The position numbers and the translations under genes are program-made. Shown here piece by piece: positions 1 through 64,000 of a stretch of DNA of 64,000 nt. Within the stretch, counting starts at the first letter, position 1. Each line of letters opens with the position of its first letter. Origin of the DNA: Flavobacterium sp. TR2. Its GTDB lineage: Bacteria; Bacteroidota; Bacteroidia; Flavobacteriales; Flavobacteriaceae. Where the stretch lies: assembly GCF_025252405.1 (NCBI RefSeq), contig NZ_CP104307.1, positions 496,001 to 560,000 on the forward strand. The letters are read 5' to 3'. Below the pieces are notes generated by a model. The model saw only the letters and a list, made by a program, of their open reading frames with translations. It searched no databases and was not told the origin of the DNA.

Positions 1-151
1 ACGATTCATGAACCGCAATGCCAAAAGCAATGATATAGGCAAATAGTCGGAAAATTGCCGTCTTGCTGGTCGAGTTTAATACTGATAAAGTTTCATCAGC
101 TGCAATCCTGTCGAGCATCTGCTTTTGTATTTCAGCGATTGTTCTTGCCAT
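1..151 (-). CDS. Baseplate protein, N-terminal fragment (cut by window edge)
   Basis: An ATG at 151 opens a frame that stays open to the window edge, giving the first 50 residues (starting MARTIAEIQKQMLDRIAAD). It follows the LysM-like protein by one base on the same strand and lies at the end of the tail operon, where Mu-like phages encode the gp47/J-type baseplate wedge. The N-terminal helix followed by a hydrophobic stretch (FRLFAYIIAFGIAVHES) fits the start of such proteins. The identity is inferred from position; the reading frame is clear. Confidence 0.6.
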   Translation of the reverse strand, partial: MARTIAEIQKQMLDRIAADETLSVLNSTSKTAIFRLFAYIIAFGIAVHES

Positions 152-152
152 A

Positions 153-446
153 TTATCTTACTATAAAATTTGTCTCTATTATCATGCTGCCTATACCAAG
201 GCCGATATCTTCAAACTCTTCCGAATTAAAATCAACAGCTGGAACAATGTTTCTTCCTTCCAATGCTGTTTTTACAAATATATTTTCTGGAGCTTCAACC
301 AGTTTTAATATTGTTCCGGCAGGCAATGAATCGGTAACCGACAGATTATTCAATAACCCCAGTTCAAAAGCAACATCCGCACGCCCATACACGTGTGAGG
401 CGACATCTTGCAAAGTCTGGTTTTCATGGGTCTGATACTCATTCAT
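153..446 (-). CDS. LysM-like tail protein (gpX type)
   Basis: A 97-residue protein. The N-terminal half (NQTLQDVASHVYGRADVAFEL, then GLLNNLSV and LPAGTILKL) has the LysM pattern of Mu/P2 gpX-like tail proteins, which sit at the tail-tube/baseplate junction. The first possible start (458) is a TTG, so I chose the ATG at 446; it overlaps the previous gene by 8 bases. It is part of the tightly packed minus-strand tail operon between the gp46-like gene and the baseplate J-type gene. The family call rests on motif and position. Confidence 0.7.
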   Translation of the reverse strand: MNEYQTHENQTLQDVASHVYGRADVAFELGLLNNLSVTDSLPAGTILKLVEAPENIFVKTALEGRNIVPAVDFNSEEFEDIGLGIGSMIIETNFIVR

Positions 447-720
447 AGCTTCCGTCAATTGTTAATCCGGTTTCTTTTATTTCCAAAAGCGAGATGTTGA
501 AGCCGTCAGCCTCCATCTGTACTCTTACAGTCCTATCTAAGAATCTGTCGAGGTTTCCGCTGATTGATCTGTCAATGGCAACACCCGTTTCCAAATGTTC
601 TTTCAATTCTCCAGGCGTCAGCTTTAAAATCATTTCAACATTCTGATTTGTGCTGTCGCCAAGTACGAAATCGCCGTCGATTACTTTCAGATCGTCATTC
701 TCCAATAAAATATCCGTCAT
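439..720 (-). CDS. Small baseplate protein (gp46 / gp25-like position)
   Basis: A 93-residue protein starting MTDILLENDDLKVIDGDFVLGD. The acidic start, a repeated 'D-GDF-lgDst-qN-e-il---pGel' pattern and the position after the spike protein match the small gp46/gp25-like lysozyme-fold baseplate proteins of contractile tails. It overlaps the preceding gene by 4 bases (ATGA), which suggests coupled translation. No catalytic residues are recognisable. Confidence 0.6.
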   Translation of the reverse strand: MTDILLENDDLKVIDGDFVLGDSTNQNVEMILKLTPGELKEHLETGVAIDRSISGNLDRFLDRTVRVQMEADGFNISLLEIKETGLTIDGSYE

Positions 721-941
721 GATACTGTGTGTAAAATTGTTCCTGTGACTGTTCCGCCACCGCTCGGAGCAACAAGCCCCGAGGTATATTCAATTTTTAA
801 AGCTTTGATTTCTTCCACAATTGCCTGAGCCAGCTTGTCTGAAATCCTTTCAAGCGATGCGTTGTGATCTTCCTGCTCTGTCTGTTCCGCTTGAAATGCA
901 TCCTTAATTTTTTCTTTTAACCTTTCTTTATCCAATGCCAT
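717..941 (-). CDS. Small phage tail-region protein, unknown
   Basis: A 74-residue protein. It has a charged helical N-terminal half (KERLKEKIKDAFQAEQTEQED) and a Gly/Thr-rich C-terminal tail (GGGTVTGTILHTV). It sits between the spike-like and gp46-like baseplate genes, with a 4-base overlap on one side and a 6-base gap on the other, so it is almost certainly part of the baseplate operon. I recognise no family. Confidence 0.6.
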   Translation of the reverse strand: MALDKERLKEKIKDAFQAEQTEQEDHNASLERISDKLAQAIVEEIKALKIEYTSGLVAPSGGGTVTGTILHTVS

Positions 942-947
942 TTAAAC

Positions 948-1430
948 TCATTTTAAAAAACCATTAAACCTAGTTTCAAGTTCGATAAAGTCCTCAATGT
1001 TTATCAGATTGATAGTAGGACCGTTGTTGGTTGTAAACTTTAATGCTTTAATCGCTTTTATTAAATCAGCCATAAGCTTTTTTAAAGTCTCATTTTCCTT
1101 TTGCAGCAGAAAGCCGGAACTATCAGCCTCAAATTTGCAGGATTCGATTACCAGGGAAAGCTTTTCAATTTCGCTGGTATTGACAACAGCCGCATTATTT
1201 TTATTGATAAAGACCACTAAGACCATACTGCCGACCTTCGGAAACAATACAAGTCCGCCTGTTTCGCTTTCCGCCTGCAGACGCACATTATAAATTTCTG
1301 CTGTATCATCAACCGGTTTCACGTTGACGGTTTTTTCGTCTTGGTCTATCTCCATCACCTCACATACTTTGGCGTAAACTTCATCACTAGTCTGTGTCAG
1401 GTTCTGTAATGTATCTCTTAAATCGCTCAT
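948..1430 (-). CDS. Baseplate spike-like protein (gpV/gp45 type)
   Basis: A 160-residue protein. An N-terminal OB-like beta region (VCEVMEIDQDEKTVNVKPVDD, then GGLVLFPKVGSMVLVVFINKNNAAVV) is followed by a beta-prism-like stretch and a C-terminal helix. This is the layout of short gpV/gp45 spike proteins at the tail tip. It directly follows the hub-like gene with a 4-base gap. The call relies on the 'P-vGs-Vlv-f' motif and operon position. Confidence 0.65.
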   Translation of the reverse strand: MSDLRDTLQNLTQTSDEVYAKVCEVMEIDQDEKTVNVKPVDDTAEIYNVRLQAESETGGLVLFPKVGSMVLVVFINKNNAAVVNTSEIEKLSLVIESCKFEADSSGFLLQKENETLKKLMADLIKAIKALKFTTNNGPTINLINIEDFIELETRFNGFLK

Positions 1431-1434
1431 TGTC

Positions 1435-2409
1435 TTATTCGATGTTTAACGGCTGTCCTAACTCAATTTTCTGGCGGTAGCCATTCATTCCGAAATTCAC
1501 TTCCAGCTTCTTAATCAGAAAGCTTCCTTTATTGCTGTCAGATGCCTCGATGTACGCTATATCGCATTTGCTCACAAGTGGCTCGCCGAAAGTCTCAAAA
1601 CCGCCCTTAAAACCAGTAGTCTTAAATCTAACGAGTTCAGTTTCCGCAAATACTTTTAATTCGTCCTTTGTGACATTATACTTGTACACCGTAAAAAGTT
1701 CGCCATCCTTGTCTCCAGTCGTCAGTTCGATTCTCTTGTTTTTTGAATTGACTGAAATTGCTTTTACCTTGACTTTGACATCTTCTGCAATCCTGTACAC
1801 AAAGTCTTCATTTATGATATTTTTGCCATAAATGAAGCTCTCGCGCTTTCTGCTGTTCAGCGGATAGGTAAAGCCAACATAAAGCTTTGAATCATTGTCA
1901 AGAGTTCTGAAATAGGCACGCAATCCAAACTCTTTTTTAATTTCGTTCAATTCCTCAGCGACAGTATTTTTGGTAATCCGGTAAGGGCCCAAAACAATAT
2001 CGTCATCGATCAGCTGAAATTCGATTCCTGTTCCAGCCAATAAATCTCCGATCAGTTCTTTAAGGGTCACTTTCGCATAGCCTTTCTTTTTCACTTCCGC
2101 AGTTTTAAGCATAAACATACCATCTTCGCAAGTGATCTTTATAGGCTTCTTTGCATCAATTGTTCTGATATAGCCAGTAAACCTTGTCTTAAGAACACCG
2201 TCATAACCCAATTTTACTGTGATTTTATCGCCTCGTTTTATTGGAAGCCTGAAATTGTCGGCTCCCTGCCAGGATGTTTTTTTAGGTAAAAGCAGTTCGC
2301 AGGTGTCCGTTAGCGTCGATGTGTCCTCGACAATGGTACAGCTATTTAAAGAGTTAAAACTCCAAGTTTTATCCCCTTCAATTGTTATTTCAGAAACTAA
2401 AACCAGCAT
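1435..2409 (-). CDS. Baseplate hub-like protein (gpD / gp44 type)
   Basis: A 324-residue protein with the layout of late-control gpD / gp27-like hub proteins. The N-terminal beta domain contains 'R-GDKITVKLGYDG-L-tRFTGYI' (residues about 58-83), then 'ITCEDGMFMLK', then a domain of the LysM/swivel type and a C-terminal region ending in 'KLEVNFGMNGYRQKIELG'. In contractile tails this protein carries the spike and joins tube to baseplate. The ATG at 2409 overlaps the upstream gene by 20 bases, which is common in this operon. Confidence 0.7.
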   Translation of the reverse strand: MLVLVSEITIEGDKTWSFNSLNSCTIVEDTSTLTDTCELLLPKKTSWQGADNFRLPIKRGDKITVKLGYDGVLKTRFTGYIRTIDAKKPIKITCEDGMFMLKTAEVKKKGYAKVTLKELIGDLLAGTGIEFQLIDDDIVLGPYRITKNTVAEELNEIKKEFGLRAYFRTLDNDSKLYVGFTYPLNSRKRESFIYGKNIINEDFVYRIAEDVKVKVKAISVNSKNKRIELTTGDKDGELFTVYKYNVTKDELKVFAETELVRFKTTGFKGGFETFGEPLVSKCDIAYIEASDSNKGSFLIKKLEVNFGMNGYRQKIELGQPLNIE

Positions 2410-2923
2410 CCTGTTTTATTTTTATTTCGTATGGCGTATCACTTAACAGCTGCAATTGAAAAGCCTGACGGTTACTGTGGGTTTCCTGCAGCATTCCGTA
2501 CGATTTGACAACAACGCTTTTAATTCCAAAAAGCGTGAGATAATCGCTCTGCACTTCCAAGCTATCCTTGATCTTTAAAAAACTTAAGAGCTCCTGCAGT
2601 TTTTCTACTGGATAATCCCTGCTTTTCTCAGGGTCTGTTTCACTGTAATTTGTTACTGCGCCATCGATCTGGATGGTATAATCCCCTTCGCTTATATATT
2701 CTTTTATGGTTCCGTCTCTTCCCTCCATAGGAGTAGTCACAATATTTCTTTCCATGTTTACTGTGGCAATGCATTCCACAAATTCAATCCGCTTTCCTTT
2801 GTACTGAAATGCTAAGCTTGTAAGTGTTGGAACTCCATAATGTTCAGAACCTTCAAATTTAAAGTCCAGACTTGCGGGCTCTAATGGTTTATATGTCCGG
2901 ACATTCACAAAATCGAAAACCAT
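2390..2923 (-). CDS. Phage tail protein, DUF6046-like
   Basis: A 177-residue protein between tape measure and hub genes. The pattern 'VPTLTSLAFQYKG--IEFVECIATVNMERNIVTTPMEGRDGTIKEYIS-GDY-I-IDG' resembles proteins I know as DUF6046 from phages of Bacteroidota, which occupy the place of the tail-associated DNA-circularisation protein of Mu. Its ATG overlaps the tape-measure stop codon (TAATG), so translation is probably coupled. The biochemical role is unknown. Confidence 0.65.
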   Translation of the reverse strand: MVFDFVNVRTYKPLEPASLDFKFEGSEHYGVPTLTSLAFQYKGKRIEFVECIATVNMERNIVTTPMEGRDGTIKEYISEGDYTIQIDGAVTNYSETDPEKSRDYPVEKLQELLSFLKIKDSLEVQSDYLTLFGIKSVVVKSYGMLQETHSNRQAFQLQLLSDTPYEIKIKQDAGFSF

Positions 2924-5277
2924 TATTGGGCTAGATTTACATCATTTACAGCAGTCAATAATGCCTCTGTAACTGACTGTTTGATACTTTCTTTACTTTC
3001 CTTTGCGGTTCCGTGGAAATGCAGCGTCATGTTCTCGATCAGCTTTCCGATGTTGATGCTGCGCGACCCCGAACCGCCGCCAGAACCGCCTTCTTTTTTA
3101 TCTTTTGCGCCAACTCCGGCAATCGGTTTTGTCGGTGCAACGCCTGCCTGGAATCCTTTGGTGACGTCGAATATTGGCTTTTCGTCTTTTTTCTTTTCCT
3201 GGACAGGCTTTTCTTTGTCCTTTTCCTTCCGGTGATCTTTATCATAGCTGGCCGCACCTTTTTTCTCACCTTCTTTATATGCCGCTTTTACATCGGTCAT
3301 TCCCTCACTGGAGAAAAGAGTTTTGAAGAACTTCTTTATCGGCGCAAAAACGCCTGTAAGCTTATCCATAATTTTCTCAAATAGTGCGACTATCCAATCC
3401 CATACTCCGCTAAATGCTGATATGATGGGCTGTACGAGCCATTCATCAATAAATTTTACAAATCCTGAAAAAGTGCTACTGAACCATTCCCAAATACCGC
3501 TGAAAAAAGAACCTATGAATGTTAAAACTCCGCCTACCTTTTCAGCAATCCAATTGAAAACGCCGACAACAAAATCACTCACTGCTGTAAAAATGGAAAC
3601 TGCAGTTTCATAGTACCATACGAATATTGAAGCGATAGCATTGAAAACAAACTTTATGAACTCCCAAATTTTGGTGAATACGAATTTGTAGGCATTGTAA
3701 TAAGCCATGATGATTGGTTTAACAATCATGTTCCAGACTCGCTGTACTATTATTCCAATGTTATTAAAGACTGCTTTTGCAGCTTCCCAAATACCGAAGA
3801 GCACCTCCCTGAAACTTTTGGAGTTATCCCATAGCATCTTAAAAATGGCAATCAGCGCAACAACCCCTACAATTATTAAACCTATAGGATTGGCGAGCAT
3901 TGCGGCATTTAATCCCAATTGCGCAATTGTTGCGCTTAAAGTGGCTCTTGTAATACTTCCTATAGTTGCAGCGTAAATCCTGTTTATGATACTTCCAACT
4001 CCCGTCACTGCAGCATTCTCAGCCGTTACAGCCGTATCTGCCTGCGTTGCTACGGTTTTTATAAACAGCTTTGGCAGAAATGCGCTAATGACACTTTTAA
4101 GTGCGGTATAGCTTTCGGCTATCTTTCCGGCAGTCGTAAATACTTTTACGCTTGTCTGCAAATAGGGAAGATAGGCCTGAGTCGCATTAAAGATTGATAT
4201 TCTCCAGTCGGTGAACACCGCGTTAATTCTGTTCATGCGCTCCTGGTAGCTTCCCATGATCGTATTGGCCTGTTCTACCGCCGTGTTTGTTCCGGTGATC
4301 TTTAGCGCCAGTTCATCCTGCGCGTCAGCGGTTTCAATAAGTGCGATACCCGCCGCCATGTTTTCTTTACCGAAAACCTTAGTCATTAAGGCTGTATCGC
4401 TCATTACAGGGCGAAGCATTCTTAAACGGTCTGTAAGCGGGATGCTGGCATCTGATAATTTCAAAGTTGAAATTCCCATAGCTTGCAGCCCTTCGGTTGC
4501 ATCCTTTGAAGCAAAACGGCCTTCCGATAAAGTCGTTAAAACATTTCGAAGAGCCACACCGCCCTCAGAACCTTTTTTCCCTGCTTTGTCAAGCATTTGG
4601 ATTGCGGCGTTTGTAGTGACAAACGAAATTCCCGTTGTTTTGGCAACCATTCCGACCTGTTCCAGGGCAGCCTGAATCTGCGGAAGCTCAGCAGAACCCT
4701 CTTTTGCGCCTGCAGCCATAACATTCATCATGTCTGCCATGACTTTACTAGCGGCAATTGGGTCCTCGAGGTTCACGCCGTACTGATTCATGGCGGTGGT
4801 AAGAACATTGGTAGCTGCCACTGTATCGCCTCCCATCGTTTTAGACAGGATATTTACATTATCTCCCATGAGCTTCATCGCCTCAGAATTTTGGGCGATC
4901 TCCGGAGACAATTGCGAAAGTATCAGCTTATATGCATTTACGTTGTTGCTGGCGTCAGTTCCAAATACTTTAGAACTCTGTCTGGCCGCCATTTCAATAT
5001 CTTTCAGGCCTTGTCCGGTTAGTCCTGTAATTGCTCCTAAATCCGCCATCTGCGTATTTAGTTCAATTCCTGGCTGTACAACTTCATCCAATATCTGCCC
5101 CAACTGCTGTATCCCCTCGGATGCCAATTTAACTGCAAGAAGCGCCTTATAGCAGTCGCCAAAAACCTTAGTTGTTCTGGTAGTATTTTCCTGAACGCTT
5201 GCAAGCCCGCCGTTTATTGTGGCAAAAATTTGCCCGCCGTTGCTCTGAAAATTCAGATTATAATTAATACTATCCAT
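2923..5277 (-). CDS. Tail tape-measure protein
   Basis: I place the start at the ATG at 5277 (MDSINYNLNFQSNGGQIF), giving 784 residues; 28 more in-frame codons upstream overlap the moron promoter and are unlikely to be used. The N-terminal third has the Ala/Gly-rich TMP core typical of the family (about residues 40-330, including 'ITGLTGQGLKDIE' and 'NAAIQMLDKAGKKGSEGGVALRNVL'). A strong hydrophobic helix follows (LANPIGLIIVGVVALIAIF), then about ten Trp-rich amphipathic repeats (KIWEFIKFVF, GVWDWIVALF), and a charged tail rich in KKEE and Gly/Ser. Tape-measure proteins set tail length and enter the host envelope during DNA delivery. Confidence 0.9.
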   Translation of the reverse strand: MDSINYNLNFQSNGGQIFATINGGLASVQENTTRTTKVFGDCYKALLAVKLASEGIQQLGQILDEVVQPGIELNTQMADLGAITGLTGQGLKDIEMAARQSSKVFGTDASNNVNAYKLILSQLSPEIAQNSEAMKLMGDNVNILSKTMGGDTVAATNVLTTAMNQYGVNLEDPIAASKVMADMMNVMAAGAKEGSAELPQIQAALEQVGMVAKTTGISFVTTNAAIQMLDKAGKKGSEGGVALRNVLTTLSEGRFASKDATEGLQAMGISTLKLSDASIPLTDRLRMLRPVMSDTALMTKVFGKENMAAGIALIETADAQDELALKITGTNTAVEQANTIMGSYQERMNRINAVFTDWRISIFNATQAYLPYLQTSVKVFTTAGKIAESYTALKSVISAFLPKLFIKTVATQADTAVTAENAAVTGVGSIINRIYAATIGSITRATLSATIAQLGLNAAMLANPIGLIIVGVVALIAIFKMLWDNSKSFREVLFGIWEAAKAVFNNIGIIVQRVWNMIVKPIIMAYYNAYKFVFTKIWEFIKFVFNAIASIFVWYYETAVSIFTAVSDFVVGVFNWIAEKVGGVLTFIGSFFSGIWEWFSSTFSGFVKFIDEWLVQPIISAFSGVWDWIVALFEKIMDKLTGVFAPIKKFFKTLFSSEGMTDVKAAYKEGEKKGAASYDKDHRKEKDKEKPVQEKKKDEKPIFDVTKGFQAGVAPTKPIAGVGAKDKKEGGSGGGSGSRSINIGKLIENMTLHFHGTAKESKESIKQSVTEALLTAVNDVNLAQ

Positions 5278-5286
5278 TTTTATGCT

Positions 5287-5294
5287 TATATTTG
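5287..5294 (+). promoter_or_regulatory. Promoter -7 element of the moron gene
   Basis: TATATTTG fits the Bacteroidota -7 consensus TAnnTTTG exactly and lies 18 bases upstream of the ATG at 5313. No good -33 TTG is visible at the usual distance. It is the only consensus promoter element I found pointing against the minus-strand tail operon. Confidence 0.5.
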
Positions 5295-5312
5295 TATAAT
5301 AAAATTTCAGAT

Positions 5313-5474
5313 ATGAAATATAAATACACCGCCAAACCTCTGTTTTACGTGCTTGTAGCAAGTATTACGCTAGCGTGTTTTATTCCAATCTTACTTCCGG
5401 TTGTTTTGGGTTTTTGGGTTGTGTATGCGCTAATCAATTTTGCGAACACCATTTTTAAGGAAAACAGATCTTAG
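5313..5474 (+). CDS. Small membrane protein, candidate prophage moron
   Basis: A 53-residue protein (MKYKYTAKPLFYVLVASITL...) with two closely spaced hydrophobic segments (about residues 9-25 and 26-44) and a charged end (FKENRS). It lies on the opposite strand to all flanking tail genes and exactly fills the 193-bp gap between the tail-chaperone extension and the tape-measure start, overlapping the chaperone stop by a few bases. It has its own -7 promoter element. This is the layout of a moron expressed in the lysogen, for example a superinfection-exclusion membrane protein. The function is inferred only from this layout. Confidence 0.55.
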   Translation: MKYKYTAKPLFYVLVASITLACFIPILLPVVLGFWVVYALINFANTIFKENRS

Positions 5475-6132
5475 TCAAGTCCGAACAGGTTTCTGAACAT
5501 TTCGGCCTGATTCTCCAGGCGCCATCTTTCCAGCCACATCGCTTTCGCGTAATAATCTCCCCATTGGGTAACCTGCAATTCTTTTGGATTGATTTTAAAG
5601 TTTGCCATTATAATGGCATCGCCCTGCATCAATCCCACATCATCCCCGCCTTGTTCCAGACGGGCTACAAGTTTTTTACATCAACAGAAAAAGAGTTCAT
5701 GTGCTTGGCCAATCCTTCAAGAGCTTTCAGTTTGGCGAAATCGCGTCCGCTGATCTCATCGTCCGCTTTAATGATGCAGTTGTCATAAAGTGCGACCGTT
5801 CCTTTAATTTCAGAGTTTTTGCCAATTGCTCCAGTTGCTTCCAGAACTTCAAAAGTCGGTTCCTTAAAGATTGCGTGAAACATGTGTTTACTTTCGTATT
5901 CTTCCTTAGCATTTTGCAATTCCTCATATAGTTTCGGTTTCTGAGCTTGAAGTTTATCGCCCTGATCTAGTAACAAAGTTTCCAAATGATTGATTTTTTC
6001 TTTTAGCTCAACACCGCCCTGCTGAATTGTAACGATTACCAAAAATCCGTGCTGCCTTTTTAAAGTAGCGATTTGGGATTCAGTCAATCCGCATATTAAT
6101 TTTTCTTTTACTTCTTTTACTTTGTTTTCCAT
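5471..6132 (-). CDS. Tail assembly chaperone, -1 frameshift product (GT type)
   Basis: After slipping at A AAA AAC the frame continues for 66 codons from 5671 to a stop at 5471-5473, giving a fusion of about 220 residues. The extension (LVARLEQGGDDVGLMQGD ... LERWRLENQAEMFRNLFGLD) reads as real protein and has no start codon near its beginning. A dual G / GT product made by frameshifting is the conserved arrangement in long-tailed phages, including Mu. The T part normally recruits the tape-measure protein. Translated by hand from the minus strand. Confidence 0.8.
5645..5677 (-). promoter_or_regulatory. Programmed -1 frameshift signal (tail chaperone)
   Basis: Read on the minus strand, the signal is heptamer A_AAA_AAC (5677-5671), spacer TTGTAG including the frame-0 stop (5670-5665), then a 6-bp hairpin CCCGTC / GGCGGG (5664-5659 with 5650-5645, one T:G wobble) with an 8-base loop. 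The phase of the heptamer relative to frame 0 (GTA AAA AAC) is correct for simultaneous slippage. Confidence 0.8.
5665..6132 (-). CDS. Tail assembly chaperone, short (frame 0) product
   Basis: A 155-residue protein (MENKVKEVKEKLICGLTE...), helical and acidic, between tail tube and tape measure. This is where long-tailed phages encode the gpG/gp41-type tail-assembly chaperone that coats the tape measure before tube polymerisation. The frame ends ...VDVKNL-stop directly after a slippery A AAA AAC, so part of the ribosomes should continue into the -1 frame (see the following entries). The start ATG at 6132 is 18 bases before the upstream terminator hairpin. Confidence 0.8.
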   Translation of the reverse strand: MENKVKEVKEKLICGLTESQIATLKRQHGFLVIVTIQQGGVELKEKINHLETLLLDQGDKLQAQKPKLYEELQNAKEEYESKHMFHAIFKEPTFEVLEATGAIGKNSEIKGTVALYDNCIIKADDEISGRDFAKLKALEGLAKHMNSFSVDVKNL

Positions 6133-6149
6133 CTTGTTTTATTGGTTTT

Positions 6150-6185
6150 TAAAAACCTTCCAAATATTGCTTTGGAAGGTTTTTT
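6150..6185 (-). terminator. Intrinsic terminator after tail tube gene
   Basis: AAAAAACCTTCCAAA / TTTGGAAGGTTTTTT form a 15-bp stem with a 6-base loop and flanking A/T runs, just behind the tail-tube stop (6192) and before the tail-chaperone gene. It probably lowers expression of the downstream tail genes relative to the abundant tube protein. Confidence 0.8.
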
Positions 6186-6191
6186 GATTTA

Positions 6192-6608
6192 CTATTCAAT
6201 GTGAGAGATTAACAATTCAAGCTCGACGTCTTTAGACATATCGCCTTCTTTCCAATCGAAAGTGGTTTTCTTAAACTCGCAATTTTTGAGAGTGTGTTTT
6301 ACGATCGGTCCAGTTTCAGGCTGGTACATAACTACAATTGGAAATGGCGCGATATTATGCAGCTTGTTCTTCGGAGCATTGGCCTGCATAGCGAAGACAG
6401 TTCCTGATAAAAGCGTGATTGAGCCGGTTGTCTTTACACGTCCGTAACCGCGCGACACGGGATTTTTGCCCGAACCGTAGATATTTTCTTTTTCCTGTTC
6501 CTCTTCGTACTTAATCGCCTTAATGCCAGCAATTGCACTAGCTGAAACGTTTACCACAATATCAGCCCATCCGTACTCTCGGCCGTTGATTAAAGGTGTA
6601 GTCTCCAT
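6192..6608 (-). CDS. Tail tube protein
   Basis: A 138-residue protein (METTPLINGREYGWADIVVNV...). It lies directly after the sheath gene (3-base gap), the normal order sheath then tube in contractile tails. The length and the beta-rich pattern with 'GRVKTTGSITLLSG' and 'DWKEGDMSKDVELELLISHIE' fit a tube monomer. A strong terminator follows, which fits a protein needed in many copies. Confidence 0.75.
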   Translation of the reverse strand: METTPLINGREYGWADIVVNVSASAIAGIKAIKYEEEQEKENIYGSGKNPVSRGYGRVKTTGSITLLSGTVFAMQANAPKNKLHNIAPFPIVVMYQPETGPIVKHTLKNCEFKKTTFDWKEGDMSKDVELELLISHIE

Positions 6609-6611
6609 TTT

Positions 6612-7793
6612 CTATAATTGTAATGTGAAACCAAGATTGACAACGATCTCTCGAAGAACTCCGACAGGCACAATCTTAATTGTAACTTCAAGCTTCGAAG
6701 TCGTCAGCACTTCCTGGTCTGGGTTAATGTTTATTTTAAAACCGCTGATTTCACCGTCACGCTCCATCTGTTCCAATGGAATCGAGGCGATTGCCTCGAG
6801 TGAGGCGATTACATCCTGCGTCAGATTTCCTGTCACCGGATCAACATAAATCGGTCCCGAAACTTTAGGCAGCAATTTGATGTAGACGCCTCTCTGCGCT
6901 TTATCCATTGCGCGGTTAGTTTCGATTGTTGCGAAATCGCTGTCTAAATCTGTAGCCGTGAAACTGTCATTGAAGAAAGTTCCGGTGTAGCCGATATGCT
7001 TAATCATAAAGATGTAGCCTTTGCTGCTGATCGACTGGATTTGTCCAGGAGTAAAGTCGCTTATCAAAGTGCCATCGATAAATGCCGGCACGTCTAATTC
7101 ACGCGCAAGGACATTCCCGCCTGTAAGAGCTTTTGGATAGGCTGTTGTAACAAGGTTCTGCCTTTCTACCCAAGCAATGCTTTCGTGAACCTTAGCTTTA
7201 GACACCGCTCCTAATGCGGCTCCAATGATTCCAACCTTTTTAGTGACAAGCTCAGAAACATAATTTCCGCGCCCAGCGCCATCTTGGCCAATTACAACAC
7301 TAAATCTGTCGTTGCTGAAAGTGTGCAGGTCTGGCAATGCCAATAAATTGGCTGACGTTATCCCGTGCATAGAGTAAAGCAGTTCCAAAGGCATATTTAA
7401 GATGGCCAGCTCGTCTAGCACATCTTTAATCGCTCCCGATGTTTCCGCCAAATCAGCAAAAACAGTTATAAGGTCGACAACTCCAATCTGTCTGATTTTT
7501 GCCTCAGCAAACTGCTGCAATTGCTTTACGGCAACATATTCGCCATCATTCAGCAATGAAGAAACAATGTAAAGCTTCGAACCAGGATTAATTCTGAAAT
7601 ATTCCGACACGTGATAATGCATGACAGGATTTGTCAAAGCCGTCACTCCAATACCAGCTAAACCTTCAACCTCGTTAAGAAGCGTTTTGGCGATGTTGGC
7701 CTCACCGTAGACGATCAGACCGCTTATGTGATCTTCGCCCGCAAGCCTCTTGGCTAAGCCTCCGCCTTGTCTATTAAATTGAACTGTGTTCAT
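6612..7793 (-). CDS. Tail sheath protein (DUF2586-like)
   Basis: A 393-residue protein (MNTVQFNRQGGGLAKRLAGE...). It has features of the DUF2586 / Mu gpL-like sheath family: an N-terminal 'GGL-k-l-geDHISGLIVYG', a central 'VVIGQDGAGRGNYVSEL' and a C-terminal sheath domain with 'GYIFMIKHIGYTGTFFNDS' and 'I-ETNRAMDKAQRGVYIKLLPKV-GPI-VDP-TGNL'. It forms the contractile outer tail. Position just before the tube gene supports the call. Confidence 0.85.
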   Translation of the reverse strand: MNTVQFNRQGGGLAKRLAGEDHISGLIVYGEANIAKTLLNEVEGLAGIGVTALTNPVMHYHVSEYFRINPGSKLYIVSSLLNDGEYVAVKQLQQFAEAKIRQIGVVDLITVFADLAETSGAIKDVLDELAILNMPLELLYSMHGITSANLLALPDLHTFSNDRFSVVIGQDGAGRGNYVSELVTKKVGIIGAALGAVSKAKVHESIAWVERQNLVTTAYPKALTGGNVLARELDVPAFIDGTLISDFTPGQIQSISSKGYIFMIKHIGYTGTFFNDSFTATDLDSDFATIETNRAMDKAQRGVYIKLLPKVSGPIYVDPVTGNLTQDVIASLEAIASIPLEQMERDGEISGFKININPDQEVLTTSKLEVTIKIVPVGVLREIVVNLGFTLQL

Positions 7794-7796
7794 GGA

Positions 7797-8273
7797 TTAT
7801 TTTTTATTGGTTTTAGGCTCAGCAGCTTTTACATCAGCTTTTGCAGCCGGTTCTTGTGGCGCAGCTGGTTCCTGTTGTTTTGCTGGCTCTTGCGATTGTT
7901 CTGGCACAGCTGGTTCTTGCGGTTCAGAAGATGCAGCCGGTTCTTGTGGTGCAGCTGGTTCTTGTGGTGCAGCCAATTCAGCTGTTAAAACTCTATTTGG
8001 GAATGTTTCAGGGTCAAACGGGTCTGTATTCACAACAGTAAGATTCGGCGCCACAATTTCTGCAGTAACATCAATATTGTTTAAATCTGCGCTTTCAGCC
8101 TCTTCCGTTTCGTCCGATTCCTCAACCTCTGATCTGTAGACAGGTGCGACTGATTTATTTTTCAAACCTTTTGCATGATTGGCAGCGGCATTTTCTGTAA
8201 AAAATGGCTCACCATCAGCAGTCTGGTAATACATATCCAGATTTGGATTTGCTTTAAAAATTTCGTTTTTCAT
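7797..8273 (-). CDS. Phage protein with C-terminal Pro-Gln-Glu-Pro-Ala repeats
   Basis: A 158-residue protein. The N-terminal 35 residues (NPNLDMYYQTADGEPFF, then ENAAANHAKGL) form a short conserved-looking segment. The C-terminal 60 residues are a low-complexity run of PQEPA-type repeats ending in lysines. It starts one base after the spanin-like stop and precedes the sheath gene by 3 bases. The repeats explain the Ala/Gly/Cys-rich shadow frames on the other strand. The function is unknown; a structural or fibre-like accessory role is a guess. Confidence 0.6.
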   Translation of the reverse strand: MKNEIFKANPNLDMYYQTADGEPFFTENAAANHAKGLKNKSVAPVYRSEVEESDETEEAESADLNNIDVTAEIVAPNLTVVNTDPFDPETFPNRVLTAELAAPQEPAAPQEPAASSEPQEPAVPEQSQEPAKQQEPAAPQEPAAKADVKAAEPKTNKK

Positions 8274-8274
8274 G

Positions 8275-8793
8275 CTAAACGGGTTTAAAGATTTTGATTA
8301 AAAATTTGATTAGGTAGTAAAGGGCAAGGGTAAGGAAGACACGCCCGCAGAAAATCTGGAACTTTTCCCACCATGTGAGCGGCTTTTTAATGTAATTGGT
8401 ATGCGTAACGGTAACCTTTTGGATGTCGGTCTTGTAAGTGTCTTTCCACTGCGCAAAAAGTTTTTGGGCTTCCGCCTGACAATCGACTTTAAGCTGATTG
8501 TCCTGAATATTTACTTTAGGAGCCTTTAAGCTTTTCCCTGGCGTTGCGACAGGTTCGCCCTTGAACTTGACTTTTCCGTCCTTGCATTCAAGCCATGCAT
8601 TGTAATAGCTGCTGTCCTGCAGGATTTCGAAAACTGTGTCTCTTACAACTACTTTGGTCGTAATTGTGTTTACTTCTGATTTTTCAGGTAAAGGAACGCC
8701 GCTGCTTTTACAGGAGACTAGCGTTCCAATGGCCAAAAACAAAAAACTAAAGTAAAATAAGCAGAGTGTGATTTTATTGGGTTTATTCTTCAT
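8275..8793 (-). CDS. Candidate unimolecular spanin (lipoprotein with C-terminal TM)
   Basis: A 172-residue protein with a lipoprotein signal peptide (LFLAIGTLVSC, lipid Cys near residue 28), a periplasmic region of about 105 residues, and one C-terminal transmembrane helix (VFLTLALYYLIKFLIKIF) ending KPV. Anchors in both outer and inner membrane are the defining layout of u-spanins, which fuse the two membranes at lysis. It follows the endolysin gene by 24 bases, and a TM protein of holin type lies upstream. The topology is seen; the function is inferred. Confidence 0.7.
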   Translation of the reverse strand: MKNKPNKITLCLFYFSFLFLAIGTLVSCKSSGVPLPEKSEVNTITTKVVVRDTVFEILQDSSYYNAWLECKDGKVKFKGEPVATPGKSLKAPKVNIQDNQLKVDCQAEAQKLFAQWKDTYKTDIQKVTVTHTNYIKKPLTWWEKFQIFCGRVFLTLALYYLIKFLIKIFKPV

Positions 8794-8817
8794 GTTTAAT
8801 TGCTTTTTAAATGGGCT

Positions 8818-9276
8818 TTAAAATCTGATAAAACCCTTCATTTGTGATATTTTGCGATCGTATCGCCTTGCGACTTCATAACCTTCACGGCTTCCTATAT
8901 TATTGGTATTTCCTTCAATGGTCTGCAGCTTTCCGTTTGGCAGAAGCTTTTCGACAAATCCGGTATGTCCTGCGCCTTTGCCAAAATCCATAATAAAAAA
9001 GTCTCCTGGCTGCGGTGTGGCTACTCTGTATTTTGCCATCTTGCTGTACATATCCAAAACACCGGCTGTTTTTGCAAGTGGGTTTTCAACGTTCAGCTCA
9101 GTCGAGGCTGATTTTACTGACCAATAAACGAAAGCCATGCACCACGCATAACCCTTTCCTAGTCCCACTGATTTGAGATATTTTTCAACCGCTGGTCCAG
9201 CATTGCTGTTTTTGGGTATTTCCTGTACGCCGATTTGGCTTTGGGCTATTTCAAGTGCTTTATTTCGTAGTGTCAT
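8818..9276 (-). CDS. Endolysin, CHAP/TIGR02594-type amidase
   Basis: A 152-residue protein. 'ALEIAQSQIGVQEIPKNSN' at the start, the Cys motif 'GYAWCMAFVYWSVKSA' (Cys46) and the His motif 'GAGHTGFVEK' (His104) followed by 'IEGNTNN' match the TIGR02594 group of cysteine amidases/endopeptidases that cut peptidoglycan at host lysis. There is no signal peptide, so export depends on a holin. The ATG lies inside the upstream gene (17-base overlap). Confidence 0.88.
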   Translation of the reverse strand: MTLRNKALEIAQSQIGVQEIPKNSNAGPAVEKYLKSVGLGKGYAWCMAFVYWSVKSASTELNVENPLAKTAGVLDMYSKMAKYRVATPQPGDFFIMDFGKGAGHTGFVEKLLPNGKLQTIEGNTNNIGSREGYEVARRYDRKISQMKGFIRF

Positions 9277-9559
9277 GGGTCTTTCCGTTTAATTGTTTGA
9301 ACTTTTGCAGCTCATCAACTAACTGCTGATTTATAAGCATCAATTCCTTATGCTGGATTTCCATGTGCTTGATAGTATCATAAGCTGCGGTCAGTCTTGT
9401 AGCCATATCGTCGAGCATTTCCCGATAATATTTTACAGCCGTTACGGCGTTATCAAGTTCAGCGGCTCTATTTTCCGCTAGGTTTTTTCTTTTAGAAAAC
9501 AGCCAAGTAATTAATGCTCCAAAAAATGCGGTCAGAGTTGGGTATGCAAATTGTTCCAT
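9260..9559 (-). CDS. Holin-position membrane protein with coiled coil
   Basis: A 99-residue protein with one N-terminal transmembrane segment (YPTLTAFFGALITWLF) followed by a long helical coiled-coil region (about residues 28-92). It overlaps the endolysin start and heads the lysis cassette, which fits a holin or holin-associated protein. Canonical holins usually have more or longer TM segments, so the exact role stays open. It is separated from the capsid gene by a terminator. Confidence 0.6.
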   Translation of the reverse strand: MEQFAYPTLTAFFGALITWLFSKRKNLAENRAAELDNAVTAVKYYREMLDDMATRLTAAYDTIKHMEIQHKELMLINQQLVDELQKFKQLNGKTHDTTK

Positions 9560-9577
9560 TTATAATTTTTGGGTTTT

Positions 9578-9608
9578 AAAAATGGCTCAGAACAGCAGAG
9601 CCATTTTT
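9578..9608 (-). terminator. Intrinsic terminator after major capsid gene
   Basis: AAAAATGGCTC / GAGCCATTTTT form a perfect 11-bp stem with a 9-base loop, 10 bases behind the capsid stop codon. The flanking A/T runs make it work in minus direction between the capsid gene and the lysis genes. Confidence 0.85.
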
Positions 9609-9618
9609 TATAGTGATC

Positions 9619-10542
9619 TTAAATGATTGCTCCAATTTTCTCAGCTCTGAAAGGAGTTGCTAAGAAATAGTGACGATAAGACAGATCATTTGTTTGTGTT
9701 GACGGGTTATTTTTAGCCTCAGCAAAATACTGTTTTGTATTACCTGTCTTTTTAGCAATACCAGTAAGCCCAAATACAATTGAACCCGGTCTGTCAGTTC
9801 CGCCTGGAACAGAACCGTATGCTTTTTTAACACCTGCAGAAGTGAAGTACGGCATATTTTCGTAGGTGTATAAATAGAATCCTGCGATTTTTGGCGCTGG
9901 CTGTCCTTCACTGTAATTAACAAGCTTGTCACCAAAATTTTTACGATCTAACAATAAATCATTCCAGTGATCTTCTGTTAAAACAAGACGTCTATCTTTA
10001 AGCGGAAACTTACCTGATTTGCACGCTGCCTTAAGCCTCACTAAATCATCATAAGTTAATCTTGGACGCGTGCCATCCATTAAAGGAGCATCTGTTCCGT
10101 TTATACCAGTAGCAAAAATGACTGGTGTTTTAGTAGTATGTGACTGTGGAGCAATTGAGTGAATAGCTTTACCATATTTCTCCGCTAAGATTGCTCTTAC
10201 TGAGCTTTTAGTAACAGTATCAATTTTATCATAAGACGCTCCCATGATTTGATCGTCAGAAACAGTCACTACTTTAGTTTGATACTTGTCCAGCGTAAAC
10301 TGCAATGAACCGTCTGTATATTGCTGTACTGGAATTGGATAAGTTGTATTGTTGATTAAAACATCAACATCAAAATCAGTAGCTGCAATATGAATAATGT
10401 TAGATTCAGTTGCGGTATTCTCACCAACTAGAGACACATCCGCGTCTAGCTCTGCTACGCCATCAAGCCAAGGCGCTTGATCTGATTCATCTAAGTTTGT
10501 GATAACACGATCTAACCAAATTTCAGGAAAATTTGCTGGCAT
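9619..10542 (-). CDS. Major capsid protein
   Basis: A 307-residue protein (MPANFPEIWLDRVITNLDES...) directly after the protease/scaffold gene (4-base gap). This is the standard position of the major head protein (Mu gpT). 'GTRPRLTYDDLVRLKAACKSGKFPLKDRRLVLTEDHWNDLL' and 'GFYLYTYENMPYF' are typical of the HK97-fold capsid proteins of phages of Bacteroidota. The strong terminator behind the gene fits very high expression. Confidence 0.85.
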   Translation of the reverse strand: MPANFPEIWLDRVITNLDESDQAPWLDGVAELDADVSLVGENTATESNIIHIAATDFDVDVLINNTTYPIPVQQYTDGSLQFTLDKYQTKVVTVSDDQIMGASYDKIDTVTKSSVRAILAEKYGKAIHSIAPQSHTTKTPVIFATGINGTDAPLMDGTRPRLTYDDLVRLKAACKSGKFPLKDRRLVLTEDHWNDLLLDRKNFGDKLVNYSEGQPAPKIAGFYLYTYENMPYFTSAGVKKAYGSVPGGTDRPGSIVFGLTGIAKKTGNTKQYFAEAKNNPSTQTNDLSYRHYFLATPFRAEKIGAII

Positions 10543-10546
10543 ATTT

Positions 10547-11002
10547 TTATTTTTTTACGTTAAACATTTTGTTGTACTCGTCTGGATTACTGTTTTTAAA
10601 AGCCAATTGTTCATTCAGACTTAATTTTTGAAAATCTTCTTTTGTGGCCACTCCAATAGATACAGGGGTAACCGTTTGATTGGCTAAAGTGGTTTTAGAT
10701 GGAATTGAATCCAGAGTAGTCTTAAGAATAGAAAGGCTGGCTTTTCCAAGAGCTTCGAACTCTTCTCTTTTTGGAGCTGCAAATTTTCCAGCCAGCTGTC
10801 CAGCATCAAGCAATGCTTTTAATTCTTCGGCTTCCTGGTTTTCTTTTTCAGTCTGCATGGCCAATAATTTGCCCTTGTTTTCTGCATTCTCTTTTGATAA
10901 TTTTAATACAGCAGTTTCAACTGCCTCAACATCCACCTCTGGTGCTGTCTTATCAAAACTTAAAGCTGTCAATGCAGCAATTGATAGTGTAATTTTTTTC
11001 AT
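10547..11002 (-). CDS. Internal scaffold product (Mu Z-like nested start)
   Basis: An in-frame ATG at 11002 (NNMKKITLSIAALTALSF) sits exactly at the border between the protease and scaffold parts, after a Pro/Thr-rich linker (IPPTQTRTLDLNP). Starting there gives a 151-residue scaffold-only protein. In Mu, gpZ is made from such an internal start in gene I. The start is an inference from the domain border; no strong ribosome-binding signal is visible. Confidence 0.5.
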   Translation of the reverse strand: MKKITLSIAALTALSFDKTAPEVDVEAVETAVLKLSKENAENKGKLLAMQTEKENQEAEELKALLDAGQLAGKFAAPKREEFEALGKASLSILKTTLDSIPSKTTLANQTVTPVSIGVATKEDFQKLSLNEQLAFKNSNPDEYNKMFNVKK

Positions 11003-11524
11003 ATTATTTTTAGGGTTTAAATCCAACGTTCTGGTTTGGGTTGGCGGTATGGTTTCACCTTCTGTAGGCATAATAGACAAGCACAATTTTTTAACCTCTT
11101 CATCCTTTAAGAGCTCGCCTTCCTGGTTGTAAAGACGGATTGAATTTGCATTTGAAGGAACTGCGACAATAGAGCATTCGTAAAGCTCGCATTTGGTCAT
11201 TATCAGTTCATCGCCAATAATCTGCAAGTCCTCACGGTTAAAAGAGATACCCATTGAACATGTCTTTATGAACTCACGTTCGACTTTTCCGGCAACCAGC
11301 GCCGCATCTTTGTCGTCCATATCGAAAACAGGTTCGCCAAGAAGCAGGTCCTTATCGACTGTTACGTTTTCCCATCGTCCAAGAACATTGCCTGTTGAGT
11401 TCCAATGGTTGTTTAGCATCATTGGATTTTTTTTGAACCTCTTCAAACTGATTCCAGATGTGACAATTCTAAATCCGTAACTGTTGACCTGATTCTGATC
11501 ATTAAAAACAAAAGGTTTTGGCAT
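10547..11524 (-). CDS. Prohead protease fused to scaffold (Mu gpI-like)
   Basis: A 325-residue protein. The N-terminal half looks like an S78-type prohead protease: 'MLNNHWNSTGNVLGRWE' with a candidate His, 'GEPVFDMDDKDA', 'FIKTCSMGISF' with the candidate Ser, and 'MTKCELYECSIVAVPSNANSI'. The C-terminal half is a helical, acidic scaffold (ENAENKGKLLAMQTEKENQEAEELKALL). Protease and scaffold in one gene upstream of the capsid gene is the Mu I/Z arrangement. It heads the minus-strand late operon. Confidence 0.82.
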   Translation of the reverse strand: MPKPFVFNDQNQVNSYGFRIVTSGISLKRFKKNPMMLNNHWNSTGNVLGRWENVTVDKDLLLGEPVFDMDDKDAALVAGKVEREFIKTCSMGISFNREDLQIIGDELIMTKCELYECSIVAVPSNANSIRLYNQEGELLKDEEVKKLCLSIMPTEGETIPPTQTRTLDLNPKNNMKKITLSIAALTALSFDKTAPEVDVEAVETAVLKLSKENAENKGKLLAMQTEKENQEAEELKALLDAGQLAGKFAAPKREEFEALGKASLSILKTTLDSIPSKTTLANQTVTPVSIGVATKEDFQKLSLNEQLAFKNSNPDEYNKMFNVKK

Positions 11525-11599
11525 AGGCTATTTTTTTGCGTTGTTTCATTTTGAGAGGACAAAGATTGAGTGGAAAAACGCCGAAAAAAAAAATCTTAA

Positions 11600-11662
11600 A
11601 ACTCGCTGAACTACTGTATTAACTGGCTGTATCAGTTTATAAACTCCCTGAACATCATTTTT
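11600..11662. promoter_or_regulatory. Three 21-bp iterons in divergent late promoter region
   Basis: Core AACTSSCTGWA occurs at 11600 (AACTCGCTGAA), 11621 (AACTGGCTGTA) and 11642 (AACTCCCTGAA), spaced exactly 21 bp (two helical turns). It lies in the only intergenic space between the two divergent late operons. The putative -7 boxes on both sides are imperfect (CAATTTTG at 11683 on +; AATCTTTG ending at 11560 on -) and no -33 TTG is evident. Activator-dependent late promoters would look like this. Confidence 0.7.
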
Positions 11663-11707
11663 TTAAAGCGCCTTTATTGAATCAATTTTGCTCATAAAAT
11701 CGACATT

Positions 11708-12145
11708 ATGGCAATAAAAAAGGCACTTGAAAAGGAGTACGCAAAGTCCTTATATCTAGCGGGCGGACTAACCCAGAAGGAGATCGCAGAAAGGGTTTCC
11801 GTCACTGAAAAAACACTGGCAAAGTGGATTAAGGAAGGAAAATGGGACAGCTTGAAAAAATCGCTTCTGACCACCAAACAGAATCAGCTGTCATTCTTAT
11901 ATGACCAGCTCGATTTTTTGAACACTGATATTTCAAAAAGAGATTTTAAAGTCGCTGTCGGCAAAGAGGCAGACACCATTATTAAGATTACCGCTTCCAT
12001 TAACCGACTTGAAACTGAAACATCAATCGGCGATACTGTGGAAGTGGCCAGACACTTTATTGAGTTTGTGCGCCAGCAGGATTTGGAGCTTGCAAAAACC
12101 ATTACAAACCTTTTTGATGTATTCATAACCGCAAAAATGAAATAA
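11708..12145 (+). CDS. Terminase small subunit-like protein
   Basis: A 145-residue protein. The N-terminal helix-turn-helix (LYLAGGLTQKEIAERVSVTEKTLAKWIKEGKWD) is the DNA-recognition domain found in small terminases (gpP N-terminus type) and is followed by a long helical region. It is the first gene of the plus-strand late operon and overlaps the large terminase by one base (TAATG). It would mark phage DNA for packaging. Confidence 0.8.
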   Translation: MAIKKALEKEYAKSLYLAGGLTQKEIAERVSVTEKTLAKWIKEGKWDSLKKSLLTTKQNQLSFLYDQLDFLNTDISKRDFKVAVGKEADTIIKITASINRLETETSIGDTVEVARHFIEFVRQQDLELAKTITNLFDVFITAKMK

Positions 12146-13677
12146 TGGCGAGCGCAGAGGATAAAAAGTATTACGAACTATGGCAGCAGTTTCGGGACAA
12201 CACCCGAAAGGCGACACCTATTGACCTAAATGAAAGTTTAGCCGATAAGCAGAACCGTATTGCCAGATTGGAGAAACATCCGGAACAATGGTTTAAATAC
12301 TATTTCCCTAATTTCTACACCTCAGAACCTGCACCGTTTCATATACGCTCAACACAGAGAGTTTTAAATCTTGCCGAACTTTATTTGGTGCGCTCTTGGT
12401 CACGTGAGCTTTCGAAAACGGGGCGTACCATGATGGAAATTCTTTATCTAGTAATTGCTAAGAAAACGAAAAAGAACGTTTTAATGGTTTCCAGTACCTA
12501 CGATAATGCTGAGCGCTTGCTGCTGCCTTATAAATCAATCCTAGAGGCTAACAACAGGATTATAAACGACTACGGCGAGCAGGAAAGTTTAGGCTCATGG
12601 GAAGCAGGCGAATTTGTAACCAAGCAAGGCGTTTCTTTCCGTGCTCTTGGTGCAGGACAGTCACCGCGTGGTACCAGAAAAGATGAAGTGCGTCCGGATG
12701 TTATTCTGATTGACGATATTGATACAGACGAAGAGTGCCGAAATCCGGCCAGAATCAAAGCGAAAGTAAAATGGCTGGAAGAAGCGTTATACGGTACCCG
12801 CTCAATTTCGAACGGCCTTTTATGGATTGCCAACGGAAACATAATTGCAAAATACTGTTGCATTACTGAAATGGCTAAGGTTGCCGATTTTCATGAGATC
12901 GTAAACATTCGTGATGAAAAAGGCGTTTCTACATGGCCACAGAAAAATACAGAGGCGTTAATTAACCGTGCACTTTCAAAAATATCTTGGGCTGCTCAGC
13001 AAAAAGAATATTTCAACAATCCAGTAAGCGAGGGTGATGTATTTAAAGAGGTTCATTACGGTAAATGTCCGCCTGCAAGTTCCTGCGAATCTGTTATAGT
13101 TTATGCAGACCCTTCAACATCTAATAAAGATAAAGGAGCAAGCAAGCAGGCTTCTTACAAAGGTGTTGGCATTATTGGAAAAAAAGGCGCTAAACGATAT
13201 ATATACAAAGTCTGGCTTAAACAGACCAACAATGCAACTTTTGTAGGCTGGCTCTTTGAAGCCTATCAATGGCTTATAGAGCATAAAGTTGATATTAAGC
13301 GCATTTACATTGAAAACAACTCGCTTCAAGACCCGCACTACGAACAGGTTATCACTCCTGAAATCAGAAAGCGTAATAAAGAACTTGGCGTGTATCTGCC
13401 AATTTCAGAAGATACGCGTAAAAAACCTGAAAAGTTTTTCAGGATTGAAGGAACGCTGGAACCGATACACTCAAAAGGAAATTTGATTTTTAATATCGAT
13501 GAAAAGGAGAACCCGGATATGGTTGTTATGGATGGTCAGATGTTAGGAGTTTCAGAGAATGCAAAGACAATGGACGGACCCGACTTCGTTGAGGGCGGAT
13601 GCTGGCTTTTAGACAATAAATCAGTCCCAATGGAAGGCGGTTATGCTTACGGCGGAGGCAGTAACAGAAAATTTTAA
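12145..13677 (+). CDS. Terminase large subunit
   Basis: A 510-residue protein. The ATPase domain shows an atypical Walker A-like segment (SRELSKTGRT, about residues 88-97), a coupling-like region 'ALGAGQSPRGTRKDEVRPD', and Walker B 'VILIDDIDTDEE'. The nuclease domain starts at 'VIVYADPSTSNKDKGASKQASYKGVGIIG' with acidic metal-binding residues and continues with 'IYIENNS'. It is Mu gp28-like by position and packages DNA into proheads together with the upstream HTH protein. Confidence 0.9.
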   Translation: MASAEDKKYYELWQQFRDNTRKATPIDLNESLADKQNRIARLEKHPEQWFKYYFPNFYTSEPAPFHIRSTQRVLNLAELYLVRSWSRELSKTGRTMMEILYLVIAKKTKKNVLMVSSTYDNAERLLLPYKSILEANNRIINDYGEQESLGSWEAGEFVTKQGVSFRALGAGQSPRGTRKDEVRPDVILIDDIDTDEECRNPARIKAKVKWLEEALYGTRSISNGLLWIANGNIIAKYCCITEMAKVADFHEIVNIRDEKGVSTWPQKNTEALINRALSKISWAAQQKEYFNNPVSEGDVFKEVHYGKCPPASSCESVIVYADPSTSNKDKGASKQASYKGVGIIGKKGAKRYIYKVWLKQTNNATFVGWLFEAYQWLIEHKVDIKRIYIENNSLQDPHYEQVITPEIRKRNKELGVYLPISEDTRKKPEKFFRIEGTLEPIHSKGNLIFNIDEKENPDMVVMDGQMLGVSENAKTMDGPDFVEGGCWLLDNKSVPMEGGYAYGGGSNRKF

Positions 13678-13680
13678 ACT

Positions 13681-14106
13681 ATGTTTTTAGGAAAAGAAGA
13701 TTTAGGCAGCGCAATTTATGGCTACCAGGTTGACCAGATCACCGAAGGAAATGACGATTTAGTTATGCAGGCCATTGGCGCTGCGGTTCAAGAAGTGGGC
13801 GGTTATCTGTCCGGCGCATCGTCTTACGACGTTCCCGCAATATTTGCGCCAACGGGCACCGCAAGAAACCCTTTGCTGGTAACGCATACCGTGACCGTTG
13901 CAAAATGGTACCTGGTTGAACTATGCAATGCAGACATTATCTACGAGCAGGCAAAAGAAAGGTACGACCGCGCCGTCGCTTGGCTGGTAAAATTATCAAA
14001 AGGCACTGTAAAATTAGACAATCTGCCAACTATTCCAATCGAAGACCAGGAAGACGAATTGGACGGTTTTGGCAATGGTTCACGAGTAAAATTTAATCAC
14101 GAGTAA
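13681..14106 (+). CDS. gp36-like protein (DUF1320)
   Basis: A 141-residue protein. 'DQITEGNDDLVMQAIGAAVQEVGGYLSG-YDVPAIF' followed by 'LVTHTVTVAKWYLVELCNA' and 'YDRAVAWLVKLSKGTVKLDNLP' is the DUF1320 pattern of Mu gp36, thought to act in head or head-tail completion. It lies 3 bases after the large terminase. Confidence 0.85.
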   Translation: MFLGKEDLGSAIYGYQVDQITEGNDDLVMQAIGAAVQEVGGYLSGASSYDVPAIFAPTGTARNPLLVTHTVTVAKWYLVELCNADIIYEQAKERYDRAVAWLVKLSKGTVKLDNLPTIPIEDQEDELDGFGNGSRVKFNHE

Positions 14107-14107
14107 T

Positions 14108-14362
14108 ATGGTACGCAAAAAAGAATGGTCGGAATTTAGACGCACAGGACTAGTCCTTATTATAAACCAGATACTGCATGTCTTTGGCTGGGCTTTAGTT
14201 TTTGATATTGAAAACGACGAGATAAAAAACGTTTATCCCGCACGCGTGAAATTTAGAGGTTTTGACGCCAAAAGCGCTTCGGATGCTTATTTAAAGGTCA
14301 CAAACTACCTAAAAAAAAATATTGACGAATTAGACAAGGAGATTAAAGAAAATGAGCAGTAG
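14108..14362 (+). CDS. Small phage protein, unknown
   Basis: An 84-residue protein. 'TGLVLIINQILHVFGWALVFDI' and 'VYPARVKFRGFDAKSASDAYLKVTNYLKKNIDEL' suggest a small alpha/beta domain with a helical end. It sits between the gp36-like and portal genes in the packed late operon and overlaps the portal start by 11 bases. I recognise no function. Confidence 0.6.
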   Translation: MVRKKEWSEFRRTGLVLIINQILHVFGWALVFDIENDEIKNVYPARVKFRGFDAKSASDAYLKVTNYLKKNIDELDKEIKENEQ

Positions 14363-15605
14363 AAAAGTTAGATCATTAGCAAAAAAAAATATAGAATTGG
14401 CAGCAAAAAAAACAGCTGCCGCACCAAGCTCTGCGGGTTTGGTAAATCAGATCGCTCCCGTTTCAATGTCGCGCGTACGTCAGGATGTTTTGACATGGAA
14501 CACGGCGCTTACAATGGCGCGTAAAGCGGAAAAGCCAAAACGCCATCTGCTCATGAACCTGTACGATGAAATTTTTATCGACGGGCTTTTGCGCTCACAG
14601 GTCAGCAACCGTTTCTTAAAATCTCTGGCGATGAATTTTACCATCACAGACAAAGCGGGGAAAGTGAACGAAGAGCTTACCAATTTTCTCCAGGATAAAA
14701 TATGGGTGAACGAAATCAATAAGGCGATTTTAGGAACAGTTACGCATGCACATTCTGTTGTCGAGCTCTCATGGATTGAAAGCACGAACGGTCAGGCGGC
14801 GGCAGAACCGCAATTGAAAGCCGAACTTATTAAGCGCCAAAACATCGAGCCTAAAGAAGGAATTTTTTACCCGGACTACAGAGAGGACAAAGGCATCAAG
14901 TACCGCGAAATGAAAGAATACGGCACTTGGATTATAGAGTTTGGAGACCGAGAAGACTTGGGATTAATGAACTGCGCTGTACCTCACGTTCTATTTAAAC
15001 GTTTTGCGCAATCCTGCTGGTCTGAACTTTGCGAGATTGCCGGTATTCCTCCACGTGTTATGAAAACGGACACGCAAAATATTGCGATGCTGCGAAGAGC
15101 CGAAAGAATGATGAAAGAAATGGGGGCTGCCGCTTGGTTCATTATCGATGAAAACGAAAAATTTGAATGGGCGGAAGCAACAAAAACGGACGGTGCAGTC
15201 TATCAGAATTTAATGACTTTCTGCAACAACGAATTATCCATGCTTTTCAATGGCGCTGTAATGGGACAGGACACGAAAAACGGCAGCCGTTCAAAAGAAG
15301 CTGCAATGCAGGAAACTTTGCAGACTTTAGTCGATAGCGATCTTTCATTAATTGAGCAGTACTGGAACTCTGTTGTAATTCCTGCGCTTATTAACATTGG
15401 CGTCATATCTAGAGAATGCGTTTTCACTTATCCTGAGAGCAAAGATATTTCTCAATTATGGTCAATGGTAAAAGAAGCCATGCAGCATTACGAAATGGAT
15501 GTTGAATGGATGAACTCAACATTTAGCTTGAAAATATTAAAGCCTAAACAGGCTGCGCCAGCTCCAGGCACAAACCTAACAATTGGAGAAAGTTTTTTCG
15601 TCTAA
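14352..15605 (+). CDS. Portal protein (DUF935, Mu gp29-like)
   Basis: A 417-residue protein with DUF935 hallmarks: 'KRHLLMNLYDEIFIDGLLRSQVSNR' near residues 60-85, 'ILGTVTHAHSVVELSW', 'PHVLFKRFAQSCWSELCEIAGIPPRVMKTDT' and 'GAVMGQDTKNGSRSKEAAMQETLQTLVDSDLSLIEQYWNS'. It forms the dodecameric DNA gate of the head. The frame ends ...GESFFV-stop at a slippery T TTT TTC, so part of the product may carry the next protein as a C-terminal extension. Confidence 0.9.
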   Translation: MSSRKVRSLAKKNIELAAKKTAAAPSSAGLVNQIAPVSMSRVRQDVLTWNTALTMARKAEKPKRHLLMNLYDEIFIDGLLRSQVSNRFLKSLAMNFTITDKAGKVNEELTNFLQDKIWVNEINKAILGTVTHAHSVVELSWIESTNGQAAAEPQLKAELIKRQNIEPKEGIFYPDYREDKGIKYREMKEYGTWIIEFGDREDLGLMNCAVPHVLFKRFAQSCWSELCEIAGIPPRVMKTDTQNIAMLRRAERMMKEMGAAAWFIIDENEKFEWAEATKTDGAVYQNLMTFCNNELSMLFNGAVMGQDTKNGSRSKEAAMQETLQTLVDSDLSLIEQYWNSVVIPALINIGVISRECVFTYPESKDISQLWSMVKEAMQHYEMDVEWMNSTFSLKILKPKQAAPAPGTNLTIGESFFV

Positions 15606-15636
15606 GCCCCAAAGCCTATAATCAGTATTTTGGGGC
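15593..15636 (+). promoter_or_regulatory. Candidate -1 frameshift signal (portal to gpF-like)
   Basis: Slippery heptamer T_TTT_TTC at 15593-15599 is in correct phase (AGT TTT TTC). A 6-base spacer with the portal stop follows (GTCTAA, 15600-15605). A perfect 8-bp hairpin comes next: GCCCCAAA (15606-15613) with TTTGGGGC (15629-15636) and a 15-base loop. All three parts of a canonical bacterial -1 frameshift site are present at the spacing usually seen. Confidence 0.75.
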
Positions 15637-16492
15637 ATTGCATAACCGTTTGAATTTTCTGTACGACTGCAACTGCGAAGACTGCAAGGCAGAGAAAAGT
15701 ACAATAACGCTGGCACAGAAAGACCGTTTTAAAGGGGTTTTAAAAGCTGTTGAAAAAGCATTTAAAAAATTGCATCAAAATGGAAAATACAGCCCTGAGG
15801 ATTTAGCCAAGACGAAAGAATATAAAAATCTGATCTCGGAGACTAGTGCCATCTTTGATTCTGCAATTGTCGATAACGATATGCCCGAAGCAATGACGGA
15901 GAGCCTTAAAAAAGATGTCTTTATATTCTCGGGGCTTAAAACCAATGCACAGCTATTGGAAGCTTCGAAGCTCCTGCTGAACGAAGACAATCAATTGAAA
16001 TCGTTTAGCCAGTTTTCAAAGGACATTAAAAAAATTAAGGAAGACTACAACCAGAACTATCTGGAAGCTGAATACCAGTTTGCAGTTTCCTCGGCGCAGT
16101 CTGCAGCAAATTGGGCTAACGTATCAAAAGATTATGATCTGCAATACCGAACAGCCAATGATGACAAAGTAAGGGCAAGCCACGCAGTTCTGCATAACAT
16201 TACTCTTCCTGCAGACGATGATTTTTGGATTTCTTTTTATCCGCCTAACGGCTGGCGATGTCGATGCACTGCGCCTCAGGTTCGAAAAGGAAAATACGAA
16301 GTGAGCGACAGCAAAAAAGCTATTGCCAGCGGTGAGAAAGCCACGACCCAAATCGATAAGGACGGGAAGAATAAGCTTGCAATATTCAGATTTAATCCTG
16401 GAATGTCAAAAAAGATCTTCCCGCCTGAGCATCCATATTCAAAGGTTGCGGGAGCTAAGACCGCCGTAAAAGATTTAAAAGAACTTAAATGA
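15599..16492 (+). CDS. gpF-like minor head protein, probably reached by frameshift from portal
   Basis: The -1 frame opens at 15548 with no ATG or GTG. Read from the slip site it gives RLSPKAYNQYFGALHNRLNF..., 297 residues, already protein-like before the only near start, a TTG at 15638 (284 residues). The C-terminal half carries the Mu F / SPP1 gp7 head-morphogenesis domain: 'YRTANDDKVRASHAVLHNITLPADDDFW' and 'YPPNGWRCRCTAP'. Such proteins bind the portal and enter the head in few copies. The portal fusion would be about 713 residues. Alternative: reinitiation at the TTG. Confidence 0.75.
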   Translation, partial: RLSPKAYNQYFGALHNRLNFLYDCNCEDCKAEKSTITLAQKDRFKGVLKAVEKAFKKLHQNGKYSPEDLAKTKEYKNLISETSAIFDSAIVDNDMPEAMTESLKKDVFIFSGLKTNAQLLEASKLLLNEDNQLKSFSQFSKDIKKIKEDYNQNYLEAEYQFAVSSAQSAANWANVSKDYDLQYRTANDDKVRASHAVLHNITLPADDDFWISFYPPNGWRCRCTAPQVRKGKYEVSDSKKAIASGEKATTQIDKDGKNKLAIFRFNPGMSKKIFPPEHPYSKVAGAKTAVKDLKELK

Positions 16493-16980
16493 TGGACTTT
16501 AAAGCACTAGAAAACAAGATCATTAACGATGTCGCTGTCGAAGCTGCTGACGAATTTGACAGGAATTTTGAACGTAAAGCCTTTTTTAACCAGCATTGGC
16601 CTGCTGCAAAAATGCACAACAGCAGAGGCTCCCTATTAAACAGGACAGGCAGTCTGAGACGTTCTATAAGATATACCATTTCAAGCGGAAACATAAGATT
16701 TACAAGCTCTCTGCCCTATGCGTCCATTCACAACCAGGGCGGTGAAATAATTGTAACTGCCAAAATGAAAAAATACTTCTGGGCGATGCATTATAAAACG
16801 TCGGGAACTGAGGCAGAAAAATGGAAGAGTTTGGCTCTAATGCCGTTAGGGCATCGAATAAAAATTCAAAAACGGCAGTTTATCGGCAATCATCCGGACA
16901 TTACAAAAGCCGTAAAAAAGATTGTAGATGAAAACGTAAAAAGATTTAGCGAAGACCTTTTAAGACAATTTAGACGATGA
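16489..16980 (+). CDS. gpG-like virion morphogenesis protein
   Basis: A 163-residue protein. 'FNQHWPAAKMHNSRGSLLNRTGSLRRSIRYTIS', then 'SSLPYASIHNQGGEI' and 'KIQKRQFIGNHPDI', is the pattern of Mu gpG-like phage virion morphogenesis proteins (tail completion / head-tail joining). It overlaps the gpF-like stop by 4 bases (ATGA). Confidence 0.85.
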   Translation: MMDFKALENKIINDVAVEAADEFDRNFERKAFFNQHWPAAKMHNSRGSLLNRTGSLRRSIRYTISSGNIRFTSSLPYASIHNQGGEIIVTAKMKKYFWAMHYKTSGTEAEKWKSLALMPLGHRIKIQKRQFIGNHPDITKAVKKIVDENVKRFSEDLLRQFRR

Positions 16981-17429
16981 AAAAATATTTAGAAAGCATA
17001 CAGGCAAAAATAAGCGAAGTAAGCCAGATAGCCTATGTTGATGAAGACTGGGGACAGCTTGACGAATACAGCAAAAACATGCCTGTCAAATGGCCGTGCT
17101 GTCTGCTGGATGTGTCAGCGGTGAGTTATGCCGATACTGGTCTTGATCGAACTTTGGTTCCGCAGAACAGACAGGAAGGCACGGCCAACGTGATTTTGAC
17201 TTTTGCCAATTTAAAATTGACTAATACAAGCTTTAACGCTCCCAAGCTTCAAAAAGACAATGCTTGGCAGCTTCATGATTTAATCGAGATCGTCCACGGA
17301 AAACTGCACGCCTGGTCACCGGTTGCAGGGTCGGGAAAGCTAATCCGAAAATCGTTTAGAAGGATAAAAAGGGATGATGGAATCCAGCAGTATGAAGTTA
17401 TATACGCCATCAAATTCCAAAACGTTTAG
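16977..17429 (+). CDS. Phage head-tail or tail completion protein, unknown
   Basis: A 150-residue protein. 'MPVKWPCCLLDVSAVSYADTGLDRTLVPQNRQEGTANVILTF' and 'NAWQLHDLIEIVHGKLHAW' resemble small tail-terminator-like proteins that follow gpG, with an alpha/beta pattern. It is coupled to gpG by a 4-base overlap and is the last gene of the plus-strand late operon. It ends tail-to-tail with a minus-strand gene (4-base overlap). The role is inferred from position. Confidence 0.65.
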   Translation: MKKYLESIQAKISEVSQIAYVDEDWGQLDEYSKNMPVKWPCCLLDVSAVSYADTGLDRTLVPQNRQEGTANVILTFANLKLTNTSFNAPKLQKDNAWQLHDLIEIVHGKLHAWSPVAGSGKLIRKSFRRIKRDDGIQQYEVIYAIKFQNV

Positions 17430-17671
17430 AAAGAAATTTGCAGCTGCTGGCTTTTCAATTTTTCCAGCTCTGACAATTCCTTATTAACGGGTGTACACAA
17501 AATTTTATGAAATGTGGTTCGTGAAATCGGATAAACAGGACAGATGTATTTTCTTAAAATAACCGTGTCTGGAATATCCTCTGTCTTATGCGTTTTGTAT
17601 AGCTGCATAATTAGCTGATAGCGTTTAAGAGTATTATGTCTTATGCCGATAGATTGGTTAGTTTTGCTCAT
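17426..17671 (-). CDS. Small DNA-binding-like protein at late-activator position
   Basis: An 81-residue basic protein. 'PDTVILRKYICPVYPISRTTFHKILCTPVNKEL' looks like a helix-turn-helix with its recognition helix at SRTTFHKIL. It lies alone behind the early-operon terminator with its own consensus promoter, where Mu has the middle/late activators Mor and C. It could be the activator that acts on the iterons at 11.6 kb. There is no clear sequence similarity to Mor/C, so the role is inferred from layout. Confidence 0.5.
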   Translation of the reverse strand: MSKTNQSIGIRHNTLKRYQLIMQLYKTHKTEDIPDTVILRKYICPVYPISRTTFHKILCTPVNKELSELEKLKSQQLQISF

Positions 17672-17675
17672 AGAA

Positions 17676-17706
17676 CAAAATTATATATATTTTTATCATT
17701 GTACAA
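17676..17706 (-). promoter_or_regulatory. Consensus promoter, near-leaderless start
   Basis: On the minus strand, TTG (17706-17704), a 20-bp spacer, then TAATTTTG (17683-17676), matching TTG-N19-21-TAnnTTTG. The ATG at 17671 follows the -7 box by only four bases, so the transcript should start at or very near the start codon. Confidence 0.7.
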
Positions 17707-17724
17707 CCCAACTTTTTACGCATA

Positions 17725-17753
17725 AAAAAAGCCTCCATTTCGGAGGCTTTTTT
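17725..17753. terminator. Terminator at the end of the early operon
   Basis: AAAAAAGCCTCC / GGAGGCTTTTTT form a perfect 12-bp stem with loop ATTTC. It lies 11 bases behind the last early gene (17765-17950, -) and separates it from the small regulator-like gene. Confidence 0.9.
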
Positions 17754-17764
17754 GTGATCTGATA

Positions 17765-17950
17765 TTAAAAGCGTTTTCCTAAAACTCTTCGGAAAAGGCT
17801 TTTTATTTTGCGGTTCTGTTCAAATCTGACTATCAACGGTTTTGAAACCGTCAAAAAATTCAGATAAGCAAAAGACATTTGTCCAATTGCCTGTCCTAGC
17901 TTTTGAAAAGCTTGTGCCGCTTCTTGTGCGGTTGGTCTTGGGTCCTCCAT
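17765..17950 (-). CDS. Small phage early protein, unknown
   Basis: A 61-residue protein. The start (MEDPRPTAQEAAQAFQKLGQAI) is followed by a helix with aromatic residues and a strongly basic end (RKIKSLFRRVLGKRF). It is the last gene of the early operon, with a 3-base gap to the upstream lipoprotein gene and the terminator behind it. No family recognised. Confidence 0.5.
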   Translation of the reverse strand: MEDPRPTAQEAAQAFQKLGQAIGQMSFAYLNFLTVSKPLIVRFEQNRKIKSLFRRVLGKRF

Positions 17951-17953
17951 AAG

Positions 17954-18226
17954 CTATTCGTGATCTACTTCTCCAATCCATCTGAAATTACCTTGGTTTG
18001 TACGGGTAAGATAAAATTGAAACACTTTTTCATCGACGACCAAAGTAACCTTATCCGTTTCAGATGTTCCATAAACTATAATACGTGTAGGCACTTCTGT
18101 TGTATAATTTGTTCCTACTGATATGACTTTCATGTAGGTTTCTGTGCTTTTAGTAGCGTCCGAATCGTCATTGCTGCAAGAAATTGTAAAAACTAAAAGC
18201 AATAGAAGTAAAAGCGTTTTTTTCAT
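17954..18226 (-). CDS. Small lipoprotein, prophage-encoded
   Basis: The start at the ATG at 18226 (MKKTLLLLLLLVFTISCSNDD) gives 90 residues with a clear signal peptide and lipobox (TISC, Cys17), followed by an acidic stretch (NDDSDA) and a small beta domain. A longer frame begins at 18274 but would bury the signal peptide. Lipoproteins encoded by prophages may alter the host envelope or block reinfection; here this is only a possibility. Confidence 0.65.
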   Translation of the reverse strand: MKKTLLLLLLLVFTISCSNDDSDATKSTETYMKVISVGTNYTTEVPTRIIVYGTSETDKVTLVVDEKVFQFYLTRTNQGNFRWIGEVDHE

Positions 18227-18242
18227 GGTTTTTATATTTTGA

Positions 18243-18431
18243 TTAAGGGTTGGTTTGTATGTAAAGGTAAGCAAGAAACATCAGAACAAATATAATAAAA
18301 CCTGCAATATACAGACGGCGTGTTTTTGTTTTCAGATCGTCTCGCAGCTTTATCATTGTCAGTTCCTGTTCCAGATAATGCTTATCTCTTATCTGATAAT
18401 CTCTGTCGCATGGGTCTTTATAAGCTTTCAT
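18243..18431 (-). CDS. Small membrane protein, prophage early region
   Basis: A 62-residue protein: a charged N-terminal helix (YLEQELTMIKLRDDLKTKTRR) followed by one C-terminal transmembrane segment (LYIAGFIIFVLMFLAYLYIQ). It lies between two small lipoprotein genes on the same strand. Function unknown. Confidence 0.55.
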   Translation of the reverse strand: MKAYKDPCDRDYQIRDKHYLEQELTMIKLRDDLKTKTRRLYIAGFIIFVLMFLAYLYIQTNP

Positions 18432-18492
18432 AATGTAAAGTTAAAACTTTATTGATTGTTGATTTTACGGGAATCCGTAATTATATAAAATA

Positions 18493-18714
18493 TTAATTTG
18501 TTGGGATGATTTTCACACTCTTGTAAAGGATTTTAAGGGTGTCTTTTGAAAGTCCATTTCGGCATTTCTCAGCAAACATAATAGAATCGTTTCTATAAGT
18601 GATGTTCTCAGTATAATAGTTTCTTTCTTTTGTCACAATCTTGAACTTTGTTGCGATGTGTACTTTACACGACATACAAAATAAAGCGATAATTAATATA
18701 ATAATTGTTCTCAT
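18493..18714 (-). CDS. Small lipoprotein, prophage early region
   Basis: A 73-residue protein with a short signal peptide and lipobox (MRTIIILIIALFCMSC, Cys16) and a basic mature part (KVHIATKFKIVTKERNYY). It is the second lipoprotein in this stretch. It starts 3 bases behind the preceding gene. Function unknown. Confidence 0.55.
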   Translation of the reverse strand: MRTIIILIIALFCMSCKVHIATKFKIVTKERNYYTENITYRNDSIMFAEKCRNGLSKDTLKILYKSVKIIPTN

Positions 18715-18717
18715 AGT

Positions 18718-19230
18718 TTAGTATTTTAAATTTGTCCAGTGTATAATTTTGCCTTTAAATAATTTGTCTGGGTGATTTTGGATTATTGGATAGAAGTATT
18801 CAAAAAAATCATTCCACGTATCAAAACCATCGTTTAACGCTAGCTGTAACCTTTCATAACCAAACAATTCTCTTCCATCAACTGAGATTTGAATTATATC
18901 ACTATGGTAATAGGTCATAAATATTTTCTGGGTACTTACAACTGGTATAGCTGGCGCAAACCTGAACATTTTTTTTGTCCTCGAATTGATAAAAAAGTCA
19001 ATTAAGACACCCTGTTTCCAACGCTTGTTTGTGTCCTCTCGAATTGTTGTTATTTTAACTGCTTTCGATTCTGGAATATCCCATTGATCTATCACGCCAA
19101 CTAAAGCTGCATCATCTCTAAACTTGTGATAAGCGATTAAATTAAATTTTTCTTGTAGCAACCCATTCCAAATCTTTTCAATAAAATATGTGGGCTTTTT
19201 ATCTATCTGCGTGCTGAAAGGTAAAATCAT
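18718..19230 (-). CDS. Phage early protein, unknown (170 aa)
   Basis: A mixed alpha/beta protein without signal peptide. Segments 'NLIAYHKFRDDAALVGVIDQWDIPESKAVKITTIREDT' and 'NDGFDTWNDFFEYFYPIIQNHPD' suggest a small enzyme or ASCH-like fold, but I cannot assign it. It overlaps the upstream gene by 4 bases, so it belongs to the early operon. Confidence 0.55.
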   Translation of the reverse strand: MILPFSTQIDKKPTYFIEKIWNGLLQEKFNLIAYHKFRDDAALVGVIDQWDIPESKAVKITTIREDTNKRWKQGVLIDFFINSRTKKMFRFAPAIPVVSTQKIFMTYYHSDIIQISVDGRELFGYERLQLALNDGFDTWNDFFEYFYPIIQNHPDKLFKGKIIHWTNLKY

Positions 19231-19511
19231 GTCCAGTCGTATTTAGTATTAAATACTGAAATCGAAATCACATCATCAACATCAAACCTTACTACATTTT
19301 CAATTCTATCAAATATTTTTAGTTCAGGTATAGAAGCTTTACCCTTATAATCGGACAACGCTTTTTCGTACAGCTTTACGATCTCTTTTTTAGCTGTTCT
19401 AAAGTCTGGATATAACGTAAAGTCTACAATTTCCATTTCTTTAAAAATTAATTCCTGCAGTTTATTCTTCGTTGAATAGCGCTGCGTTATTTTTGCAAAT
19501 TGTTTAGGCAT
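19227..19511 (-). CDS. Phage early protein, unknown (94 aa)
   Basis: I chose the ATG at 19511 (MPKQFAKITQRYSTKNKLQEL) because the longer frame from 19574 overlaps the upstream gene by 44 bases and adds a sequence unlike the rest. It is helical in the first half, with 'IENVVRFDVDDVISISVFNTKYDW' at the end. It is coupled to the next gene by a 4-base overlap. Confidence 0.5.
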   Translation of the reverse strand: MPKQFAKITQRYSTKNKLQELIFKEMEIVDFTLYPDFRTAKKEIVKLYEKALSDYKGKASIPELKIFDRIENVVRFDVDDVISISVFNTKYDWT

Positions 19512-19530
19512 TTTTTTAGTTTTTATGTGG

Positions 19531-19833
19531 TTAAAAATTAAAAGGGTTATACTCTTTACCGTCATCGGTAACAACAGCCAGCAGTCTATCTTGGTCGCCT
19601 TGTATGTTTAAATGCCAGACATCTACTTTTTTATAGTCTTCTGAAAGTGTGGCTCTGTAAAACATATCGGCTGTACCGACAGATGCTCTTGGTATTTCTC
19701 CAATTCTGGATTTAAACATATCAGGAAACGAGTGCAGAGAAATATTACTGTTCTCAAAATCCCTTAATTTCTGTAGTACTTGAAGTTCGTATGATTTGCT
19801 TCTTCGTGATTTTATTTCAATTTTAAGTGACAT
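19531..19833 (-). CDS. Phage early protein, unknown (100 aa)
   Basis: A basic N-terminal region (MSLKIEIKSRRSKSYELQ) followed by a beta-rich part containing 'DVWHLNIQGDQDRLLAVVTDDGKEYNPF'. It lies 6 bases behind the tandem-HTH gene. No family recognised. Confidence 0.5.
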   Translation of the reverse strand: MSLKIEIKSRRSKSYELQVLQKLRDFENSNISLHSFPDMFKSRIGEIPRASVGTADMFYRATLSEDYKKVDVWHLNIQGDQDRLLAVVTDDGKEYNPFNF

Positions 19834-19839
19834 ACCTCT

Positions 19840-20370
19840 TTAATTTTCTATTGGTTCAACTTTGTTCGTTATTATTAAGTCAAAAAGCTCTTCTTTGCTT
19901 TGTCCTGGCTTGAGCAGATATTTTTTTTCTTTAAAGGTTACAATCACTTTGAGCTGTCTGCCATTCTTTTTAGGGTTTGGATTTCCGTATCGGCCTTGCA
20001 GCCTATTGCGCTCTATGATACTATACCAATCCCGCTTATTTCTCTTTAAATGGAGCTGTTCTAGCTTTTTATCAATATGGCTGGTAGTCCATCCCTTTGA
20101 TTTTGGAAACATTGAATTAAAATATTCCACGATTTCAACATTGCCCATGATCTTGTAATTAGAAATAAGATAGTCAACCGCTTCTACAGGCCAGTATTCC
20201 AATTTTATGCGCTGCAGACCAAGTTCGTAGGCTTTCATTCGAACTTTTGTCTTTTTTAGCCCTAGCGCGTCAGCGATCTGCTGATTTGTCATTGACTGAA
20301 AATTATCTCTTATAAACTTTATGTCTTTTTTCGAAAACATAATCTTTCTGTATTTGCCAACTGTTGCCAT
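19840..20370 (-). CDS. Tandem helix-turn-helix protein
   Basis: A 176-residue protein. A first homeodomain-like HTH (KKDIKFIRDNFQSMTNQQIADAL and KKTKVRMKAYELGL, about residues 14-50) is followed by a second unit (PVEAVDYLISNYKIMGNVEIVEYFN and 'GWTTSHIDKKLEQLHL', about 60-110) and a basic end with 'NPNPKKNGRQLKVIVTFKEKKY'. Similar HTH pairs occur in phage regulators and HNH-associated proteins. It may act in the early-to-late switch; this is a guess from the domains. Confidence 0.6.
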   Translation of the reverse strand: MATVGKYRKIMFSKKDIKFIRDNFQSMTNQQIADALGLKKTKVRMKAYELGLQRIKLEYWPVEAVDYLISNYKIMGNVEIVEYFNSMFPKSKGWTTSHIDKKLEQLHLKRNKRDWYSIIERNRLQGRYGNPNPKKNGRQLKVIVTFKEKKYLLKPGQSKEELFDLIITNKVEPIEN

Positions 20371-20375
20371 ATAAT

Positions 20376-20804
20376 CTAATATTCATCGTTGTACCTTTTT
20401 TGATTAAGCCAAGTGACTAAATGCGCTTTTGCCTGAGTAGTTTTTGCTAGAAAAGCATCATACTTTGGAAGTTGGTTGAAACATTTTATCGTATCGACCA
20501 GATCAAGCTTTTTCCAAGCTTTTTCAGCAGCTTCTTTTTTTACTTTCAGGTTGTATTTATTCCAGAAAGCTTCAAAGGAATAATCTTCTAAAACCAGTTC
20601 AATTGTAACTAAGTGCTTAAACTTTGTCCAATTTTCAATTTCGTGTCTGGTGCCAGGAAACTGACCGTTTTTGAATAGTTTTAATACGCGCGACCCTTTC
20701 AGATTATAAAAGCTGTGTATGACACCGTCGCTTTCTTTGTATTGGAACAGCCATTCGTCAGCTGTCTCCTTAAAAGTTACTTTATATGTGATTACTTCAT
20801 TCAT
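20376..20804 (-). CDS. Phage replication-like protein, C-terminal HPxTWL-type motif
   Basis: A 142-residue protein. The C-terminal half (KEAAEKAWKKLDLVDTIKCFNQL ... AKAHLVTWLNQKRYNDEY) matches the pattern ending many phage replication-initiation proteins and helicase loaders (Trp-Lys-Lys-Leu helix, then 'TWLN--R-nDe'). The N-terminal half is beta-rich and unassigned. The motif is seen; a replication role is inferred. Confidence 0.55.
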   Translation of the reverse strand: MNEVITYKVTFKETADEWLFQYKESDGVIHSFYNLKGSRVLKLFKNGQFPGTRHEIENWTKFKHLVTIELVLEDYSFEAFWNKYNLKVKKEAAEKAWKKLDLVDTIKCFNQLPKYDAFLAKTTQAKAHLVTWLNQKRYNDEY

Positions 20805-20944
20805 CTTTTTAAAAGGTATTTTATTGGTTTAGTGTGAACGAATGTTTGTGAAATCTGCCTAGCTTCTTGATGCAGCCGTTTTTCCGCATCAAAAATGCTT
20901 TCAGCTTTTAGAGTTGGTCTTCTTGGATATTTTTTTTTGTCTCA

Positions 20945-21277
20945 TTAAGCTAATTTTTGGTTCAAATCGTCAATTGTCTTTTGAATCTGCTGTCTGATAT
21001 AGGGCTCTTGAACATCTTTAACCTGCTGAATCAATAATAATTCTAACATATCGGCTTCGTGAAATTTCAATGACACTTTTATTTTCTTTTTAGCGTCGAA
21101 CTGAGTTCTTTTTCCTTTCGCCAAAACAGCTTTTGCGTCAAGTTTGGCAGCAACATCCAACGCGATCGATAAAACCGCTTTATTTCTGCGAGTAAAAGCT
21201 TTCGTGTTGTAAACTGCCTCGAGGGTTGCCGCGATTATTATTGCAGCTTCAGGTGCTAGTGCTAAGTTTATTTTCAT
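20945..21277 (-). CDS. Phage early protein, unknown (110 aa)
   Basis: An Ala/Lys-rich, mostly helical protein (LALAPEAAIIIAATLEAVYNTKAF and DAKKKIKVSLKFHEADMLELLLIQQVKDVQEPYI). The ATG overlaps the upstream stop by 4 bases. The 140-bp gap behind it (20805-20944) holds no frame I would call a gene. Confidence 0.5.
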   Translation of the reverse strand: MKINLALAPEAAIIIAATLEAVYNTKAFTRRNKAVLSIALDVAAKLDAKAVLAKGKRTQFDAKKKIKVSLKFHEADMLELLLIQQVKDVQEPYIRQQIQKTIDDLNQKLA

Positions 21278-21504
21278 GTTTCTACAGATTTATAGGTTTC
21301 AAGTGGACAGTTTTCAGGAATGTTTAATTTGTAAGTTCCAGAGGATTCCTGATAAAAAATCAGAAAAGGTTTATGCTCATTTTCATTCGATTCATCTTCA
21401 AAAACACACACATAAGCTTTTATGTAGTTTGATTTATCTTCTAAAACCTTACAGTGCTCACATTCTGTACATTCGGTTATTACTTTTGCTATTTTTACTA
21501 ACAT
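21274..21504 (-). CDS. Small Cys-rich phage protein
   Basis: A 76-residue protein with an N-terminal cysteine cluster (ITECTECEHCKVL) and further Cys at YVCVF and NCPLE, suggesting metal binding. It overlaps the upstream Cys-rich gene by 7 bases and the downstream one by 4. One of three adjacent small proteins with zinc-ribbon-like cysteines. Confidence 0.5.
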   Translation of the reverse strand: MLVKIAKVITECTECEHCKVLEDKSNYIKAYVCVFEDESNENEHKPFLIFYQESSGTYKLNIPENCPLETYKSVET

Positions 21505-21626
21505 TCTGTTTTTGGTTTTTCTAATTCTTTATTGCAATCGGCACAGACAATTACCGTTTTCTCGCATCCGCATAAAGTTTCTAATACTTTTGTTTTTCGA
21601 TTTTTGTGCGGACAGTTCTCTAACAT
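21498..21626 (-). CDS. Small zinc-ribbon-like protein
   Basis: A 42-residue protein (MLENCPHKNRKTKVLETLCG...) with CPH, CGC and CADC pairs that could bind one zinc. I chose the ATG at 21626, directly behind the upstream stop at 21628; an ATG at 21641 would give five more residues and overlap. The frame continues further upstream, but that part overlaps the preceding gene. Confidence 0.4.
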   Translation of the reverse strand: MLENCPHKNRKTKVLETLCGCEKTVIVCADCNKELEKPKTEC

Positions 21627-21627
21627 T

Positions 21628-21855
21628 CTATAGGTAATCATTGTAGTGGTATAATTTGCAGTTTGTGCAGTAGAGCCGACCATCTTTTTCTTTGACAGGC
21701 ATTTCGATTTCACACTCAAAACAGTATAAATCCTCTAAAGTTTTAACTGCTTCCGTTTTATCGCTATCGTCTGATTGCTTTGCCAAAAACCATCCTATCT
21801 TAAATCCGAAATACATCACTGCAATAAGGACTACTGTTATAATTGCATATTCCAT
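21628..21855 (-). CDS. Small membrane protein with C-terminal zinc ribbon
   Basis: A 75-residue protein with one N-terminal TM segment (YAIITVVLIAVMYFGFKIGWFL) and a C-terminal CxxC-CxxC ribbon (YCFECEIEMPVKEKDGRLYCTNCKLYHY). Its start overlaps the upstream stop by one base. Function unknown. Confidence 0.55.
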   Translation of the reverse strand: MEYAIITVVLIAVMYFGFKIGWFLAKQSDDSDKTEAVKTLEDLYCFECEIEMPVKEKDGRLYCTNCKLYHYNDYL

Positions 21856-22199
21856 TATTTATATTTTTTAGTTACCATTGATTCAAAGCAGCTAATGATC
21901 TTTGAAAGCTCTTTTTCGTCCATATCCTTTAAAGGCTTTTTAACTGGCGATTTATCGCTCTTTAAAAACTCGCTCAATCTATGGATGTCGGCAACTTCGC
22001 CGTAGCGGTCATTTTTGACAGTCCATTGCAATGTTCTGAGCTGTGACAGTATTGCCATGTGCTTACTGTTTTTCTTATCAAACAGCCCCCAATTTTCATT
22101 GCTTCCTTGCAGTATATTTTGAAGCTGCTGTTTTGGCCTGTTGTAGTTGTCTACAGCGGAACCCGTTCCGCTGTAGACCTGTGGCTTAGTTGGTATCAT
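21855..22199 (-). CDS. Phage early protein at GemA position
   Basis: A 114-residue protein. 'KKNSKHMAILSQLRTLQWTVKNDRYGEVADIHRLSEFLKSDKSPVKKPLKDMDEKELSKII' has the feel of the GemA/gp16-like regulators of Mu-like phages (an 'M-l---l' helix followed by 'R-G---D---Ls-fl----spvk-pl-dM---El--ii'), but shorter than DUF1018. The family link is weak and rests partly on position. Confidence 0.45.
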   Translation of the reverse strand: MIPTKPQVYSGTGSAVDNYNRPKQQLQNILQGSNENWGLFDKKNSKHMAILSQLRTLQWTVKNDRYGEVADIHRLSEFLKSDKSPVKKPLKDMDEKELSKIISCFESMVTKKYK

Positions 22200-22548
22200 T
22201 TTCAGTCTTTTTTAAATCACGATCAATCTTCTGAATCCAAGCAACACAAACCGCTGCCAATTGCACTATTTCATGTCTTCTTTTATAGATGTTAAATTCT
22301 GAAACAACTTCTGCAAATTCTTCTAATGCAATATGAGCAAAGGTTCCTGCTCCTTGTTCAAATGCAATTTCCAACATTCCTTTTGCTCGATTTTCTGTTG
22401 GAATTTCGTATTCTAAACACATTCTCTCAGGTGTACATCCGTCAGCCCTATTAAGCAATGTTTGGTCTAAACATGGGTGATTTTGTTCGCCCCACTTTTT
22501 GTCCTGCTTAATTCTTTCAAATTTGATTTCTCTTAAAACCTCTTCCAT
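22186..22548 (-). CDS. MazG-like NTP pyrophosphohydrolase-fold phage protein
   Basis: A 120-residue protein. 'MEEVLREIKFERIKQDKKWGEQNH' and 'FAHIALEEFAEVVSEFNIYKRRHEIVQLAAVCVAWIQKIDRDL' match the small MazG-type helical fold seen in many phages: an N-terminal 'I--ER--QD-KWGEQNHP' followed by an ExxE helix and a downstream acidic helix. It may clean or alter the nucleotide pool. It overlaps the next gene by 14 bases. Confidence 0.65.
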   Translation of the reverse strand: MEEVLREIKFERIKQDKKWGEQNHPCLDQTLLNRADGCTPERMCLEYEIPTENRAKGMLEIAFEQGAGTFAHIALEEFAEVVSEFNIYKRRHEIVQLAAVCVAWIQKIDRDLKKTENDTN

Positions 22549-22552
22549 AATT

Positions 22553-22756
22553 TTAATGTGTTTTAAATGTTGATTTAGGATGTCTTTTAAATCTGTGATT
22601 ATTGAAAACTAATTTTCTATAGCAATTAAAAGCGATGAGCTCTTTCACAGACATTCTTGTCATACACCTATAATTGCCAGAGCTATCTTTAATCAATTCG
22701 TGCCCATTTACACTATAGTGTTCGTGGTCTGTTATTGGGATTATTTCTACGGTCAT
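22553..22756 (-). CDS. Phage early protein, unknown (67 aa)
   Basis: A short protein (MTVEIIPITDHEHYSVNGHEL...) with two His/Asp-rich stretches and a basic end (KHPKSTFKTH type). It lies 4 bases upstream of the MazG-like gene. The 110-bp gap upstream (22757-22866) contains a hydrophobic frame I rejected as a gene. Confidence 0.45.
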   Translation of the reverse strand: MTVEIIPITDHEHYSVNGHELIKDSSGNYRCMTRMSVKELIAFNCYRKLVFNNHRFKRHPKSTFKTH

Positions 22757-22866
22757 GCTGCCAATGTTTAAATATTATTCTGATTCTGAATTTTAGCCAC
22801 TCGTTAAAAGTGGCTATAGCCTTTAAATTGGTTATAATTAGCAGTATCGCTAATACTATGACTGTA

Positions 22867-23556
22867 CTAAGATTTGACTGGTTCACTGTTGAAATCGAAT
22901 TTGTAACCTTGTGAAAAATCAACTGCACTGGCTGAAAGGGGAATCGGCGTTCTTGTGCCGTCTTCATCGATCAGATTAGCTTCTATATACCAGACCGAAC
23001 GAATTGGCTTGTAGGCCTCTGAAATGATGCTCACGCCGTCGGTAAAATCTTCATCGTCTATCTTCTTTGTAAGCTTCTGCAGTTCCAAAACTCTGCTGCC
23101 TTTAAGATTTCCTTTTGCATCCTTTTTCAAGAGGTTGAAAATGATGTCTACAAGGGCAGATGTCGATTCGTCTTTTGCCAGCGAACTGATGTACTTTTCA
23201 ACTTTCGCGATTCCTGCGCTAACGGTGTCGTCCCAGCCGTCTGTAACTCTGTAGCCGATCGTGATTTCACCGCCTTTGGTTGAAAAGGTATGCGACTGCT
23301 GTTTTTCTTTGATTCCGTAAACATCTGCTTTCAGCTTTAAAATGTTTTCAAAAAACTGGAATGCCTGAGTTTTGGCGTTAGAAATCATTTCCGAAGCTGC
23401 ACAGAGCGTAAAAATTGCTTTCGGCACTGCCTGTTCTACGAGGTCCTTGTATGCCTCACGATCTTTCTCTTTTTTTGCTTCGATTTCTGCTAATGCTGCT
23501 TTCAGCTCCTTTGCTGAATACTTTGTTATGTCTTTAGGTAGTGTTTCTGTGTTCAT
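22867..23556 (-). CDS. DUF3164 phage protein
   Basis: A 229-residue protein. The coiled-coil start (ELKAALAEIEAKKEKDREAYKDLVEQAV), 'KQQSHTFSTKGGEITIGYRVTDGWDDTVSAGIAKVEKYISSL' and the end 'RSVWYIEANLIDEDGTRTPIPLS' are the pattern of DUF3164, which is found almost only in Mu-like phages in the early region between MuB and GemA. The function is unknown. The start overlaps the next gene by 4 bases. Confidence 0.85.
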   Translation of the reverse strand: MNTETLPKDITKYSAKELKAALAEIEAKKEKDREAYKDLVEQAVPKAIFTLCAASEMISNAKTQAFQFFENILKLKADVYGIKEKQQSHTFSTKGGEITIGYRVTDGWDDTVSAGIAKVEKYISSLAKDESTSALVDIIFNLLKKDAKGNLKGSRVLELQKLTKKIDDEDFTDGVSIISEAYKPIRSVWYIEANLIDEDGTRTPIPLSASAVDFSQGYKFDFNSEPVKS

Positions 23557-23777
23557 AATATTTCTGGATTATTTACTTCGATTGTTTCTGTTGTGATTAT
23601 TGAATATTGAATGTTGTATCTGAATTTATCCCTTAGCTCCGCTAAAAATTTGCAGTCTGCATTGTAGTTATGCGGAACTATAACCGTCCTTTTTTTACCG
23701 TAATACTCAAATCGTCCTTTAATTTTTTGATGCAGCTTGTATCTCCTGTTCTGCTCTGGTGTTCTATGTTTCGCCAT
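23553..23777 (-). CDS. Small basic phage protein, unknown
   Basis: A 74-residue protein. 'MAKHRTPEQNRRYKLHQKIKGRFEYYGKKRTV' is strongly basic with an RNR-type helix, possibly nucleic-acid binding. It overlaps neighbours by 4 and 14 bases within the early operon. Confidence 0.5.
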   Translation of the reverse strand: MAKHRTPEQNRRYKLHQKIKGRFEYYGKKRTVIVPHNYNADCKFLAELRDKFRYNIQYSIITTETIEVNNPEIL

Positions 23778-24060
23778 CTTGTAAAAATTGATTTTGATTG
23801 AAAGCCCGCCATGAAACGGCCTTTATTTTCTCGAGAACGACATTTACTTTGGCTTCTATCGCAGGCGGTATTTTAAAATCCCTGACATCATTTGGAAAAT
23901 TGTGGTTAAGCTGTGAAAGCAAAGAGCCTCGTTCCTGATTAATGCATATTCTTTCGCCTGTTTTGAAAACATATATTTTGCCTTCATTCTGCTGATCTGA
24001 GCAGTAGGCCAGCACATTGTGCAGGTCTTCTAATCGTTGGTTTGTTTCTTCTATCGTCAT
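23764..24060 (-). CDS. Phage early protein, unknown (98 aa)
   Basis: A helical protein (MTIEETNQRLEDLHNVLAYC...) with 'FKTGERICINQERGSLLSQLNHNFPNDVRDF' in the middle. It has no membrane segment or recognised motif and lies 13 bases behind the upstream gene. Confidence 0.5.
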   Translation of the reverse strand: MTIEETNQRLEDLHNVLAYCSDQQNEGKIYVFKTGERICINQERGSLLSQLNHNFPNDVRDFKIPPAIEAKVNVVLEKIKAVSWRAFNQNQFLQDGET

Positions 24061-24073
24061 ACTTCATTTGAGG

Positions 24074-24427
24074 TTAGTTCACTGAAAAAACTCTGATGCC
24101 TTTTGGTCTTGATTCAGTCTTTTTGATTTTATTGAGCAATGCCGCTGGCCTTATGCTAAAAAGGGTTATAAGACAATTATGATAGCATCTTTCATAATCC
24201 CGTGCAGTTACATTTGAATTTGTGTATCGATCAGTCATTTCGTGAAATTTCTCTTCACATTTTGTCAGCTCCATTCTAAACCATGCATTTATTGGAGTGC
24301 TTGCCAATACCTGCTGAAATTCTTTTAGATCGTTGGTGATGTGTCCGCACCAATTGCTGTAAAAAGTCCAAATGATAGCTTCGTGTTGGTCTTCTGTAAT
24401 CTCTAACTTTTGAATTACTGTTTTCAT
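24074..24427 (-). CDS. Phage early protein, unknown (117 aa)
   Basis: A helical protein with 'ITEDQHEAIIWTFYSNWCGHITNDLKEFQQVL' and four scattered Cys/His residues. It directly follows the second P-loop ATPase (3-base gap), so it may be a partner of it. No family recognised. Confidence 0.5.
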   Translation of the reverse strand: MKTVIQKLEITEDQHEAIIWTFYSNWCGHITNDLKEFQQVLASTPINAWFRMELTKCEEKFHEMTDRYTNSNVTARDYERCYHNCLITLFSIRPAALLNKIKKTESRPKGIRVFSVN

Positions 24428-24430
24428 AGC

Positions 24431-25072
24431 TTAATGTTTTTGTGTTCCATGTAAATCTTCATAACCCTTTTGCCAAACCACAAACTGTTTTGCGTTAGGT
24501 CCGTATTTTCTTCCCTTGTTTGTAGCCAAATAACCGCTTACTACAACCTTTTGAGTAGCATCAAATTTTATCCTGTCTTCAAAATCAGTTTTTGGATTTT
24601 GCCCTTTAGCGTGGCCTATAAAAACCAATGTTTTTTCTTTAAATCTTTTTCTAAAATTCAAGTAGTCTTCAAATGTATATCCCAAAAAAAAGTATGAGAC
24701 TGAATCTATTACTACTACTTGAGCGCTATTTCTTTGTTCAAGTCGATTAATAAGCTGTTCAACATTATCATCGATCACATTAAAATTATTTGCTACATCC
24801 TGCATTTGAAAAAGCTTCAATCTGTCTTGTAAGTTTTCATCATCCAAATCTTCTTCTTTTGAAATAAGAATCGTTTTTTCAGTTTTAGCAAACTCTTTAA
24901 TCAACTGCATTATAAAAGAACTTTTACCGCTGGAACTGTCGCCCCATATAAACCAACGGGATTTTTTTTGCGGGTTTCCAAAAACATCATTGAAGCGCCC
25001 TGTAAATTTGATAAGTGGTATAACTGTAGAAAGTATATTTGCTACTGTCAGAGCTCTTTTAAATTTCTCCAT
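24431..25072 (-). CDS. RecA/AAA-type P-loop ATPase
   Basis: A 213-residue protein. Walker A 'WGDSSSGKSSFIMQLIKEF' (residues 43-61), 'EKTILISKEEDLDDENLQDRL', then a Walker B-like 'AQVVVIDSVSYFF' and 'EKTLVFIGHAKGQNP'. This is a RecA-like core of the kind found in phage recombination or replication accessory ATPases. It starts one base behind the MuB-like gene, so two ATPases lie next to the transposase. Substrate unknown. Confidence 0.75.
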   Translation of the reverse strand: MEKFKRALTVANILSTVIPLIKFTGRFNDVFGNPQKKSRWFIWGDSSSGKSSFIMQLIKEFAKTEKTILISKEEDLDDENLQDRLKLFQMQDVANNFNVIDDNVEQLINRLEQRNSAQVVVIDSVSYFFLGYTFEDYLNFRKRFKEKTLVFIGHAKGQNPKTDFEDRIKFDATQKVVVSGYLATNKGRKYGPNAKQFVVWQKGYEDLHGTQKH

Positions 25073-25073
25073 A

Positions 25074-26012
25074 TTATGCAGTCAGTAACCTTGGCATTCC
25101 TAATATGGTTCTTACAAAGTCTTCTGTGAGTGGTTGACCAGTTCTGTCGGCTTCTTTCATTGCAGGAACCAGAACATCATGCAATTCTCCGTAGTTATCG
25201 CAATTTTGTTTTAAAAATCTGATAAGTGACTTATCTTCAATTTGTTCTAAAAACATTGAAAAACTTCTGTCGATGCTAGGCAATTCTCTAATACCAAATT
25301 TGATTCTTCTATAAAATTGTGGTATTCCTGAACGGTTCTTTTTTCTTAGTTTGTCAAGATTGTCTGTTAACTGGCTTGTTCCAATAAGTGTGATGCCACA
25401 AATTCTAATTAAAGCATCGTATAATTCTTTCATAGAACAAAGCGCGGGCTGTTTCATATACTCACACTCATCAAAAATTAGGTGTGGTTTTAATCCTTCA
25501 AGTCTTAATTGTTTTAGCTTTTTAGCTATTTCGCCAATTTTCTTGCTTTTGGTTTTCGGCGTTGCGATTTTTAACGTATCTATAATCTTATCAAGTAAAT
25601 CGCCAATTGTATCAAGAGAACCAACAACTATTTTAAAAGTATCAACAGGATTGGCTTTTAGAAACATATCAGAAATATAAGTTTTACCAGAACCCGTTTC
25701 GCCAATTATAATATTTGTTAATCCGTTTTCTTTTGCGTCCTCTAGAGTTGAAAGCATCCTGTAAAGCTGAGGCGTTTCTTTCATGCTCCAATACTCCTTT
25801 TTTAAAGAGTGCCCAATGAACTCAGCAATCAGTAAATACCATTTATCCTTAATTTCTGATTTACCCACAGTAGTTTCGCCTTTTCTAATACTTGAGATAT
25901 AACTCTCGTTAACACCTGAACGCTTTACGATTTCATTTGCAGAAATACTATGTAAATTGATGTATTGGTTCAAAGCCTCAGTAATCTGCTGTTTTTGTGT
26001 TATTGTTATCAT
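25074..26012 (-). CDS. MuB-like transposition target-DNA ATPase
   Basis: A 312-residue protein. The N-terminal HTH (ISANEIVKRSGVNESYISSIRKGETTV, about residues 23-49) precedes an AAA+ ATPase with Walker A GETGSGKT (104-111), Walker B 'PHLIFDECEYM' (about 185-195) and sensor 'ITLIGTSQL'. HTH plus AAA+ directly after the transposase is the MuB layout: MuB binds target DNA, activates MuA and gives target immunity. The gene overlaps the transposase stop by 4 bases. Confidence 0.88.
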   Translation of the reverse strand: MITITQKQQITEALNQYINLHSISANEIVKRSGVNESYISSIRKGETTVGKSEIKDKWYLLIAEFIGHSLKKEYWSMKETPQLYRMLSTLEDAKENGLTNIIIGETGSGKTYISDMFLKANPVDTFKIVVGSLDTIGDLLDKIIDTLKIATPKTKSKKIGEIAKKLKQLRLEGLKPHLIFDECEYMKQPALCSMKELYDALIRICGITLIGTSQLTDNLDKLRKKNRSGIPQFYRRIKFGIRELPSIDRSFSMFLEQIEDKSLIRFLKQNCDNYGELHDVLVPAMKEADRTGQPLTEDFVRTILGMPRLLTA

Positions 26013-28141
26013 AGGTTAGTGTATTTGTTTAGGTTAACTTTTTCTTTTAAATAATTTGTTTGAGCTTCCTGCCAGCTAGATTCTTCTAATACTTTTTCGC
26101 GCTTTTCTTGCTTAACTGCAATACGCTCAGTTGCTTTTCTAAGTCTCTCAGTTGCTTTCTGATCTTTATGCTGTCCAAGACTATCAGGAATAATTAGCTT
26201 TTTAAGGGTGTCTAATTGTGGATTACTATCAAATAAATCCTCCAATACTTCCCGTTGTTGAGCACCTCGCAAAATGATCTCATTATTCATACGACGATTG
26301 TAATCGTACACCAATTGCCTTTGCTGAGTGTCACCTTTCTGTTGATCGTATAAAGCCATTGGCTGGATGTATTTTTCTTGTAGAATAAACTCCATCGTAC
26401 CGATCTCTTCAATTAAGCGGCCGTCTCGACCTTTTGCATTACTTACCAAAATTTGACTTAGATCATCTGTATCATAAAAAACCATCCAATCTTCATGCAT
26501 ATACTTTCTAAAATTCATATCGAAAGTATCGTAAGCTCTTTCTTGTCCTTCTATTGTAGGTGTTAAGCCGTTTCCTTTCATTTTATTGGTATGTCCAGTT
26601 ATTTGGCCGTAAGTGCGTAAGAATTGGTTCAATGACATTTCTGTTTTTTCTTCAAAAGACAAGAAACTATCAACAAATCCGTGAACTTTTTCAGCCCTTT
26701 CATTTTCAATTGCTTCTACAATCTGCTTGATGCATCCATGCTTATCAGGAAAAAGGTGGCGATGTTTGGCTAGATAATCGTCATTTACTTGGTTTTCGAT
26801 ATTCGCAGTAACGTTATGACCAGACCAGTTTAACACCATTTGCTCTTGAAAATGCTTTTCATTGAACTTGTCAAAAAACGGCTCTATAACTTTAGATTTT
26901 TTGTTTTTCACTTTTGCTGGTGTAAAGTGCAATGCCGTAGCTTCGTATGTTGGTGTAAGATTTTTAATTTGATAGCGATCTGTTTGCAACTCATACGGTT
27001 TGTATTTTGAGCCAAATAGTTCCTCAGTATGTTTAAGAGCGTTCTTTAATGCCTGTCTTATTAGGGTAGGGCTTTCTTTTTCACCAATCGCGTAACCTAC
27101 TATGTAATAATTGAATGGATCAACTATCATTACTGCTGTAAGCCTATTGTGATACGTTGTGACTGAATTACCGTTCCTATCTATTGTTGTTTTTTGATAA
27201 AGAAGCTCAGCATCCCATCCGTCCATTGTCCAATAAAGCATTGCTGCACTTGGCTTGCTACGTTTAATTTGCATATGTTTTTCATGCATGAGGTCCGTTT
27301 CTCCATGTTGTCCAGCAAATACAAACAAATCGAGCTCTTTTCGCTTATTGGCAATCACTCCTGCATCTATAAGTTTCCAGCCAAAAACTCCAGCAACATT
27401 ATTGTAATGTCTTACAATTTGCTCATTGTTAAGATTCTGATGTTTTCCTAAAAGAACTTCAATAAGTGCTGATTGTTGATCGTCCTTTACTTTTGCTGCA
27501 TTCCTAGTGCCAAACTTTTTGCTGATTATTGACGAATAACCCTCTTTTATATAGCGGTTTACTTTATGTCTCAAACTGTCTTTTGTAGTAGGCAAATCGT
27601 GGTTGACCAGCTGAAAAGCATTTATATCATTACTCAAACTTTGCCATATATCAAATTGTCCTGTAAGCCCTAATGATTTAGCGTATAATTTTCGCTTCTG
27701 CCGTACTTCCAGTATCGTGTTTAACACCGAAGCATTGTAAGTATAGAGTTCAATTGTATCTGGCGATAGTTTTTTATTGTTGTCCTCACCATATCTGTGC
27801 GCGGCAAAGAAATCAAAAGCTTTACGATCGCTTACGTAGTGTTTTTCAAAGAACGATGCCCTTGTTTTTTCGGCGGGCTTTCCGAATTTGAATACTAATG
27901 CATCACGCCACTCTTGAACTAAAGAGTCAAACTCAACCAGTGCATCGAATCCTAATGATGCGCGTCTTAACTCGCGTTCAGGTTGAGTCTTGCTTTTCAT
28001 TCTGCCATAAAGCGCCCTGTAAGAAATTAGTTTTAAACTTTGCTCGTCTGAGCTTACAAGCTTATCACTCTTAATTAGGAACTTTATTTTTGCACCAAGT
28101 TTGTCGTTATGGTATTCAAATGGGCTTTCTTTCTTTTCCAT
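26009..28141 (-). CDS. MuA-like DDE transposase
   Basis: A 710-residue protein. The catalytic core shows 'AMLYWTMDGWDAELLY' (Asp307), 'YKPYELQTDRYQIKN' (Asp388) and 'KSKVIEPFFDKFNEKH' (Glu420), the DDE triad of the Mu/retroviral integrase fold. The N-terminal part has winged-helix-like segments and the C-terminal part a Mu-type beta domain (about 520-600) and a basic helical end. It inserts and replicates the phage genome by transposition. The start MEKKESPFEYHND follows the small Ner-position gene. Confidence 0.92.
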   Translation of the reverse strand: MEKKESPFEYHNDKLGAKIKFLIKSDKLVSSDEQSLKLISYRALYGRMKSKTQPERELRRASLGFDALVEFDSLVQEWRDALVFKFGKPAEKTRASFFEKHYVSDRKAFDFFAAHRYGEDNNKKLSPDTIELYTYNASVLNTILEVRQKRKLYAKSLGLTGQFDIWQSLSNDINAFQLVNHDLPTTKDSLRHKVNRYIKEGYSSIISKKFGTRNAAKVKDDQQSALIEVLLGKHQNLNNEQIVRHYNNVAGVFGWKLIDAGVIANKRKELDLFVFAGQHGETDLMHEKHMQIKRSKPSAAMLYWTMDGWDAELLYQKTTIDRNGNSVTTYHNRLTAVMIVDPFNYYIVGYAIGEKESPTLIRQALKNALKHTEELFGSKYKPYELQTDRYQIKNLTPTYEATALHFTPAKVKNKKSKVIEPFFDKFNEKHFQEQMVLNWSGHNVTANIENQVNDDYLAKHRHLFPDKHGCIKQIVEAIENERAEKVHGFVDSFLSFEEKTEMSLNQFLRTYGQITGHTNKMKGNGLTPTIEGQERAYDTFDMNFRKYMHEDWMVFYDTDDLSQILVSNAKGRDGRLIEEIGTMEFILQEKYIQPMALYDQQKGDTQQRQLVYDYNRRMNNEIILRGAQQREVLEDLFDSNPQLDTLKKLIIPDSLGQHKDQKATERLRKATERIAVKQEKREKVLEESSWQEAQTNYLKEKVNLNKYTNL

Positions 28142-28176
28142 AGTGAATAATTATTTCTGTTCGACTCGGACGTTTT

Positions 28177-28365
28177 CTATAACTCATCAAAATCACTTAT
28201 TTTTTTCAACTCTTCCTCTAAGAGTTCTTTAGCGCGTTTTCGCATCGCCCTGGCAACATCAGAGTTGGTATAAAATTTTAAAGCAGATCGTAAGCTAGGA
28301 CGGGAAGAATTAAATTCTTTTATGATTTTATTCTTCATCTCACTTGCAATTAATATCTCTTTCAT
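28177..28365 (-). CDS. Small first early gene (Ner position)
   Basis: The ATG at 28365 (MKEILIASEMKNKIIKEF...) gives 62 residues. The longer frame from 28437 would cover the early promoter and is not used. The protein is helical and basic/acidic (RAMRKRAKELLEEELKKI). As first early gene, between the repressor operator and the transposase, it has the position of Mu Ner, but no clear Cro-like HTH is visible. Confidence 0.5.
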   Translation of the reverse strand: MKEILIASEMKNKIIKEFNSSRPSLRSALKFYTNSDVARAMRKRAKELLEEELKKISDFDEL

Positions 28366-28396
28366 ATCTTTACAATTGTTAATTATTATTTGTAAT

Positions 28397-28458
28397 ACGT
28401 TTTGTTGTTTACAAATATATACACAAATTGAAAACAAAAAAACGTTTTTACGTAAAAA
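28397..28458. promoter_or_regulatory. Divergent early/repressor control region
   Basis: The early promoter -7 box TATATTTG reads on the minus strand at 28419-28412, about 47 bases before the ATG at 28365. It is flanked by an inverted repeat: ACGTTTTGTTGTTT (28397-28410) and AAACAAAAAAACGT (28432-28445), one mismatch. Next to it lies the perfect palindrome TTTTTACGTAAAAA (28445-28458), close to the repressor start. These are good candidates for repressor operators. Confidence 0.6.
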
Positions 28459-28479
28459 AGTTCACATTTTTAAAACATT

Positions 28480-29178
28480 ATGGATAAGTCGTTGATTTTA
28501 AACAGATTAAAAAACATAAAAAATTTCGCTACAGATACAGAATTAGCGAATTTTCTTAATATTAGTCGTAGTACTTTGTCTAATTGGTATGCAAGAAACT
28601 CAATTGATTACGATCTTTTGTTTTCAAAATGTGAAAACAACGTCGATATTAATTGGCTATTAACAGGTAATGGATATAATGTCAAAAATGAAAGCAATGT
28701 TCTCGCTGAGCCAATAGAAAGCTCTCGAAAAACAAAAGACCCAATTTATGAACTGCAACGGGTTCCGGTATTTAATCTTGAAGCAACAATGGGATTAGTT
28801 CCGTTAGTGGACGGCAATGGAGTAGATGAAGAAAAGGTAATTGACTATATATCTATACCAAGCATGCCATCATGTGATGGAGCAATTTACGCATCCGGTG
28901 ACAGTATGTATCCATTGTTAAAGTCTGGTGATATGATTGCTTATAAACGGATTGCTGTTGAAAGAGCACAGATATTTTTTGGAGAAATGTATATTGTGGC
29001 CGTTAAGTTAGACGATTTCAGTACAATGAAGACTGTCAAGTTTGTGCACCAAAGTGAGTTGGGAGACGAGTATATAAGACTTGTAAGCCATAATCAGCAC
29101 CATACTCCGAAAGATGTAAAACTAAGTCAAATAGCCGCAATTGGATTAGTTAGAGCGTCAATACGATTGCATAACTAA
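28480..29178 (+). CDS. Prophage repressor, HTH plus S24 peptidase domain
   Basis: A 232-residue protein. The N-terminal CI/Bro-like HTH (TDTELANFLNISRSTLSNWYARN, about 18-40) is followed by a LexA-type S24 domain with Ser142 in ASGDSMYP and candidate Lys184/Lys187 in STMKTVKFV. It is divergent from the early operon, exactly like Mu c. It should keep the lysogenic state; the S24 domain suggests release by self-cleavage or another signal. I see no classic Ala-Gly/Cys-Gly cleavage site; 'LEATMG' near residue 103 is a candidate. Confidence 0.9.
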   Translation: MDKSLILNRLKNIKNFATDTELANFLNISRSTLSNWYARNSIDYDLLFSKCENNVDINWLLTGNGYNVKNESNVLAEPIESSRKTKDPIYELQRVPVFNLEATMGLVPLVDGNGVDEEKVIDYISIPSMPSCDGAIYASGDSMYPLLKSGDMIAYKRIAVERAQIFFGEMYIVAVKLDDFSTMKTVKFVHQSELGDEYIRLVSHNQHHTPKDVKLSQIAAIGLVRASIRLHN

Positions 29179-29219
29179 TTAATTAATTGACAATCAACAC
29201 ATTAAACACCTGCAAGGGT

Positions 29220-29306
29220 TTTAAAATATGAAATAACGGGGGCATTTCAGCTGTTTTAATGCTGTTTTTGGTGTTTAAAATGCAATTATCGGGGGTGTTT
29301 GAAGCT
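29220..29306. repeat. Imperfect 33-bp direct repeats, candidate left-end transposase sites
   Basis: Two copies of TTTAAAAT...CGGGGG...TTT..AGCT lie at 29220-29252 and 29274-29306, with cores CGGGGG 53 bp apart. They lie just behind the repressor gene, where the left end of a Mu-like genome carries several transposase-binding sites. The other phage end is outside the window, so this cannot be tested here. Confidence 0.4.
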
Positions 29307-29325
29307 ATTTTTTTGCACATTAGAG

Positions 29326-29358
29326 GTAAAGCAAGAAGTAAAGCAAGAAGTAAAGCAA
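29326..29358. repeat. 12-bp tandem repeat
   Basis: GTAAAGCAAGAA is repeated twice and followed by a third partial copy (GTAAAGCAA). It lies between the repressor and the first host gene. It is short and simple; it may be part of the phage end or simple-sequence host DNA. Confidence 0.6.
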
Positions 29359-29444
29359 TACTAAAAAACTATTCTTTTTAAATTGTTTTTAAATGCATTT
29401 TAAAAACATTTAAAACTTATGACCTAACGCAAACAGCAGTATAT

Positions 29445-29480
29445 AAAAAAGCCGTAAAATGCTTATTTTTACGGCTTTTA
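29445..29480 (+). terminator. Terminator behind repressor
   Basis: AAAAAAGCCGTAAAA / TTTTACGGCTTTT form a stem of about 13 bp with a short loop. It lies 270 bases behind the repressor stop and before the first host gene on the same strand. Confidence 0.7.
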
Positions 29481-29530
29481 AGGCGTTTTTATATAGAAAT
29501 AACGCTTCAATTGTACTTATCACTTTAAAG

Positions 29531-29580
29531 TGGTACTTGCGATCGTTTTTAATGGTACCAAAATGGTACTAAAAGGTATA
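29531..29580. repeat. TGGTAC repeat cluster near the presumed phage end
   Basis: TGGTACT (29531), TGGTACC (29553), TGGTACT (29564) and AGGTAT (29574) are spaced 22, 11 and 10 bp, close to whole helical turns. They may be protein-binding sites at the prophage border or a host operator. The rest of the 779-bp stretch 29179-29957 holds only the repeats and terminator listed and no convincing gene. Confidence 0.45.
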
Positions 29581-29957
29581 TTGCGGACATTTTATTTTTT
29601 TTCAGTTTTCAACCTTTTTTGCTGTTAAGCACTGATTTTATTGGACTTTTCGACCTTTTTTATTATTATGCTTATTGTACATTTCATTTATAGCCCTATA
29701 TACATCAGTAAAATTTTAACCGCTTACTAGTATTTAAAATATTTGTTAGTTATGAGCATAGGCCTACTTTTAAAGTAACGGGTCTGTGCTCTGCTTTTTT
29801 ATATTCTAAAGAAAAAATAAAAAAATGGAAAAATCTTGAAACCAAATCACAAATCAAACGTCTAACATTTTAGAGCATCATTTTATTTCAATTATGAGGT
29901 TTCAATCATCAATCAAAAAAACGAATTTCATTAATCTAAAACCATAATCAATACATT

Positions 29958-31406
29958 ATGAAAAAACCAATCAAACTTATTGCGCTTTTTGTTGCCTTTC
30001 AGTTTTCGTCATTTAGCACTTTTGCTCAAAATAAAGCACAGCAAATCGAACAGCTTTTGTCCAAGTATAACGAGTACGGGCAATTTAACGGTTCTGCTTT
30101 GGTGGCCGAAAACGGAAAAGTAATTTTTAAAAAAGGCTTCGGTTCTGCCAATATGGAATGGAATATTCCGAATCAGCCTGATACCAAATTCAGATTGGGT
30201 TCTATCAGCAAACAGTTTACGGCTCTTTTGATTGTAAAACTGGCAGAAGAAGGAAAAATTAAACTTGATGTTCCTATTACTACTTATCTTCCAGATTATC
30301 CAAAAGAAAATGGCAGCAAAATTACGATTCACCACTTATTGACTCATACGTCTGGAATTCCAAATTATACTAATGCTCCCAATTTCCTTAAAGATAAAGC
30401 AAGAGATCCTTATACTCCAGAAGCATTTGCAAAAACATTTTCGAGTCTTCCGCTAGATTTTGCGCCAGGCGAAAAATTCAATTATAGCAATTCGGGTTAC
30501 TTTTTATTAGGCTGCATTATCGAAAAAATTACTGGCAAAACGTATGAACAGAATTTGCAGGAAACAATTTTCACGCCTTTAAAAATGGTTAATACGGGTT
30601 ACGACCATAGCGAAGTAGTCCTAAAAAACAGAGCTGCGGGTTATGAGAAAGAAGGAAAGAAAATTGTCAACGCCTCCTATATTGATATGAGCATTCCGTA
30701 CGCTGCTGGATCTTTGTATTCTACTGTAGAAGATTTGTATTTGTGGGATCAGGCGCTTTATACAAATAAATTGCTTTCTGAGAAAAGCATGGAATCCTTA
30801 TTTAAGCCTTACATAAAAGCTTGGGATGGTTTTTACGGATACGGATGGTCAACTTACGAAATTCCAAATGGGAACGACAAATTGACTGTTGTTGAACATG
30901 GCGGTGGCATCAACGGATTTAATACTATTATTTCGCGTATTCCAGCAGATAAGAATCTTGTTGTTTTGCTAAATAACACTGGCGGAACTGTTTTGGGAGA
31001 AATGAACAAGGCAATTCGCGCTATTTTATACAATCAGCCTTTTAATCAGCCTAAGAAATCACTGGCTCTTGACTTGTTAGATGTTTATGCCGAAAAAGGT
31101 GCAACAGCTGGAACAGAAGCTTACAAAAAGCTAAAAAGCGATCCAACTTATGCCATTAAAGAAAGCGACATGAACCGAGTTGGCTATCAATTATTGCAAA
31201 CTGGAAAAAAGAAAGAAGCTATTGAAGTTTTCAAAATCAATGTAGATTCTTTTCCTCAGTCTGGAAATGCTTACGATAGTTTAGGCGAAGCTTATCTAGC
31301 AGATGGAGACAAAAAATTAGCAATGGCCAACTATAAAAAATCGGTTGAACTGGATCCGACAAATGAAAACGGCAAAAAAGTTTTGGAAGAACTTTCAAAA
31401 AAATAA
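29958..31406 (+). CDS. Serine hydrolase, class C beta-lactamase/PBP family, with TPR end
   Basis: A 482-residue protein. The signal peptide (to about residue 23, STFAQ) precedes a beta-lactamase-like domain with SxxK (Ser82-Lys85, GSISKQFTA), YSN (176-178) and HGG (314-316), the three motifs of the family. The last 110 residues form TPR-like helices (NVDSFPQSGNAYDSLGEAYLADGDKKLAMANYKKSVELDP). Such periplasmic proteins are usually peptidases or esterases, not resistance enzymes. It is the first clear host gene right of the prophage. Confidence 0.88.
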   Translation: MKKPIKLIALFVAFQFSSFSTFAQNKAQQIEQLLSKYNEYGQFNGSALVAENGKVIFKKGFGSANMEWNIPNQPDTKFRLGSISKQFTALLIVKLAEEGKIKLDVPITTYLPDYPKENGSKITIHHLLTHTSGIPNYTNAPNFLKDKARDPYTPEAFAKTFSSLPLDFAPGEKFNYSNSGYFLLGCIIEKITGKTYEQNLQETIFTPLKMVNTGYDHSEVVLKNRAAGYEKEGKKIVNASYIDMSIPYAAGSLYSTVEDLYLWDQALYTNKLLSEKSMESLFKPYIKAWDGFYGYGWSTYEIPNGNDKLTVVEHGGGINGFNTIISRIPADKNLVVLLNNTGGTVLGEMNKAIRAILYNQPFNQPKKSLALDLLDVYAEKGATAGTEAYKKLKSDPTYAIKESDMNRVGYQLLQTGKKKEAIEVFKINVDSFPQSGNAYDSLGEAYLADGDKKLAMANYKKSVELDPTNENGKKVLEELSKK

Positions 31407-31440
31407 AAGCATCCGATTATAAATCAAATGCTTAAAAATG

Positions 31441-31486
31441 GCTTCGAAAAACTAGATCTGAAATCTATTTTTTCGAAGCTTTTTTG
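31441..31486 (+). terminator. Terminator behind serine hydrolase gene
   Basis: GCTTCGAAAAA / TTTTTTCGAAGC form a stem of 11 bp with a 17-base loop followed by TTTTTT, 35 bases behind the stop codon. Confidence 0.8.
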
Positions 31487-31567
31487 TTACAACTTGAGAC
31501 ATTCAAACTCGGCAATTTATTTTTTAGAAATATTATTTTAGCTCCATCCAAAACAATTGAATCCCCT

Positions 31568-32008
31568 ATGAAAAATCCAAAAAGCTACAGTTTACTGGTA
31601 TTATTATGCCTTTTAATTTCTTCTAAATCTTTATCGCAAAACAATCAGCCGTTGATGCCAACGCAGCAAAACAAAATCATAATTGATAAAATTGTCGAGG
31701 CTGCCCATTATAAAAATTATGTGATTGATTTTTGCTTATCTAAAATAAACGAAGCTTCGGCAAAAGAAGGCTGGAACGAACAAAAAGCTATGGAAATTAC
31801 TCAAAGCATCAATTACAAAAATTTTAGAGATGCGATTTACAACAGTTTTGTTGTTTTTGACGAAGTTGAACTGGAAACTTTGCTAAAAGCGTACGAAAAA
31901 GATACGGCTTATCAAACCCAAAATGTGATGACCAATAATAAAGTGCTCATCAATAATCTGAACATTTTTGCCAATGATATTGTAAAAGGGAAGTATCTTT
32001 TGAAGTGA
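31568..32008 (+). CDS. Secreted hypothetical protein
   Basis: The start at the ATG at 31568 (MKNPKSYSLLVLLCLLISSKSLSQ) gives 146 residues with a clear signal peptide ending at LSQ. An upstream frame from 31484 overlaps the terminator and is not used. The mature part is helical with no known motif. Possibly a DUF2059-like periplasmic protein; low confidence. Confidence 0.6.
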   Translation: MKNPKSYSLLVLLCLLISSKSLSQNNQPLMPTQQNKIIIDKIVEAAHYKNYVIDFCLSKINEASAKEGWNEQKAMEITQSINYKNFRDAIYNSFVVFDEVELETLLKAYEKDTAYQTQNVMTNNKVLINNLNIFANDIVKGKYLLK

Positions 32009-32058
32009 AAAAAAGTTGCTGAGATGCTGAGAAGCTAAGCTTCTAAATTTTTTTAAAC

Positions 32059-32160
32059 CTTTGTCAAAGTTTAAAACTTTGACAAAGGCTATAACTTGAA
32101 ACTTCAAACTTCAAACTTGAAACTTCAAACTTGAAACCTGAAACTTCAAACTTGAAACAA
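32059..32160. repeat. Palindrome and AAACTTGAAACTTC tandem repeats
   Basis: A hairpin of CCTTTGTCAAAGTTT / AACTTTGACAAAGG is followed by six to seven units of AAACTTSAAAC-type sequence. The same TTTCAAG/CTTGAAA units recur at 40.8-41.1 kb, so this is a dispersed intergenic family. It separates convergent genes and may also end transcription. Confidence 0.7.
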
Positions 32161-32165
32161 AAAAC

Positions 32166-34556
32166 CTATTTCTTCGGTTTCAAAACCAGTTTTGTTGATG
32201 TTTTTATGATTTCGTCTTTGTTGAGCTTCATTTTTCTGAACTTTCCTGCGTTGTACATTTCGGCCTGATCTGCGTAATGTTTGCTTAAAGGGTTTCCTGA
32301 TTGGCCTGTTGGCAAAATGCTCCAGCTGTTTTCTACATCGGCAAAATCGATAATTCTTCGTGTTGATGGTCCGCCTTTGACATAATATTTGCCATCATCG
32401 TTAAACCCGAAGAATAAATTATTGATTACTTCATTTGAACCAGGAGAATTGAAAGGCCCAACATTAAACAATCCGCGAAGCGCTGCAACTTTCCCAAGCG
32501 GATGCTCGTGTTCTACGGTATGCACTTTCCCCCAATTCCATTCTGAAATATTTTCTCCTAGCTGATTTTGCAAAGCAATAACCGCATCATTAAAAGATTT
32601 TGTAACAATAGCTGTTCTGGTTTCTTTTACATTTTTTGTTTTGATATTATCCCACCAAACCGAATTTTCGTTTTTTATCTGGTTGGCTATAACTTGTTTT
32701 CCAAGAGAAATTCCCAAAAACAGATTGAAGTTATCTTTGCCCATTTCGTCTTCAAATGTGTTTTTCAAGTACAAATAAATCCATTTGTTGTAAATCGTTG
32801 GTCCAACGTCTTCTAAATTGGTTGTCCCTTTCCAAGACTGTAAAACTTTTAAAACTTCTTTTTGCCTATTAGAAAGCGATTTTTGATCTAAACTTGCTAT
32901 TAGATTTTTAGAAGTTTCTACGGCAACATCAGAAGTATTATCATAAATCATTTTACTGATGGCTACTTTATCCCAATCTGATTTTCCATCTAAAATTCCC
33001 GAAATTCTTTTTGCTCGATCTTCTGGCAGATAATATCCTGGGTATAAAAAACCATTGTCTATAGCCTCTGGCTGATTATTGGCAGAGTAAACATATCCCC
33101 ACTCTGGATTTTCAGCTGATGGATTTTCTTCAAAATCTAAAAATTTAGCAATATCATCCTTTCCGCTAGAACCGTCTAAAATCAAGTGGGTGTTGATGCC
33201 TTCATTGTGCCTGTACAATTTTCCGCTCGCCCACCAAGCCACATTTCCTTTAGCATCTCCGTACATTACATTCAGTCCTGGAGCGGCAATTAAGCTGACA
33301 GATTTTTTAAAATCAGTAGTGTTTTTAGCATGTGAAAGACCATAAGCCGCATCTAAAATCTGGATAGGTTCTCTTGTGTACGTCCACGACATTGCAATCG
33401 GGTTTTTCTTTTCTAAACGCTCCATAAAATCATTCATAACGGGACCATGACGCGTAATTTTTACAGTCAAAACAACATCTGAAGAATCTTTAACCTTTAT
33501 CGTTTTTTTTCTGATTTCATATTTGTCAAAACCTGTCGGAGTCTGATATTGAGAAGCGTCGCCAGCTTTATTTTTTTCCTGATAAAAGTCGATGTCATCA
33601 TTTTCAAACATCGTCAGACCATAAGCATAATCTCTATTGTGAGCCAAAAGCGGAAATGGCGTTCCTGCCAAATAGCAGCCGTACAGTTCATGTTGCGGAG
33701 TTACCAAATGCGCCTCGTACCAAGTTCCTGGCTGCGAGAATCCAATGTGAGGGTCATTTGCAAAAATAACTTTACCCGTTTTCGATTTATGCGGACCAAC
33801 AACCCAGCTGTTGCTTCCAACAAATGGCGGAATCGGAGATTGATCCAACATAGCAGTTATAGATTTAGAAATCTCGGCATACTCTTCTGTTTTCTCTTTT
33901 GAGATTTTAATTTTTGTGTTATTAAATTCTCCTTCAATGCCTAAATCTTTCAAATAAGCAGTTCCGAATTTATTTTTAATGTCGGTCACTAATGGATCTG
34001 TTTTCTGAGCCATAGCAAAGCTAAAAGACATATAGCCAAAAATATTGTAAACGTCTTTTATGGTAAACTGCTGTTTTTTTACACCAACCAAAGTAAATTC
34101 TATTGGTGTCACTCCTTCTTCCAAATATTGGTTAATGCCATCCAGATAAGCCTGAGTCAGTTTATAGCTTTCGCTGTTTTTATCCAATTTTGCGATAGCT
34201 TTAGCGGAAGCTTCTTCAATTCCTATTCCAGCAAAAAACTTGTCATTTTTAAGCGCGACGCCCCCAAAAATTTCGGAGAGACGTCCTGGAGCAATTCGGC
34301 GCAACAATTCCATCTGCCATAATCTTTCCTGTGCGTGCACATAACCAAGGGCTGTCATAGCATCTTTTTCGGAGTCAGCATAAATATGCGGCACGCCAAA
34401 ATCATCAAAATAAACTGTAGTTTCTTTTTCAAGATTTTTTAATTCTAATGATCCTTCATATTTCGGCTTGAGATGAAAAATATAAGCGCATAAACCAATT
34501 GCAAGAATTACAATAAGAACCAATACAGTCAGCAGGATTTTTTTAATTATTCTCAT
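32166..34556 (-). CDS. Penicillin acylase family (Ntn) hydrolase
   Basis: A 796-residue protein: N-terminal membrane anchor or signal (about residues 5-27), the alpha-chain motif 'DDFGVPHIYADSEKDAMTALGYVHAQERLWQMELLRR' (50-87), and the autocleavage site G247/Ser248 in 'FVGSNSWVVGPHKSKTGK', where Ser248 becomes the beta-chain nucleophile. It also shows 'NDPHIGFSQPGTWYEAHL' and a late 'PFNSPGSNEVINN'. These periplasmic enzymes cleave amides such as acyl-homoserine lactones or beta-lactams; the substrate is not predictable. Confidence 0.92.
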   Translation of the reverse strand: MRIIKKILLTVLVLIVILAIGLCAYIFHLKPKYEGSLELKNLEKETTVYFDDFGVPHIYADSEKDAMTALGYVHAQERLWQMELLRRIAPGRLSEIFGGVALKNDKFFAGIGIEEASAKAIAKLDKNSESYKLTQAYLDGINQYLEEGVTPIEFTLVGVKKQQFTIKDVYNIFGYMSFSFAMAQKTDPLVTDIKNKFGTAYLKDLGIEGEFNNTKIKISKEKTEEYAEISKSITAMLDQSPIPPFVGSNSWVVGPHKSKTGKVIFANDPHIGFSQPGTWYEAHLVTPQHELYGCYLAGTPFPLLAHNRDYAYGLTMFENDDIDFYQEKNKAGDASQYQTPTGFDKYEIRKKTIKVKDSSDVVLTVKITRHGPVMNDFMERLEKKNPIAMSWTYTREPIQILDAAYGLSHAKNTTDFKKSVSLIAAPGLNVMYGDAKGNVAWWASGKLYRHNEGINTHLILDGSSGKDDIAKFLDFEENPSAENPEWGYVYSANNQPEAIDNGFLYPGYYLPEDRAKRISGILDGKSDWDKVAISKMIYDNTSDVAVETSKNLIASLDQKSLSNRQKEVLKVLQSWKGTTNLEDVGPTIYNKWIYLYLKNTFEDEMGKDNFNLFLGISLGKQVIANQIKNENSVWWDNIKTKNVKETRTAIVTKSFNDAVIALQNQLGENISEWNWGKVHTVEHEHPLGKVAALRGLFNVGPFNSPGSNEVINNLFFGFNDDGKYYVKGGPSTRRIIDFADVENSWSILPTGQSGNPLSKHYADQAEMYNAGKFRKMKLNKDEIIKTSTKLVLKPKK

Positions 34557-34662
34557 GTTCTAAAAAGATGAAATTTAAAATGATGTAACTTTTCTATAAA
34601 ATTTTATAAAAGGCAATTCTCTTTAAAACTCTAAATTTATGTATTTAAAATTAATACTATAA

Positions 34663-36219
34663 ATGTCCATCTATAAAAAAATAGCGATTGTAGCAATTTC
34701 TTTTCTTGCAATTGTAATTCTTGCCAATATCGCGCTGAATTACTGGATTAAAAAGCAGCTTCCAATCATTATTCACGAGAAAAATAAAACTGCCTACAAC
34801 ATTAACTACGAAAAAATCGAAGTCTCTCTCTTTTCTCGAAATATTAACGCTCAAACTTTGCTGGTAAGCCCTAAAAATGAGCCAAAAGACAGTAAAAATG
34901 GACTTTTTACCAAAATTGAATCGATTACAATTAAGCATTTCAATATTTGGGATTTGGCGTTTCGCGATATTATTCAGGCTGAAAGCATCATCATCAATAA
35001 ACCTCGCGTCATTTTATACAAAAAAGGAGAAAAACTGCTAAATAACAGCAAAAGCATTAAAACCGAAATCATAGAACCGTTTCGTAAAATTATTGCTGTT
35101 TCGAATATTTATCTGAACAACGGAACAGTCGATGTTGTTTCCTTAGATAGCAAAAAACCTATTTTCAGCATCAAAAAAATCCTTTTAAAACTGGAAGGCA
35201 TTTTAATTACCGACGCTACCTTAAAAGAAAAAATTCCGCTTCAATATAAAAATTATGCTTTGGTCTGCGACAGCTTGTTTTATAGGCCAAATGGTTTTTA
35301 TGATATCAATATTGGAAAAATAAGCACCGAAAAAAATTTCTTAAAGATTAATAATTTCTCCAATCTCCCTCAATTTGAACGACGAGAATTTCTAAAACGT
35401 CTTGAAAAAGAAAAGGACATTTACAATTTGAAGTTTGACTCTGCCCAAGTTGAAAAAATGGATTGGGGTTTTAAAAATGACCGCTTTTATTTTAAGGCAA
35501 ATTCGCTGGTTATTAATCATTTTGATGCCAATATTTATCGCGGAAAAATGCTGAAAGATGATTTGAGCAAAAAATACCTGTACAGTCATTTGCTGCGAAA
35601 TCTAAAATTCCCTCTTCAAATTGATACGCTGCAGGTTTTAAAATCGAAATTGGTGTACGAAGAAGAACTCGATTTTTCTGACGGTCCTGGAGTATTGACT
35701 TTTGACCGTTTCAATATGCAGGCGACCAATTTAAAAAGCGGTTTTGGTCTAACCAAAACAGACGATGTAAAAATCAAAGTCAAATGTATTTTTATGAAAA
35801 ACTCTCCTCTTGATGTTGATTGGAGTTTTAATGTTTTGGATAAGAGCGACGGATTTCACATTCAAGGCGTGATCTCAAATTTTGATGTCACAGGAATGAC
35901 AAGATTTACAAAACCGTATATTAACACAACTTTTACCGGCACTTTTCATAAATACCGTTTCAATTTCTACGGAAACGATAATGGGTCAAAAGGAAATGCT
36001 TCTTTAGATTACGACGATCTAAAAGTAAAATTGTACCAGAAGAAAAAACCTGAAAAAGAAGCCAAACTCAAAACCGCAATTGCAAATTTATTAGTCAAAA
36101 ACGATTCGAAGGACAAAGCCAAAACCGCCGAAGTTGAAGTAGAACGGCTTCAAGACAGATCGTTCTATAACCTATTGTGGAGAAGCATAGCAGAGTCTTT
36201 GAAGAAGATTTTGATTTAA
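34663..36219 (+). CDS. AsmA/DUF748-like membrane-anchored protein
   Basis: A 518-residue protein. One N-terminal TM segment (IAIVAISFLAIVILANIALNYWI) is followed by a long beta-rich periplasmic region typical of AsmA-like bridge proteins ('INYEKIEVSLFSRNINAQTLLVSPK', 'FHIQGVISNFDVTGMTRFTKPYI', 'GNASLDYDDLKVKLYQKKK'). Members of this group help lipid transport to the outer membrane. It stands alone, divergent from the penicillin acylase. Confidence 0.7.
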   Translation: MSIYKKIAIVAISFLAIVILANIALNYWIKKQLPIIIHEKNKTAYNINYEKIEVSLFSRNINAQTLLVSPKNEPKDSKNGLFTKIESITIKHFNIWDLAFRDIIQAESIIINKPRVILYKKGEKLLNNSKSIKTEIIEPFRKIIAVSNIYLNNGTVDVVSLDSKKPIFSIKKILLKLEGILITDATLKEKIPLQYKNYALVCDSLFYRPNGFYDINIGKISTEKNFLKINNFSNLPQFERREFLKRLEKEKDIYNLKFDSAQVEKMDWGFKNDRFYFKANSLVINHFDANIYRGKMLKDDLSKKYLYSHLLRNLKFPLQIDTLQVLKSKLVYEEELDFSDGPGVLTFDRFNMQATNLKSGFGLTKTDDVKIKVKCIFMKNSPLDVDWSFNVLDKSDGFHIQGVISNFDVTGMTRFTKPYINTTFTGTFHKYRFNFYGNDNGSKGNASLDYDDLKVKLYQKKKPEKEAKLKTAIANLLVKNDSKDKAKTAEVEVERLQDRSFYNLLWRSIAESLKKILI

Positions 36220-36306
36220 TTTTTTTTCTGCCACGAATTCACGAATTTAATTTAAGAAAGTTCCTGAATTAATGGCAACCAATCTGTAAAGATTTCAATT
36301 TTAAAC

Positions 36307-36762
36307 ATAGCCTGCGGTTTCAACCGCAGGTACACAACGCGCATTCGCAACGCATATTCACAACGCATTTACACAAAACGTTTTCCAAAAATACGTCCCA
36401 CTCGGTTGAAACCGCGGGCTATATTATGATTGGGAACATTTAAAAAATATTTATAGAAGATTTTGATATAAAATCCTATTGGCAAATATAGCCTGCGGTT
36501 TCAACCGCAGGTACACAACGCATTTACACAAAACGTTTTCCAAAAATACGTCCCACGCGGTTGAAACCGAGGGCTATATTATGATTGGGAACATTTAAAA
36601 AATATTTATAGATGATTTTAATATAAAATCCTATTGGCAAATATAGCCTGCGGTTTCAACCGCAGGTACACAACGCGTATTCGCAACGCATATTCACAAC
36701 GCATTTGCACAAAATGTTTTCCAAAAATACGTCCCACGCGGTTGAAACCGCGGGCTATATTA
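36307..36762. repeat. Three REP-like palindromic units
   Basis: Three copies begin at about 36307, 36488 and 36643. Each has the hairpin CCTGCGGTTTCAACCGCAGG, a variable ACACAACGC-rich spacer and the opposite arm CGGTTGAAACCGCGGGCTAT. Copies share a tail with TTTAAAAAAT and AAAATCCTATTGGCAAATA. Copies 1 and 3 have a 26-bp insertion in the spacer compared with copy 2. They fill most of the 677-bp gap 36220-36896, which holds no gene. Confidence 0.85.
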
Positions 36763-36896
36763 TAATTGGGAACATTTAAAAAATCAACTCGTGTTAATTT
36801 TTGCAATTCGTGGCAACCAACCTCTAAACCTGATATTTGTCAGGTTTTATCAAAATTTATTTTTTTTCATTTGTCTCTATTTTAATCTGAATAAAA

Positions 36897-38693
36897 ATGA
36901 CAAAAAATAACCTGCATACTTTTCATATTCCGGTAATGGGACTTGCTTATACAATTGATAGCCCGATCCGAGTAGCGCAGTACGGGATTTCATCTGTGAT
37001 TGCTCTTGCCGATGATGATCTGATTGAGAAGATGCGTAATTTTTACAGCACAAAATTCAATATCCCATACGAAGAAATTACGCAAAAATTTCATGATTAC
37101 CGTGCCGAAAGAATTACCTCTTATTTAAATTTAGTTGATAAGATTGTAAAAGAAAAGTTCGAAAATTTTAAAACAGAATTGGCTGAAAGCAAAACGGCAT
37201 TAGAAAATTTCATGTCAATGCTCCCGAATACTTCTGACATAAAAAAAGGATTTCAGAATATACTCGACGACGGAATTGCTTTTAAAGAAAACATTCAGCA
37301 TTATATTGAATCGCATCTTTTTCCGGGAGAAATTGATGTGAACATCATGACGAAATTAGACAAAGATAATTTTGCCAAAAACGAACAGCTTCCGATTGAA
37401 TTTAATGATGCTCATGCCGCTTTAAGAGGTTTTGCCAACAGTAATCTGGAATCTTCTGTGGTTCTTTCTGCCGGAATGAATCCGAGATTGTTTGGTTACT
37501 TCGAAAATTTCAAAGATTTTTTCCCAAATGAAAATAACGAGCTGAAAAAGAAAATCATTTTGAAAGTAAGTGATTTTAGGTCGGCAATGATTCAAGGAAA
37601 TTTTTTGGCTAAAAAAGGTTTATGGGTTTCCGAATACCGAATTGAATCTGGATTAAACTGCGGAGGGCACGCTTTTGCAACTGACGGACTCTTATTGGGC
37701 ACCATTTTAGAAGAATTCAAGCAAAAAAAAGAACAATTGGTACAATCGGCCCACGATTTAATGATTAAAGCCTTACAGGCAAAAAATCAGCATTTTCCTG
37801 AGAATCCTCTAGAATTAAAAATTACAGTTCAAGGCGGAGTTGGAACAGCACAAGAACATGAATTTTTATTAGAAGAATACCATGTAGATTCTATAGGCTG
37901 GGGTTCACCTTTTTTGCTAGTTCCCGAAGCCACTTCTGTAGATAAAGAAACACGCAATTTATTGATGAATGCTAAAGAAGACGATTTCTACTTGAGCAAC
38001 ATTTCGCCTTTGGGAGTTCCTTTTAATACTTTAAAGGGAACAACAAATGAATTTTTAAAGCAAAAACGAATTCAGGAAAATAAAGCTGGAAGTTCTTGCC
38101 CGAAGAAATTTTTAGCTTTAAGCAAAGAATATGATCCGCACGGAATTTGTACTGCGTCAAAAAAATATCAAGATATAAAACTGGAAGAATTAGAAAGTAA
38201 AAGAGACACGATTTCTGACGATGCGTTTGAAAAAAGTAAAATCAAAATCACCGAAAAATCATGTTTATGCGTTGGTTTGGCCAATGCTTCTTATCTGGAA
38301 AATGACATTAAAATAAAAGGCCAGGCACAAGGGGTTGTAATTTGCCCAGGTCCAAATTTGGCTTATTTTGATCAGGAAGTTTCTTTAAAAGATATGATCC
38401 AACATATTTATCAAGGAAAATCGATTATCAGAACCGAACGTCCAAACTTGTTTATAAAAGAGCTCAAAATGTACGTTGCGTATTTTAGAAATGAAATCCA
38501 ATCTATTTCTGGAGAACTTACTGCTGCTCAGATTAAAAAATGGAATACTTTTAAATCTAATCTGTTGGATGGAATTGAGTATTATAAAAATTTATTTGAA
38601 TCGACATCGATCTTTAAGGGTCATCTTGATCAACTCGATTCTTGTAAATCAGAATTAGTTGGTATAAAAATTCCCGTTTCAGAGTCGGTTTAA
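36897..38693 (+). CDS. Cys-rich TIM-barrel-like protein, unknown
   Basis: A 598-residue protein, cytosolic. The first 230 residues are helical. A barrel-like half follows with 'SGLNCGGHAFATDG', 'LKITVQGGVGTAQEHEFLLEEYHVDSIGWGSPFLLVPEATSVD' and 'NISPLGVPFNTLKGT', as in FMN-dependent barrel enzymes (glutamate synthase / nitronate monooxygenase type). Then comes a Cys cluster: SSCPKK, HGICTASKKY, KSCLCVGLANA, VICPGP. The cysteines could hold an Fe-S cluster. This is a fold-level impression only. Confidence 0.55.
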   Translation: MTKNNLHTFHIPVMGLAYTIDSPIRVAQYGISSVIALADDDLIEKMRNFYSTKFNIPYEEITQKFHDYRAERITSYLNLVDKIVKEKFENFKTELAESKTALENFMSMLPNTSDIKKGFQNILDDGIAFKENIQHYIESHLFPGEIDVNIMTKLDKDNFAKNEQLPIEFNDAHAALRGFANSNLESSVVLSAGMNPRLFGYFENFKDFFPNENNELKKKIILKVSDFRSAMIQGNFLAKKGLWVSEYRIESGLNCGGHAFATDGLLLGTILEEFKQKKEQLVQSAHDLMIKALQAKNQHFPENPLELKITVQGGVGTAQEHEFLLEEYHVDSIGWGSPFLLVPEATSVDKETRNLLMNAKEDDFYLSNISPLGVPFNTLKGTTNEFLKQKRIQENKAGSSCPKKFLALSKEYDPHGICTASKKYQDIKLEELESKRDTISDDAFEKSKIKITEKSCLCVGLANASYLENDIKIKGQAQGVVICPGPNLAYFDQEVSLKDMIQHIYQGKSIIRTERPNLFIKELKMYVAYFRNEIQSISGELTAAQIKKWNTFKSNLLDGIEYYKNLFESTSIFKGHLDQLDSCKSELVGIKIPVSESV

Positions 38694-38698
38694 AAATG

Positions 38699-38729
38699 AA
38701 ACCCCAAATTATCACCTAATTTGGGGTTT
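38699..38729. terminator. Bidirectional terminator
   Basis: AAACCCCAAAT / ATTTGGGGTTT form a perfect 11-bp stem with a 9-base loop between convergent genes ending at 38693 and 38749. Confidence 0.85.
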
Positions 38730-38748
38730 ATTTTTATTTATAGAAAAA

Positions 38749-39174
38749 CTATTCTTTCTTTTTGTTTTTACTGTCAATAACAGCTCCAGTTCCTGTTCCG
38801 ACTGCTGCTCCAGCTAAACCTCCAATAATGGCGCCCTCACCTTTTTTCTTACTGACAATTGCTCCAGTTGCAGCACCAACTCCCGCACCAATTACTGCGC
38901 CCTTAGCAGTTGCACTCCAACCTTTCTTTTTGGCTGGTGTGGCGGCTGTCGCATCTTGCTGATGCACTACAACAACTTTTTCTTTTTGAGCTTCGATCTT
39001 CTGTTCATTTATCTTAGCCATTTCAGTCTTCATCGAATCGATAACGCGCTGTTTGTTAATCTCAACTTTCATTGAATCAATGCTGGCTTGTTTGGCTTTA
39101 TTAATATCTTCTTTGTTTTGTTGTTGACAAGAAGTTAAAAATATCACGGTCAATAAAATATATAAGCCTTTCAT
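38749..39174 (-). CDS. Glycine-zipper lipoprotein
   Basis: A 141-residue protein with lipobox FLTSC (Cys16), a charged helical region, and a C-terminal glycine-zipper (GAVIGAGVGAATGAIVSKKKGEGAIIGGLAGAAVGTGTGAVI, split by KKKGEG). Such YMGG/glycine-zipper lipoproteins sit in the outer membrane and are often linked to envelope stress. Confidence 0.8.
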   Translation of the reverse strand: MKGLYILLTVIFLTSCQQQNKEDINKAKQASIDSMKVEINKQRVIDSMKTEMAKINEQKIEAQKEKVVVVHQQDATAATPAKKKGWSATAKGAVIGAGVGAATGAIVSKKKGEGAIIGGLAGAAVGTGTGAVIDSKNKKKE

Positions 39175-39307
39175 GATTGTAACTTTTTTAAATTATACAA
39201 TACAAAATAAGCAATATCTGTTATAACGGTTGTTACAGAATTTTTTATAAAATTTATAAGATTACGCTAAGGAATATTCTCTCACTAACATTTTACTTCT
39301 AAAAATC

Positions 39308-39427
39308 TCGCAAAGATGCAAAGTTTAATTTTAAGTTGCCTCTAGCTTTAAACTAGAGATAAAATTGATAAGTAATAAAGCAGGAAGCAATTCATATAAT
39401 AATTTAAAAAACTTTGCGTCTTTGCGA
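39308..39427. repeat. Intergenic inverted repeat
   Basis: TCGCAAAGATGCAAAGTTT (39308-39326) and AAACTTTGCGTCTTTGCGA (39409-39427) pair over 19 bp with one mismatch. An inner hairpin CTCTAG / CTAGAG lies at 39340-39358. The 'cgcaaag' element recurs at 40.9 kb. Nothing else is seen in 39175-39443. Confidence 0.75.
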
Positions 39428-39443
39428 CTTTGAGCAATTACTC

Positions 39444-40718
39444 TTACTTTCCTAAAATCCCTTTTTTAAGAATTTGTCCGAAGTCATACATATCTTCATA
39501 AGAACAATACAAAGGAACTGGAGCAAGACGAATAACATTAGGTTCGCGCCAATCTGTAATGACTCCGTTTTTCATTAAATAATCAAATAATGCTCTTCCT
39601 TCTCCGTGTAAAAACACCGATAACTGCGAAGCTCTTTCTTTTGGATCTGAAGGCGTGATGATTTCGAAAGTGCTTTCTACTTCCTTATCAATTTCATGAA
39701 GAATAAATTCAAGGTAAGAAGTGATATGATCACGTTTTGCAATTAGAGCGTCCATTCCAACCTCAGCAAACATTTCTACCGAGGCTAAGTATGGCGCTAA
39801 CGATAAAACAGGAAGATTGCTAATCTGCCATCCGTCTGCTCCATGAACAGGATCAAAGTTTGGTTCCATTTTAAAACGGCGCTCTTTATTGTGTCCCCAC
39901 CAGCCCGCAAATCTTGGCAAATTTGAATTGTGATGTTTTTGGTGAACGAAACATCCTGAAGCGTTTCCTGGACCTGAATTCATATATTTATAACTGCACC
40001 AAGCAGCAAAATCTACATTCCAATCGTGAAGTTCTAATTTGATATTTCCAGCAGCGTGTGCCAAATCCCAACCCACTTTTGCTCCAACTTTTTGTCCAGC
40101 TGCAGTTATGGTTTTAATATCAAAAACTTGTCCTGTATAATAATTTACTCCGCCAATTAAAACCAAAGCCAGTTCATCGCCAACTTCATCAATTTTTGCT
40201 AAAACATCTTCCAAACGAATATTGTGTTCTCCTTCTCTGCGTTTAATTTCTACAATCGCATCTTCAGGTTTGTATCCGTGAAAGTTCACTTGGCTTTGAA
40301 ACATATATTGATCTGACGGAAAAGCTTTTTCTTCGCAGATAATTTTATAACGTGTTTTGGTCGGCTGATAAAAAGAAACCATCAATAAGTGAAGATTTAC
40401 CGTCAAAGTATTCATCACCGTAACTTCTGACGGAAGCGCTCCAACAATCTTACTCAACGGTTCTGCAAATCTTTCCTGATAATCCCACCAAGGTTTTTCA
40501 GCATAAAAATGACCTTCAACTGCCAGTTCTGCCCAATCGTTCATTACTTCATCAATATAAGCTTTGGTACGTTTTGGCTGCAGCCCCAAAGAATTTCCGG
40601 TGAAATAAATTACTCGCTTGTCATTTACTTTAGGAAAAATAAACTGATCCTGATAATGGTTTAATGCGTCTTTCGAATCTAGCTCTCGTGCAAATTCGCG
40701 TGTATTTTGAAAAGTCAT
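39444..40718 (-). CDS. kynU: Kynureninase
   Basis: I chose the ATG at 40718 (MTFQNTREFARELD), giving 424 residues, the normal length; the longer frame from 40784 adds low-complexity sequence. Motifs: 'VIYFTGNSLGLQPKRTKAYIDEVMNDWAELAVEGH' near the start, 'KVGWDLAHAAGNIKLELHDWNVDFAAWCSYKYMNSGPGNASGCFVH' with the PLP lysine in SYKYMN, and 'FAGWWGHNKERRFKMEP'. It cleaves kynurenine or 3-hydroxykynurenine in Trp degradation. Other kyn genes are not in the window. Confidence 0.95.
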   Translation of the reverse strand: MTFQNTREFARELDSKDALNHYQDQFIFPKVNDKRVIYFTGNSLGLQPKRTKAYIDEVMNDWAELAVEGHFYAEKPWWDYQERFAEPLSKIVGALPSEVTVMNTLTVNLHLLMVSFYQPTKTRYKIICEEKAFPSDQYMFQSQVNFHGYKPEDAIVEIKRREGEHNIRLEDVLAKIDEVGDELALVLIGGVNYYTGQVFDIKTITAAGQKVGAKVGWDLAHAAGNIKLELHDWNVDFAAWCSYKYMNSGPGNASGCFVHQKHHNSNLPRFAGWWGHNKERRFKMEPNFDPVHGADGWQISNLPVLSLAPYLASVEMFAEVGMDALIAKRDHITSYLEFILHEIDKEVESTFEIITPSDPKERASQLSVFLHGEGRALFDYLMKNGVITDWREPNVIRLAPVPLYCSYEDMYDFGQILKKGILGK

Positions 40719-40787
40719 TTTGTTTTTGTTTTGGATGCTAAAATAACAAAAATTGTTTGTTTTGTTTTGTTTCGAGGGGGGCAAGTT

Positions 40788-41098
40788 TCATGTTTCAAGT
40801 TTCAGGTTTCAAGTTTCATGTTTCTAGTTTCAGGTTTCATGTTTAAAGTTTAAAGTTTCATGTTGATATGCTTTGTGTGTTTTTACCGTAAAGTACGCAA
40901 AGTCTTTTTTAAGTTTTATGTTTAAACGCTAAGCTCGCAAAGCTTTGCGTTCTTTTTAATTTGGCAAAAACAAATTGAGTGGAAAATCCTTGCGGACTTT
41001 GCGGTAAAATTTCGCAACGAATGTTAAACCTGAAACTTGAAACATGAAACATGAAACCTGAAACTAGAAACATGAAACATGAAACTTGAAACTCGAAA
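40788..41098. repeat. Nested palindromic intergenic repeat, about 310 bp
   Basis: The outer arms are arrays of TTTCAAG/TTTCATG units (40788-40866) and their complement (41028-41098). The inner arms are TTTTACCGTAAAGTACGCAA (40881-) and CTTGCGGACTTTGCGGTAAA (40989-). The centre carries GCAAAGCTTTGC. It sits between kynU and queA and contains no gene. The whole block could fold into one long hairpin. Confidence 0.75.
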
Positions 41099-41112
41099 CC
41101 ATTAAAAAACAG

Positions 41113-41147
41113 AAAACCCGACAGATTATAAAAAACTGTCGGGTTCT
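41113..41147 (-). terminator. Terminator behind queA
   Basis: AACCCGACAG / CTGTCGGGTT form a 10-bp stem with an 11-base loop, flanked by A and T runs, 22 bases behind the queA stop. Confidence 0.85.
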
Positions 41148-41168
41148 TATATTGAAAATTAATTCCGA

Positions 41169-42218
41169 TTAAAGAATTAACATCGCATCTCCGTAAGAAT
41201 AGAATTTGTATCCTTCTTTGATTGCTTCTTCGTATGCTTTTTTCATTAAATCGTGACCACAGAAAGCAGAAATCATCATTAATAATGTTGATTTTGGCGT
41301 GTGGAAATTCGTAATCATACAGTTTGCAATACTGAAATCGTGAGGAGGGAAAATAAATTTATTTGTCCAACCTTCGTAAGGGTTTAAAGTATTTGCAGAA
41401 GAAACTGAACTTTCAATTGCACGCATAGAAGTTGTTCCTACGGCACAGATACGTTTTTTCTTTGCTTTTCCTTCGTTTACAATATCACAAGCTTTTTGCG
41501 TAATGATCAATTCCTCAGAATCCATTTTGTGCTTAGATAAATCCTCAACCTCAACTGGGTTAAAAGTTCCTAAACCTACGTGTAAAGTTACCTCAGCAAA
41601 ATTCACTCCTTTGATTTCTAATTTTTTCAAAAGGTGTTTTGAGAAGTGTAAACCAGCAGTTGGCGCCGCTACAGCTCCTTCTTCTTTTGCGTAGATTGTT
41701 TGGTATCTTTCAGCATCTTCTGGAGTAACATCTCTGTTGATGTATTTCGGAATTGGAGTTTCTCCAAGTTCAGTCAATTTATTTCTGAATTCTTCGTAAG
41801 AACCGTCATATAAGAAACGTAAAGTTCTTCCGCGAGAAGTTGTATTGTCGATTACCTCAGCAACTAACGAATCGTCGTCACCAAAATAAAGTTTGTTACC
41901 AATACGGATTTTTCTAGCTGGATCAACTAGGACATCCCAAAGTCTTTGCTCAGAATTTAATTCTCTTAACAAGAAAACTTCAATTCTAGCTCCAGTTTTT
42001 TCTTTGTTTCCGTACAAACGTGCAGGGAAAACTTTTGTATTATTTAAAATTAAAACGTCTCCGTCATCAAAATAGTTGATCACGTCTTTAAACATTTTAT
42101 GTTCGATAGTGTTTTTTTTACGGTCAATTACCATTAAGCGAGATTCGTCTCTGTTTTCTGCTGGAAATTCAGCCAAAAGTTCTTTCGGTAAGTTGAAATT
42201 GAAGTGTGATAATTTCAT
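41169..42218 (-). CDS. queA: tRNA preQ1(34) S-adenosylmethionine ribosyltransferase-isomerase
   Basis: A 349-residue protein. '[32 protein letters not shown]', '[17 protein letters not shown]', '[23 protein letters not shown]' and '[12 protein letters not shown]' are QueA signatures, and the length is normal. The enzyme makes epoxyqueuosine in tRNA from preQ1-tRNA and SAM. The gene is followed by a strong terminator; upstream it is separated from aroA by a repeat-filled 365-bp gap. Confidence 0.97.
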
Positions 42219-42384
42219 ATTTGAATTGTTGATTTTAGAGTGTAGCTTTTAGATTTGTTTATCTAAAATTTTAAATCGGTTGCAAATATACGATTGTGAG
42301 ATAGCCGTTGTCAAGTGTTTTGGCTTTTATTTTCAAAAGTCCTTGATTTTGTGAGGTTTCTAGAACCATTAAAAATGTTTTTTT

Positions 42385-42575
42385 GAACCATATAAGTGAT
42401 ATAAGTTCATATTAACTGGAATTTTACATACTATTTAAACCTGACAGGTTTAAAAAACCTGTCAGGTTTGCTTTTAGATACGCATAAAAAAACCTCTGGT
42501 TAAAACCAGAGGCTCAATTGATTAAGCTTTACTTTAAGCCTTTATTTAAATGACCTTATATCACTTATATGGTTC
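42385..42575. repeat. Nested inverted repeats behind aroA
   Basis: Two perfect 21-bp arms lie at 42385-42405 and 42555-42575 (core CTTATATCACTTATA on +, 42555). Inside are the hairpins CCTGACAGG.../CCTGTCAGG (about 42442-42468) and CCTCTGGT/ACCAGAGG (42493-42512). The latter is followed (minus direction) by T-rich sequence and may be the aroA terminator. The core recurs behind the DAHP synthase gene at 50293. Confidence 0.8.
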
Positions 42576-42583
42576 AAAAAATT

Positions 42584-43813
42584 TTACAGTTCTGAAATTT
42601 GAAAATTTAAAGCTTTCAAATCGTTCCAAAAATCTGGATACGATTTAGAAACTACTTCTGCATCATCAATAATGATTGGCACTTTGATAGCCAATGGAGC
42701 AAATGCCATTGCCATACGGTGATCATTGTAGGTTGCAACATGAATATCATGTTTTATATCATCAGACTTCACTAAAGTCAAGCTGTCATTGGTTACTGAA
42801 ATATTCGCGCCCAATTTGGTCAGCTCAGTTTTAAGTGCTTCCAAACGGTCTGTTTCTTTTATTTTTAAAGTATGAAGACCTGTTAAGTGGCATCCAATTC
42901 CGAGACCTAAACAAGTTACTACAATAGTCTGAGCAATATCTGGAGTATTATTTAATTCGAAATTTACATCTTGATAGTTAAATCCAGAAACTTTTTCCAA
43001 GGTCATTTTATTGTTTTGGAAAGTTGTTTTCACACCCATTTTTTCATAAAGAGAAACTAGCTCAGAATCTCCCTGAAGACTGTTTTCTTTGTAGCTGCTT
43101 AGCGTAATTTTTGCCGCATCTGATAGCGCTACAAGACTGAAGAAATAGGAGGCAGAACTCCAATCGGATTCTACGACCATTTCTTTTGATTCTACTGCTT
43201 CCTTAGGAAAAACTTTGATTACGTTTCCTTCAAAACTGGTTTTTATATCAAGATCATTAAGCAAAGCTAAAGTCATTTTGATATATGGAATCGAAGTGAT
43301 TTCTCCTTCTAAAGTAAGTTCTAAACCATTGTCTAATTTTGAAGCCACCAATAAAAGCGCCGAAATATATTGGCTGCTCACATTTGCCGCTAAAGTTACT
43401 TTTGAAGCGGTAACTTTTTTTCCTTTAATTCGAATTGGTGGATATCCTTCCTGTTTTTCGTATGAAATCTCAACTCCCAACTGTGCCAGAGCCTCAACCA
43501 AAATCTTAATCGGGCGTTCCTGCATTCTGCTAGAACCGGTCAAAACTACTTCTCTGCCTTCGTTAACCGAAAAATAAGCAGTCAAAAAACGCATTGCTGT
43601 TCCTGCGTGATGTATGTCTACAATTTCATCATTTCCCGCTAAAGCTTTCTGCATTACTTCGCTATCGTCTGAGTTAGAAGTGTTGGCTAGAGTAATATTT
43701 GGGAATAATGCCTTTAATAGCAATAAACGATTGGTTTCACTTTTAGATCCAGTGATATTTAGTTGCGAATCATCAATAGTAAATATTGAATTCGTGCTTA
43801 ATTTTAAATTCAT
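42584..43813 (-). CDS. aroA: 3-phosphoshikimate 1-carboxyvinyltransferase (EPSP synthase)
   Basis: A 409-residue protein. 'LNITGSKSETNRLLLLKALFP' (PEP/S3P-binding Lys-Ser), 'HHAGTAMRFLTAYFS', 'RMQERPIKILVEALAQLG', 'PDIAQTIVVTC' and 'TYNDHRMAMAFAPLAIK' are the expected motifs. Length is slightly below the enteric enzyme, typical for Bacteroidota. It makes EPSP in the shikimate pathway, upstream of chorismate used by the tyr/phe operon at 50-54 kb. The pyrophosphohydrolase gene lies 134 bases upstream. Confidence 0.97.
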   Translation of the reverse strand: MNLKLSTNSIFTIDDSQLNITGSKSETNRLLLLKALFPNITLANTSNSDDSEVMQKALAGNDEIVDIHHAGTAMRFLTAYFSVNEGREVVLTGSSRMQERPIKILVEALAQLGVEISYEKQEGYPPIRIKGKKVTASKVTLAANVSSQYISALLLVASKLDNGLELTLEGEITSIPYIKMTLALLNDLDIKTSFEGNVIKVFPKEAVESKEMVVESDWSSASYFFSLVALSDAAKITLSSYKENSLQGDSELVSLYEKMGVKTTFQNNKMTLEKVSGFNYQDVNFELNNTPDIAQTIVVTCLGLGIGCHLTGLHTLKIKETDRLEALKTELTKLGANISVTNDSLTLVKSDDIKHDIHVATYNDHRMAMAFAPLAIKVPIIIDDAEVVSKSYPDFWNDLKALNFQISEL

Positions 43814-43947
43814 TTTTTTAATTGTAAGTTGTGAATTTTGAATTATGAATGATTAGAAACATAATTCAGCCCTGCAATTTACCACTCCCCATTCATAATT
43901 CAAAATTCAAAACTCATAATTCAAAACTTATGAGTGATATTTCACAA

Positions 43948-44274
43948 TTATTTCAATTTATCATTGTTTTTGTGACGATCTTTATCTCTAACCGATTTTA
44001 GATCCATTTTTTTATCGAAAGCAGCCTGCAAATCAATTCCGGTCTGATTGGCCAGACAAAGCACCACAAAAACAACATCTGCCAATTCTTCTCCTAAGTC
44101 TTTGTTTTTATCGCTTTCTTTTTCAGACTGTTCTCCGTAACGGCGCGCAATAATTCTGGCAACTTCACCAACTTCTTCAGTCAGCTGCGCCATATTGGTC
44201 AATTCGTTAAAATAGCGAACACCGTGCTCTTTTATCCAAGTATCAACATCCAATTGTGCATTTTTCAAATCCAT
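43948..44274 (-). CDS. MazG-type nucleotide pyrophosphohydrolase
   Basis: A 108-residue protein. 'MAQLTEEVGEVARIIARRYGEQ' with the ExxE metal site and 'DLGEELADVVFVVLCLANQTGIDLQAAFDKKMDLKSVRD' with ExxD form the MazG/iMazG catalytic helices. It hydrolyses (d)NTPs to NMP and pyrophosphate. It lies between the DUF3857 relic and aroA on the same strand. Confidence 0.9.
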   Translation of the reverse strand: MDLKNAQLDVDTWIKEHGVRYFNELTNMAQLTEEVGEVARIIARRYGEQSEKESDKNKDLGEELADVVFVVLCLANQTGIDLQAAFDKKMDLKSVRDKDRHKNNDKLK

Positions 44275-44294
44275 CTTCTATATCTTTTTAATAT

Positions 44295-44420
44295 TTATTT
44301 TTCATTTTGGCTTACGATCATTTTCTGAGAAAACTCTTTTATCGTTCCGTACTCCTCAGCTGCAAAAATACTATTGTTGATTTCTTTTTGGCTGCCAATT
44401 TGAATTTTGTTTTTGAATTG
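44295..44420 (-). pseudogene. Relic of a third DUF3857 protein (C-terminal 42 codons)
   Basis: A minus-strand frame without start, bounded upstream by an in-frame stop at 44421-44423, reads '...INNSIFAAEEYGTIKEFSQ...MIVSQNEK'. It aligns without gaps to the end of the neighbouring 671-residue protein (INEAIVSAEKYDMLKEYY...LMVAKQTEK), with 12 of 28 residues identical by my count. It looks like the tail of a lost paralogue in the same operon. Confidence 0.6.
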
Positions 44421-44470
44421 TTATTGCGCTCCAGAAAAAGCAATGAAGAGAGAAAAATCTCGACATGATA

Positions 44471-46486
44471 TTAAATACGCTTTAAAACGATTTTCTCTGT
44501 TTGTTTTGCAACCATCAGCTTATAATATTCTTTTAGCATATCATATTTCTCAGCAGAAACAATCGCTTCATTTATCTGATGCAAAATAGACAATTGTAAA
44601 GTATCTCCATTGGCTACGATATTAAATTTAAAAGCGCCAAGATTCTCTTCCATTGTCATTGCAGCAGGAGCTGGCAATGTTTCAACTGCAAACCCTTCTG
44701 GGATTTTAATCGTGATATTATACTTATCTGCAAAAGGATAGCTAAAATCAACTGGATATTCTCGCACTTCTTGTTTAAAAGGGTTTTTATCGTTGGTAAA
44801 AAACAGCATCGGGCTTACGTATATTTTATCGCCAATCAGCTCGCAAAGATTATTTCCTGTAAAAGAATACGTTTCTATAATAGGAAGAAGCAGATCTTTT
44901 TCATTCGTTTTGGAGTACTCGCTAATTTCTATTTTATTATTTTGGTTTTCCAGTTTTTCTAAATATTCTTCTTCTTTTAAGCTTTCGATATTGCTTCGTG
45001 TGATCATTGCATTATAATCAACGCACTGTCTTCTTGTTTTACCCGTAATTTTTCCAGTGCTGTCAATACTGTAATTCATAAAAACATTATCGGCTGAAGT
45101 TTTTTCTGGCATTAAATTAATTTCTTGCGATGACCCGTCTTTTCTGATCAATCTTCCTGACCAGTTTAAAACTCTTAGCGGTAAAATATTTGGAACCGAA
45201 TATTTGTCAGTTGCATCTAATAAAATATTTCCGTTTGGCGTTTCAACTGCAGCAATTACATAATTAAATGCCGTTCTGTTTGGAAAAAGAGCAATTCCGT
45301 TTGAACGCGTACTTACTAAAACTGGATTTGCTGTCAATCCTGAATAACGCAGCATTGCAGTAAGCATTAGATTAATATCTGCAATGTTGCCTGTTTTTTC
45401 TTTATACGCTTTTTTTACGCCGTTGTCGCAGGAATAACCTGTGTAACTGTTCCATTTCATGTTTGTTTTTACATGATTAAAAATAGCCCAAATTTTTTCC
45501 TCAGGTGTTTTAGTGTCTGCAAGCAGCTTTTTCAAATCTTCTTCAAAATAGCCAGTTTTATTTAATTCAGGGCCAAAATCGTCGTATTCATAAATTGTTC
45601 TTACAACAGAATTCCAATCTGAAGAATATTCTTTCATTGGAGAATTTGGAAACTTTGTTAATGATAGCTCATGAGAAACCGCTGACATATAGTTTTCGAT
45701 ATTATTTACATAAGCTTCATCTTTCATTGCCGGTAAATCTACAGCAATAAAAGTGGTTTGATTTTCCATATAATCATGTTTCTCTGTTGAAAAAGAAGTA
45801 GGTGCAGAACCTGGCCCAAAGTTTCTTTCTTTAACATTAAAAGTTATCGATTTTGGATTTTTTACTGTGGTAACTTTTGGAAAAACATACCCTTTTTGTC
45901 TTGAATTAAAAACATAATATTCAGGAATATAAGTTGAGAATTCAGAATAATTTACAGGAATGCTGGATTGAAAAGCCCATTCTCTGATAATTCTAGGATT
46001 CGGACATTTTATAGTATATCGAAACTCTATTACAGACCCTTCTTTTACATTTGGCATTGTCATTTTCTTCTGACCTACAAATTTACTCAAGACTTCATCA
46101 AAAACGCCGTCACTTTTCAGCTTTGTTTTCTCAATTTTACCATTCACTAAATTATAAGTAACGGCATCCTCAAAAAATACTTTTTCTTTTAAATTACTGT
46201 TATTTTGATACCATACTGCTTGGTTGGCCCAATCGTATCCTTCTTTTTTATAGATTTTAATTCTAGTTTCCACATTAGTGAATGTGACAAAACCATCATT
46301 AGGATCATATTCAACTCTTGCTGTCCCTCTTTTATACAAAATAGCTGCCACGGCCGTCGAATCTTTTGGATGCGACTTTTGTTCTAATTCTGCAATAGAC
46401 ACTTTTCCTAATTTGAACTCCTGTGAAACTGCTTTGGGAGTGATTAATAAAATCACAAACAGTAGTGATAGTTTAATAATTTTCAT
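44471..46486 (-). CDS. DUF3857/transglutaminase-like protein, Cys apparently lost
   Basis: A 671-residue protein with a signal peptide (MKIIKLSLLFVILLITPKAVSQ). The DUF3857 domain (about 50-220) is followed by a transglutaminase-like region 'TPEEKIWAIFNHVKTNMKWNSYTGYSCDN ... EKTGNIADINLMLTAMLRYSGLTANPVLVSTRSNG' and a beta-rich DUF2569-like end. At the usual 'GdC-d' active site it reads GNIADI, so the nucleophilic Cys is missing and the protein is probably not a protease. The function in Bacteroidota is unknown. It follows its paralogue by 34 bases. Confidence 0.85.
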   Translation of the reverse strand: MKIIKLSLLFVILLITPKAVSQEFKLGKVSIAELEQKSHPKDSTAVAAILYKRGTARVEYDPNDGFVTFTNVETRIKIYKKEGYDWANQAVWYQNNSNLKEKVFFEDAVTYNLVNGKIEKTKLKSDGVFDEVLSKFVGQKKMTMPNVKEGSVIEFRYTIKCPNPRIIREWAFQSSIPVNYSEFSTYIPEYYVFNSRQKGYVFPKVTTVKNPKSITFNVKERNFGPGSAPTSFSTEKHDYMENQTTFIAVDLPAMKDEAYVNNIENYMSAVSHELSLTKFPNSPMKEYSSDWNSVVRTIYEYDDFGPELNKTGYFEEDLKKLLADTKTPEEKIWAIFNHVKTNMKWNSYTGYSCDNGVKKAYKEKTGNIADINLMLTAMLRYSGLTANPVLVSTRSNGIALFPNRTAFNYVIAAVETPNGNILLDATDKYSVPNILPLRVLNWSGRLIRKDGSSQEINLMPEKTSADNVFMNYSIDSTGKITGKTRRQCVDYNAMITRSNIESLKEEEYLEKLENQNNKIEISEYSKTNEKDLLLPIIETYSFTGNNLCELIGDKIYVSPMLFFTNDKNPFKQEVREYPVDFSYPFADKYNITIKIPEGFAVETLPAPAAMTMEENLGAFKFNIVANGDTLQLSILHQINEAIVSAEKYDMLKEYYKLMVAKQTEKIVLKRI

Positions 46487-46520
46487 TGGTAATTTTTGAT
46501 TTATTTTGGGTTTATAAAGG

Positions 46521-48428
46521 TTAGTTCTTGGTCAATATTATTTTGGCATTATCGTTTCTCGAAACTTGTTCCATAAACAGGCGGTACTCGTCATATTCTT
46601 TGTTAGAATATTTTCCTTTGTTTACAAACATGGATCTTTTATAGGTTAGCTTATTATTGTCTTTTTTGATGATTTCTGTTTTGTATTCTCCAAATTTCCC
46701 TTTTAGTTCATAATTTGCAGGCAGAAATTCTATAGTGAAACCTTCTGGAAGATTAATCTCAATTTCGTCTGTATCGAGATAACCGCGCTGAATTTGAAAA
46801 GGATTTTTGCGGTTTCGCATTCGTTTTACATTTCCTGTATACTGATTAAAAGCATCAACTACAAAAATCATTTTATTGCCCGAAATGGTTCCATAATTTA
46901 AAGCGCTTAACTGAACATCTTCAGTAAAACGAATGTTCTCTTTATCGTTGGCAAAAGTAATTTTGCCCAATTTTAAGTTATTGATATTATCCCAGTAGTC
47001 TTTGTAGTGCTCTTCTTTTTCGTTTGGCTGCATAAACTCAACACGCGATTTAGCAGCATACTGGCTTCCTTGCGAAGCAATCTTCAATGCGCCCGAAAAA
47101 TTTCCAGCACCATCTATTGTGTAGACTCCCTTAGCGTCTTGAGTGTTTCCTCTATCTTCATAGATTTTAGTGCGGACAATCTCGCCTCCTTCTGGCTTTA
47201 CAACCAAGACATCGCGATCGTCAGTAAAAGTTCCCTGATATCCAAACGGATCATCCTGACTTGTGCATTCTAGCCAGATGTAATTGTCTTTATTAGGAAT
47301 TGCAAGAATCATGTGGTTGCCTTGCATCGAAACAAAATCAGACTGAATATCTTCTTTATAGCGATCTCCATATAAAATAGTATTGTATGACGGAACGTCT
47401 ACAATTTGCAAAAGTGCTTTTGTATAATTGGACAATGCTTTGCAATCTCCATATCCTAACCGATCGACATCATTAGCCAGCATAGGCTTCCAACCGCCGA
47501 TACCAACGGCAATATTTACGTATCTAGATTTTTTCTGCACATAATCGTAAATAATTTTGGCTTTTTTTACAGGATCTTTTTCATCTCCCACAAGAGCTTT
47601 TATTTTTGCTTTAGTTTCTTCTGGCAAAACCGTAGTCCCTGTCAAAATTTTATCTCCATACCATTTCCCAAATGCTTCCCAAGTAGTAGCATTTCCATCA
47701 ACACCTTCTAAGTGGAAGTTTTCTAATCCCATCATAACTTTAGGAAAAAGATCAGGAGGAGGAGGACTCAGGTCTTCGTGTTTTTGCGCAACGATATTTG
47801 TCGCAACGTAACTTAAACCGGTATCTGTATCGGCTGTTTTTTTTATGTTGAAATTATCAAATCGGAACTCTTTCTTCTTAAAGCCCAATCCTTTTGGGAA
47901 AGTAACATTCAAAATGCATTTTTCTACGCTTAAGTTGTAATCGCCAATAAAATACCATTTCGGTATAAAAGCCGTATTTGAAGTTTCAGTTTCGCAAGTA
48001 AACGCAATTGTAAATGGATATGAAATTGGCGTGTAATCTAAATAAAGTACTCGATTATCCGAAAAAAGGGTGCTACCGCTCACAGCACTCTGATCTTTAA
48101 AATCTTTTCTTTTGATCTTTTTTATTTCATTTCCAAAAGCATCATAAACGATAGCTTCAATATTCTTTATCGAAGTTGTTTTATCATAATGGCTAAAGGC
48201 ATCAATATCTTTTAAGCCTTTTTCATTTAATACAGAGACAACTCTTTGAGTTTTAATATTCATACTTCTTTGCGAAGCAATGACAATATCCATCTGGTCT
48301 AATCGAACAACAGCATTAGCATTTTCTTTAAGACTGTCAGAAATTTTGAGGGTAGAATAATCGTTCTTTTGAGCAAAAGAACCAGCAGTAAATAATATAA
48401 AAAATAACGCGCAAAAAAGGTTTTTCAT
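46521..48428 (-). CDS. DUF3857/transglutaminase-like protein, Cys present
   Basis: A 635-residue protein with a signal peptide ending FTAGSFAQ. A DUF3857 domain (about 45-220) precedes the transglutaminase core: 'PVKKAKIIYDYVQKKSRYVNIAVGIGGWKPMLANDV--LGYGDCKALSNYTKALLQIVDVPSYNTILYG' with the active Cys in GYGDCKAL, then 'GNHMILAIPNKDNYIWLECTSQDDPFGYQ' with the His and Asp region. The triad looks complete, unlike the next gene. Predicted periplasmic. Confidence 0.88.
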   Translation of the reverse strand: MKNLFCALFFILFTAGSFAQKNDYSTLKISDSLKENANAVVRLDQMDIVIASQRSMNIKTQRVVSVLNEKGLKDIDAFSHYDKTTSIKNIEAIVYDAFGNEIKKIKRKDFKDQSAVSGSTLFSDNRVLYLDYTPISYPFTIAFTCETETSNTAFIPKWYFIGDYNLSVEKCILNVTFPKGLGFKKKEFRFDNFNIKKTADTDTGLSYVATNIVAQKHEDLSPPPPDLFPKVMMGLENFHLEGVDGNATTWEAFGKWYGDKILTGTTVLPEETKAKIKALVGDEKDPVKKAKIIYDYVQKKSRYVNIAVGIGGWKPMLANDVDRLGYGDCKALSNYTKALLQIVDVPSYNTILYGDRYKEDIQSDFVSMQGNHMILAIPNKDNYIWLECTSQDDPFGYQGTFTDDRDVLVVKPEGGEIVRTKIYEDRGNTQDAKGVYTIDGAGNFSGALKIASQGSQYAAKSRVEFMQPNEKEEHYKDYWDNINNLKLGKITFANDKENIRFTEDVQLSALNYGTISGNKMIFVVDAFNQYTGNVKRMRNRKNPFQIQRGYLDTDEIEINLPEGFTIEFLPANYELKGKFGEYKTEIIKKDNNKLTYKRSMFVNKGKYSNKEYDEYRLFMEQVSRNDNAKIILTKN

Positions 48429-48492
48429 TAGTAGGGATTTTCGTCAAATATATATTATTTTCGGAAATCCTTAACAAATGTTTAATAATATT

Positions 48493-48945
48493 TTACTCCC
48501 TGTTTTTGCTATCCATAATGATTGTAACAGGTCCGTCATTTAAGAGACTGACTTTCATATCTGCGCCAAAAATTCCGGTTTGAACCTTCTTCCCAAACTC
48601 TTTTTCTATGGCTTGAACAAAATTCTCATACATCGGAATAGCAAAGTCTGGTTTGGCTGCTTTTATATAAGAAGGGCGATTTCCTTTTTTGGTTGATGCA
48701 TGAAGTGTAAACTGACTTACAACAATAATATCTCCATCAATATCTTGAACCGAGCAGTTCATGACATCATTTTCGTCTCCAAAGATTCTCATTTTAATGA
48801 TTTTTCCAGCAAGCCAGTCAATGTCTTCCTGAATATCGGCATCTTCTATTCCGACTAAAACCAATAATCCTTTTTGAATATCGGCCGTTTTTTGACCCTC
48901 AACTGTTACGGATGCTTCTGAAACTCTTTGAATAACAACTTTCAT
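48493..48945 (-). CDS. dtd: D-aminoacyl-tRNA deacylase
   Basis: A 150-residue protein. 'MKVVIQRVSEASVTVEG', 'IVVSQFTLHASTKKGNRPSY' (SQxTL motif) and 'VSLLNDGPVTIIMDS' (cis-Pro NxGPxT motif) identify Dtd. It removes D-amino acids and glycine from tRNA. It lies downstream of rsgA (141-bp gap with a repeat fragment). Confidence 0.97.
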   Translation of the reverse strand: MKVVIQRVSEASVTVEGQKTADIQKGLLVLVGIEDADIQEDIDWLAGKIIKMRIFGDENDVMNCSVQDIDGDIIVVSQFTLHASTKKGNRPSYIKAAKPDFAIPMYENFVQAIEKEFGKKVQTGIFGADMKVSLLNDGPVTIIMDSKNRE

Positions 48946-49086
48946 TTTTTACTTTTATTTTTAGACACGGATTACACGAATTAGACAGATTTTAGATGCT
49001 ACCGTTAGATGCACTGCAGTGCATCTCTACAATACAATTGGGTTGGAATTTGGTCCCGAGGCTTCGGGATAAAAATTGGAATTTAT

Positions 49087-50064
49087 TTATTTCCTCGTTT
49101 CATCACTCGCAGCGCGATCTTCCCCATACGTATCCGTACGATAATGTTCTTCGTCGCCTTCGAGGATTTTAAGGTAGCTATTGTATCTCGACCAAGCAAT
49201 TTCGTCTTTTTCTAAAGCTGCTTTTATGGCACAATGCGGTTCCTCTTTATGCAGACAATTATTGAATTTGCATTGATCTTTCAATCTGAAAAACTCGGGA
49301 AAGTAATCGGTGATTTCTGTTGGTTCCATGTCTACGATTCCGAAACCTTTGATTCCTGGTGTATCGATGATTCTCGCATCAAAAGACAAATCATACATTT
49401 CGGCAAAAGTCGTAGTATGCTGCCCTTGTTTGCTTTGCTCCGAAATTACGGAAGTTTTTAAATGAAGGCTTGGTTCTAAAGCATTTACCAAAGTTGATTT
49501 TCCCACGCCGGAATGTCCAGAAAACATACTTACTTTTCCGATCATCATTTCTTTCAGCTTGTCAATTCCTTTATTTTCTGTAGATGAAATTCGGAGACAT
49601 TTATACCCTATTTCCTGATAAATATGCTGTAAATAAAGCTGATCGTCTAAAGTTTGTTCTGTTAAAGTATCTATTTTATTAAAAACAAGAATCGCTTCAA
49701 TTCCGTAAGCTTCGGCTGTAACCAGAAAACGGTCGATAAAACTTGTCGTTGTCGGCGGATTATCAATTGTAATCAATAGAAAAACCTGATCAATATTGGA
49801 AGCAATAATATGAATCTGTTTAGACAAGTTAACCGATTTACGAACGATATAATTTTTTCTTTCGTGAATATTATGAATGGTTCCCGTTACAGCATCTGAA
49901 GTTTCCTCCAATTCATAATCAACAATATCGCCTACAGCAATTGGGTTTGTACTTTTTATACCTTTAATTCTAAATTTCCCTTTCATACGGCATTCCACAA
50001 AATCTCCTTTTTCAGATTTTACGGTATACCAGCTTCCTGTAGATTTATAAACGGTTCCTGTCAT
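49087..50064 (-). CDS. rsgA: Ribosome small-subunit biogenesis GTPase RsgA
   Basis: A 325-residue protein. An N-terminal OB fold precedes a circularly permuted GTPase: G4 'LVFNKID', G1 'GHSGVGKSTLVNAL', G2 'GQHTTT' and G3 'IIDTPGIKGFG'. Then comes the zinc site 'CKFNNCLHKEEPHCAI'. It checks late 30S assembly. Its start faces the terminator of the aromatic operon. Confidence 0.97.
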   Translation of the reverse strand: MTGTVYKSTGSWYTVKSEKGDFVECRMKGKFRIKGIKSTNPIAVGDIVDYELEETSDAVTGTIHNIHERKNYIVRKSVNLSKQIHIIASNIDQVFLLITIDNPPTTTSFIDRFLVTAEAYGIEAILVFNKIDTLTEQTLDDQLYLQHIYQEIGYKCLRISSTENKGIDKLKEMMIGKVSMFSGHSGVGKSTLVNALEPSLHLKTSVISEQSKQGQHTTTFAEMYDLSFDARIIDTPGIKGFGIVDMEPTEITDYFPEFFRLKDQCKFNNCLHKEEPHCAIKAALEKDEIAWSRYNSYLKILEGDEEHYRTDTYGEDRAASDETRK

Positions 50065-50183
50065 TCAAATTATAGATTTTAGATTTTAGATTTTAGATTG
50101 CGCTTAAAACTAAAAAATATTAAAGCACAAAATTACTGTTTTACAATTGAAACCCATTGATTTCGGCATTTAAAATCAAAAAA

Positions 50184-50220
50184 AAATCCCCACCACTTCT
50201 TAAAAAAGCGATGGAGATTT
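50184..50220 (-). terminator. Terminator of the aromatic amino acid operon
   Basis: On the minus strand a 15-bp stem (AAATCTCCATCGCTT / AAGTGGTGGGGATTT, three wobble pairs) with a 7-base loop is followed by a T run. It lies about 100 bases behind the DAHP synthase stop. Confidence 0.75.
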
Positions 50221-50292
50221 TTAAAAAACAATCTATTTTTAATGCTGCGCTATAAGAAAATTTAAAAACAAAGTTTAAAAAACTAAAATTAT

Positions 50293-50309
50293 CTTATATC
50301 ACTTATAGG
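50293..50309. repeat. Third copy of the CTTATATCACTTATA element
   Basis: Fifteen bases identical to the arm at 42555, located 13 bases behind the DAHP synthase stop codon. The aroA copies also lie directly behind the stop codon, so the element marks the 3' ends of two shikimate-pathway genes in this window. Confidence 0.65.
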
Positions 50310-50321
50310 ATTTAAAGAAAA

Positions 50322-51404
50322 TTATGCGTTGAAAATTTTCTCCTGGTGACCAATACTTTCTTGGTGAATTGCTTTGAACATTCTCAAAACAAACTCTTCA
50401 GTAAGACCTTTTTTCTCACCTTCCAAAATCATTTTCCCTAAAATTTCGTTCCAACGGTTGTTTTGAAGAATCGCCACGTTTGCATCTTTTTTCACCTGAC
50501 CAATTTCGTCAGCCACTTTCATACGTTTTCCTAACAATTCTAATAAGTTACCATCCAAAACGTCGATGTTAGCTCTTAGTTTTTTCATTTTTTGGCTGTA
50601 CTCATCTGTAGTATCATCTGTTTTTCTGATAGTCAAATCTTTAATGATTTGTTTCAAAGCATCAGGAGTAACTTGTTGAGCAGCATCAGACCAAGCGTTG
50701 TCCGGATCGATGTGCGTTTCGATAATCATACCATCGTAGTTCAAATCTAACGCCTCTTGAGTCACTTCGAAAATCATTTTACGATCTCCTGTAATATGAG
50801 ATGGATCGATGATTAATGGTAAATCAGGGAATTTGTTTTGCAATTCGATAGCAATCTGCCATTCTGGAATGTTTCTGTATTTTGTTTTTTCGTAAGTAGA
50901 GAAACCTCTGTGGATAACTCCTAACTTCTCGATTCCTGCCATGTGTAAACGCTCAACACCACCTAACCATAAAGCTAAATCTGGGTTTACAGGGTTTTTA
51001 ACCAAAACGATTTTATCAGTTCCTTTTAAAGTATCAGCAATTTCCTGAACTGCGAAAGGGTTTGCCGTTGTACGTGCACCAACCCATAATACGTCGATAT
51101 CGTGTTCTAAAGCCAGTTTACAGTGAGCTGCAGTTGCAACTTCAGTTCCCATTAACAAACCAGTTTCAGCTTTTGCTTTTTGCAACCATTTCAAACCAAT
51201 TTCACCAACACCTTCAAATCCTCCCGGACGCGTTCTTGGTTTCCAGATTCCAGCTCTGAATACGCTTACTTTTGAATCTTTTAATTCGTGAGCAATTTTC
51301 AAAACCTGATCTTCCGTTTCTGCACTACAAGGTCCAGCTATCACAAGTGGATGATTTAAATTGAAATCTTCTAACCACTTTCTCATTTCTTTTTTATTTT
51401 CCAT
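50322..51404 (-). CDS. DAHP synthase fused to chorismate mutase type II
   Basis: A 360-residue protein. The N-terminal DAHP synthase (AroF/KDO8P-like, about 1-265) shows 'HPLVIAGPCSAETEDQVLKIA', 'VFRAGIWKPRTRPGGFEGVGEIGLKWLQKAK', 'LWVGARTTANPFAVQEIADTLKG' and 'PLIIDPSHITGDR'. The C-terminal AroQ chorismate mutase (about 270-355) has 'LRANIDVLDGNLLELLGKRMKVADEIGQVKK'. One protein thus starts the shikimate pathway and turns chorismate into prephenate. It is the last gene of the pheA operon. Confidence 0.95.
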   Translation of the reverse strand: MENKKEMRKWLEDFNLNHPLVIAGPCSAETEDQVLKIAHELKDSKVSVFRAGIWKPRTRPGGFEGVGEIGLKWLQKAKAETGLLMGTEVATAAHCKLALEHDIDVLWVGARTTANPFAVQEIADTLKGTDKIVLVKNPVNPDLALWLGGVERLHMAGIEKLGVIHRGFSTYEKTKYRNIPEWQIAIELQNKFPDLPLIIDPSHITGDRKMIFEVTQEALDLNYDGMIIETHIDPDNAWSDAAQQVTPDALKQIIKDLTIRKTDDTTDEYSQKMKKLRANIDVLDGNLLELLGKRMKVADEIGQVKKDANVAILQNNRWNEILGKMILEGEKKGLTEEFVLRMFKAIHQESIGHQEKIFNA

Positions 51405-51415
51405 TTTATTCTAAT

Positions 51416-52276
51416 TTACTTTTTAGTTGTTGTTAATCCGTTTAGTATTTCCTTAATTTTATTTGTGCTTTCCATTTCATGAAAAATGGCATTATAATCT
51501 TCTTCTTTCAACAAATCCCTAAACCGACTGAGATTTGAAATATATTCTTCTAATGTTTCCAGAACGTATTCTTTGTTTTGCTTAAAAATCGGTGTCCACA
51601 TTGCTGGCGAACTTTTTGCTAAACGAACGGTACTTTCAAATCCGCTTCCCGCCATATCAAAAATATCCTGCTCGTCCTTTTCCTTGTTCATTACTGTTTT
51701 TCCTAGCATAAACGAACTAATGTGCGATAAATGCGAAACGTAAGCAATGTGTTTATCGTGAGAAGTCGGATCCATATATCGAATCCTCATCCCGATTGAA
51801 GTAAAAAGATTCAATGCTTTTTCCTGTAATTTAAAAGCAGTCTTTTCGACCTCGCATATAATGTTTGTTTTTCCCTGAAACAAACCTCTTATTGCAGCCG
51901 ATGGTCCAGAAAATTCTGTTCCTGCAATTGGGTGCGTGGCAATAAAATTTCTTCTTTTTGGATGGTTGGCTACTGCTTCGCAAATCGGTTTTTTAGTAGA
52001 TCCTACTTCAAAAACAATTGTTTTATCTCCTACCGCATCCAAAACTTTAGGCAAAACCGTCAACGCTACATCGACTGGAACCGAAACGATTACAAAATCG
52101 GCCTTTTGTAAATCTTCAAAGCTTCCCGCTTCGTCAATAACTCCGAGATCAATTGCTTCCTGCAAATGCTTTTCGCTATTGTCGATTCCCAAAATAGTCG
52201 CATCAGGATAACGTCCTTTGATGTCTAATACCATCGAACCCCCTATTAATCCTATTCCTATTACGTATACTTTCAT
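51416..52276 (-). CDS. tyrA: Prephenate dehydrogenase
   Basis: I chose the ATG at 52276 (MKVYVIGIGLIGGSMVLDIK), giving 286 residues; the longer frame covers part of a repeat. It has the NAD-binding GxGxxG at residues 7-12, 'IVSVPVDVALTVLPKVLDAVGDKTIVFEVGSTKKPICEAV' and 'RNFIATHPIAGTEFSGPSAA' (His and the substrate motif), then 'AYVSHLSHISSFMLG'. It oxidises prephenate toward tyrosine. It lies 11 bases before the DAHP synthase/CM gene. Confidence 0.95.
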   Translation of the reverse strand: MKVYVIGIGLIGGSMVLDIKGRYPDATILGIDNSEKHLQEAIDLGVIDEAGSFEDLQKADFVIVSVPVDVALTVLPKVLDAVGDKTIVFEVGSTKKPICEAVANHPKRRNFIATHPIAGTEFSGPSAAIRGLFQGKTNIICEVEKTAFKLQEKALNLFTSIGMRIRYMDPTSHDKHIAYVSHLSHISSFMLGKTVMNKEKDEQDIFDMAGSGFESTVRLAKSSPAMWTPIFKQNKEYVLETLEEYISNLSRFRDLLKEEDYNAIFHEMESTNKIKEILNGLTTTKK

Positions 52277-52292
52277 AATTTTTTTCTGTTTT

Positions 52293-52366
52293 GTCATTGC
52301 GAGGAACGAAGCAATCACACTAACAATTGACTCAGCAACTGAGATTGCTTCGTCCCTCGCAATGAC
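52293..52366. repeat. Inverted repeat between tyrA and aminotransferase
   Basis: Arms of 24 bp (GTCATTGCGAGGAACGAAGC... at 52293-52316 and GATTGCTTCGTCCCTCGCAA... at 52343-52366) pair with very few mismatches around a 26-base loop. It occupies the whole intergenic space in the operon and must be transcribed as a stable hairpin. Confidence 0.85.
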
Positions 52367-52368
52367 TT

Positions 52369-53514
52369 CTAAAATCGGTCAATAGCTTCCTGTACTTTTT
52401 CTTCTTTTACACACAATGAGAATCTGATATAACCTTCACCGTTGCTTCCGAAGATTGTTCCCGGAGTGATGAAGATATGTTTCTCATATAATATTTCGTC
52501 AATGAACTTCTCTGCTGATTCGATTCCTTCTGGAAGTTTTGCCCAGACAAAAAGCCCAACTCCTTCTTTATACACTTTACAATTAAGCTTTTCAGCTAAT
52601 TTCTCCGTTAATTCTCTACGGCGTCTGTAAATTTTGTTTTGGTCTTCGAACCAGGATTTATCACATTTTAAAGCGGCGATTGCACCTTTCTGAATTCCGT
52701 AATACATACCGCTGTCCATGTTGCTTTTTACTTTTAGAACCGCATCGATAATTTCAGGATTTCCTAAAACCATTCCGACTCTCCAGCCTGCCATATTGAA
52801 TGTTTTACTTAATGAATTCAATTCTAAAGCCACCTCTTTTGCTCCTTCAACCTGCAATAAACTCATCGGATTATCATTCAAAACAAAACTATATGGATTG
52901 TCGTTGATTAATAATATGTTGTGTTTTTTAGCAAAAGCCACCAATTTTTCAAATAACGCTAAACTTCCTCTCGCTCCTGTCGGCATATGCGGATAGCCAA
53001 GCCACATAATTTTTACTTTCGAAAGGTCTAATTTTTCAAGAGCTTCAAAATCTGGTTCCCACCCATTTTCTTCTTTCAAATCATAATAAATCGGAACTGC
53101 CTGAACCAAATTGGTTACCGAAGTATAAGTTGGATAACCTGGATTCGGAATCAAAACGTGATCGCCTTCATTTAAAAATGCTAACGAAATGTGCATAATT
53201 CCTTCTTTTGAACCCATAAGAGGCAAAATCTCATTATTTGGATTCACTTCAACACCAAATTGATCACGATAAAAATCGGCCATCGCCTGTCTCATTTCTG
53301 GCAATCCCTGATAGCTTTGATAGCCATGCCCATTTTCGTCTTGAATTGCTGCAGCGACTGCTTCAATTACTGCTTTAGACGGACTCAAATCAGGGCTTCC
53401 AATTCCCATATTGATGATCGGTTTTCCTTCAGACATCAACTGACGAACTTCTCTTAGTTTTGATGAGAAGTAGTATTCTTCAACTGTGTCTAATCGTTTT
53501 GCTGTTGTAATCAT
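52369..53514 (-). CDS. Class I/II aminotransferase of the Phe/Tyr operon
   Basis: A 381-residue protein. 'MGIGSPDLSPSKAVIEAVA', 'GYQSYQGLPEMRQAMADFY', 'LIPNPGYPTY', 'MWLGYPHMPTGARGSLALFEKLVAFAKKHNILLINDNPY' and the PLP lysine in 'LNSLSKTFNMAGWRVGMVLG' identify a fold-type I aminotransferase. Position between pheA and tyrA points to transamination of prephenate, phenylpyruvate or 4-hydroxyphenylpyruvate. The exact substrate is inferred. Confidence 0.93.
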   Translation of the reverse strand: MITTAKRLDTVEEYYFSSKLREVRQLMSEGKPIINMGIGSPDLSPSKAVIEAVAAAIQDENGHGYQSYQGLPEMRQAMADFYRDQFGVEVNPNNEILPLMGSKEGIMHISLAFLNEGDHVLIPNPGYPTYTSVTNLVQAVPIYYDLKEENGWEPDFEALEKLDLSKVKIMWLGYPHMPTGARGSLALFEKLVAFAKKHNILLINDNPYSFVLNDNPMSLLQVEGAKEVALELNSLSKTFNMAGWRVGMVLGNPEIIDAVLKVKSNMDSGMYYGIQKGAIAALKCDKSWFEDQNKIYRRRRELTEKLAEKLNCKVYKEGVGLFVWAKLPEGIESAEKFIDEILYEKHIFITPGTIFGSNGEGYIRFSLCVKEEKVQEAIDRF

Positions 53515-53574
53515 TTTTTTTATTTTTTGCTTTAGGCTATAAGCTTTACGCTTTTTTAATCTTTCTAACTTTGT

Positions 53575-53682
53575 GGGCTTCGACTCCGCTCAGCCTGACA
53601 ATTGGAATTTGGTCCCGAGTTTTCGGGAGAAGGGCTTTCCAATTGGAGTGGGGCTTCGACTCCGCTCAGCCTGACAATTGGA
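53575..53682. repeat. 32-bp perfect direct repeat
   Basis: GGGCTTCGACTCCGCTCAGC... occurs at 53575-53606 and 53651-53682, identical over 32 bases. Between them lies GGTCCCGAGTTTTCGGGA, a hairpin whose relatives (TTGGAATTTGGTCCCGAGGC...) occur at 49043-49080. It fills the pheA-aminotransferase gap. Confidence 0.85.
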
Positions 53683-53692
53683 TTTTCCCTTT

Positions 53693-54520
53693 TTAAGGCT
53701 TCGTATTTTTATATTCTCCCAACACTTTAAAATATTCTGCCATAATGTTTAACAACACTTTCGCTTTTGCAAAATCTTCGTACTTCTCGAATGTTACATC
53801 TACGAAGAATGAATATTTCCAAGGCGTTTCAATTTTTGGAAGCGACTGGATTTTTGTCAAATTCAGTTTGCAGTCGCTCATTACATTCAAAACCGCCGCT
53901 AAGCTTCCTCTTTTATGATCTAATTCAAATTTCACAGAGGCTCTGTTGATTTCGCTTTCTGGCAGAAATGAATTCTGTTTTTTAATAATCACAAAACGCG
54001 TCATATTATTTTTAATCGTTTGAATCGATGATGCAATAATATCAAGATCATACATTTCAGCTGCCGTTTCACTCGCAATTGCTGCAATTCCAGTCAATTG
54101 TTTTTCTTGAATTCTTCTTGCTGTTTCGGCCGTATCTTTATCCTCAACCAATTTGATGTTTGGATATTGTTTCAAGAAATCCATGCATTGCAAAAGTGCC
54201 ATCGGGTGCGAGTGAACTTCTCTGATATCTTCAATTTTCTGACCTTTTAAAGCCATTAAATTCTGCTGAATATTTAAATAATGTTCTCCAATTATGTGTA
54301 GATTATTCTTGTCAATCAATGCATAATTCGGAATAATCGGCCCTGCAATCGAGTTCTCAATCGCCATAACAGCCTGATCAGATTTTCCGGCAATAAGGCT
54401 GTCGATCAATTCTTCAAAAGATAAACATTCATCAATATCCACATTTTCAGAGAAATACTCCTTTACGACCTGATGATGAAATGATCCTTTAATACCTTGT
54501 ATTGCAATTTTCGTTGTCAT
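53693..54520 (-). CDS. pheA: Prephenate dehydratase with ACT domain
   Basis: A 275-residue protein. The N-terminal dehydratase domain has 'IAIQGIKGSFHHQVVKEYF', 'VMAIENSIAGPIIPNYALI', 'VHSHPMALLQCMDFLKQYP', 'GIAAIASETAAEMYDLDIIA' and the TRF motif 'NNMTRFVIIKK'. The C-terminal ACT domain ('KRGSLAAVLNVMSDCKLNLTKIQSLPKIETPWKYSFFVDV') normally senses phenylalanine. It makes phenylpyruvate. First structural gene of the operon; its start lies 6 bases behind the T run of an attenuator. Confidence 0.96.
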   Translation of the reverse strand: MTTKIAIQGIKGSFHHQVVKEYFSENVDIDECLSFEELIDSLIAGKSDQAVMAIENSIAGPIIPNYALIDKNNLHIIGEHYLNIQQNLMALKGQKIEDIREVHSHPMALLQCMDFLKQYPNIKLVEDKDTAETARRIQEKQLTGIAAIASETAAEMYDLDIIASSIQTIKNNMTRFVIIKKQNSFLPESEINRASVKFELDHKRGSLAAVLNVMSDCKLNLTKIQSLPKIETPWKYSFFVDVTFEKYEDFAKAKVLLNIMAEYFKVLGEYKNTKP

Positions 54521-54525
54521 ATAGT

Positions 54526-54556
54526 CAAAAAAAAATCCTGATTTGCATCAGGATTG
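54526..54556 (-). terminator. Attenuator terminator in front of pheA
   Basis: On the minus strand AATCCTGAT (54555-54547), loop GCAA, ATCAGGATT (54542-54534) is followed by nine T residues, then GACTAT and the pheA ATG at 54520. A 9-bp perfect stem plus T run directly upstream of a structural gene is a transcription attenuator. Confidence 0.9.
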
Positions 54557-54587
54557 TATATTAGTTTTATTTGTCTTAAAATTTTTC

Positions 54588-54668
54588 TCAAATAACCATA
54601 GCACAATCCTGACTTCTACTAAAGAAGAAATAAAAATTGTTGCTAAAATAAAAACGGTTACTTGCCAT
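54588..54668 (-). CDS. Phe/Tyr-rich leader peptide (pheL-like)
   Basis: A 26-codon frame, MASNRFYFSNNFYFFFSRSQ..., ending in TGA at 54588-54590, with 6 Phe and 2 Tyr within residues 6-16. The 3' part of the frame holds GTCAGGATTGT (54613-54603), which can pair with ACAATCCTGAT of the terminator 5' arm (10 Watson-Crick pairs plus one G:U). Stalling at Phe/Tyr codons would free it to form the antiterminator. Too short for routine ORF calling. Confidence 0.9.
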   Translation of the reverse strand: MASNRFYFSNNFYFFFSRSQDCAMVI

Positions 54669-54697
54669 TTTGTTTGTGTTTTGTTTTAAATTCTTTG

Positions 54698-54728
54698 CGA
54701 ATGTATAAATTATTTTTAGTGCACCAAA
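54698..54728 (-). promoter_or_regulatory. Promoter of the Phe/Tyr operon
   Basis: On the minus strand TTTG (54728-54725), a 19-bp spacer and TACATTCG (54705-54698), one base off TAnnTTTG. It is placed 30 bases upstream of the leader-peptide ATG. The rest of 54729-54936 contains nothing I recognise. Confidence 0.65.
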
Positions 54729-54936
54729 AAAAAGATTGCATTTTATGAAACAAAAAAGGATTTCTTAACAAATTTAGCAGGTTTTGTAAGATAATATAAA
54801 AAAATCAGCTTAAAATGAGATATATACAATGGCAATTTTTAGATTTTAAGGTTCTAAGCTGCTAAGATTTTAAGGTTTTTTCGCCACGAATTCACAAATT
54901 AGCGTTAATCATTGTAGTTAATAATTCAAATTTAAT

Positions 54937-55236
54937 TCACAAACCTAATCTTTTAGACCAATTTTTCGGAGAACGAGAAGAATGAAAAATCCCGAGAACA
55001 ATTATTTCCTCTTTTTCGAATCTATAATGAATTCCATAAGGAAATCTTGAAATAAATAGAATTTTTACATTTTTATATTTCTTTTGGAAAGCATTTGGAT
55101 TTCGTGAGATTGCATCTATTCCTGCTTCTAAACAAAGTTCAAAATCATATGAAAGACCAATTCGTTGTTCTTCATACCATAAAACAATATCTTCAATATC
55201 AAATAATGCTTCTTTTACAAAACGAAGTTTATACAC
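54937..55236 (-). CDS. RelE/ParE-family toxin
   Basis: A 99-residue protein. 'LRFVKEALFDIEDIVLWYEEQRIGLSYDFELCLEAGIDAISRNPNAFQKKYKNVKILFISRFPYGIHYRFEKEEIIVLGIFHSSRSP' has the ParE/RelE fold pattern (N-terminal helices, 'RfPy-i-Y--e---i-vlai-H--r-P'). It lies one base behind its antitoxin gene. Toxins of this family attack gyrase (ParE) or ribosome-bound mRNA (RelE); which applies is not visible. Confidence 0.88.
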   Translation of the reverse strand: MYKLRFVKEALFDIEDIVLWYEEQRIGLSYDFELCLEAGIDAISRNPNAFQKKYKNVKILFISRFPYGIHYRFEKEEIIVLGIFHSSRSPKNWSKRLGL

Positions 55237-55237
55237 T

Positions 55238-55444
55238 TTATCTTAAAGATTTTAAATGAGCTTTAACTTCTTCCCAAGAATATAGTTCAGTTTTTCCTTC
55301 TTCTAAATTTTGTATGCGAATATCTAATTCTTTTTTTACTTCATCAGAAATTTCTAAATCATTTTTAGAAACACTGTCCCATAACTGCTCTGCCAAAACA
55401 ATTTTTTCAGCATTGCTATATTTAGATAAATTTTTGATTTGCAT
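55238..55444 (-). CDS. Addiction-module antitoxin (TIGR02574-like)
   Basis: A 68-residue protein. 'NAEKIVLAEQLWDSV' followed by 'SDEVKKELDIRIQNLEEGKTELYSWEEVKAHL' is the pattern of the TIGR02574 antitoxin component: a helix, then 'L--R------gk----sWeevk--l'. It pairs with the toxin gene one base downstream. Confidence 0.88.
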   Translation of the reverse strand: MQIKNLSKYSNAEKIVLAEQLWDSVSKNDLEISDEVKKELDIRIQNLEEGKTELYSWEEVKAHLKSLR

Positions 55445-55501
55445 TTTTTTATTATTAAGTTGAATACAAATTTAAGCAAATTTAGCCAGTAATTATTTAA
55501 T

Positions 55502-56665
55502 TCAGAACAAACCAGAAACCGGTCTATTCGTAATCCCAATTTTAGCATAATCGAAATTCATTTTTTCTTTTAGCAAAGAGGCGTAGACGCTTCTAAAATC
55601 AATTTCATATTTTAAATCGCCGTTATCTAAGTCTGCTAGATTTGGATTTTTACCTAAAATGTTTCCTTTATTATTCCCTCCGATTATAAACATTGGGGCT
55701 GCGGTTCCGTGATCGGTTCCGTTGCCGTTGTCTTTTACTCTTCGTCCAAATTCTGAGAAAACTACGATTGTGACATTCTGCAATAATTGCGATTGTTTTA
55801 AATCGGAATAAAAACTATAAAGTGCGTCGTTTAAATCGGTTAGTTTTCGCTCGTGAATTGAAAGCTGATTGTCGTGCGTATCAAATCCGTTTAAGGATGT
55901 GTAATAGACTTTTGAATTTAGGTTTCCTTTTATTAATCTCGCAATCCATTCTAAATTTTTAGACAATTCAGTTTTAGGATAACTGATTTCTGTTTTGGAT
56001 TTTGCCAAAGCTTTCTGGATTTCATCTGAACCTTCAGTAACTGAATTGGCAATTTTTCGAACAAAATCTAAATGCGGATTTTTAGACAAAGTCACATCTT
56101 CTTCCTTAGATTTTACTTTAAATCGATCTGGGTCTTTTACGGTTATAAAATTTGGTTCAACGCCTTTTAAAGCTAGATTATCGATCGAATCTAAATTTAT
56201 TCCTGCTGTTGCCTGATGTCCGTTGCATTGCAAATCGAGAAATCTTCCGATCCAGCCTTCATTTACATATTTATTAGAATCGGTTGCCGTCTGCCAAATT
56301 TCTTGACTTCTAAAATGCGAACGGATGGGTTCTGGATAACCGACATTCTGAATTACAGTTAAATCTCCGTTTTGCTGCATTTGAGCAAAATCTTTTAACG
56401 AAGGATGAAATGCCATTCCTTTATTTTTTCCGACAACCAAATCTTTATTTAAAGCAATCTTCGTTCGCAAATCATAATATAAAGGATCATCATAGGGAAT
56501 AAAAGTATTCAGCCCGTCGTTTCCACCATTCAGCTGTACAAAAACAATGCATTGCTCTCCCACGACCAAATTGTTTTGAGAACCAAAAGCGTGCAAAAAA
56601 TCAGGAAGCACCAGTAATCCGCCTGTAAAAGTTCCTGTCAGTGTTAGAAAATTTCTTCTGTTCAT
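55502..56665 (-). CDS. DUF1501 secreted protein
   Basis: A 387-residue protein. It starts MNRRNFLTLTGTFTGGLLVLP, a Tat-like signal with twin Arg. 'VFVQLNGGNDGLNTFIPYDDPLYYDLR', 'GRFLDLQC', 'FDTHDNQLSIHERKLTDLNDALYSFYSDL', 'VVFSEFGRRVKDNGNGTDHGTAAPMFIIGG' define DUF1501, a sulfatase-like fold. It forms the standard pair with DUF1800 (11-bp gap). The function is unknown, probably periplasmic. Confidence 0.95.
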   Translation of the reverse strand: MNRRNFLTLTGTFTGGLLVLPDFLHAFGSQNNLVVGEQCIVFVQLNGGNDGLNTFIPYDDPLYYDLRTKIALNKDLVVGKNKGMAFHPSLKDFAQMQQNGDLTVIQNVGYPEPIRSHFRSQEIWQTATDSNKYVNEGWIGRFLDLQCNGHQATAGINLDSIDNLALKGVEPNFITVKDPDRFKVKSKEEDVTLSKNPHLDFVRKIANSVTEGSDEIQKALAKSKTEISYPKTELSKNLEWIARLIKGNLNSKVYYTSLNGFDTHDNQLSIHERKLTDLNDALYSFYSDLKQSQLLQNVTIVVFSEFGRRVKDNGNGTDHGTAAPMFIIGGNNKGNILGKNPNLADLDNGDLKYEIDFRSVYASLLKEKMNFDYAKIGITNRPVSGLF

Positions 56666-56676
56666 GATTACTGTTT

Positions 56677-58074
56677 TTAAATTAATTGATACTCTGGAAG
56701 TTTTGTGATGTAATTAAAAAGTCTGGCTACAGCAAAATCGGCATGCGGATCTTTGGGATCAAAATCGTACTTCAAAAGGTTTTCCATATCTTTTTGAGCA
56801 GAATCACTGACGTTAAACAACAATCGATCTGACAATTCTGAAATAATGGTTTTATTATTTCCATCTGAATCAAAAGCTACTTTTACGGCAACTTTTTCGT
56901 ATTCCGATTTTTCTTTTTCAACTCCATCCATCATCGTTTTCAAAACCTTTCGATTCAGGCTTTTTCCACTGCATAATAAATCGGCTGTATTGTTTCTCTG
57001 GAGATAAATCTGCGATGTCAGCCAAGAATTCCCTCCATCCCAGCCCTTTACATTCACCTGATTGTACAAATCCATTCCCTGCTGTCTTAGAAAAAGTGCT
57101 ATCATAGCATTGTCAAAATCTTTGATTTCCAATTCATCAATTAGCTGAATAAGGTAAACCAACGGATCTTTGATTTTGTTTCCAGCATTTTCTTTAGCAT
57201 ATTCTTCTGTGAAAATTTTGGTCAGCAGAGGTTCAATTTCGAAGTTTTTCTTTCGAAAGTAATCTCCATAGCGAACCACCAAATCTTCAGGCGGATTATC
57301 ATACACAAACCATTTCAGAATTTTACGGGTAATGAGGTACGGGATGTTTTTCTGTTCAAAAATAATATCTACCAAATCATCTGCTTTCCAGTTTCCGGTT
57401 TTCCCGAAGTACGTTTTATCGGTATTGTCTTCGGCAAATTTCCTGTAAACTGCGCCATCATCGCCATAATTTAATCCGGCCAAAGCCCTAGCACCGTTCT
57501 TAATATCGCTTTCAGAATAATTTCCGATCCCGATTGTAAATAATTCCAGTAATTCTCGACTTAGATTTTCGTTGAATTTGCCTTTTTTATTATCGACATT
57601 ATCCAAGTATTTAATCATTGCATTCGATTTTAGAATTTGCTTGGTCAAATCCTTAAAATTGCCAAAAGCATTTTCGCGCAAAATCATATTGTGCTGATAA
57701 ATCCAGTAATTGACTTTTACTTTTTGCGTAGTCGATACGAAGTGATTGTGCCAAAAACAGACCATGTTTTCTCGCAGCGGAAATTCATCTGTCCGCATTT
57801 TATCAATCCACCATTTCCTGAATTCAATAGCCGAATACACTTCTCTTTTGAGAACTTTTTTCTTGGCTTCTGAATCAGCATTTTTTATGGATTCTTTTAG
57901 CTCTTTAAGTTCGATTAAAGTTTTAGGATCGTCTTCTAAAAAAGCGGGGAGTTGTTTATCAACCTTTGAAGCATAAGATTTTTTAAGAAATTTTTCAATT
58001 CCTAATTTCTCGATTTCATCGGCTTCTTTTCCTGAGAAACCTAATCGTAAGGACCAAAGACTGCTTTTTTTCAT
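56677..58074 (-). CDS. DUF1800 protein
   Basis: A 465-residue protein. 'RKWWIDKMRTDEFPLRENMVCFWHNHFVS', 'KYLDNVDNKKGKFNENLSRELLELFTIGIGNYSESDIKNGARALAG' and 'VKGWDGGNSWLTSQIYLQR' are DUF1800 hallmarks. It lies directly upstream of the DUF1501 gene; the two families nearly always occur together and probably act together, substrate unknown. No strong signal peptide at the chosen start. Confidence 0.93.
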   Translation of the reverse strand: MKKSSLWSLRLGFSGKEADEIEKLGIEKFLKKSYASKVDKQLPAFLEDDPKTLIELKELKESIKNADSEAKKKVLKREVYSAIEFRKWWIDKMRTDEFPLRENMVCFWHNHFVSTTQKVKVNYWIYQHNMILRENAFGNFKDLTKQILKSNAMIKYLDNVDNKKGKFNENLSRELLELFTIGIGNYSESDIKNGARALAGLNYGDDGAVYRKFAEDNTDKTYFGKTGNWKADDLVDIIFEQKNIPYLITRKILKWFVYDNPPEDLVVRYGDYFRKKNFEIEPLLTKIFTEEYAKENAGNKIKDPLVYLIQLIDELEIKDFDNAMIALFLRQQGMDLYNQVNVKGWDGGNSWLTSQIYLQRNNTADLLCSGKSLNRKVLKTMMDGVEKEKSEYEKVAVKVAFDSDGNNKTIISELSDRLLFNVSDSAQKDMENLLKYDFDPKDPHADFAVARLFNYITKLPEYQLI

Positions 58075-58253
58075 AATTACAGGAATTATTTATGAATAAG
58101 ACTTTTGTTTCTTCTAAAGGTTTAATTTAAAAGATGCTAAGTCGCTAAGATTCTGAGGCGCTAAGTTTTAAAAGTCTTTGGTAATATTTAGAACGAGGAT
58201 TTTTTGGGGATAGTGTCGTTTTTAAAATTATGATTTTATTTAATCCATTCTGT

Positions 58254-58478
58254 CTATTCGAGAATTTTACAATTTACACCGAGTCTATTTGCTTCAACTA
58301 AAAATTCTTGAGCAATAATTTCGTCTTCAATTTCAAAAACAATACTATGATTATCTAAAAGCATATCTACATTTTTTTTCGAATCCATCAATGACATTCC
58401 TAACTTTTCATTCTGCAATTTACTAAGAGATATTTTTTGAAGTCCTTCTCTCCAACTTTCTAAAATTACTTTTGTCAT
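58254..58478 (-). CDS. Small hypothetical protein (74 aa)
   Basis: It starts MTKVILESWREGLQKISLSKL, a helix, then an alpha/beta part ending 'HSIVFEIEDEIIAQEFLVEANRLGVNCKILE' that resembles the C-terminal fold of small ribosomal L7/L12-like or copper-chaperone-like domains. It stands alone between DUF1800 and a secreted protein. No function assigned. Confidence 0.55.
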   Translation of the reverse strand: MTKVILESWREGLQKISLSKLQNEKLGMSLMDSKKNVDMLLDNHSIVFEIEDEIIAQEFLVEANRLGVNCKILE

Positions 58479-58673
58479 ATCTTTAATTAAATATTAAAAA
58501 TCAATCTACAAACTCCTTTTTTGATTAACATATAAAATGTATTTACAATCTCTTAATTCCTGGTCTTTTTGTTTATAAAGACCTAATTTCAATACATGGA
58601 ATTACAATAAAATCATGATCTAATTCATAATATTCTTTTTTGTACTCAATAATATTTAAATCCATTCCAAATA

Positions 58674-59051
58674 TCAATATTTTACTTTTTTCCAGCAATG
58701 ACCAGATCTTTCAATATCATCAATTAAAAAAGCTATTTTTTTATTATTGACTTTGACAAACTTCATTTGTTGCCTATTATTATCATAAAGCAATAAAGTA
58801 TCTCCAGACATTTTCCATTTACCGTATTCATCAATAGAGCTCCTTAATACATTTTTTCTAGCCATCTTTCTAGAATTATACTTTTGATCTGAAAGTCTAT
58901 AGCTATAATCATCTCGCAAATACAAGACACTTACTCCATAAAAATACCCAACTGTAGGATAAGAATCATAGGCAATCCTATAAACAACATCTCTCTTCTG
59001 AGCAAAGACAGAATTAACTAAAAAGAGAACTAAGATTAGAGTTTTATTCAT
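58674..59051 (-). CDS. Secreted hypothetical protein (125 aa)
   Basis: A signal peptide (MNKTLILVLFLVNSVFAQ) precedes a beta-rich domain with 'GKWKMSGDTLLLYDNNRQQMKFVKVNNKKIAFLIDDIE'. The pattern 'G-W---gdtL-L' is common in small lipocalin-like periplasmic proteins of Flavobacteria. Stand-alone gene upstream of the nrdA terminator region. Confidence 0.6.
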   Translation of the reverse strand: MNKTLILVLFLVNSVFAQKRDVVYRIAYDSYPTVGYFYGVSVLYLRDDYSYRLSDQKYNSRKMARKNVLRSSIDEYGKWKMSGDTLLLYDNNRQQMKFVKVNNKKIAFLIDDIERSGHCWKKVKY

Positions 59052-59089
59052 AATAACTTATCACATATTGAATAACAAATAAACAAAAA

Positions 59090-59118
59090 AAAGCAGCTAT
59101 CATGACAATAACTGCTTT
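59090..59118. terminator. Terminator behind nrdA
   Basis: AAAGCAG-TAT / ATA-CTGCTTT pair over 9-10 bp with one mismatch, flanked by A-rich and T-rich sequence, about 50 bases behind the nrdA stop. Confidence 0.55.
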
Positions 59119-59169
59119 CTATATAAATATTTTAAAAATCTAAAATCTTAGATCTACAATCTAAAATTA

Positions 59170-61563
59170 TTAAGACCCACACATTTCACAATCTTCAGGA
59201 TCTGCGGCTTGTGCTTTTAAAAGCATTGCTTTGTAATCCTCAACACTGATTGATTCGGTTTCCTGAACTAATGACGGAGCTGTTTGTTCTTTTTTATCGT
59301 TGTTTAATGTGAATTTAATTGCATCTACAGCCGCTTTTGTTCTTAAGTAGTACATTCCTGTTTTTAAACCAGACTGCCAAGCGTAGAAGTGCATTGACGT
59401 TAGTTTAGAATAGTTGGCATCTTGCATGAACAAGTTTAGCGATTGAGACTGGTCAATAAAATATCCTCTTTGGCGAGACATATCGATAATATCTTTCATC
59501 GACATTTCCCAAACCGTTTTGTAAAGGTCTTTTAACTCTTGCGGAATCTTATCGATGTTTTGAACAGAACCGTTATGACGCATAATTTCCTGTTTCAAAT
59601 CTTCGTTCCATAAACCAAGTTTTACTAAGTCTTCTAGCAAGTGTTTGTTTACCACGATAAACTCTCCCGACAATACGCGACGTGTGTAGATGTTTGAAGT
59701 ATATGGCTCAAAAGCTTCGTTGTTTCCTAAGATTTGAGAAGTAGAAGCTGTTGGCATTGGCGCAACTAATAATGAGTTACGAACTCCATGCTCTACCACT
59801 TCTTTTCTTAATGAAGCCCAATCCCAACGGCCAGACAATTCTTCATCTTTTAATCCCCACATATTGTATTGGAATTCTCCTTGTGACATTGGAGAACCTT
59901 CAAAAGTTGAATATGGTCCTTCTTCTTTTGCCATTTCCATAGAAGCGGTTACAGCAGCGAAGTATAATGTTTCAAAAATTTCTTGGTTCAATTTTTTAGC
60001 TTCATCGCTTGTAAACGGCATACGTAACATGATGAAAGCATCTGCCAAACCTTGCACACCTAAACCAACTGGACGGTGACGCATATTTGAATTTTCAGCT
60101 TCTTGTACTGGATAGTAATTTCTGTCAATTACTTTGTTCAAGTTACGAGTTACACGTTTGGTAACATTGTAAAGCGCTTGGTGATCAAATTGCCCGTTAT
60201 CAATAAACATTGGCAACGAAATAGAAGCCAAGTTACAAACTGCAATTTCATCTTTAGAAGTAAACTCCATAATCTCTGTACACAAGTTAGAAGAACGGAT
60301 AGTTCCTAAATTCTTATGATTCGATTTACGGTTTGCCGCATCTTTGTACAGCATATATGGCGTTCCAGTCTCTATTTGAGATTCCAGGATTTTCTCCCAT
60401 AATTCACGAGCACGGATTGTTTTTCTACCTTTTCCTTGAAATTCATAATCAGTGTACAATGCTTCGAATTCTTCTCCATAAACATCATACAAACCAGGAC
60501 ATTCGTTTGGACACATTAAAGTCCATGATGCATCTTCCTGCACACGTTTCATGAATAAATCTGAAGTCCACATTGCGAAGAACAAATCTCTTGCACGCAT
60601 TTCTTCTTTTCCTGTATTTTTCTTTAAATCTAAGAAATCGAAGATGTCAGCGTGCCAAGTTTCGATGTAGATCGCAAAACTTCCTTTACGTTTTCCACCG
60701 CCTTGATCTACATAACGAGCCGTATCGTTGAAAACTCTCAACATCGGAACAATTCCGTTTGAAGTTCCGTTTGTGCCGCGAATATAAGATCCTGTTGCAC
60801 GAACGTTATGAATAGAAAGTCCGATTCCTCCAGCTGATTGAGAAATTTTTGCTGTTTGTTTTAATGTATCATAAATACCATCGATGCTGTCTTCCTGCAT
60901 TGCCAAAAGGAAACAAGACGACATTTGCGGCTTTGGAGTTCCTGCATTGAACAATGTTGGCGTTGCGTGCGTAAAGAACTTTTTAGACATTAAATCGTAA
61001 GTTTCAATAACCGATTTCAAATCGTCTAAGTGAATACCCACAGAAACACGCATTAACATATGCTGCGGACGCTCAACAATTTTTCCGTTGATTTTAAGAA
61101 GATAAGAACGCTCTAAAGTTTTAAAACCAAAATAGTCGTAATTAAAATCTCTAGTATAAATGATGTGAGAATCTAAAAAGGCAGCATTTTCCTGAATCAC
61201 TTTGTAAACATCGTCAGCAATTAATGGCGCATCTTGACCATTTCTTGGGTTTACGTAGTGATACATATCTTTCATCGTTTCTGAGAAAGATTTTTTGGTA
61301 TTTGAATGCAGGTTAGAAATTGCTACACGAGCCGCCAATTGAGCATAATCAGGATGCGCAATAGTCATAGAAGCAGCAGTTTCTGCCGCAAGATTATCCA
61401 ATTCAGAAGTCGAAACTCCATCATACAATCCTTCGATAACTCTCATAGCTACCTTAACTGGATCTACAAGCTCGTTTAAGCCGTAACACAATTTTTTGAT
61501 TCTTTCTGTAATCTTATCAAACATTACGGGCTCTCTGTGGCCATCTCTTTTTACTACATACAT
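59170..61563 (-). CDS. nrdA: Ribonucleotide reductase class I, large subunit
   Basis: A 797-residue protein. An N-terminal ATP-cone ([22 protein letters not shown] ..., about 1-95) is followed by the catalytic barrel with '[14 protein letters not shown]' (redox Cys), '[29 protein letters not shown]' (redox Cys and active-site Cys), '[18 protein letters not shown]', and the C-terminal CxxC '[10 protein letters not shown]'. It makes dNDPs from NDPs. It lies downstream of nrdB across a 263-bp structured spacer. Confidence 0.97.
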
Positions 61564-61826
61564 AAGCTTACCTTTTATGGTTATTGAAAAAATGAAAGTA
61601 ACTAGAGAACGGACTCCAGCACTTAAACATTGCGTGTTTTAAAATTAATTTTAGAGAATTACCAAATTCTCAATAGTTACTCGTTTCAAATTCGAAAACC
61701 GAATTTAAATGCGTCAAAAATTGCTATTGAACCTGCGACTTGGGGAAAGAGGCTCAACCTTAAAAATAATCTGTAATCTTTTTTTTAGCGTCTCTTGGAG
61801 ATAGACCCTAAAAGTATTTTTGTTGT
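61564..61826 (-). other. Structured nrdB-nrdA spacer
   Basis: No gene is seen in these 263 bases. In minus direction it contains three hairpins: TTTTAG-G-GTCT / AGAC-G-CTAAAA directly behind nrdB, AAATTCG / CGAATTT, and GAGAATT / AATTCTC. A GC-rich segment (GAGCCTCTTTCCCCAAGTCG) lies between the first two. It is the 5' leader of nrdA if the two genes are cotranscribed, and may be a regulatory RNA element. Confidence 0.5.
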
Positions 61827-62804
61827 CTAAAAATCTGCATCAAATGAAATTTTCTGGGCATCGCTGTCATTGTTCATCACACCTGACTTTTGATACTCTG
61901 CAACACGTTTTTCAAAGAAATTAGTTTTTCCTTGAAGAGAAATCATGTCCATGAAATCGAATGGGTTTGCTGATCCGTAAACACGCTCGCAACCTAATTC
62001 TACCAATAATCTATCGGCAACGAACTCTAAGTACTGTGTCATTAGAGTAGCGTTCATACCAATTAAACTTACCGGAAGCGATTCTGTTACAAACTGTCTT
62101 TCGATATCTAAGGCATCGACAATAATTTCTTTGATTCTTTCTTTTGGCACTTTGTTTACCAAATGGTGATTATGCAAGTGAACCGCAAAATCACAATGTA
62201 CGCCTTCATCACGAGAAATTAATTCATTAGAGAAAGTTAAACCAGGCATTAAACCACGTTTTTTCAACCAATAAATTGAACAGAAGGCACCAGAGAAGAA
62301 AATCCCTTCAACTGCAGCAAAAGCAATTAGCCTTTCAGCAAATGAATCTGACTCGATCCATTTTAAAGCCCATTCTCCTTTTTTTGCAATAGCAGGAAAA
62401 ACTTCTAACGCATTAAACAATTCTGTTTTTTCAGCTTCATCTTTAACGTAAGTGTCAATTAATAAAGAATACGTTTCGCTGTGAATGTTTTCCATCATAA
62501 TCTGGAAACCATAGAAAAACTTCGCTTCGGCATATTGAACTTCGTTTACAAAGTTCTCAGCCAGATTTTCATTTACGATTCCGTCAGAAGCAGCAAAAAA
62601 TGCTAAAATATGTTTAATGAAATATCTTTCGTCGTCATTAAGTTTGTTATTCCAATCTGTCAAGTCTTGGTGCAAATCGATTTCTTCGGCAGTCCAGAAA
62701 CTAGCCTCCATTTTTTTATACCATTCCCAAATATCATGATGTTTGATAGGAAAAATAACGAAACGATTTTTATTTTCTTGTAAGATTGGTTCTACTTGAG
62801 ACAT
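61827..62804 (-). CDS. nrdB: Ribonucleotide reductase class I, small subunit
   Basis: A 325-residue protein. The diiron ligands and radical site are visible in '[13 protein letters not shown]', '[28 protein letters not shown]' (Glu, Glu-His and the radical Tyr) and '[17 protein letters not shown]' (Glu, His). The C-terminal acidic tail ends SFDADF. Together with NrdA it forms the active enzyme. Confidence 0.96.
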
Positions 62805-62875
62805 GACAATTTTTATTTAATTTTTATACCGAATTTTTGCTAATTCAATAGACTACAAAGATTGTCATTTAAGCC

Positions 62876-62903
62876 CAAAAATAAAAGCCAAACTTATTCA
62901 CAA
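62876..62903 (-). promoter_or_regulatory. Candidate nrdB promoter
   Basis: On the minus strand TTG (62903-62901), a 17-bp spacer, then TATTTTTG (62883-62876), a match to TAnnTTTG, about 70 bases upstream of the ATG. The remainder of 62805-63141 shows nothing else clear apart from the terminator; I see no convincing NrdR box. Confidence 0.45.
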
Positions 62904-63115
62904 TCTGACGTAGTTTTTAACAACGATCGTTTTTTGAGAAATTTTTCATACAATAATTAATTTACTGTAAATGAAACATTTAAAACTCATAATTACTCCC
63001 AAAAGCCCTGTAAAATATAGACTTTTAAATATAAAAAGCAAGAAATTTTAAATTCTTTTAGAAAGTTTTTTTCGAGACAAAACTTTATTTTTTTGAGTCG
63101 AAAAAGAACACAAAA

Positions 63116-63135
63116 AAAGCCTATAAAAATAGGCT
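63116..63135. terminator. Terminator behind DUF3109 gene
   Basis: AAGCCTAT / ATAGGCTT form an 8-bp stem with a 4-base loop after an A run, 7 bases behind the stop codon at 63142. Confidence 0.75.
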
Positions 63136-63141
63136 TGTTAT

Positions 63142-63711
63142 TTATGAATTTTTAAGTTCTTCTGCTACCTTTTCGAGCTCCAAATACCAATCTTCGCCAA
63201 AACGTCTTATCAACGCTTCTTTTACAAATTTGTATACCGGAACTTCTAGCTCTTTCCCTAACGAACAGGCATCATCGCAAATGTCCCATTTATCGTAATT
63301 GACAGCAGCAAATTCTGTAAAGTCTTTTACTCGAATTGGATACAAATGGCACGAAACCGGTTTTTTCCAATCGACAATTCCTTCATTGTAAGCCTGCTCA
63401 ATTCCGCAAAGCGCTGTTTTTCCGTCAAAAATTACGTAAGCACAATCTTTATTGTCAATAAGCGGCGTTTCGAGATCGCCATCGGTTCCTTTTACCCAGG
63501 TTCCTTGCGCTTCGATTGCAGCAATTCCTTCTTTTCTTAAAAAAGGTTTTACTTTCGGATAAATTTCTTCTAAGATTTTAGTTTCGGCTTCGTTTAAAGG
63601 CGCGCCGGCATCTCCGTCAACACAGCAAGCTCCCTTGCAGGCAGACAAATTACAAACAAATTCTTTTTCGAGAATATCCTCTGATACTATGGTTTTTCCT
63701 AATTGAAACAT
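63142..63711 (-). CDS. DUF3109 Cys-cluster protein
   Basis: A 189-residue protein. '[22 protein letters not shown]' (CxxxxCxxxCC), 'KDCAYV', '[12 protein letters not shown]', '[11 protein letters not shown]' and 'WDICDDAC' give the conserved cysteines of DUF3109, related to the YkgJ-type zinc/iron-chelate proteins. The function is unknown. Length and start are typical. Confidence 0.9.
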
Positions 63712-63797
63712 TTTGCAAAGGTAGTTAAAGATTCAGGAAATAAAAACAGCCCTTAATATATGTTCTTAGTCTAAATAACCTGACTTGCAAACGCCTA

Positions 63798-64000
63798 TCA
63801 CATGAACTTATAATCTGATTTATTGAAAGTAAAAGCGCTCTTTTCTAAACTGACACATTTCATTGTTGTCACTTTGCTGCTTTTTAGATCCTTCATGGTC
63901 ATATCCATCAGCAAAGTGCGTTCTTCTGGTTTAAAGTAATTCATGAGTTCGTCTGGCATTTTCCAGCCTTTTTGGTTTTTAAACATATCCCCAAAACTCA
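63798..64000 (-). CDS. Hypothetical protein, C-terminal part (cut by window edge)
   Basis: The frame is open to the window edge (...SFGDMFKNQKGWKMPDEL) and ends at 63798-63800. It reads '...YFKPEERTLLMDMTMKDLKSSKVTTMKC' and '...FTFNKSDYKFM'. An ATG at 63986 would give 62 residues, but the frame continues upstream, so this is probably the end of a longer protein. No family recognised. Confidence 0.5.
   Translation of the reverse strand, partial: SFGDMFKNQKGWKMPDELMNYFKPEERTLLMDMTMKDLKSSKVTTMKCVSLEKSAFTFNKSDYKFM

Follow-up and report, generated by a model that had tools for sequence, protein, structure and literature searches.

Comparison of related phage loci indicates that programmed −1 ribosomal frameshifting very probably (we put the probability at about 92 %) joins the portal protein of a Mu-like prophage to a gpF/gp7-like minor head domain. 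The case was built by comparison and rests on a conserved slippery signal, its phase and spacing, a covarying stem, the lack of a good alternative start codon and the existence of homologues in which the two parts are fused in frame. The same reading had been proposed in an earlier note from this single sequence; it has since gained the support of the heptamer, its spacing, the position of the stop codon and the covarying stem in about a hundred loci collected without regard to the motif, and of relatives in which one uninterrupted ORF encodes both proteins.

The portal and gpF genes of the prophage

The junction was found in the window (the whole 64 000 nt stretch of DNA that was analysed) within a prophage that gene content and profile searches identify as Mu-like (transposable). 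The prophage includes a transposase-like gene (26009–28141, minus strand; phrog_310), a terminase gene (12145–13677; phrog_38) and a Gp36-like gene (13681–14106), which is separated from the portal gene by an 84-aa ORF. The portal ORF (14352–15605, plus strand) encodes 417 aa, its 0-frame product ending in ...GESFFV, and belongs to the Portal_Mu family (PF06074, E 5.5e-64), with positions 1–335 of the 336 in the profile covered and a portal fold in the structure model. The gpF/gp7-like domain (15599–16492, plus strand), which slipped ribosomes would translate in the −1 frame, comprises 297 aa and starts RLSPKAYNQYFGALHNRL; it matched PF04233 (Phage_Mu_F, E 6.4e-14, 53.1 bits against a family cut-off of 29.6) and phrog_23416 (E 1.2e-50). 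A tail-S family gene (16489–16980) lies 3' of gpF. The closest named relatives in the portal tree were from Flavobacterium.

No PDB chains were found when these were sought by sequence for the portal and for gpF. The AlphaFold model of the portal, the alignment for which included some pattern-selected loci, had a mean pLDDT of 82.4, and its best PDB matches were the portals of JBD30 (top match, E 1.2e-10, TM 0.55) and Mu (E 9.6e-9, TM 0.54). Portal residues beyond 392, which fall outside the Pfam domain, were modelled without secondary structure (pLDDT about 56–67); this segment looks like a linker-like tail that ends at the slip site.

The slip site in the window

Taking the portal frame as 0, gpF lies in the −1 frame, which is open from 15548 to 16492 and overlaps the end of the portal ORF (...GAA AGT TTT TTC GTC TAA). 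Within this overlap lies the heptamer T_TTT_TTC (15593–15599, plus strand) in the phase of the portal (AGT TTT TTC), followed by a 6-nt spacer, GTCTAA (15600–15605), which contains the portal stop codon (15603–15605), and by a putative stimulatory stem with the 5' arm GCCCCAAA (15606–15613) and the 3' arm TTTGGGGC (15629–15636), both on the plus strand and assigned from the sequence, RNAfold and covariation. The stem has 8 bp, and a ninth pair (G-U, 15614/15628) is possible. The heptamer, spacer and 8-bp hairpin described in the earlier note were thus read directly at 15593–15636. Joined translation predicts a fusion of 713 aa and 80.9 kDa, in agreement with the previous estimate of about 713 residues and roughly 80 kDa.

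RNAfold gave −13.3 kcal/mol for positions 15600–15642 (z −2.27; six of 200 shuffles folded equally well), and nothing unusual was seen when a 103-nt segment around the slip site was folded (z −0.33). As the longer fold is unremarkable and only the short hairpin carries a signal, the single sequence of the window is weak evidence on its own, and comparison was therefore relied upon.

Conservation of frame and heptamer among relatives

Relatives were gathered by portal homology, without use of the motif, from genomes, viral contigs and phage records; the phage records were seven chosen by hand from 60 tblastn matches, and Mu was added by accession. Removal of identical junctions left 140 unique portal loci, including that of the window. 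gpF was in the −1 frame in 102 of these motif-unselected loci, in the +1 frame in nine (Mu, lotta8-1, FPSV-S1, L027, L251, L255 and three distant ones), part of one continuous portal–gpF ORF in eight and split from the portal in the same frame in three. In the remaining 18 loci gpF was sought and none was found; these comprised 11 phylum-level portals, three cut or incomplete loci, and L021, L246, L248 and L257. A search anchored on the portal stop codon missed Hankyphage, TCUEAP3 and L022, because in these loci the hairpin precedes or contains the stop codon; all three were picked up once the heptamer served as the anchor. A further 120 pattern-selected loci (L113–L232) and L031–L033 were excluded from the motif counts. 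Among the matches listed from a scan of IMG/VR with TTTTTTCGNYTARGCCCC (at least 120), at least 110 coincided precisely with the end of a portal ORF; the portal was elsewhere in two, and in eight no portal was found in the stretch of DNA available.

Comparison of related junctions, which the earlier note had suggested as a check, showed that both elements were kept at most junctions. An in-phase X_XXY_YYZ heptamer was present in the overlap at 97 of the 102 −1 junctions, window included, and a stem of at least 7 bp at 74 of these 97. T_TTT_TTC accounted for 77 of the heptamers and other types for 20: A_AAA_AAG, A_AAA_AAA and A_AAT_TTT (four each), T_TTT_TTT and G_GGA_AAG (three each), and C_CCT_TTC and A_AAA_AAT (one each). 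No canonical heptamer was found in five of the 102 junctions, namely L063, where the stem is kept, and the distant loci L256, L261, L262 and L272. The heptamer ended 0–9 nt before the stop codon in 89/102 junctions, against 2.2 expected from the heptamer rate elsewhere in the same portal ORFs; for T_TTT_TTC alone the figures were 71/102 at this position and 0/33 354 at the remaining in-phase positions in these ORFs, counts that are inflated by common descent. The distance from heptamer to stop codon was 3 nt in 78/97 junctions.

All but one of the 97 heptamers fitted the classes V_VV.A_AA.R and H_HH.U_UU.Y, given as efficient in Escherichia coli in the available passage of PMC4066793, most T6C heptamers being common by descent. 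C_CCT_TTC, A_AAT_TTT and G_GGA_AAG contain runs of only three or four identical bases, yet they allow tandem slippage. The heptamers therefore vary among relatives and, judged by their sequence, stay slippery. The heptamer was also kept in portals only 21–26 % identical to that of the window (L022, TCUEAP3 and Hankyphage p00).

Conservation and covariation of the stem

When the 5' arm was required to begin exactly 6 nt past the heptamer, 89, 85 and 74 of the 97 junctions could form stems of 5, 6 and 7 bp or more, respectively. Mononucleotide shuffles reached these lengths in 34, 16 and 6.4 % of cases, and 2387 control positions downstream in the same loci did so in 30, 13 and 4.5 %. When arms were swapped between junctions, 80/81 arms found their own complement, compared with 685/2446 (28 %) for swapped arms; this test presupposes no pairing and hence is not circular. 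The arms formed 60 distinct pairs, for example GCCCC/GGGGC, GCCCT/AGGGC, GGGCTG/CAGCCC and GCTCCTC/GAGGAGC. In the stems identified by a search for pairing, G-C took the place of C-G at the second pair in 12 sequences and at the third in 11, a tally that is partly circular because of the way in which the stems were found.

Covariation was examined in two alignments. In A5, ten GGGCTG-like stems that were picked by eye after A4 had been seen (the longer-loop L019, L087 and L090 being left out), all 70 cells paired and four of the seven pairs showed compensatory changes; five measures were compared with 500 shuffles, of which none did as well on four measures and 12 did on the fifth. A4, an author-chosen set of 49 of 80 listed junction segments, was mixed, with some arms misaligned. 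Its pairing was 72.7 %, against 31–57 % when the partners were slid, the slid partners being nearly as high on covariation. Compared with shuffles, A4 was superior in covariation (0/500) and was not in changes on both sides (127/500) or in pair types (260/500). The comparison thus points to a covariation-supported structure 6 nt downstream of the heptamer, within the 5–9 nt required of signals of this type, with weaker support from A4. Replacement of the arm GCCCC by GGGCT alters the residues encoded in the −1 frame from S-P to R-A, and it is therefore RNA pairing, not protein sequence, that is conserved there. No stem of at least 6 bp was found in six of the nine A-type junctions or in L278.

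In Hankyphage p00 and the Elizabethkingia phage TCUEAP3 this heptamer is likewise followed by a 6-nt spacer and a stem, with the stop codon after or within the hairpin. The database records of these two T-type phages contain no joined CDS at the junction and begin gpF at a downstream ATG.

Alternative explanations

If gpF were instead a separate protein, translationally coupled to the portal stop codon, it would have to start at the TTG at 15638–15640 (plus strand), the first possible start in the gpF frame, or at another weak codon. This TTG and the next (15650) lie just past the stem and are followed by a TTG at 15770 and by the first ATG at 15881, with no GTG in the frame before 15881; the remark of the earlier note that the gpF-like gene has no ATG or GTG thus holds for the frame before 15881. 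At the 97 junctions the first ATG or GTG was more than 40 codons past the slip site in 69 and nearer in 28, where some re-initiation is possible, and in the distant relatives Mu, lotta8-1 and FPSV-S1 gpF is indeed a protein of its own with an ATG start. Such a start would, however, account neither for the in-phase heptamer nor for the covarying stem, and the −1 frame is protein-like upstream of any start, often reading FFRLSP.... A separate start is hence considered very unlikely. Relatives with a clean ATG for gpF and no heptamer, which the earlier note had held would count against frameshifting, do exist among distant phages (lotta8-1 and FPSV-S1, both with gpF in +1, and Mu gp30); none was seen among the near relatives examined.

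Less likely still is slippage of RNA polymerase on the homopolymer, by which some mRNAs would carry an in-frame fusion. Long runs, of about nine or more A or T, are a known substrate of transcriptional slippage. The run in the window is of six T, six was also the longest local run at 76/77 T_TTT_TTC sites, and the heptamers with runs of three or four mentioned above are shorter again; phase, spacer and stem all fit ribosomal slippage. Most A-type junctions, on the other hand, have runs of 9–11 A. In a side clade around the Winogradskyella phage Peternella (L024–L026, L030 and L236), runs of A10–A11 occur with stems of 0–5 bp, and in one member, L027 (A11), gpF is in +1; slippage during transcription may reasonably be considered for this clade. 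The two ORFs might also have been split by decay of the gpF gene or by an error in sequencing or assembly, since homopolymers are error-prone, and the Brevibacillus phage Emery, six relatives of which read on unbroken, may be an example. As a general account this is refuted by recurrence: the 102 unique −1 loci, collected without the motif, come from metagenomes as well as from genomes and phage records, and their stems covary. Its probability is close to nil.

Fused and separate relatives

A quick maximum-likelihood tree was reconstructed from 105 portals, after L028, the rows lacking gpF and 13 nearly identical rows of the T type had been dropped; it contained several long branches, and its deep placements are unsure. 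On this tree the recoded, fused and separate states required at least nine changes. In-frame portal–gpF ORFs were interspersed among the others, so that the fusion must have been gained or lost at least five times, a minimum that also holds on the well-supported branches; gains and losses are indistinguishable here. The fused protein is therefore a plausible product of the recoded junctions, and it is plausible from these sequences that the same product is reached by different routes.

Proposed mechanism and implications

Under −1 frameshifting, most ribosomes would finish the 417-aa portal, of 47 kDa. In some passages over T_TTT_TTC, promoted by the stem that follows after 6 nt, both tRNAs would re-pair one base back and reading would continue in the −1 frame to give the 713-aa portal–gpF protein; the slippage and its rate are what we infer from the comparison. 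The fusion should yield the peptides LSPK, AYNQYFGALHNR and QAAPAPGTNLTIGESFFR. The C-terminus of the portal faces the capsid interior in solved portals, and a C-terminal gpF fusion would therefore sit inside the head at the portal vertex, the place to which SPP1 gp7 is brought by its binding to gp6. Rings would be mixed, containing plain and gpF-bearing portal subunits, provided that the fusion is incorporated into virions, as we suppose.

The efficiency of the frameshift may set the copy number of gpF, as had been suggested in the earlier note, an idea that is weakened by the existence of relatives with a permanent in-frame fusion. To go by the ORFs of these relatives, a limit on the number of gpF copies is not essential everywhere. 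More broadly, there are reasonable grounds to expect that Mu-like phages of Bacteroidota build mixed portal rings in a ratio fixed by −1 frameshifting, perhaps by slippage on A10–A11 in one side lineage, and have moved repeatedly between recoded, permanent and separate arrangements; covalent tethering of gpF to the portal would therefore be a recurrent output. If this is correct, gpF (gp7/gp30), a protein with a poorly understood part in the first steps of infection, would be fixed covalently at the capsid-interior end of the portal, the portal would join the phage structural proteins that are dosed by recoding, and the common view of the portal as a ring of identical copies would no longer hold. 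Annotation practice would be overlooking portal–gpF recoding.

Comparison with known systems

No report of a portal/gpF frameshift in these phages was found in the literature searched, which did not extend to bioRxiv or most subscription papers and was in part available only as excerpts. The nearest prior report appears to be a slippage predicted in one phage, Emery, which was unverified there and from which its relatives differ. In the available part of that paper, gp4/gp5 of Emery (2014) are given a putative slippage by FrameD and a joined CDS that adds a gp7-family domain, and the short product is called a gp7-family protein, not a portal (PMC4168068). The host in the Emery record is Brevibacillus laterosporus. 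In our analysis the extension matched Phage_Mu_F (E 3.8e-12), T_TTT_TTA was in phase, and the upstream ORF was portal-like, its match to Portal_T4 (E 4.8e-4) being below the family cut-off; the portal type is unrelated to that of the window. Of 27 relatives found, six were examined: five (L288, L289 and L291–L293) have one ORF of 724–750 aa and L290 reads on to the end of its contig. Emery was accordingly rejected as a second recoded family, as the break is not conserved in these six. MuF-like genes are also among the ‘false positive’ frameshift calls of PRFect in actinophages, and the passage available gives no portal junction, signal or conservation for them (PMC10885494).

In-frame portal–MuF fusions have been described in Microbacterium phages of subclusters EA3, EA5 and EA8 and cluster EB (PMC7302621, in the part available), and an 853-aa in-frame portal–gpF ORF was found here in a Porphyromonas phage. 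These place the same two functions on one chain, but all subunits are fused and no recoding is involved. SPP1 gp6–gp7 and Mu gp29–gp30 likewise pair a portal with a minor head protein, but from separate genes and with non-covalent targeting; a few copies of SPP1 gp7 enter the procapsid through binding to gp6, and of the virions without gp7 only about 25 % are infectious (excerpts of PMC6316719). Recoding that yields a minor, C-terminally extended structural subunit is described for gene 10 of T7/T3, for Lactobacillus phage A2 and for Listeria phages PSA, A118 and A500 (PMC5009743, in excerpt); the extended subunit is a coat or tail protein in those phages, whereas here it would be the portal, with a domain that is separate in Mu.

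A mechanistic parallel is the tail assembly chaperone (lambda G/GT), in which a −1 slip on X_XXY_YYZ near the end of the first ORF likewise adds a second domain, and T_TTT_TTC has been predicted in the chaperone frameshifts of SPP1 gp17.5 and Pseudomonas phage PaMx73 (PMC6316719 and PMC4378225, from the passages available). Here, by contrast, the genes are those of a portal and a minor head protein, and the pair lies between the 84-aa ORF and the tail-S gene, not just upstream of a tape measure gene. The prophage has in addition a classical-looking tail-chaperone site of its own, with A_AAA_AAC in phase (5677–5671, minus strand) followed by TTGTAG, a stem (CCCGTC/GGCGGG) and a −1 extension of 66 aa that ends at 5471, before the tape measure gene; the portal site has the same layout.

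Variation at the portal–gpF junction

Portal and gpF (the gp7/Phage_Mu_F-like minor head protein) were permanently joined in a single ORF of approximately 820–920 aa at relatives' loci L234, L245, L249, L252, L253, L254 and L283, some of these ORFs extending to the end of the locus. On the portal tree, the in-frame fusion label required at least five gains or losses.

A side lineage (L024–L027, L030 and L236) carried runs of A10–A11 at the junction, with stems of 0–5 bp where measured. Within it, gpF of L027 lay in the +1 frame, for which transcriptional slippage could be the source. Runs of A9–A10 were also found in L239, L282 and L286, with stems of 6–9 bp.

In Brevibacillus phage Emery (L287; KC595516, 3171–5350), slippage is annotated in a portal–gp7 gene. 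It was rejected as a conserved feature, as the relatives L288–L293 read through unbroken (five complete continuous ORFs and one cut by a contig end); the annotation perhaps reflects an error or a recent indel.

From profile match to stop, gpF ranged from about 250 to 500 residues across the relatives listed (e.g. L095, 4350–5099; L052, 4317–5819), and because of this variation the portal fusion made by the putative frameshift may carry variable C-terminal domains.

A second candidate frameshift site in the prophage

The Mu-like prophage of the window has two divergent blocks, 900–11524 (−) and 11708–17429 (+), holding packaging/portal genes and protease/sheath-like/tape-measure genes; a transposase-like gene lies at 26009–28141 (−).

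Judged from sequence, a second −1 frameshift site is likely at 5471–6132 (−), where a 155-aa ORF (phrog_19076), the upstream member of the candidate pair, contains an in-phase A_AAA_AAC heptamer (5677–5671, −) followed by TTGTAG and a CCCGTC/GGCGGG stem. Past the heptamer the −1 frame is open for 66 aa, and the tape measure gene (2923–5361, −) comes next. In heptamer, stem, −1 frame and adjoining tape measure gene, this region matches the classical layout of the tail assembly chaperone.
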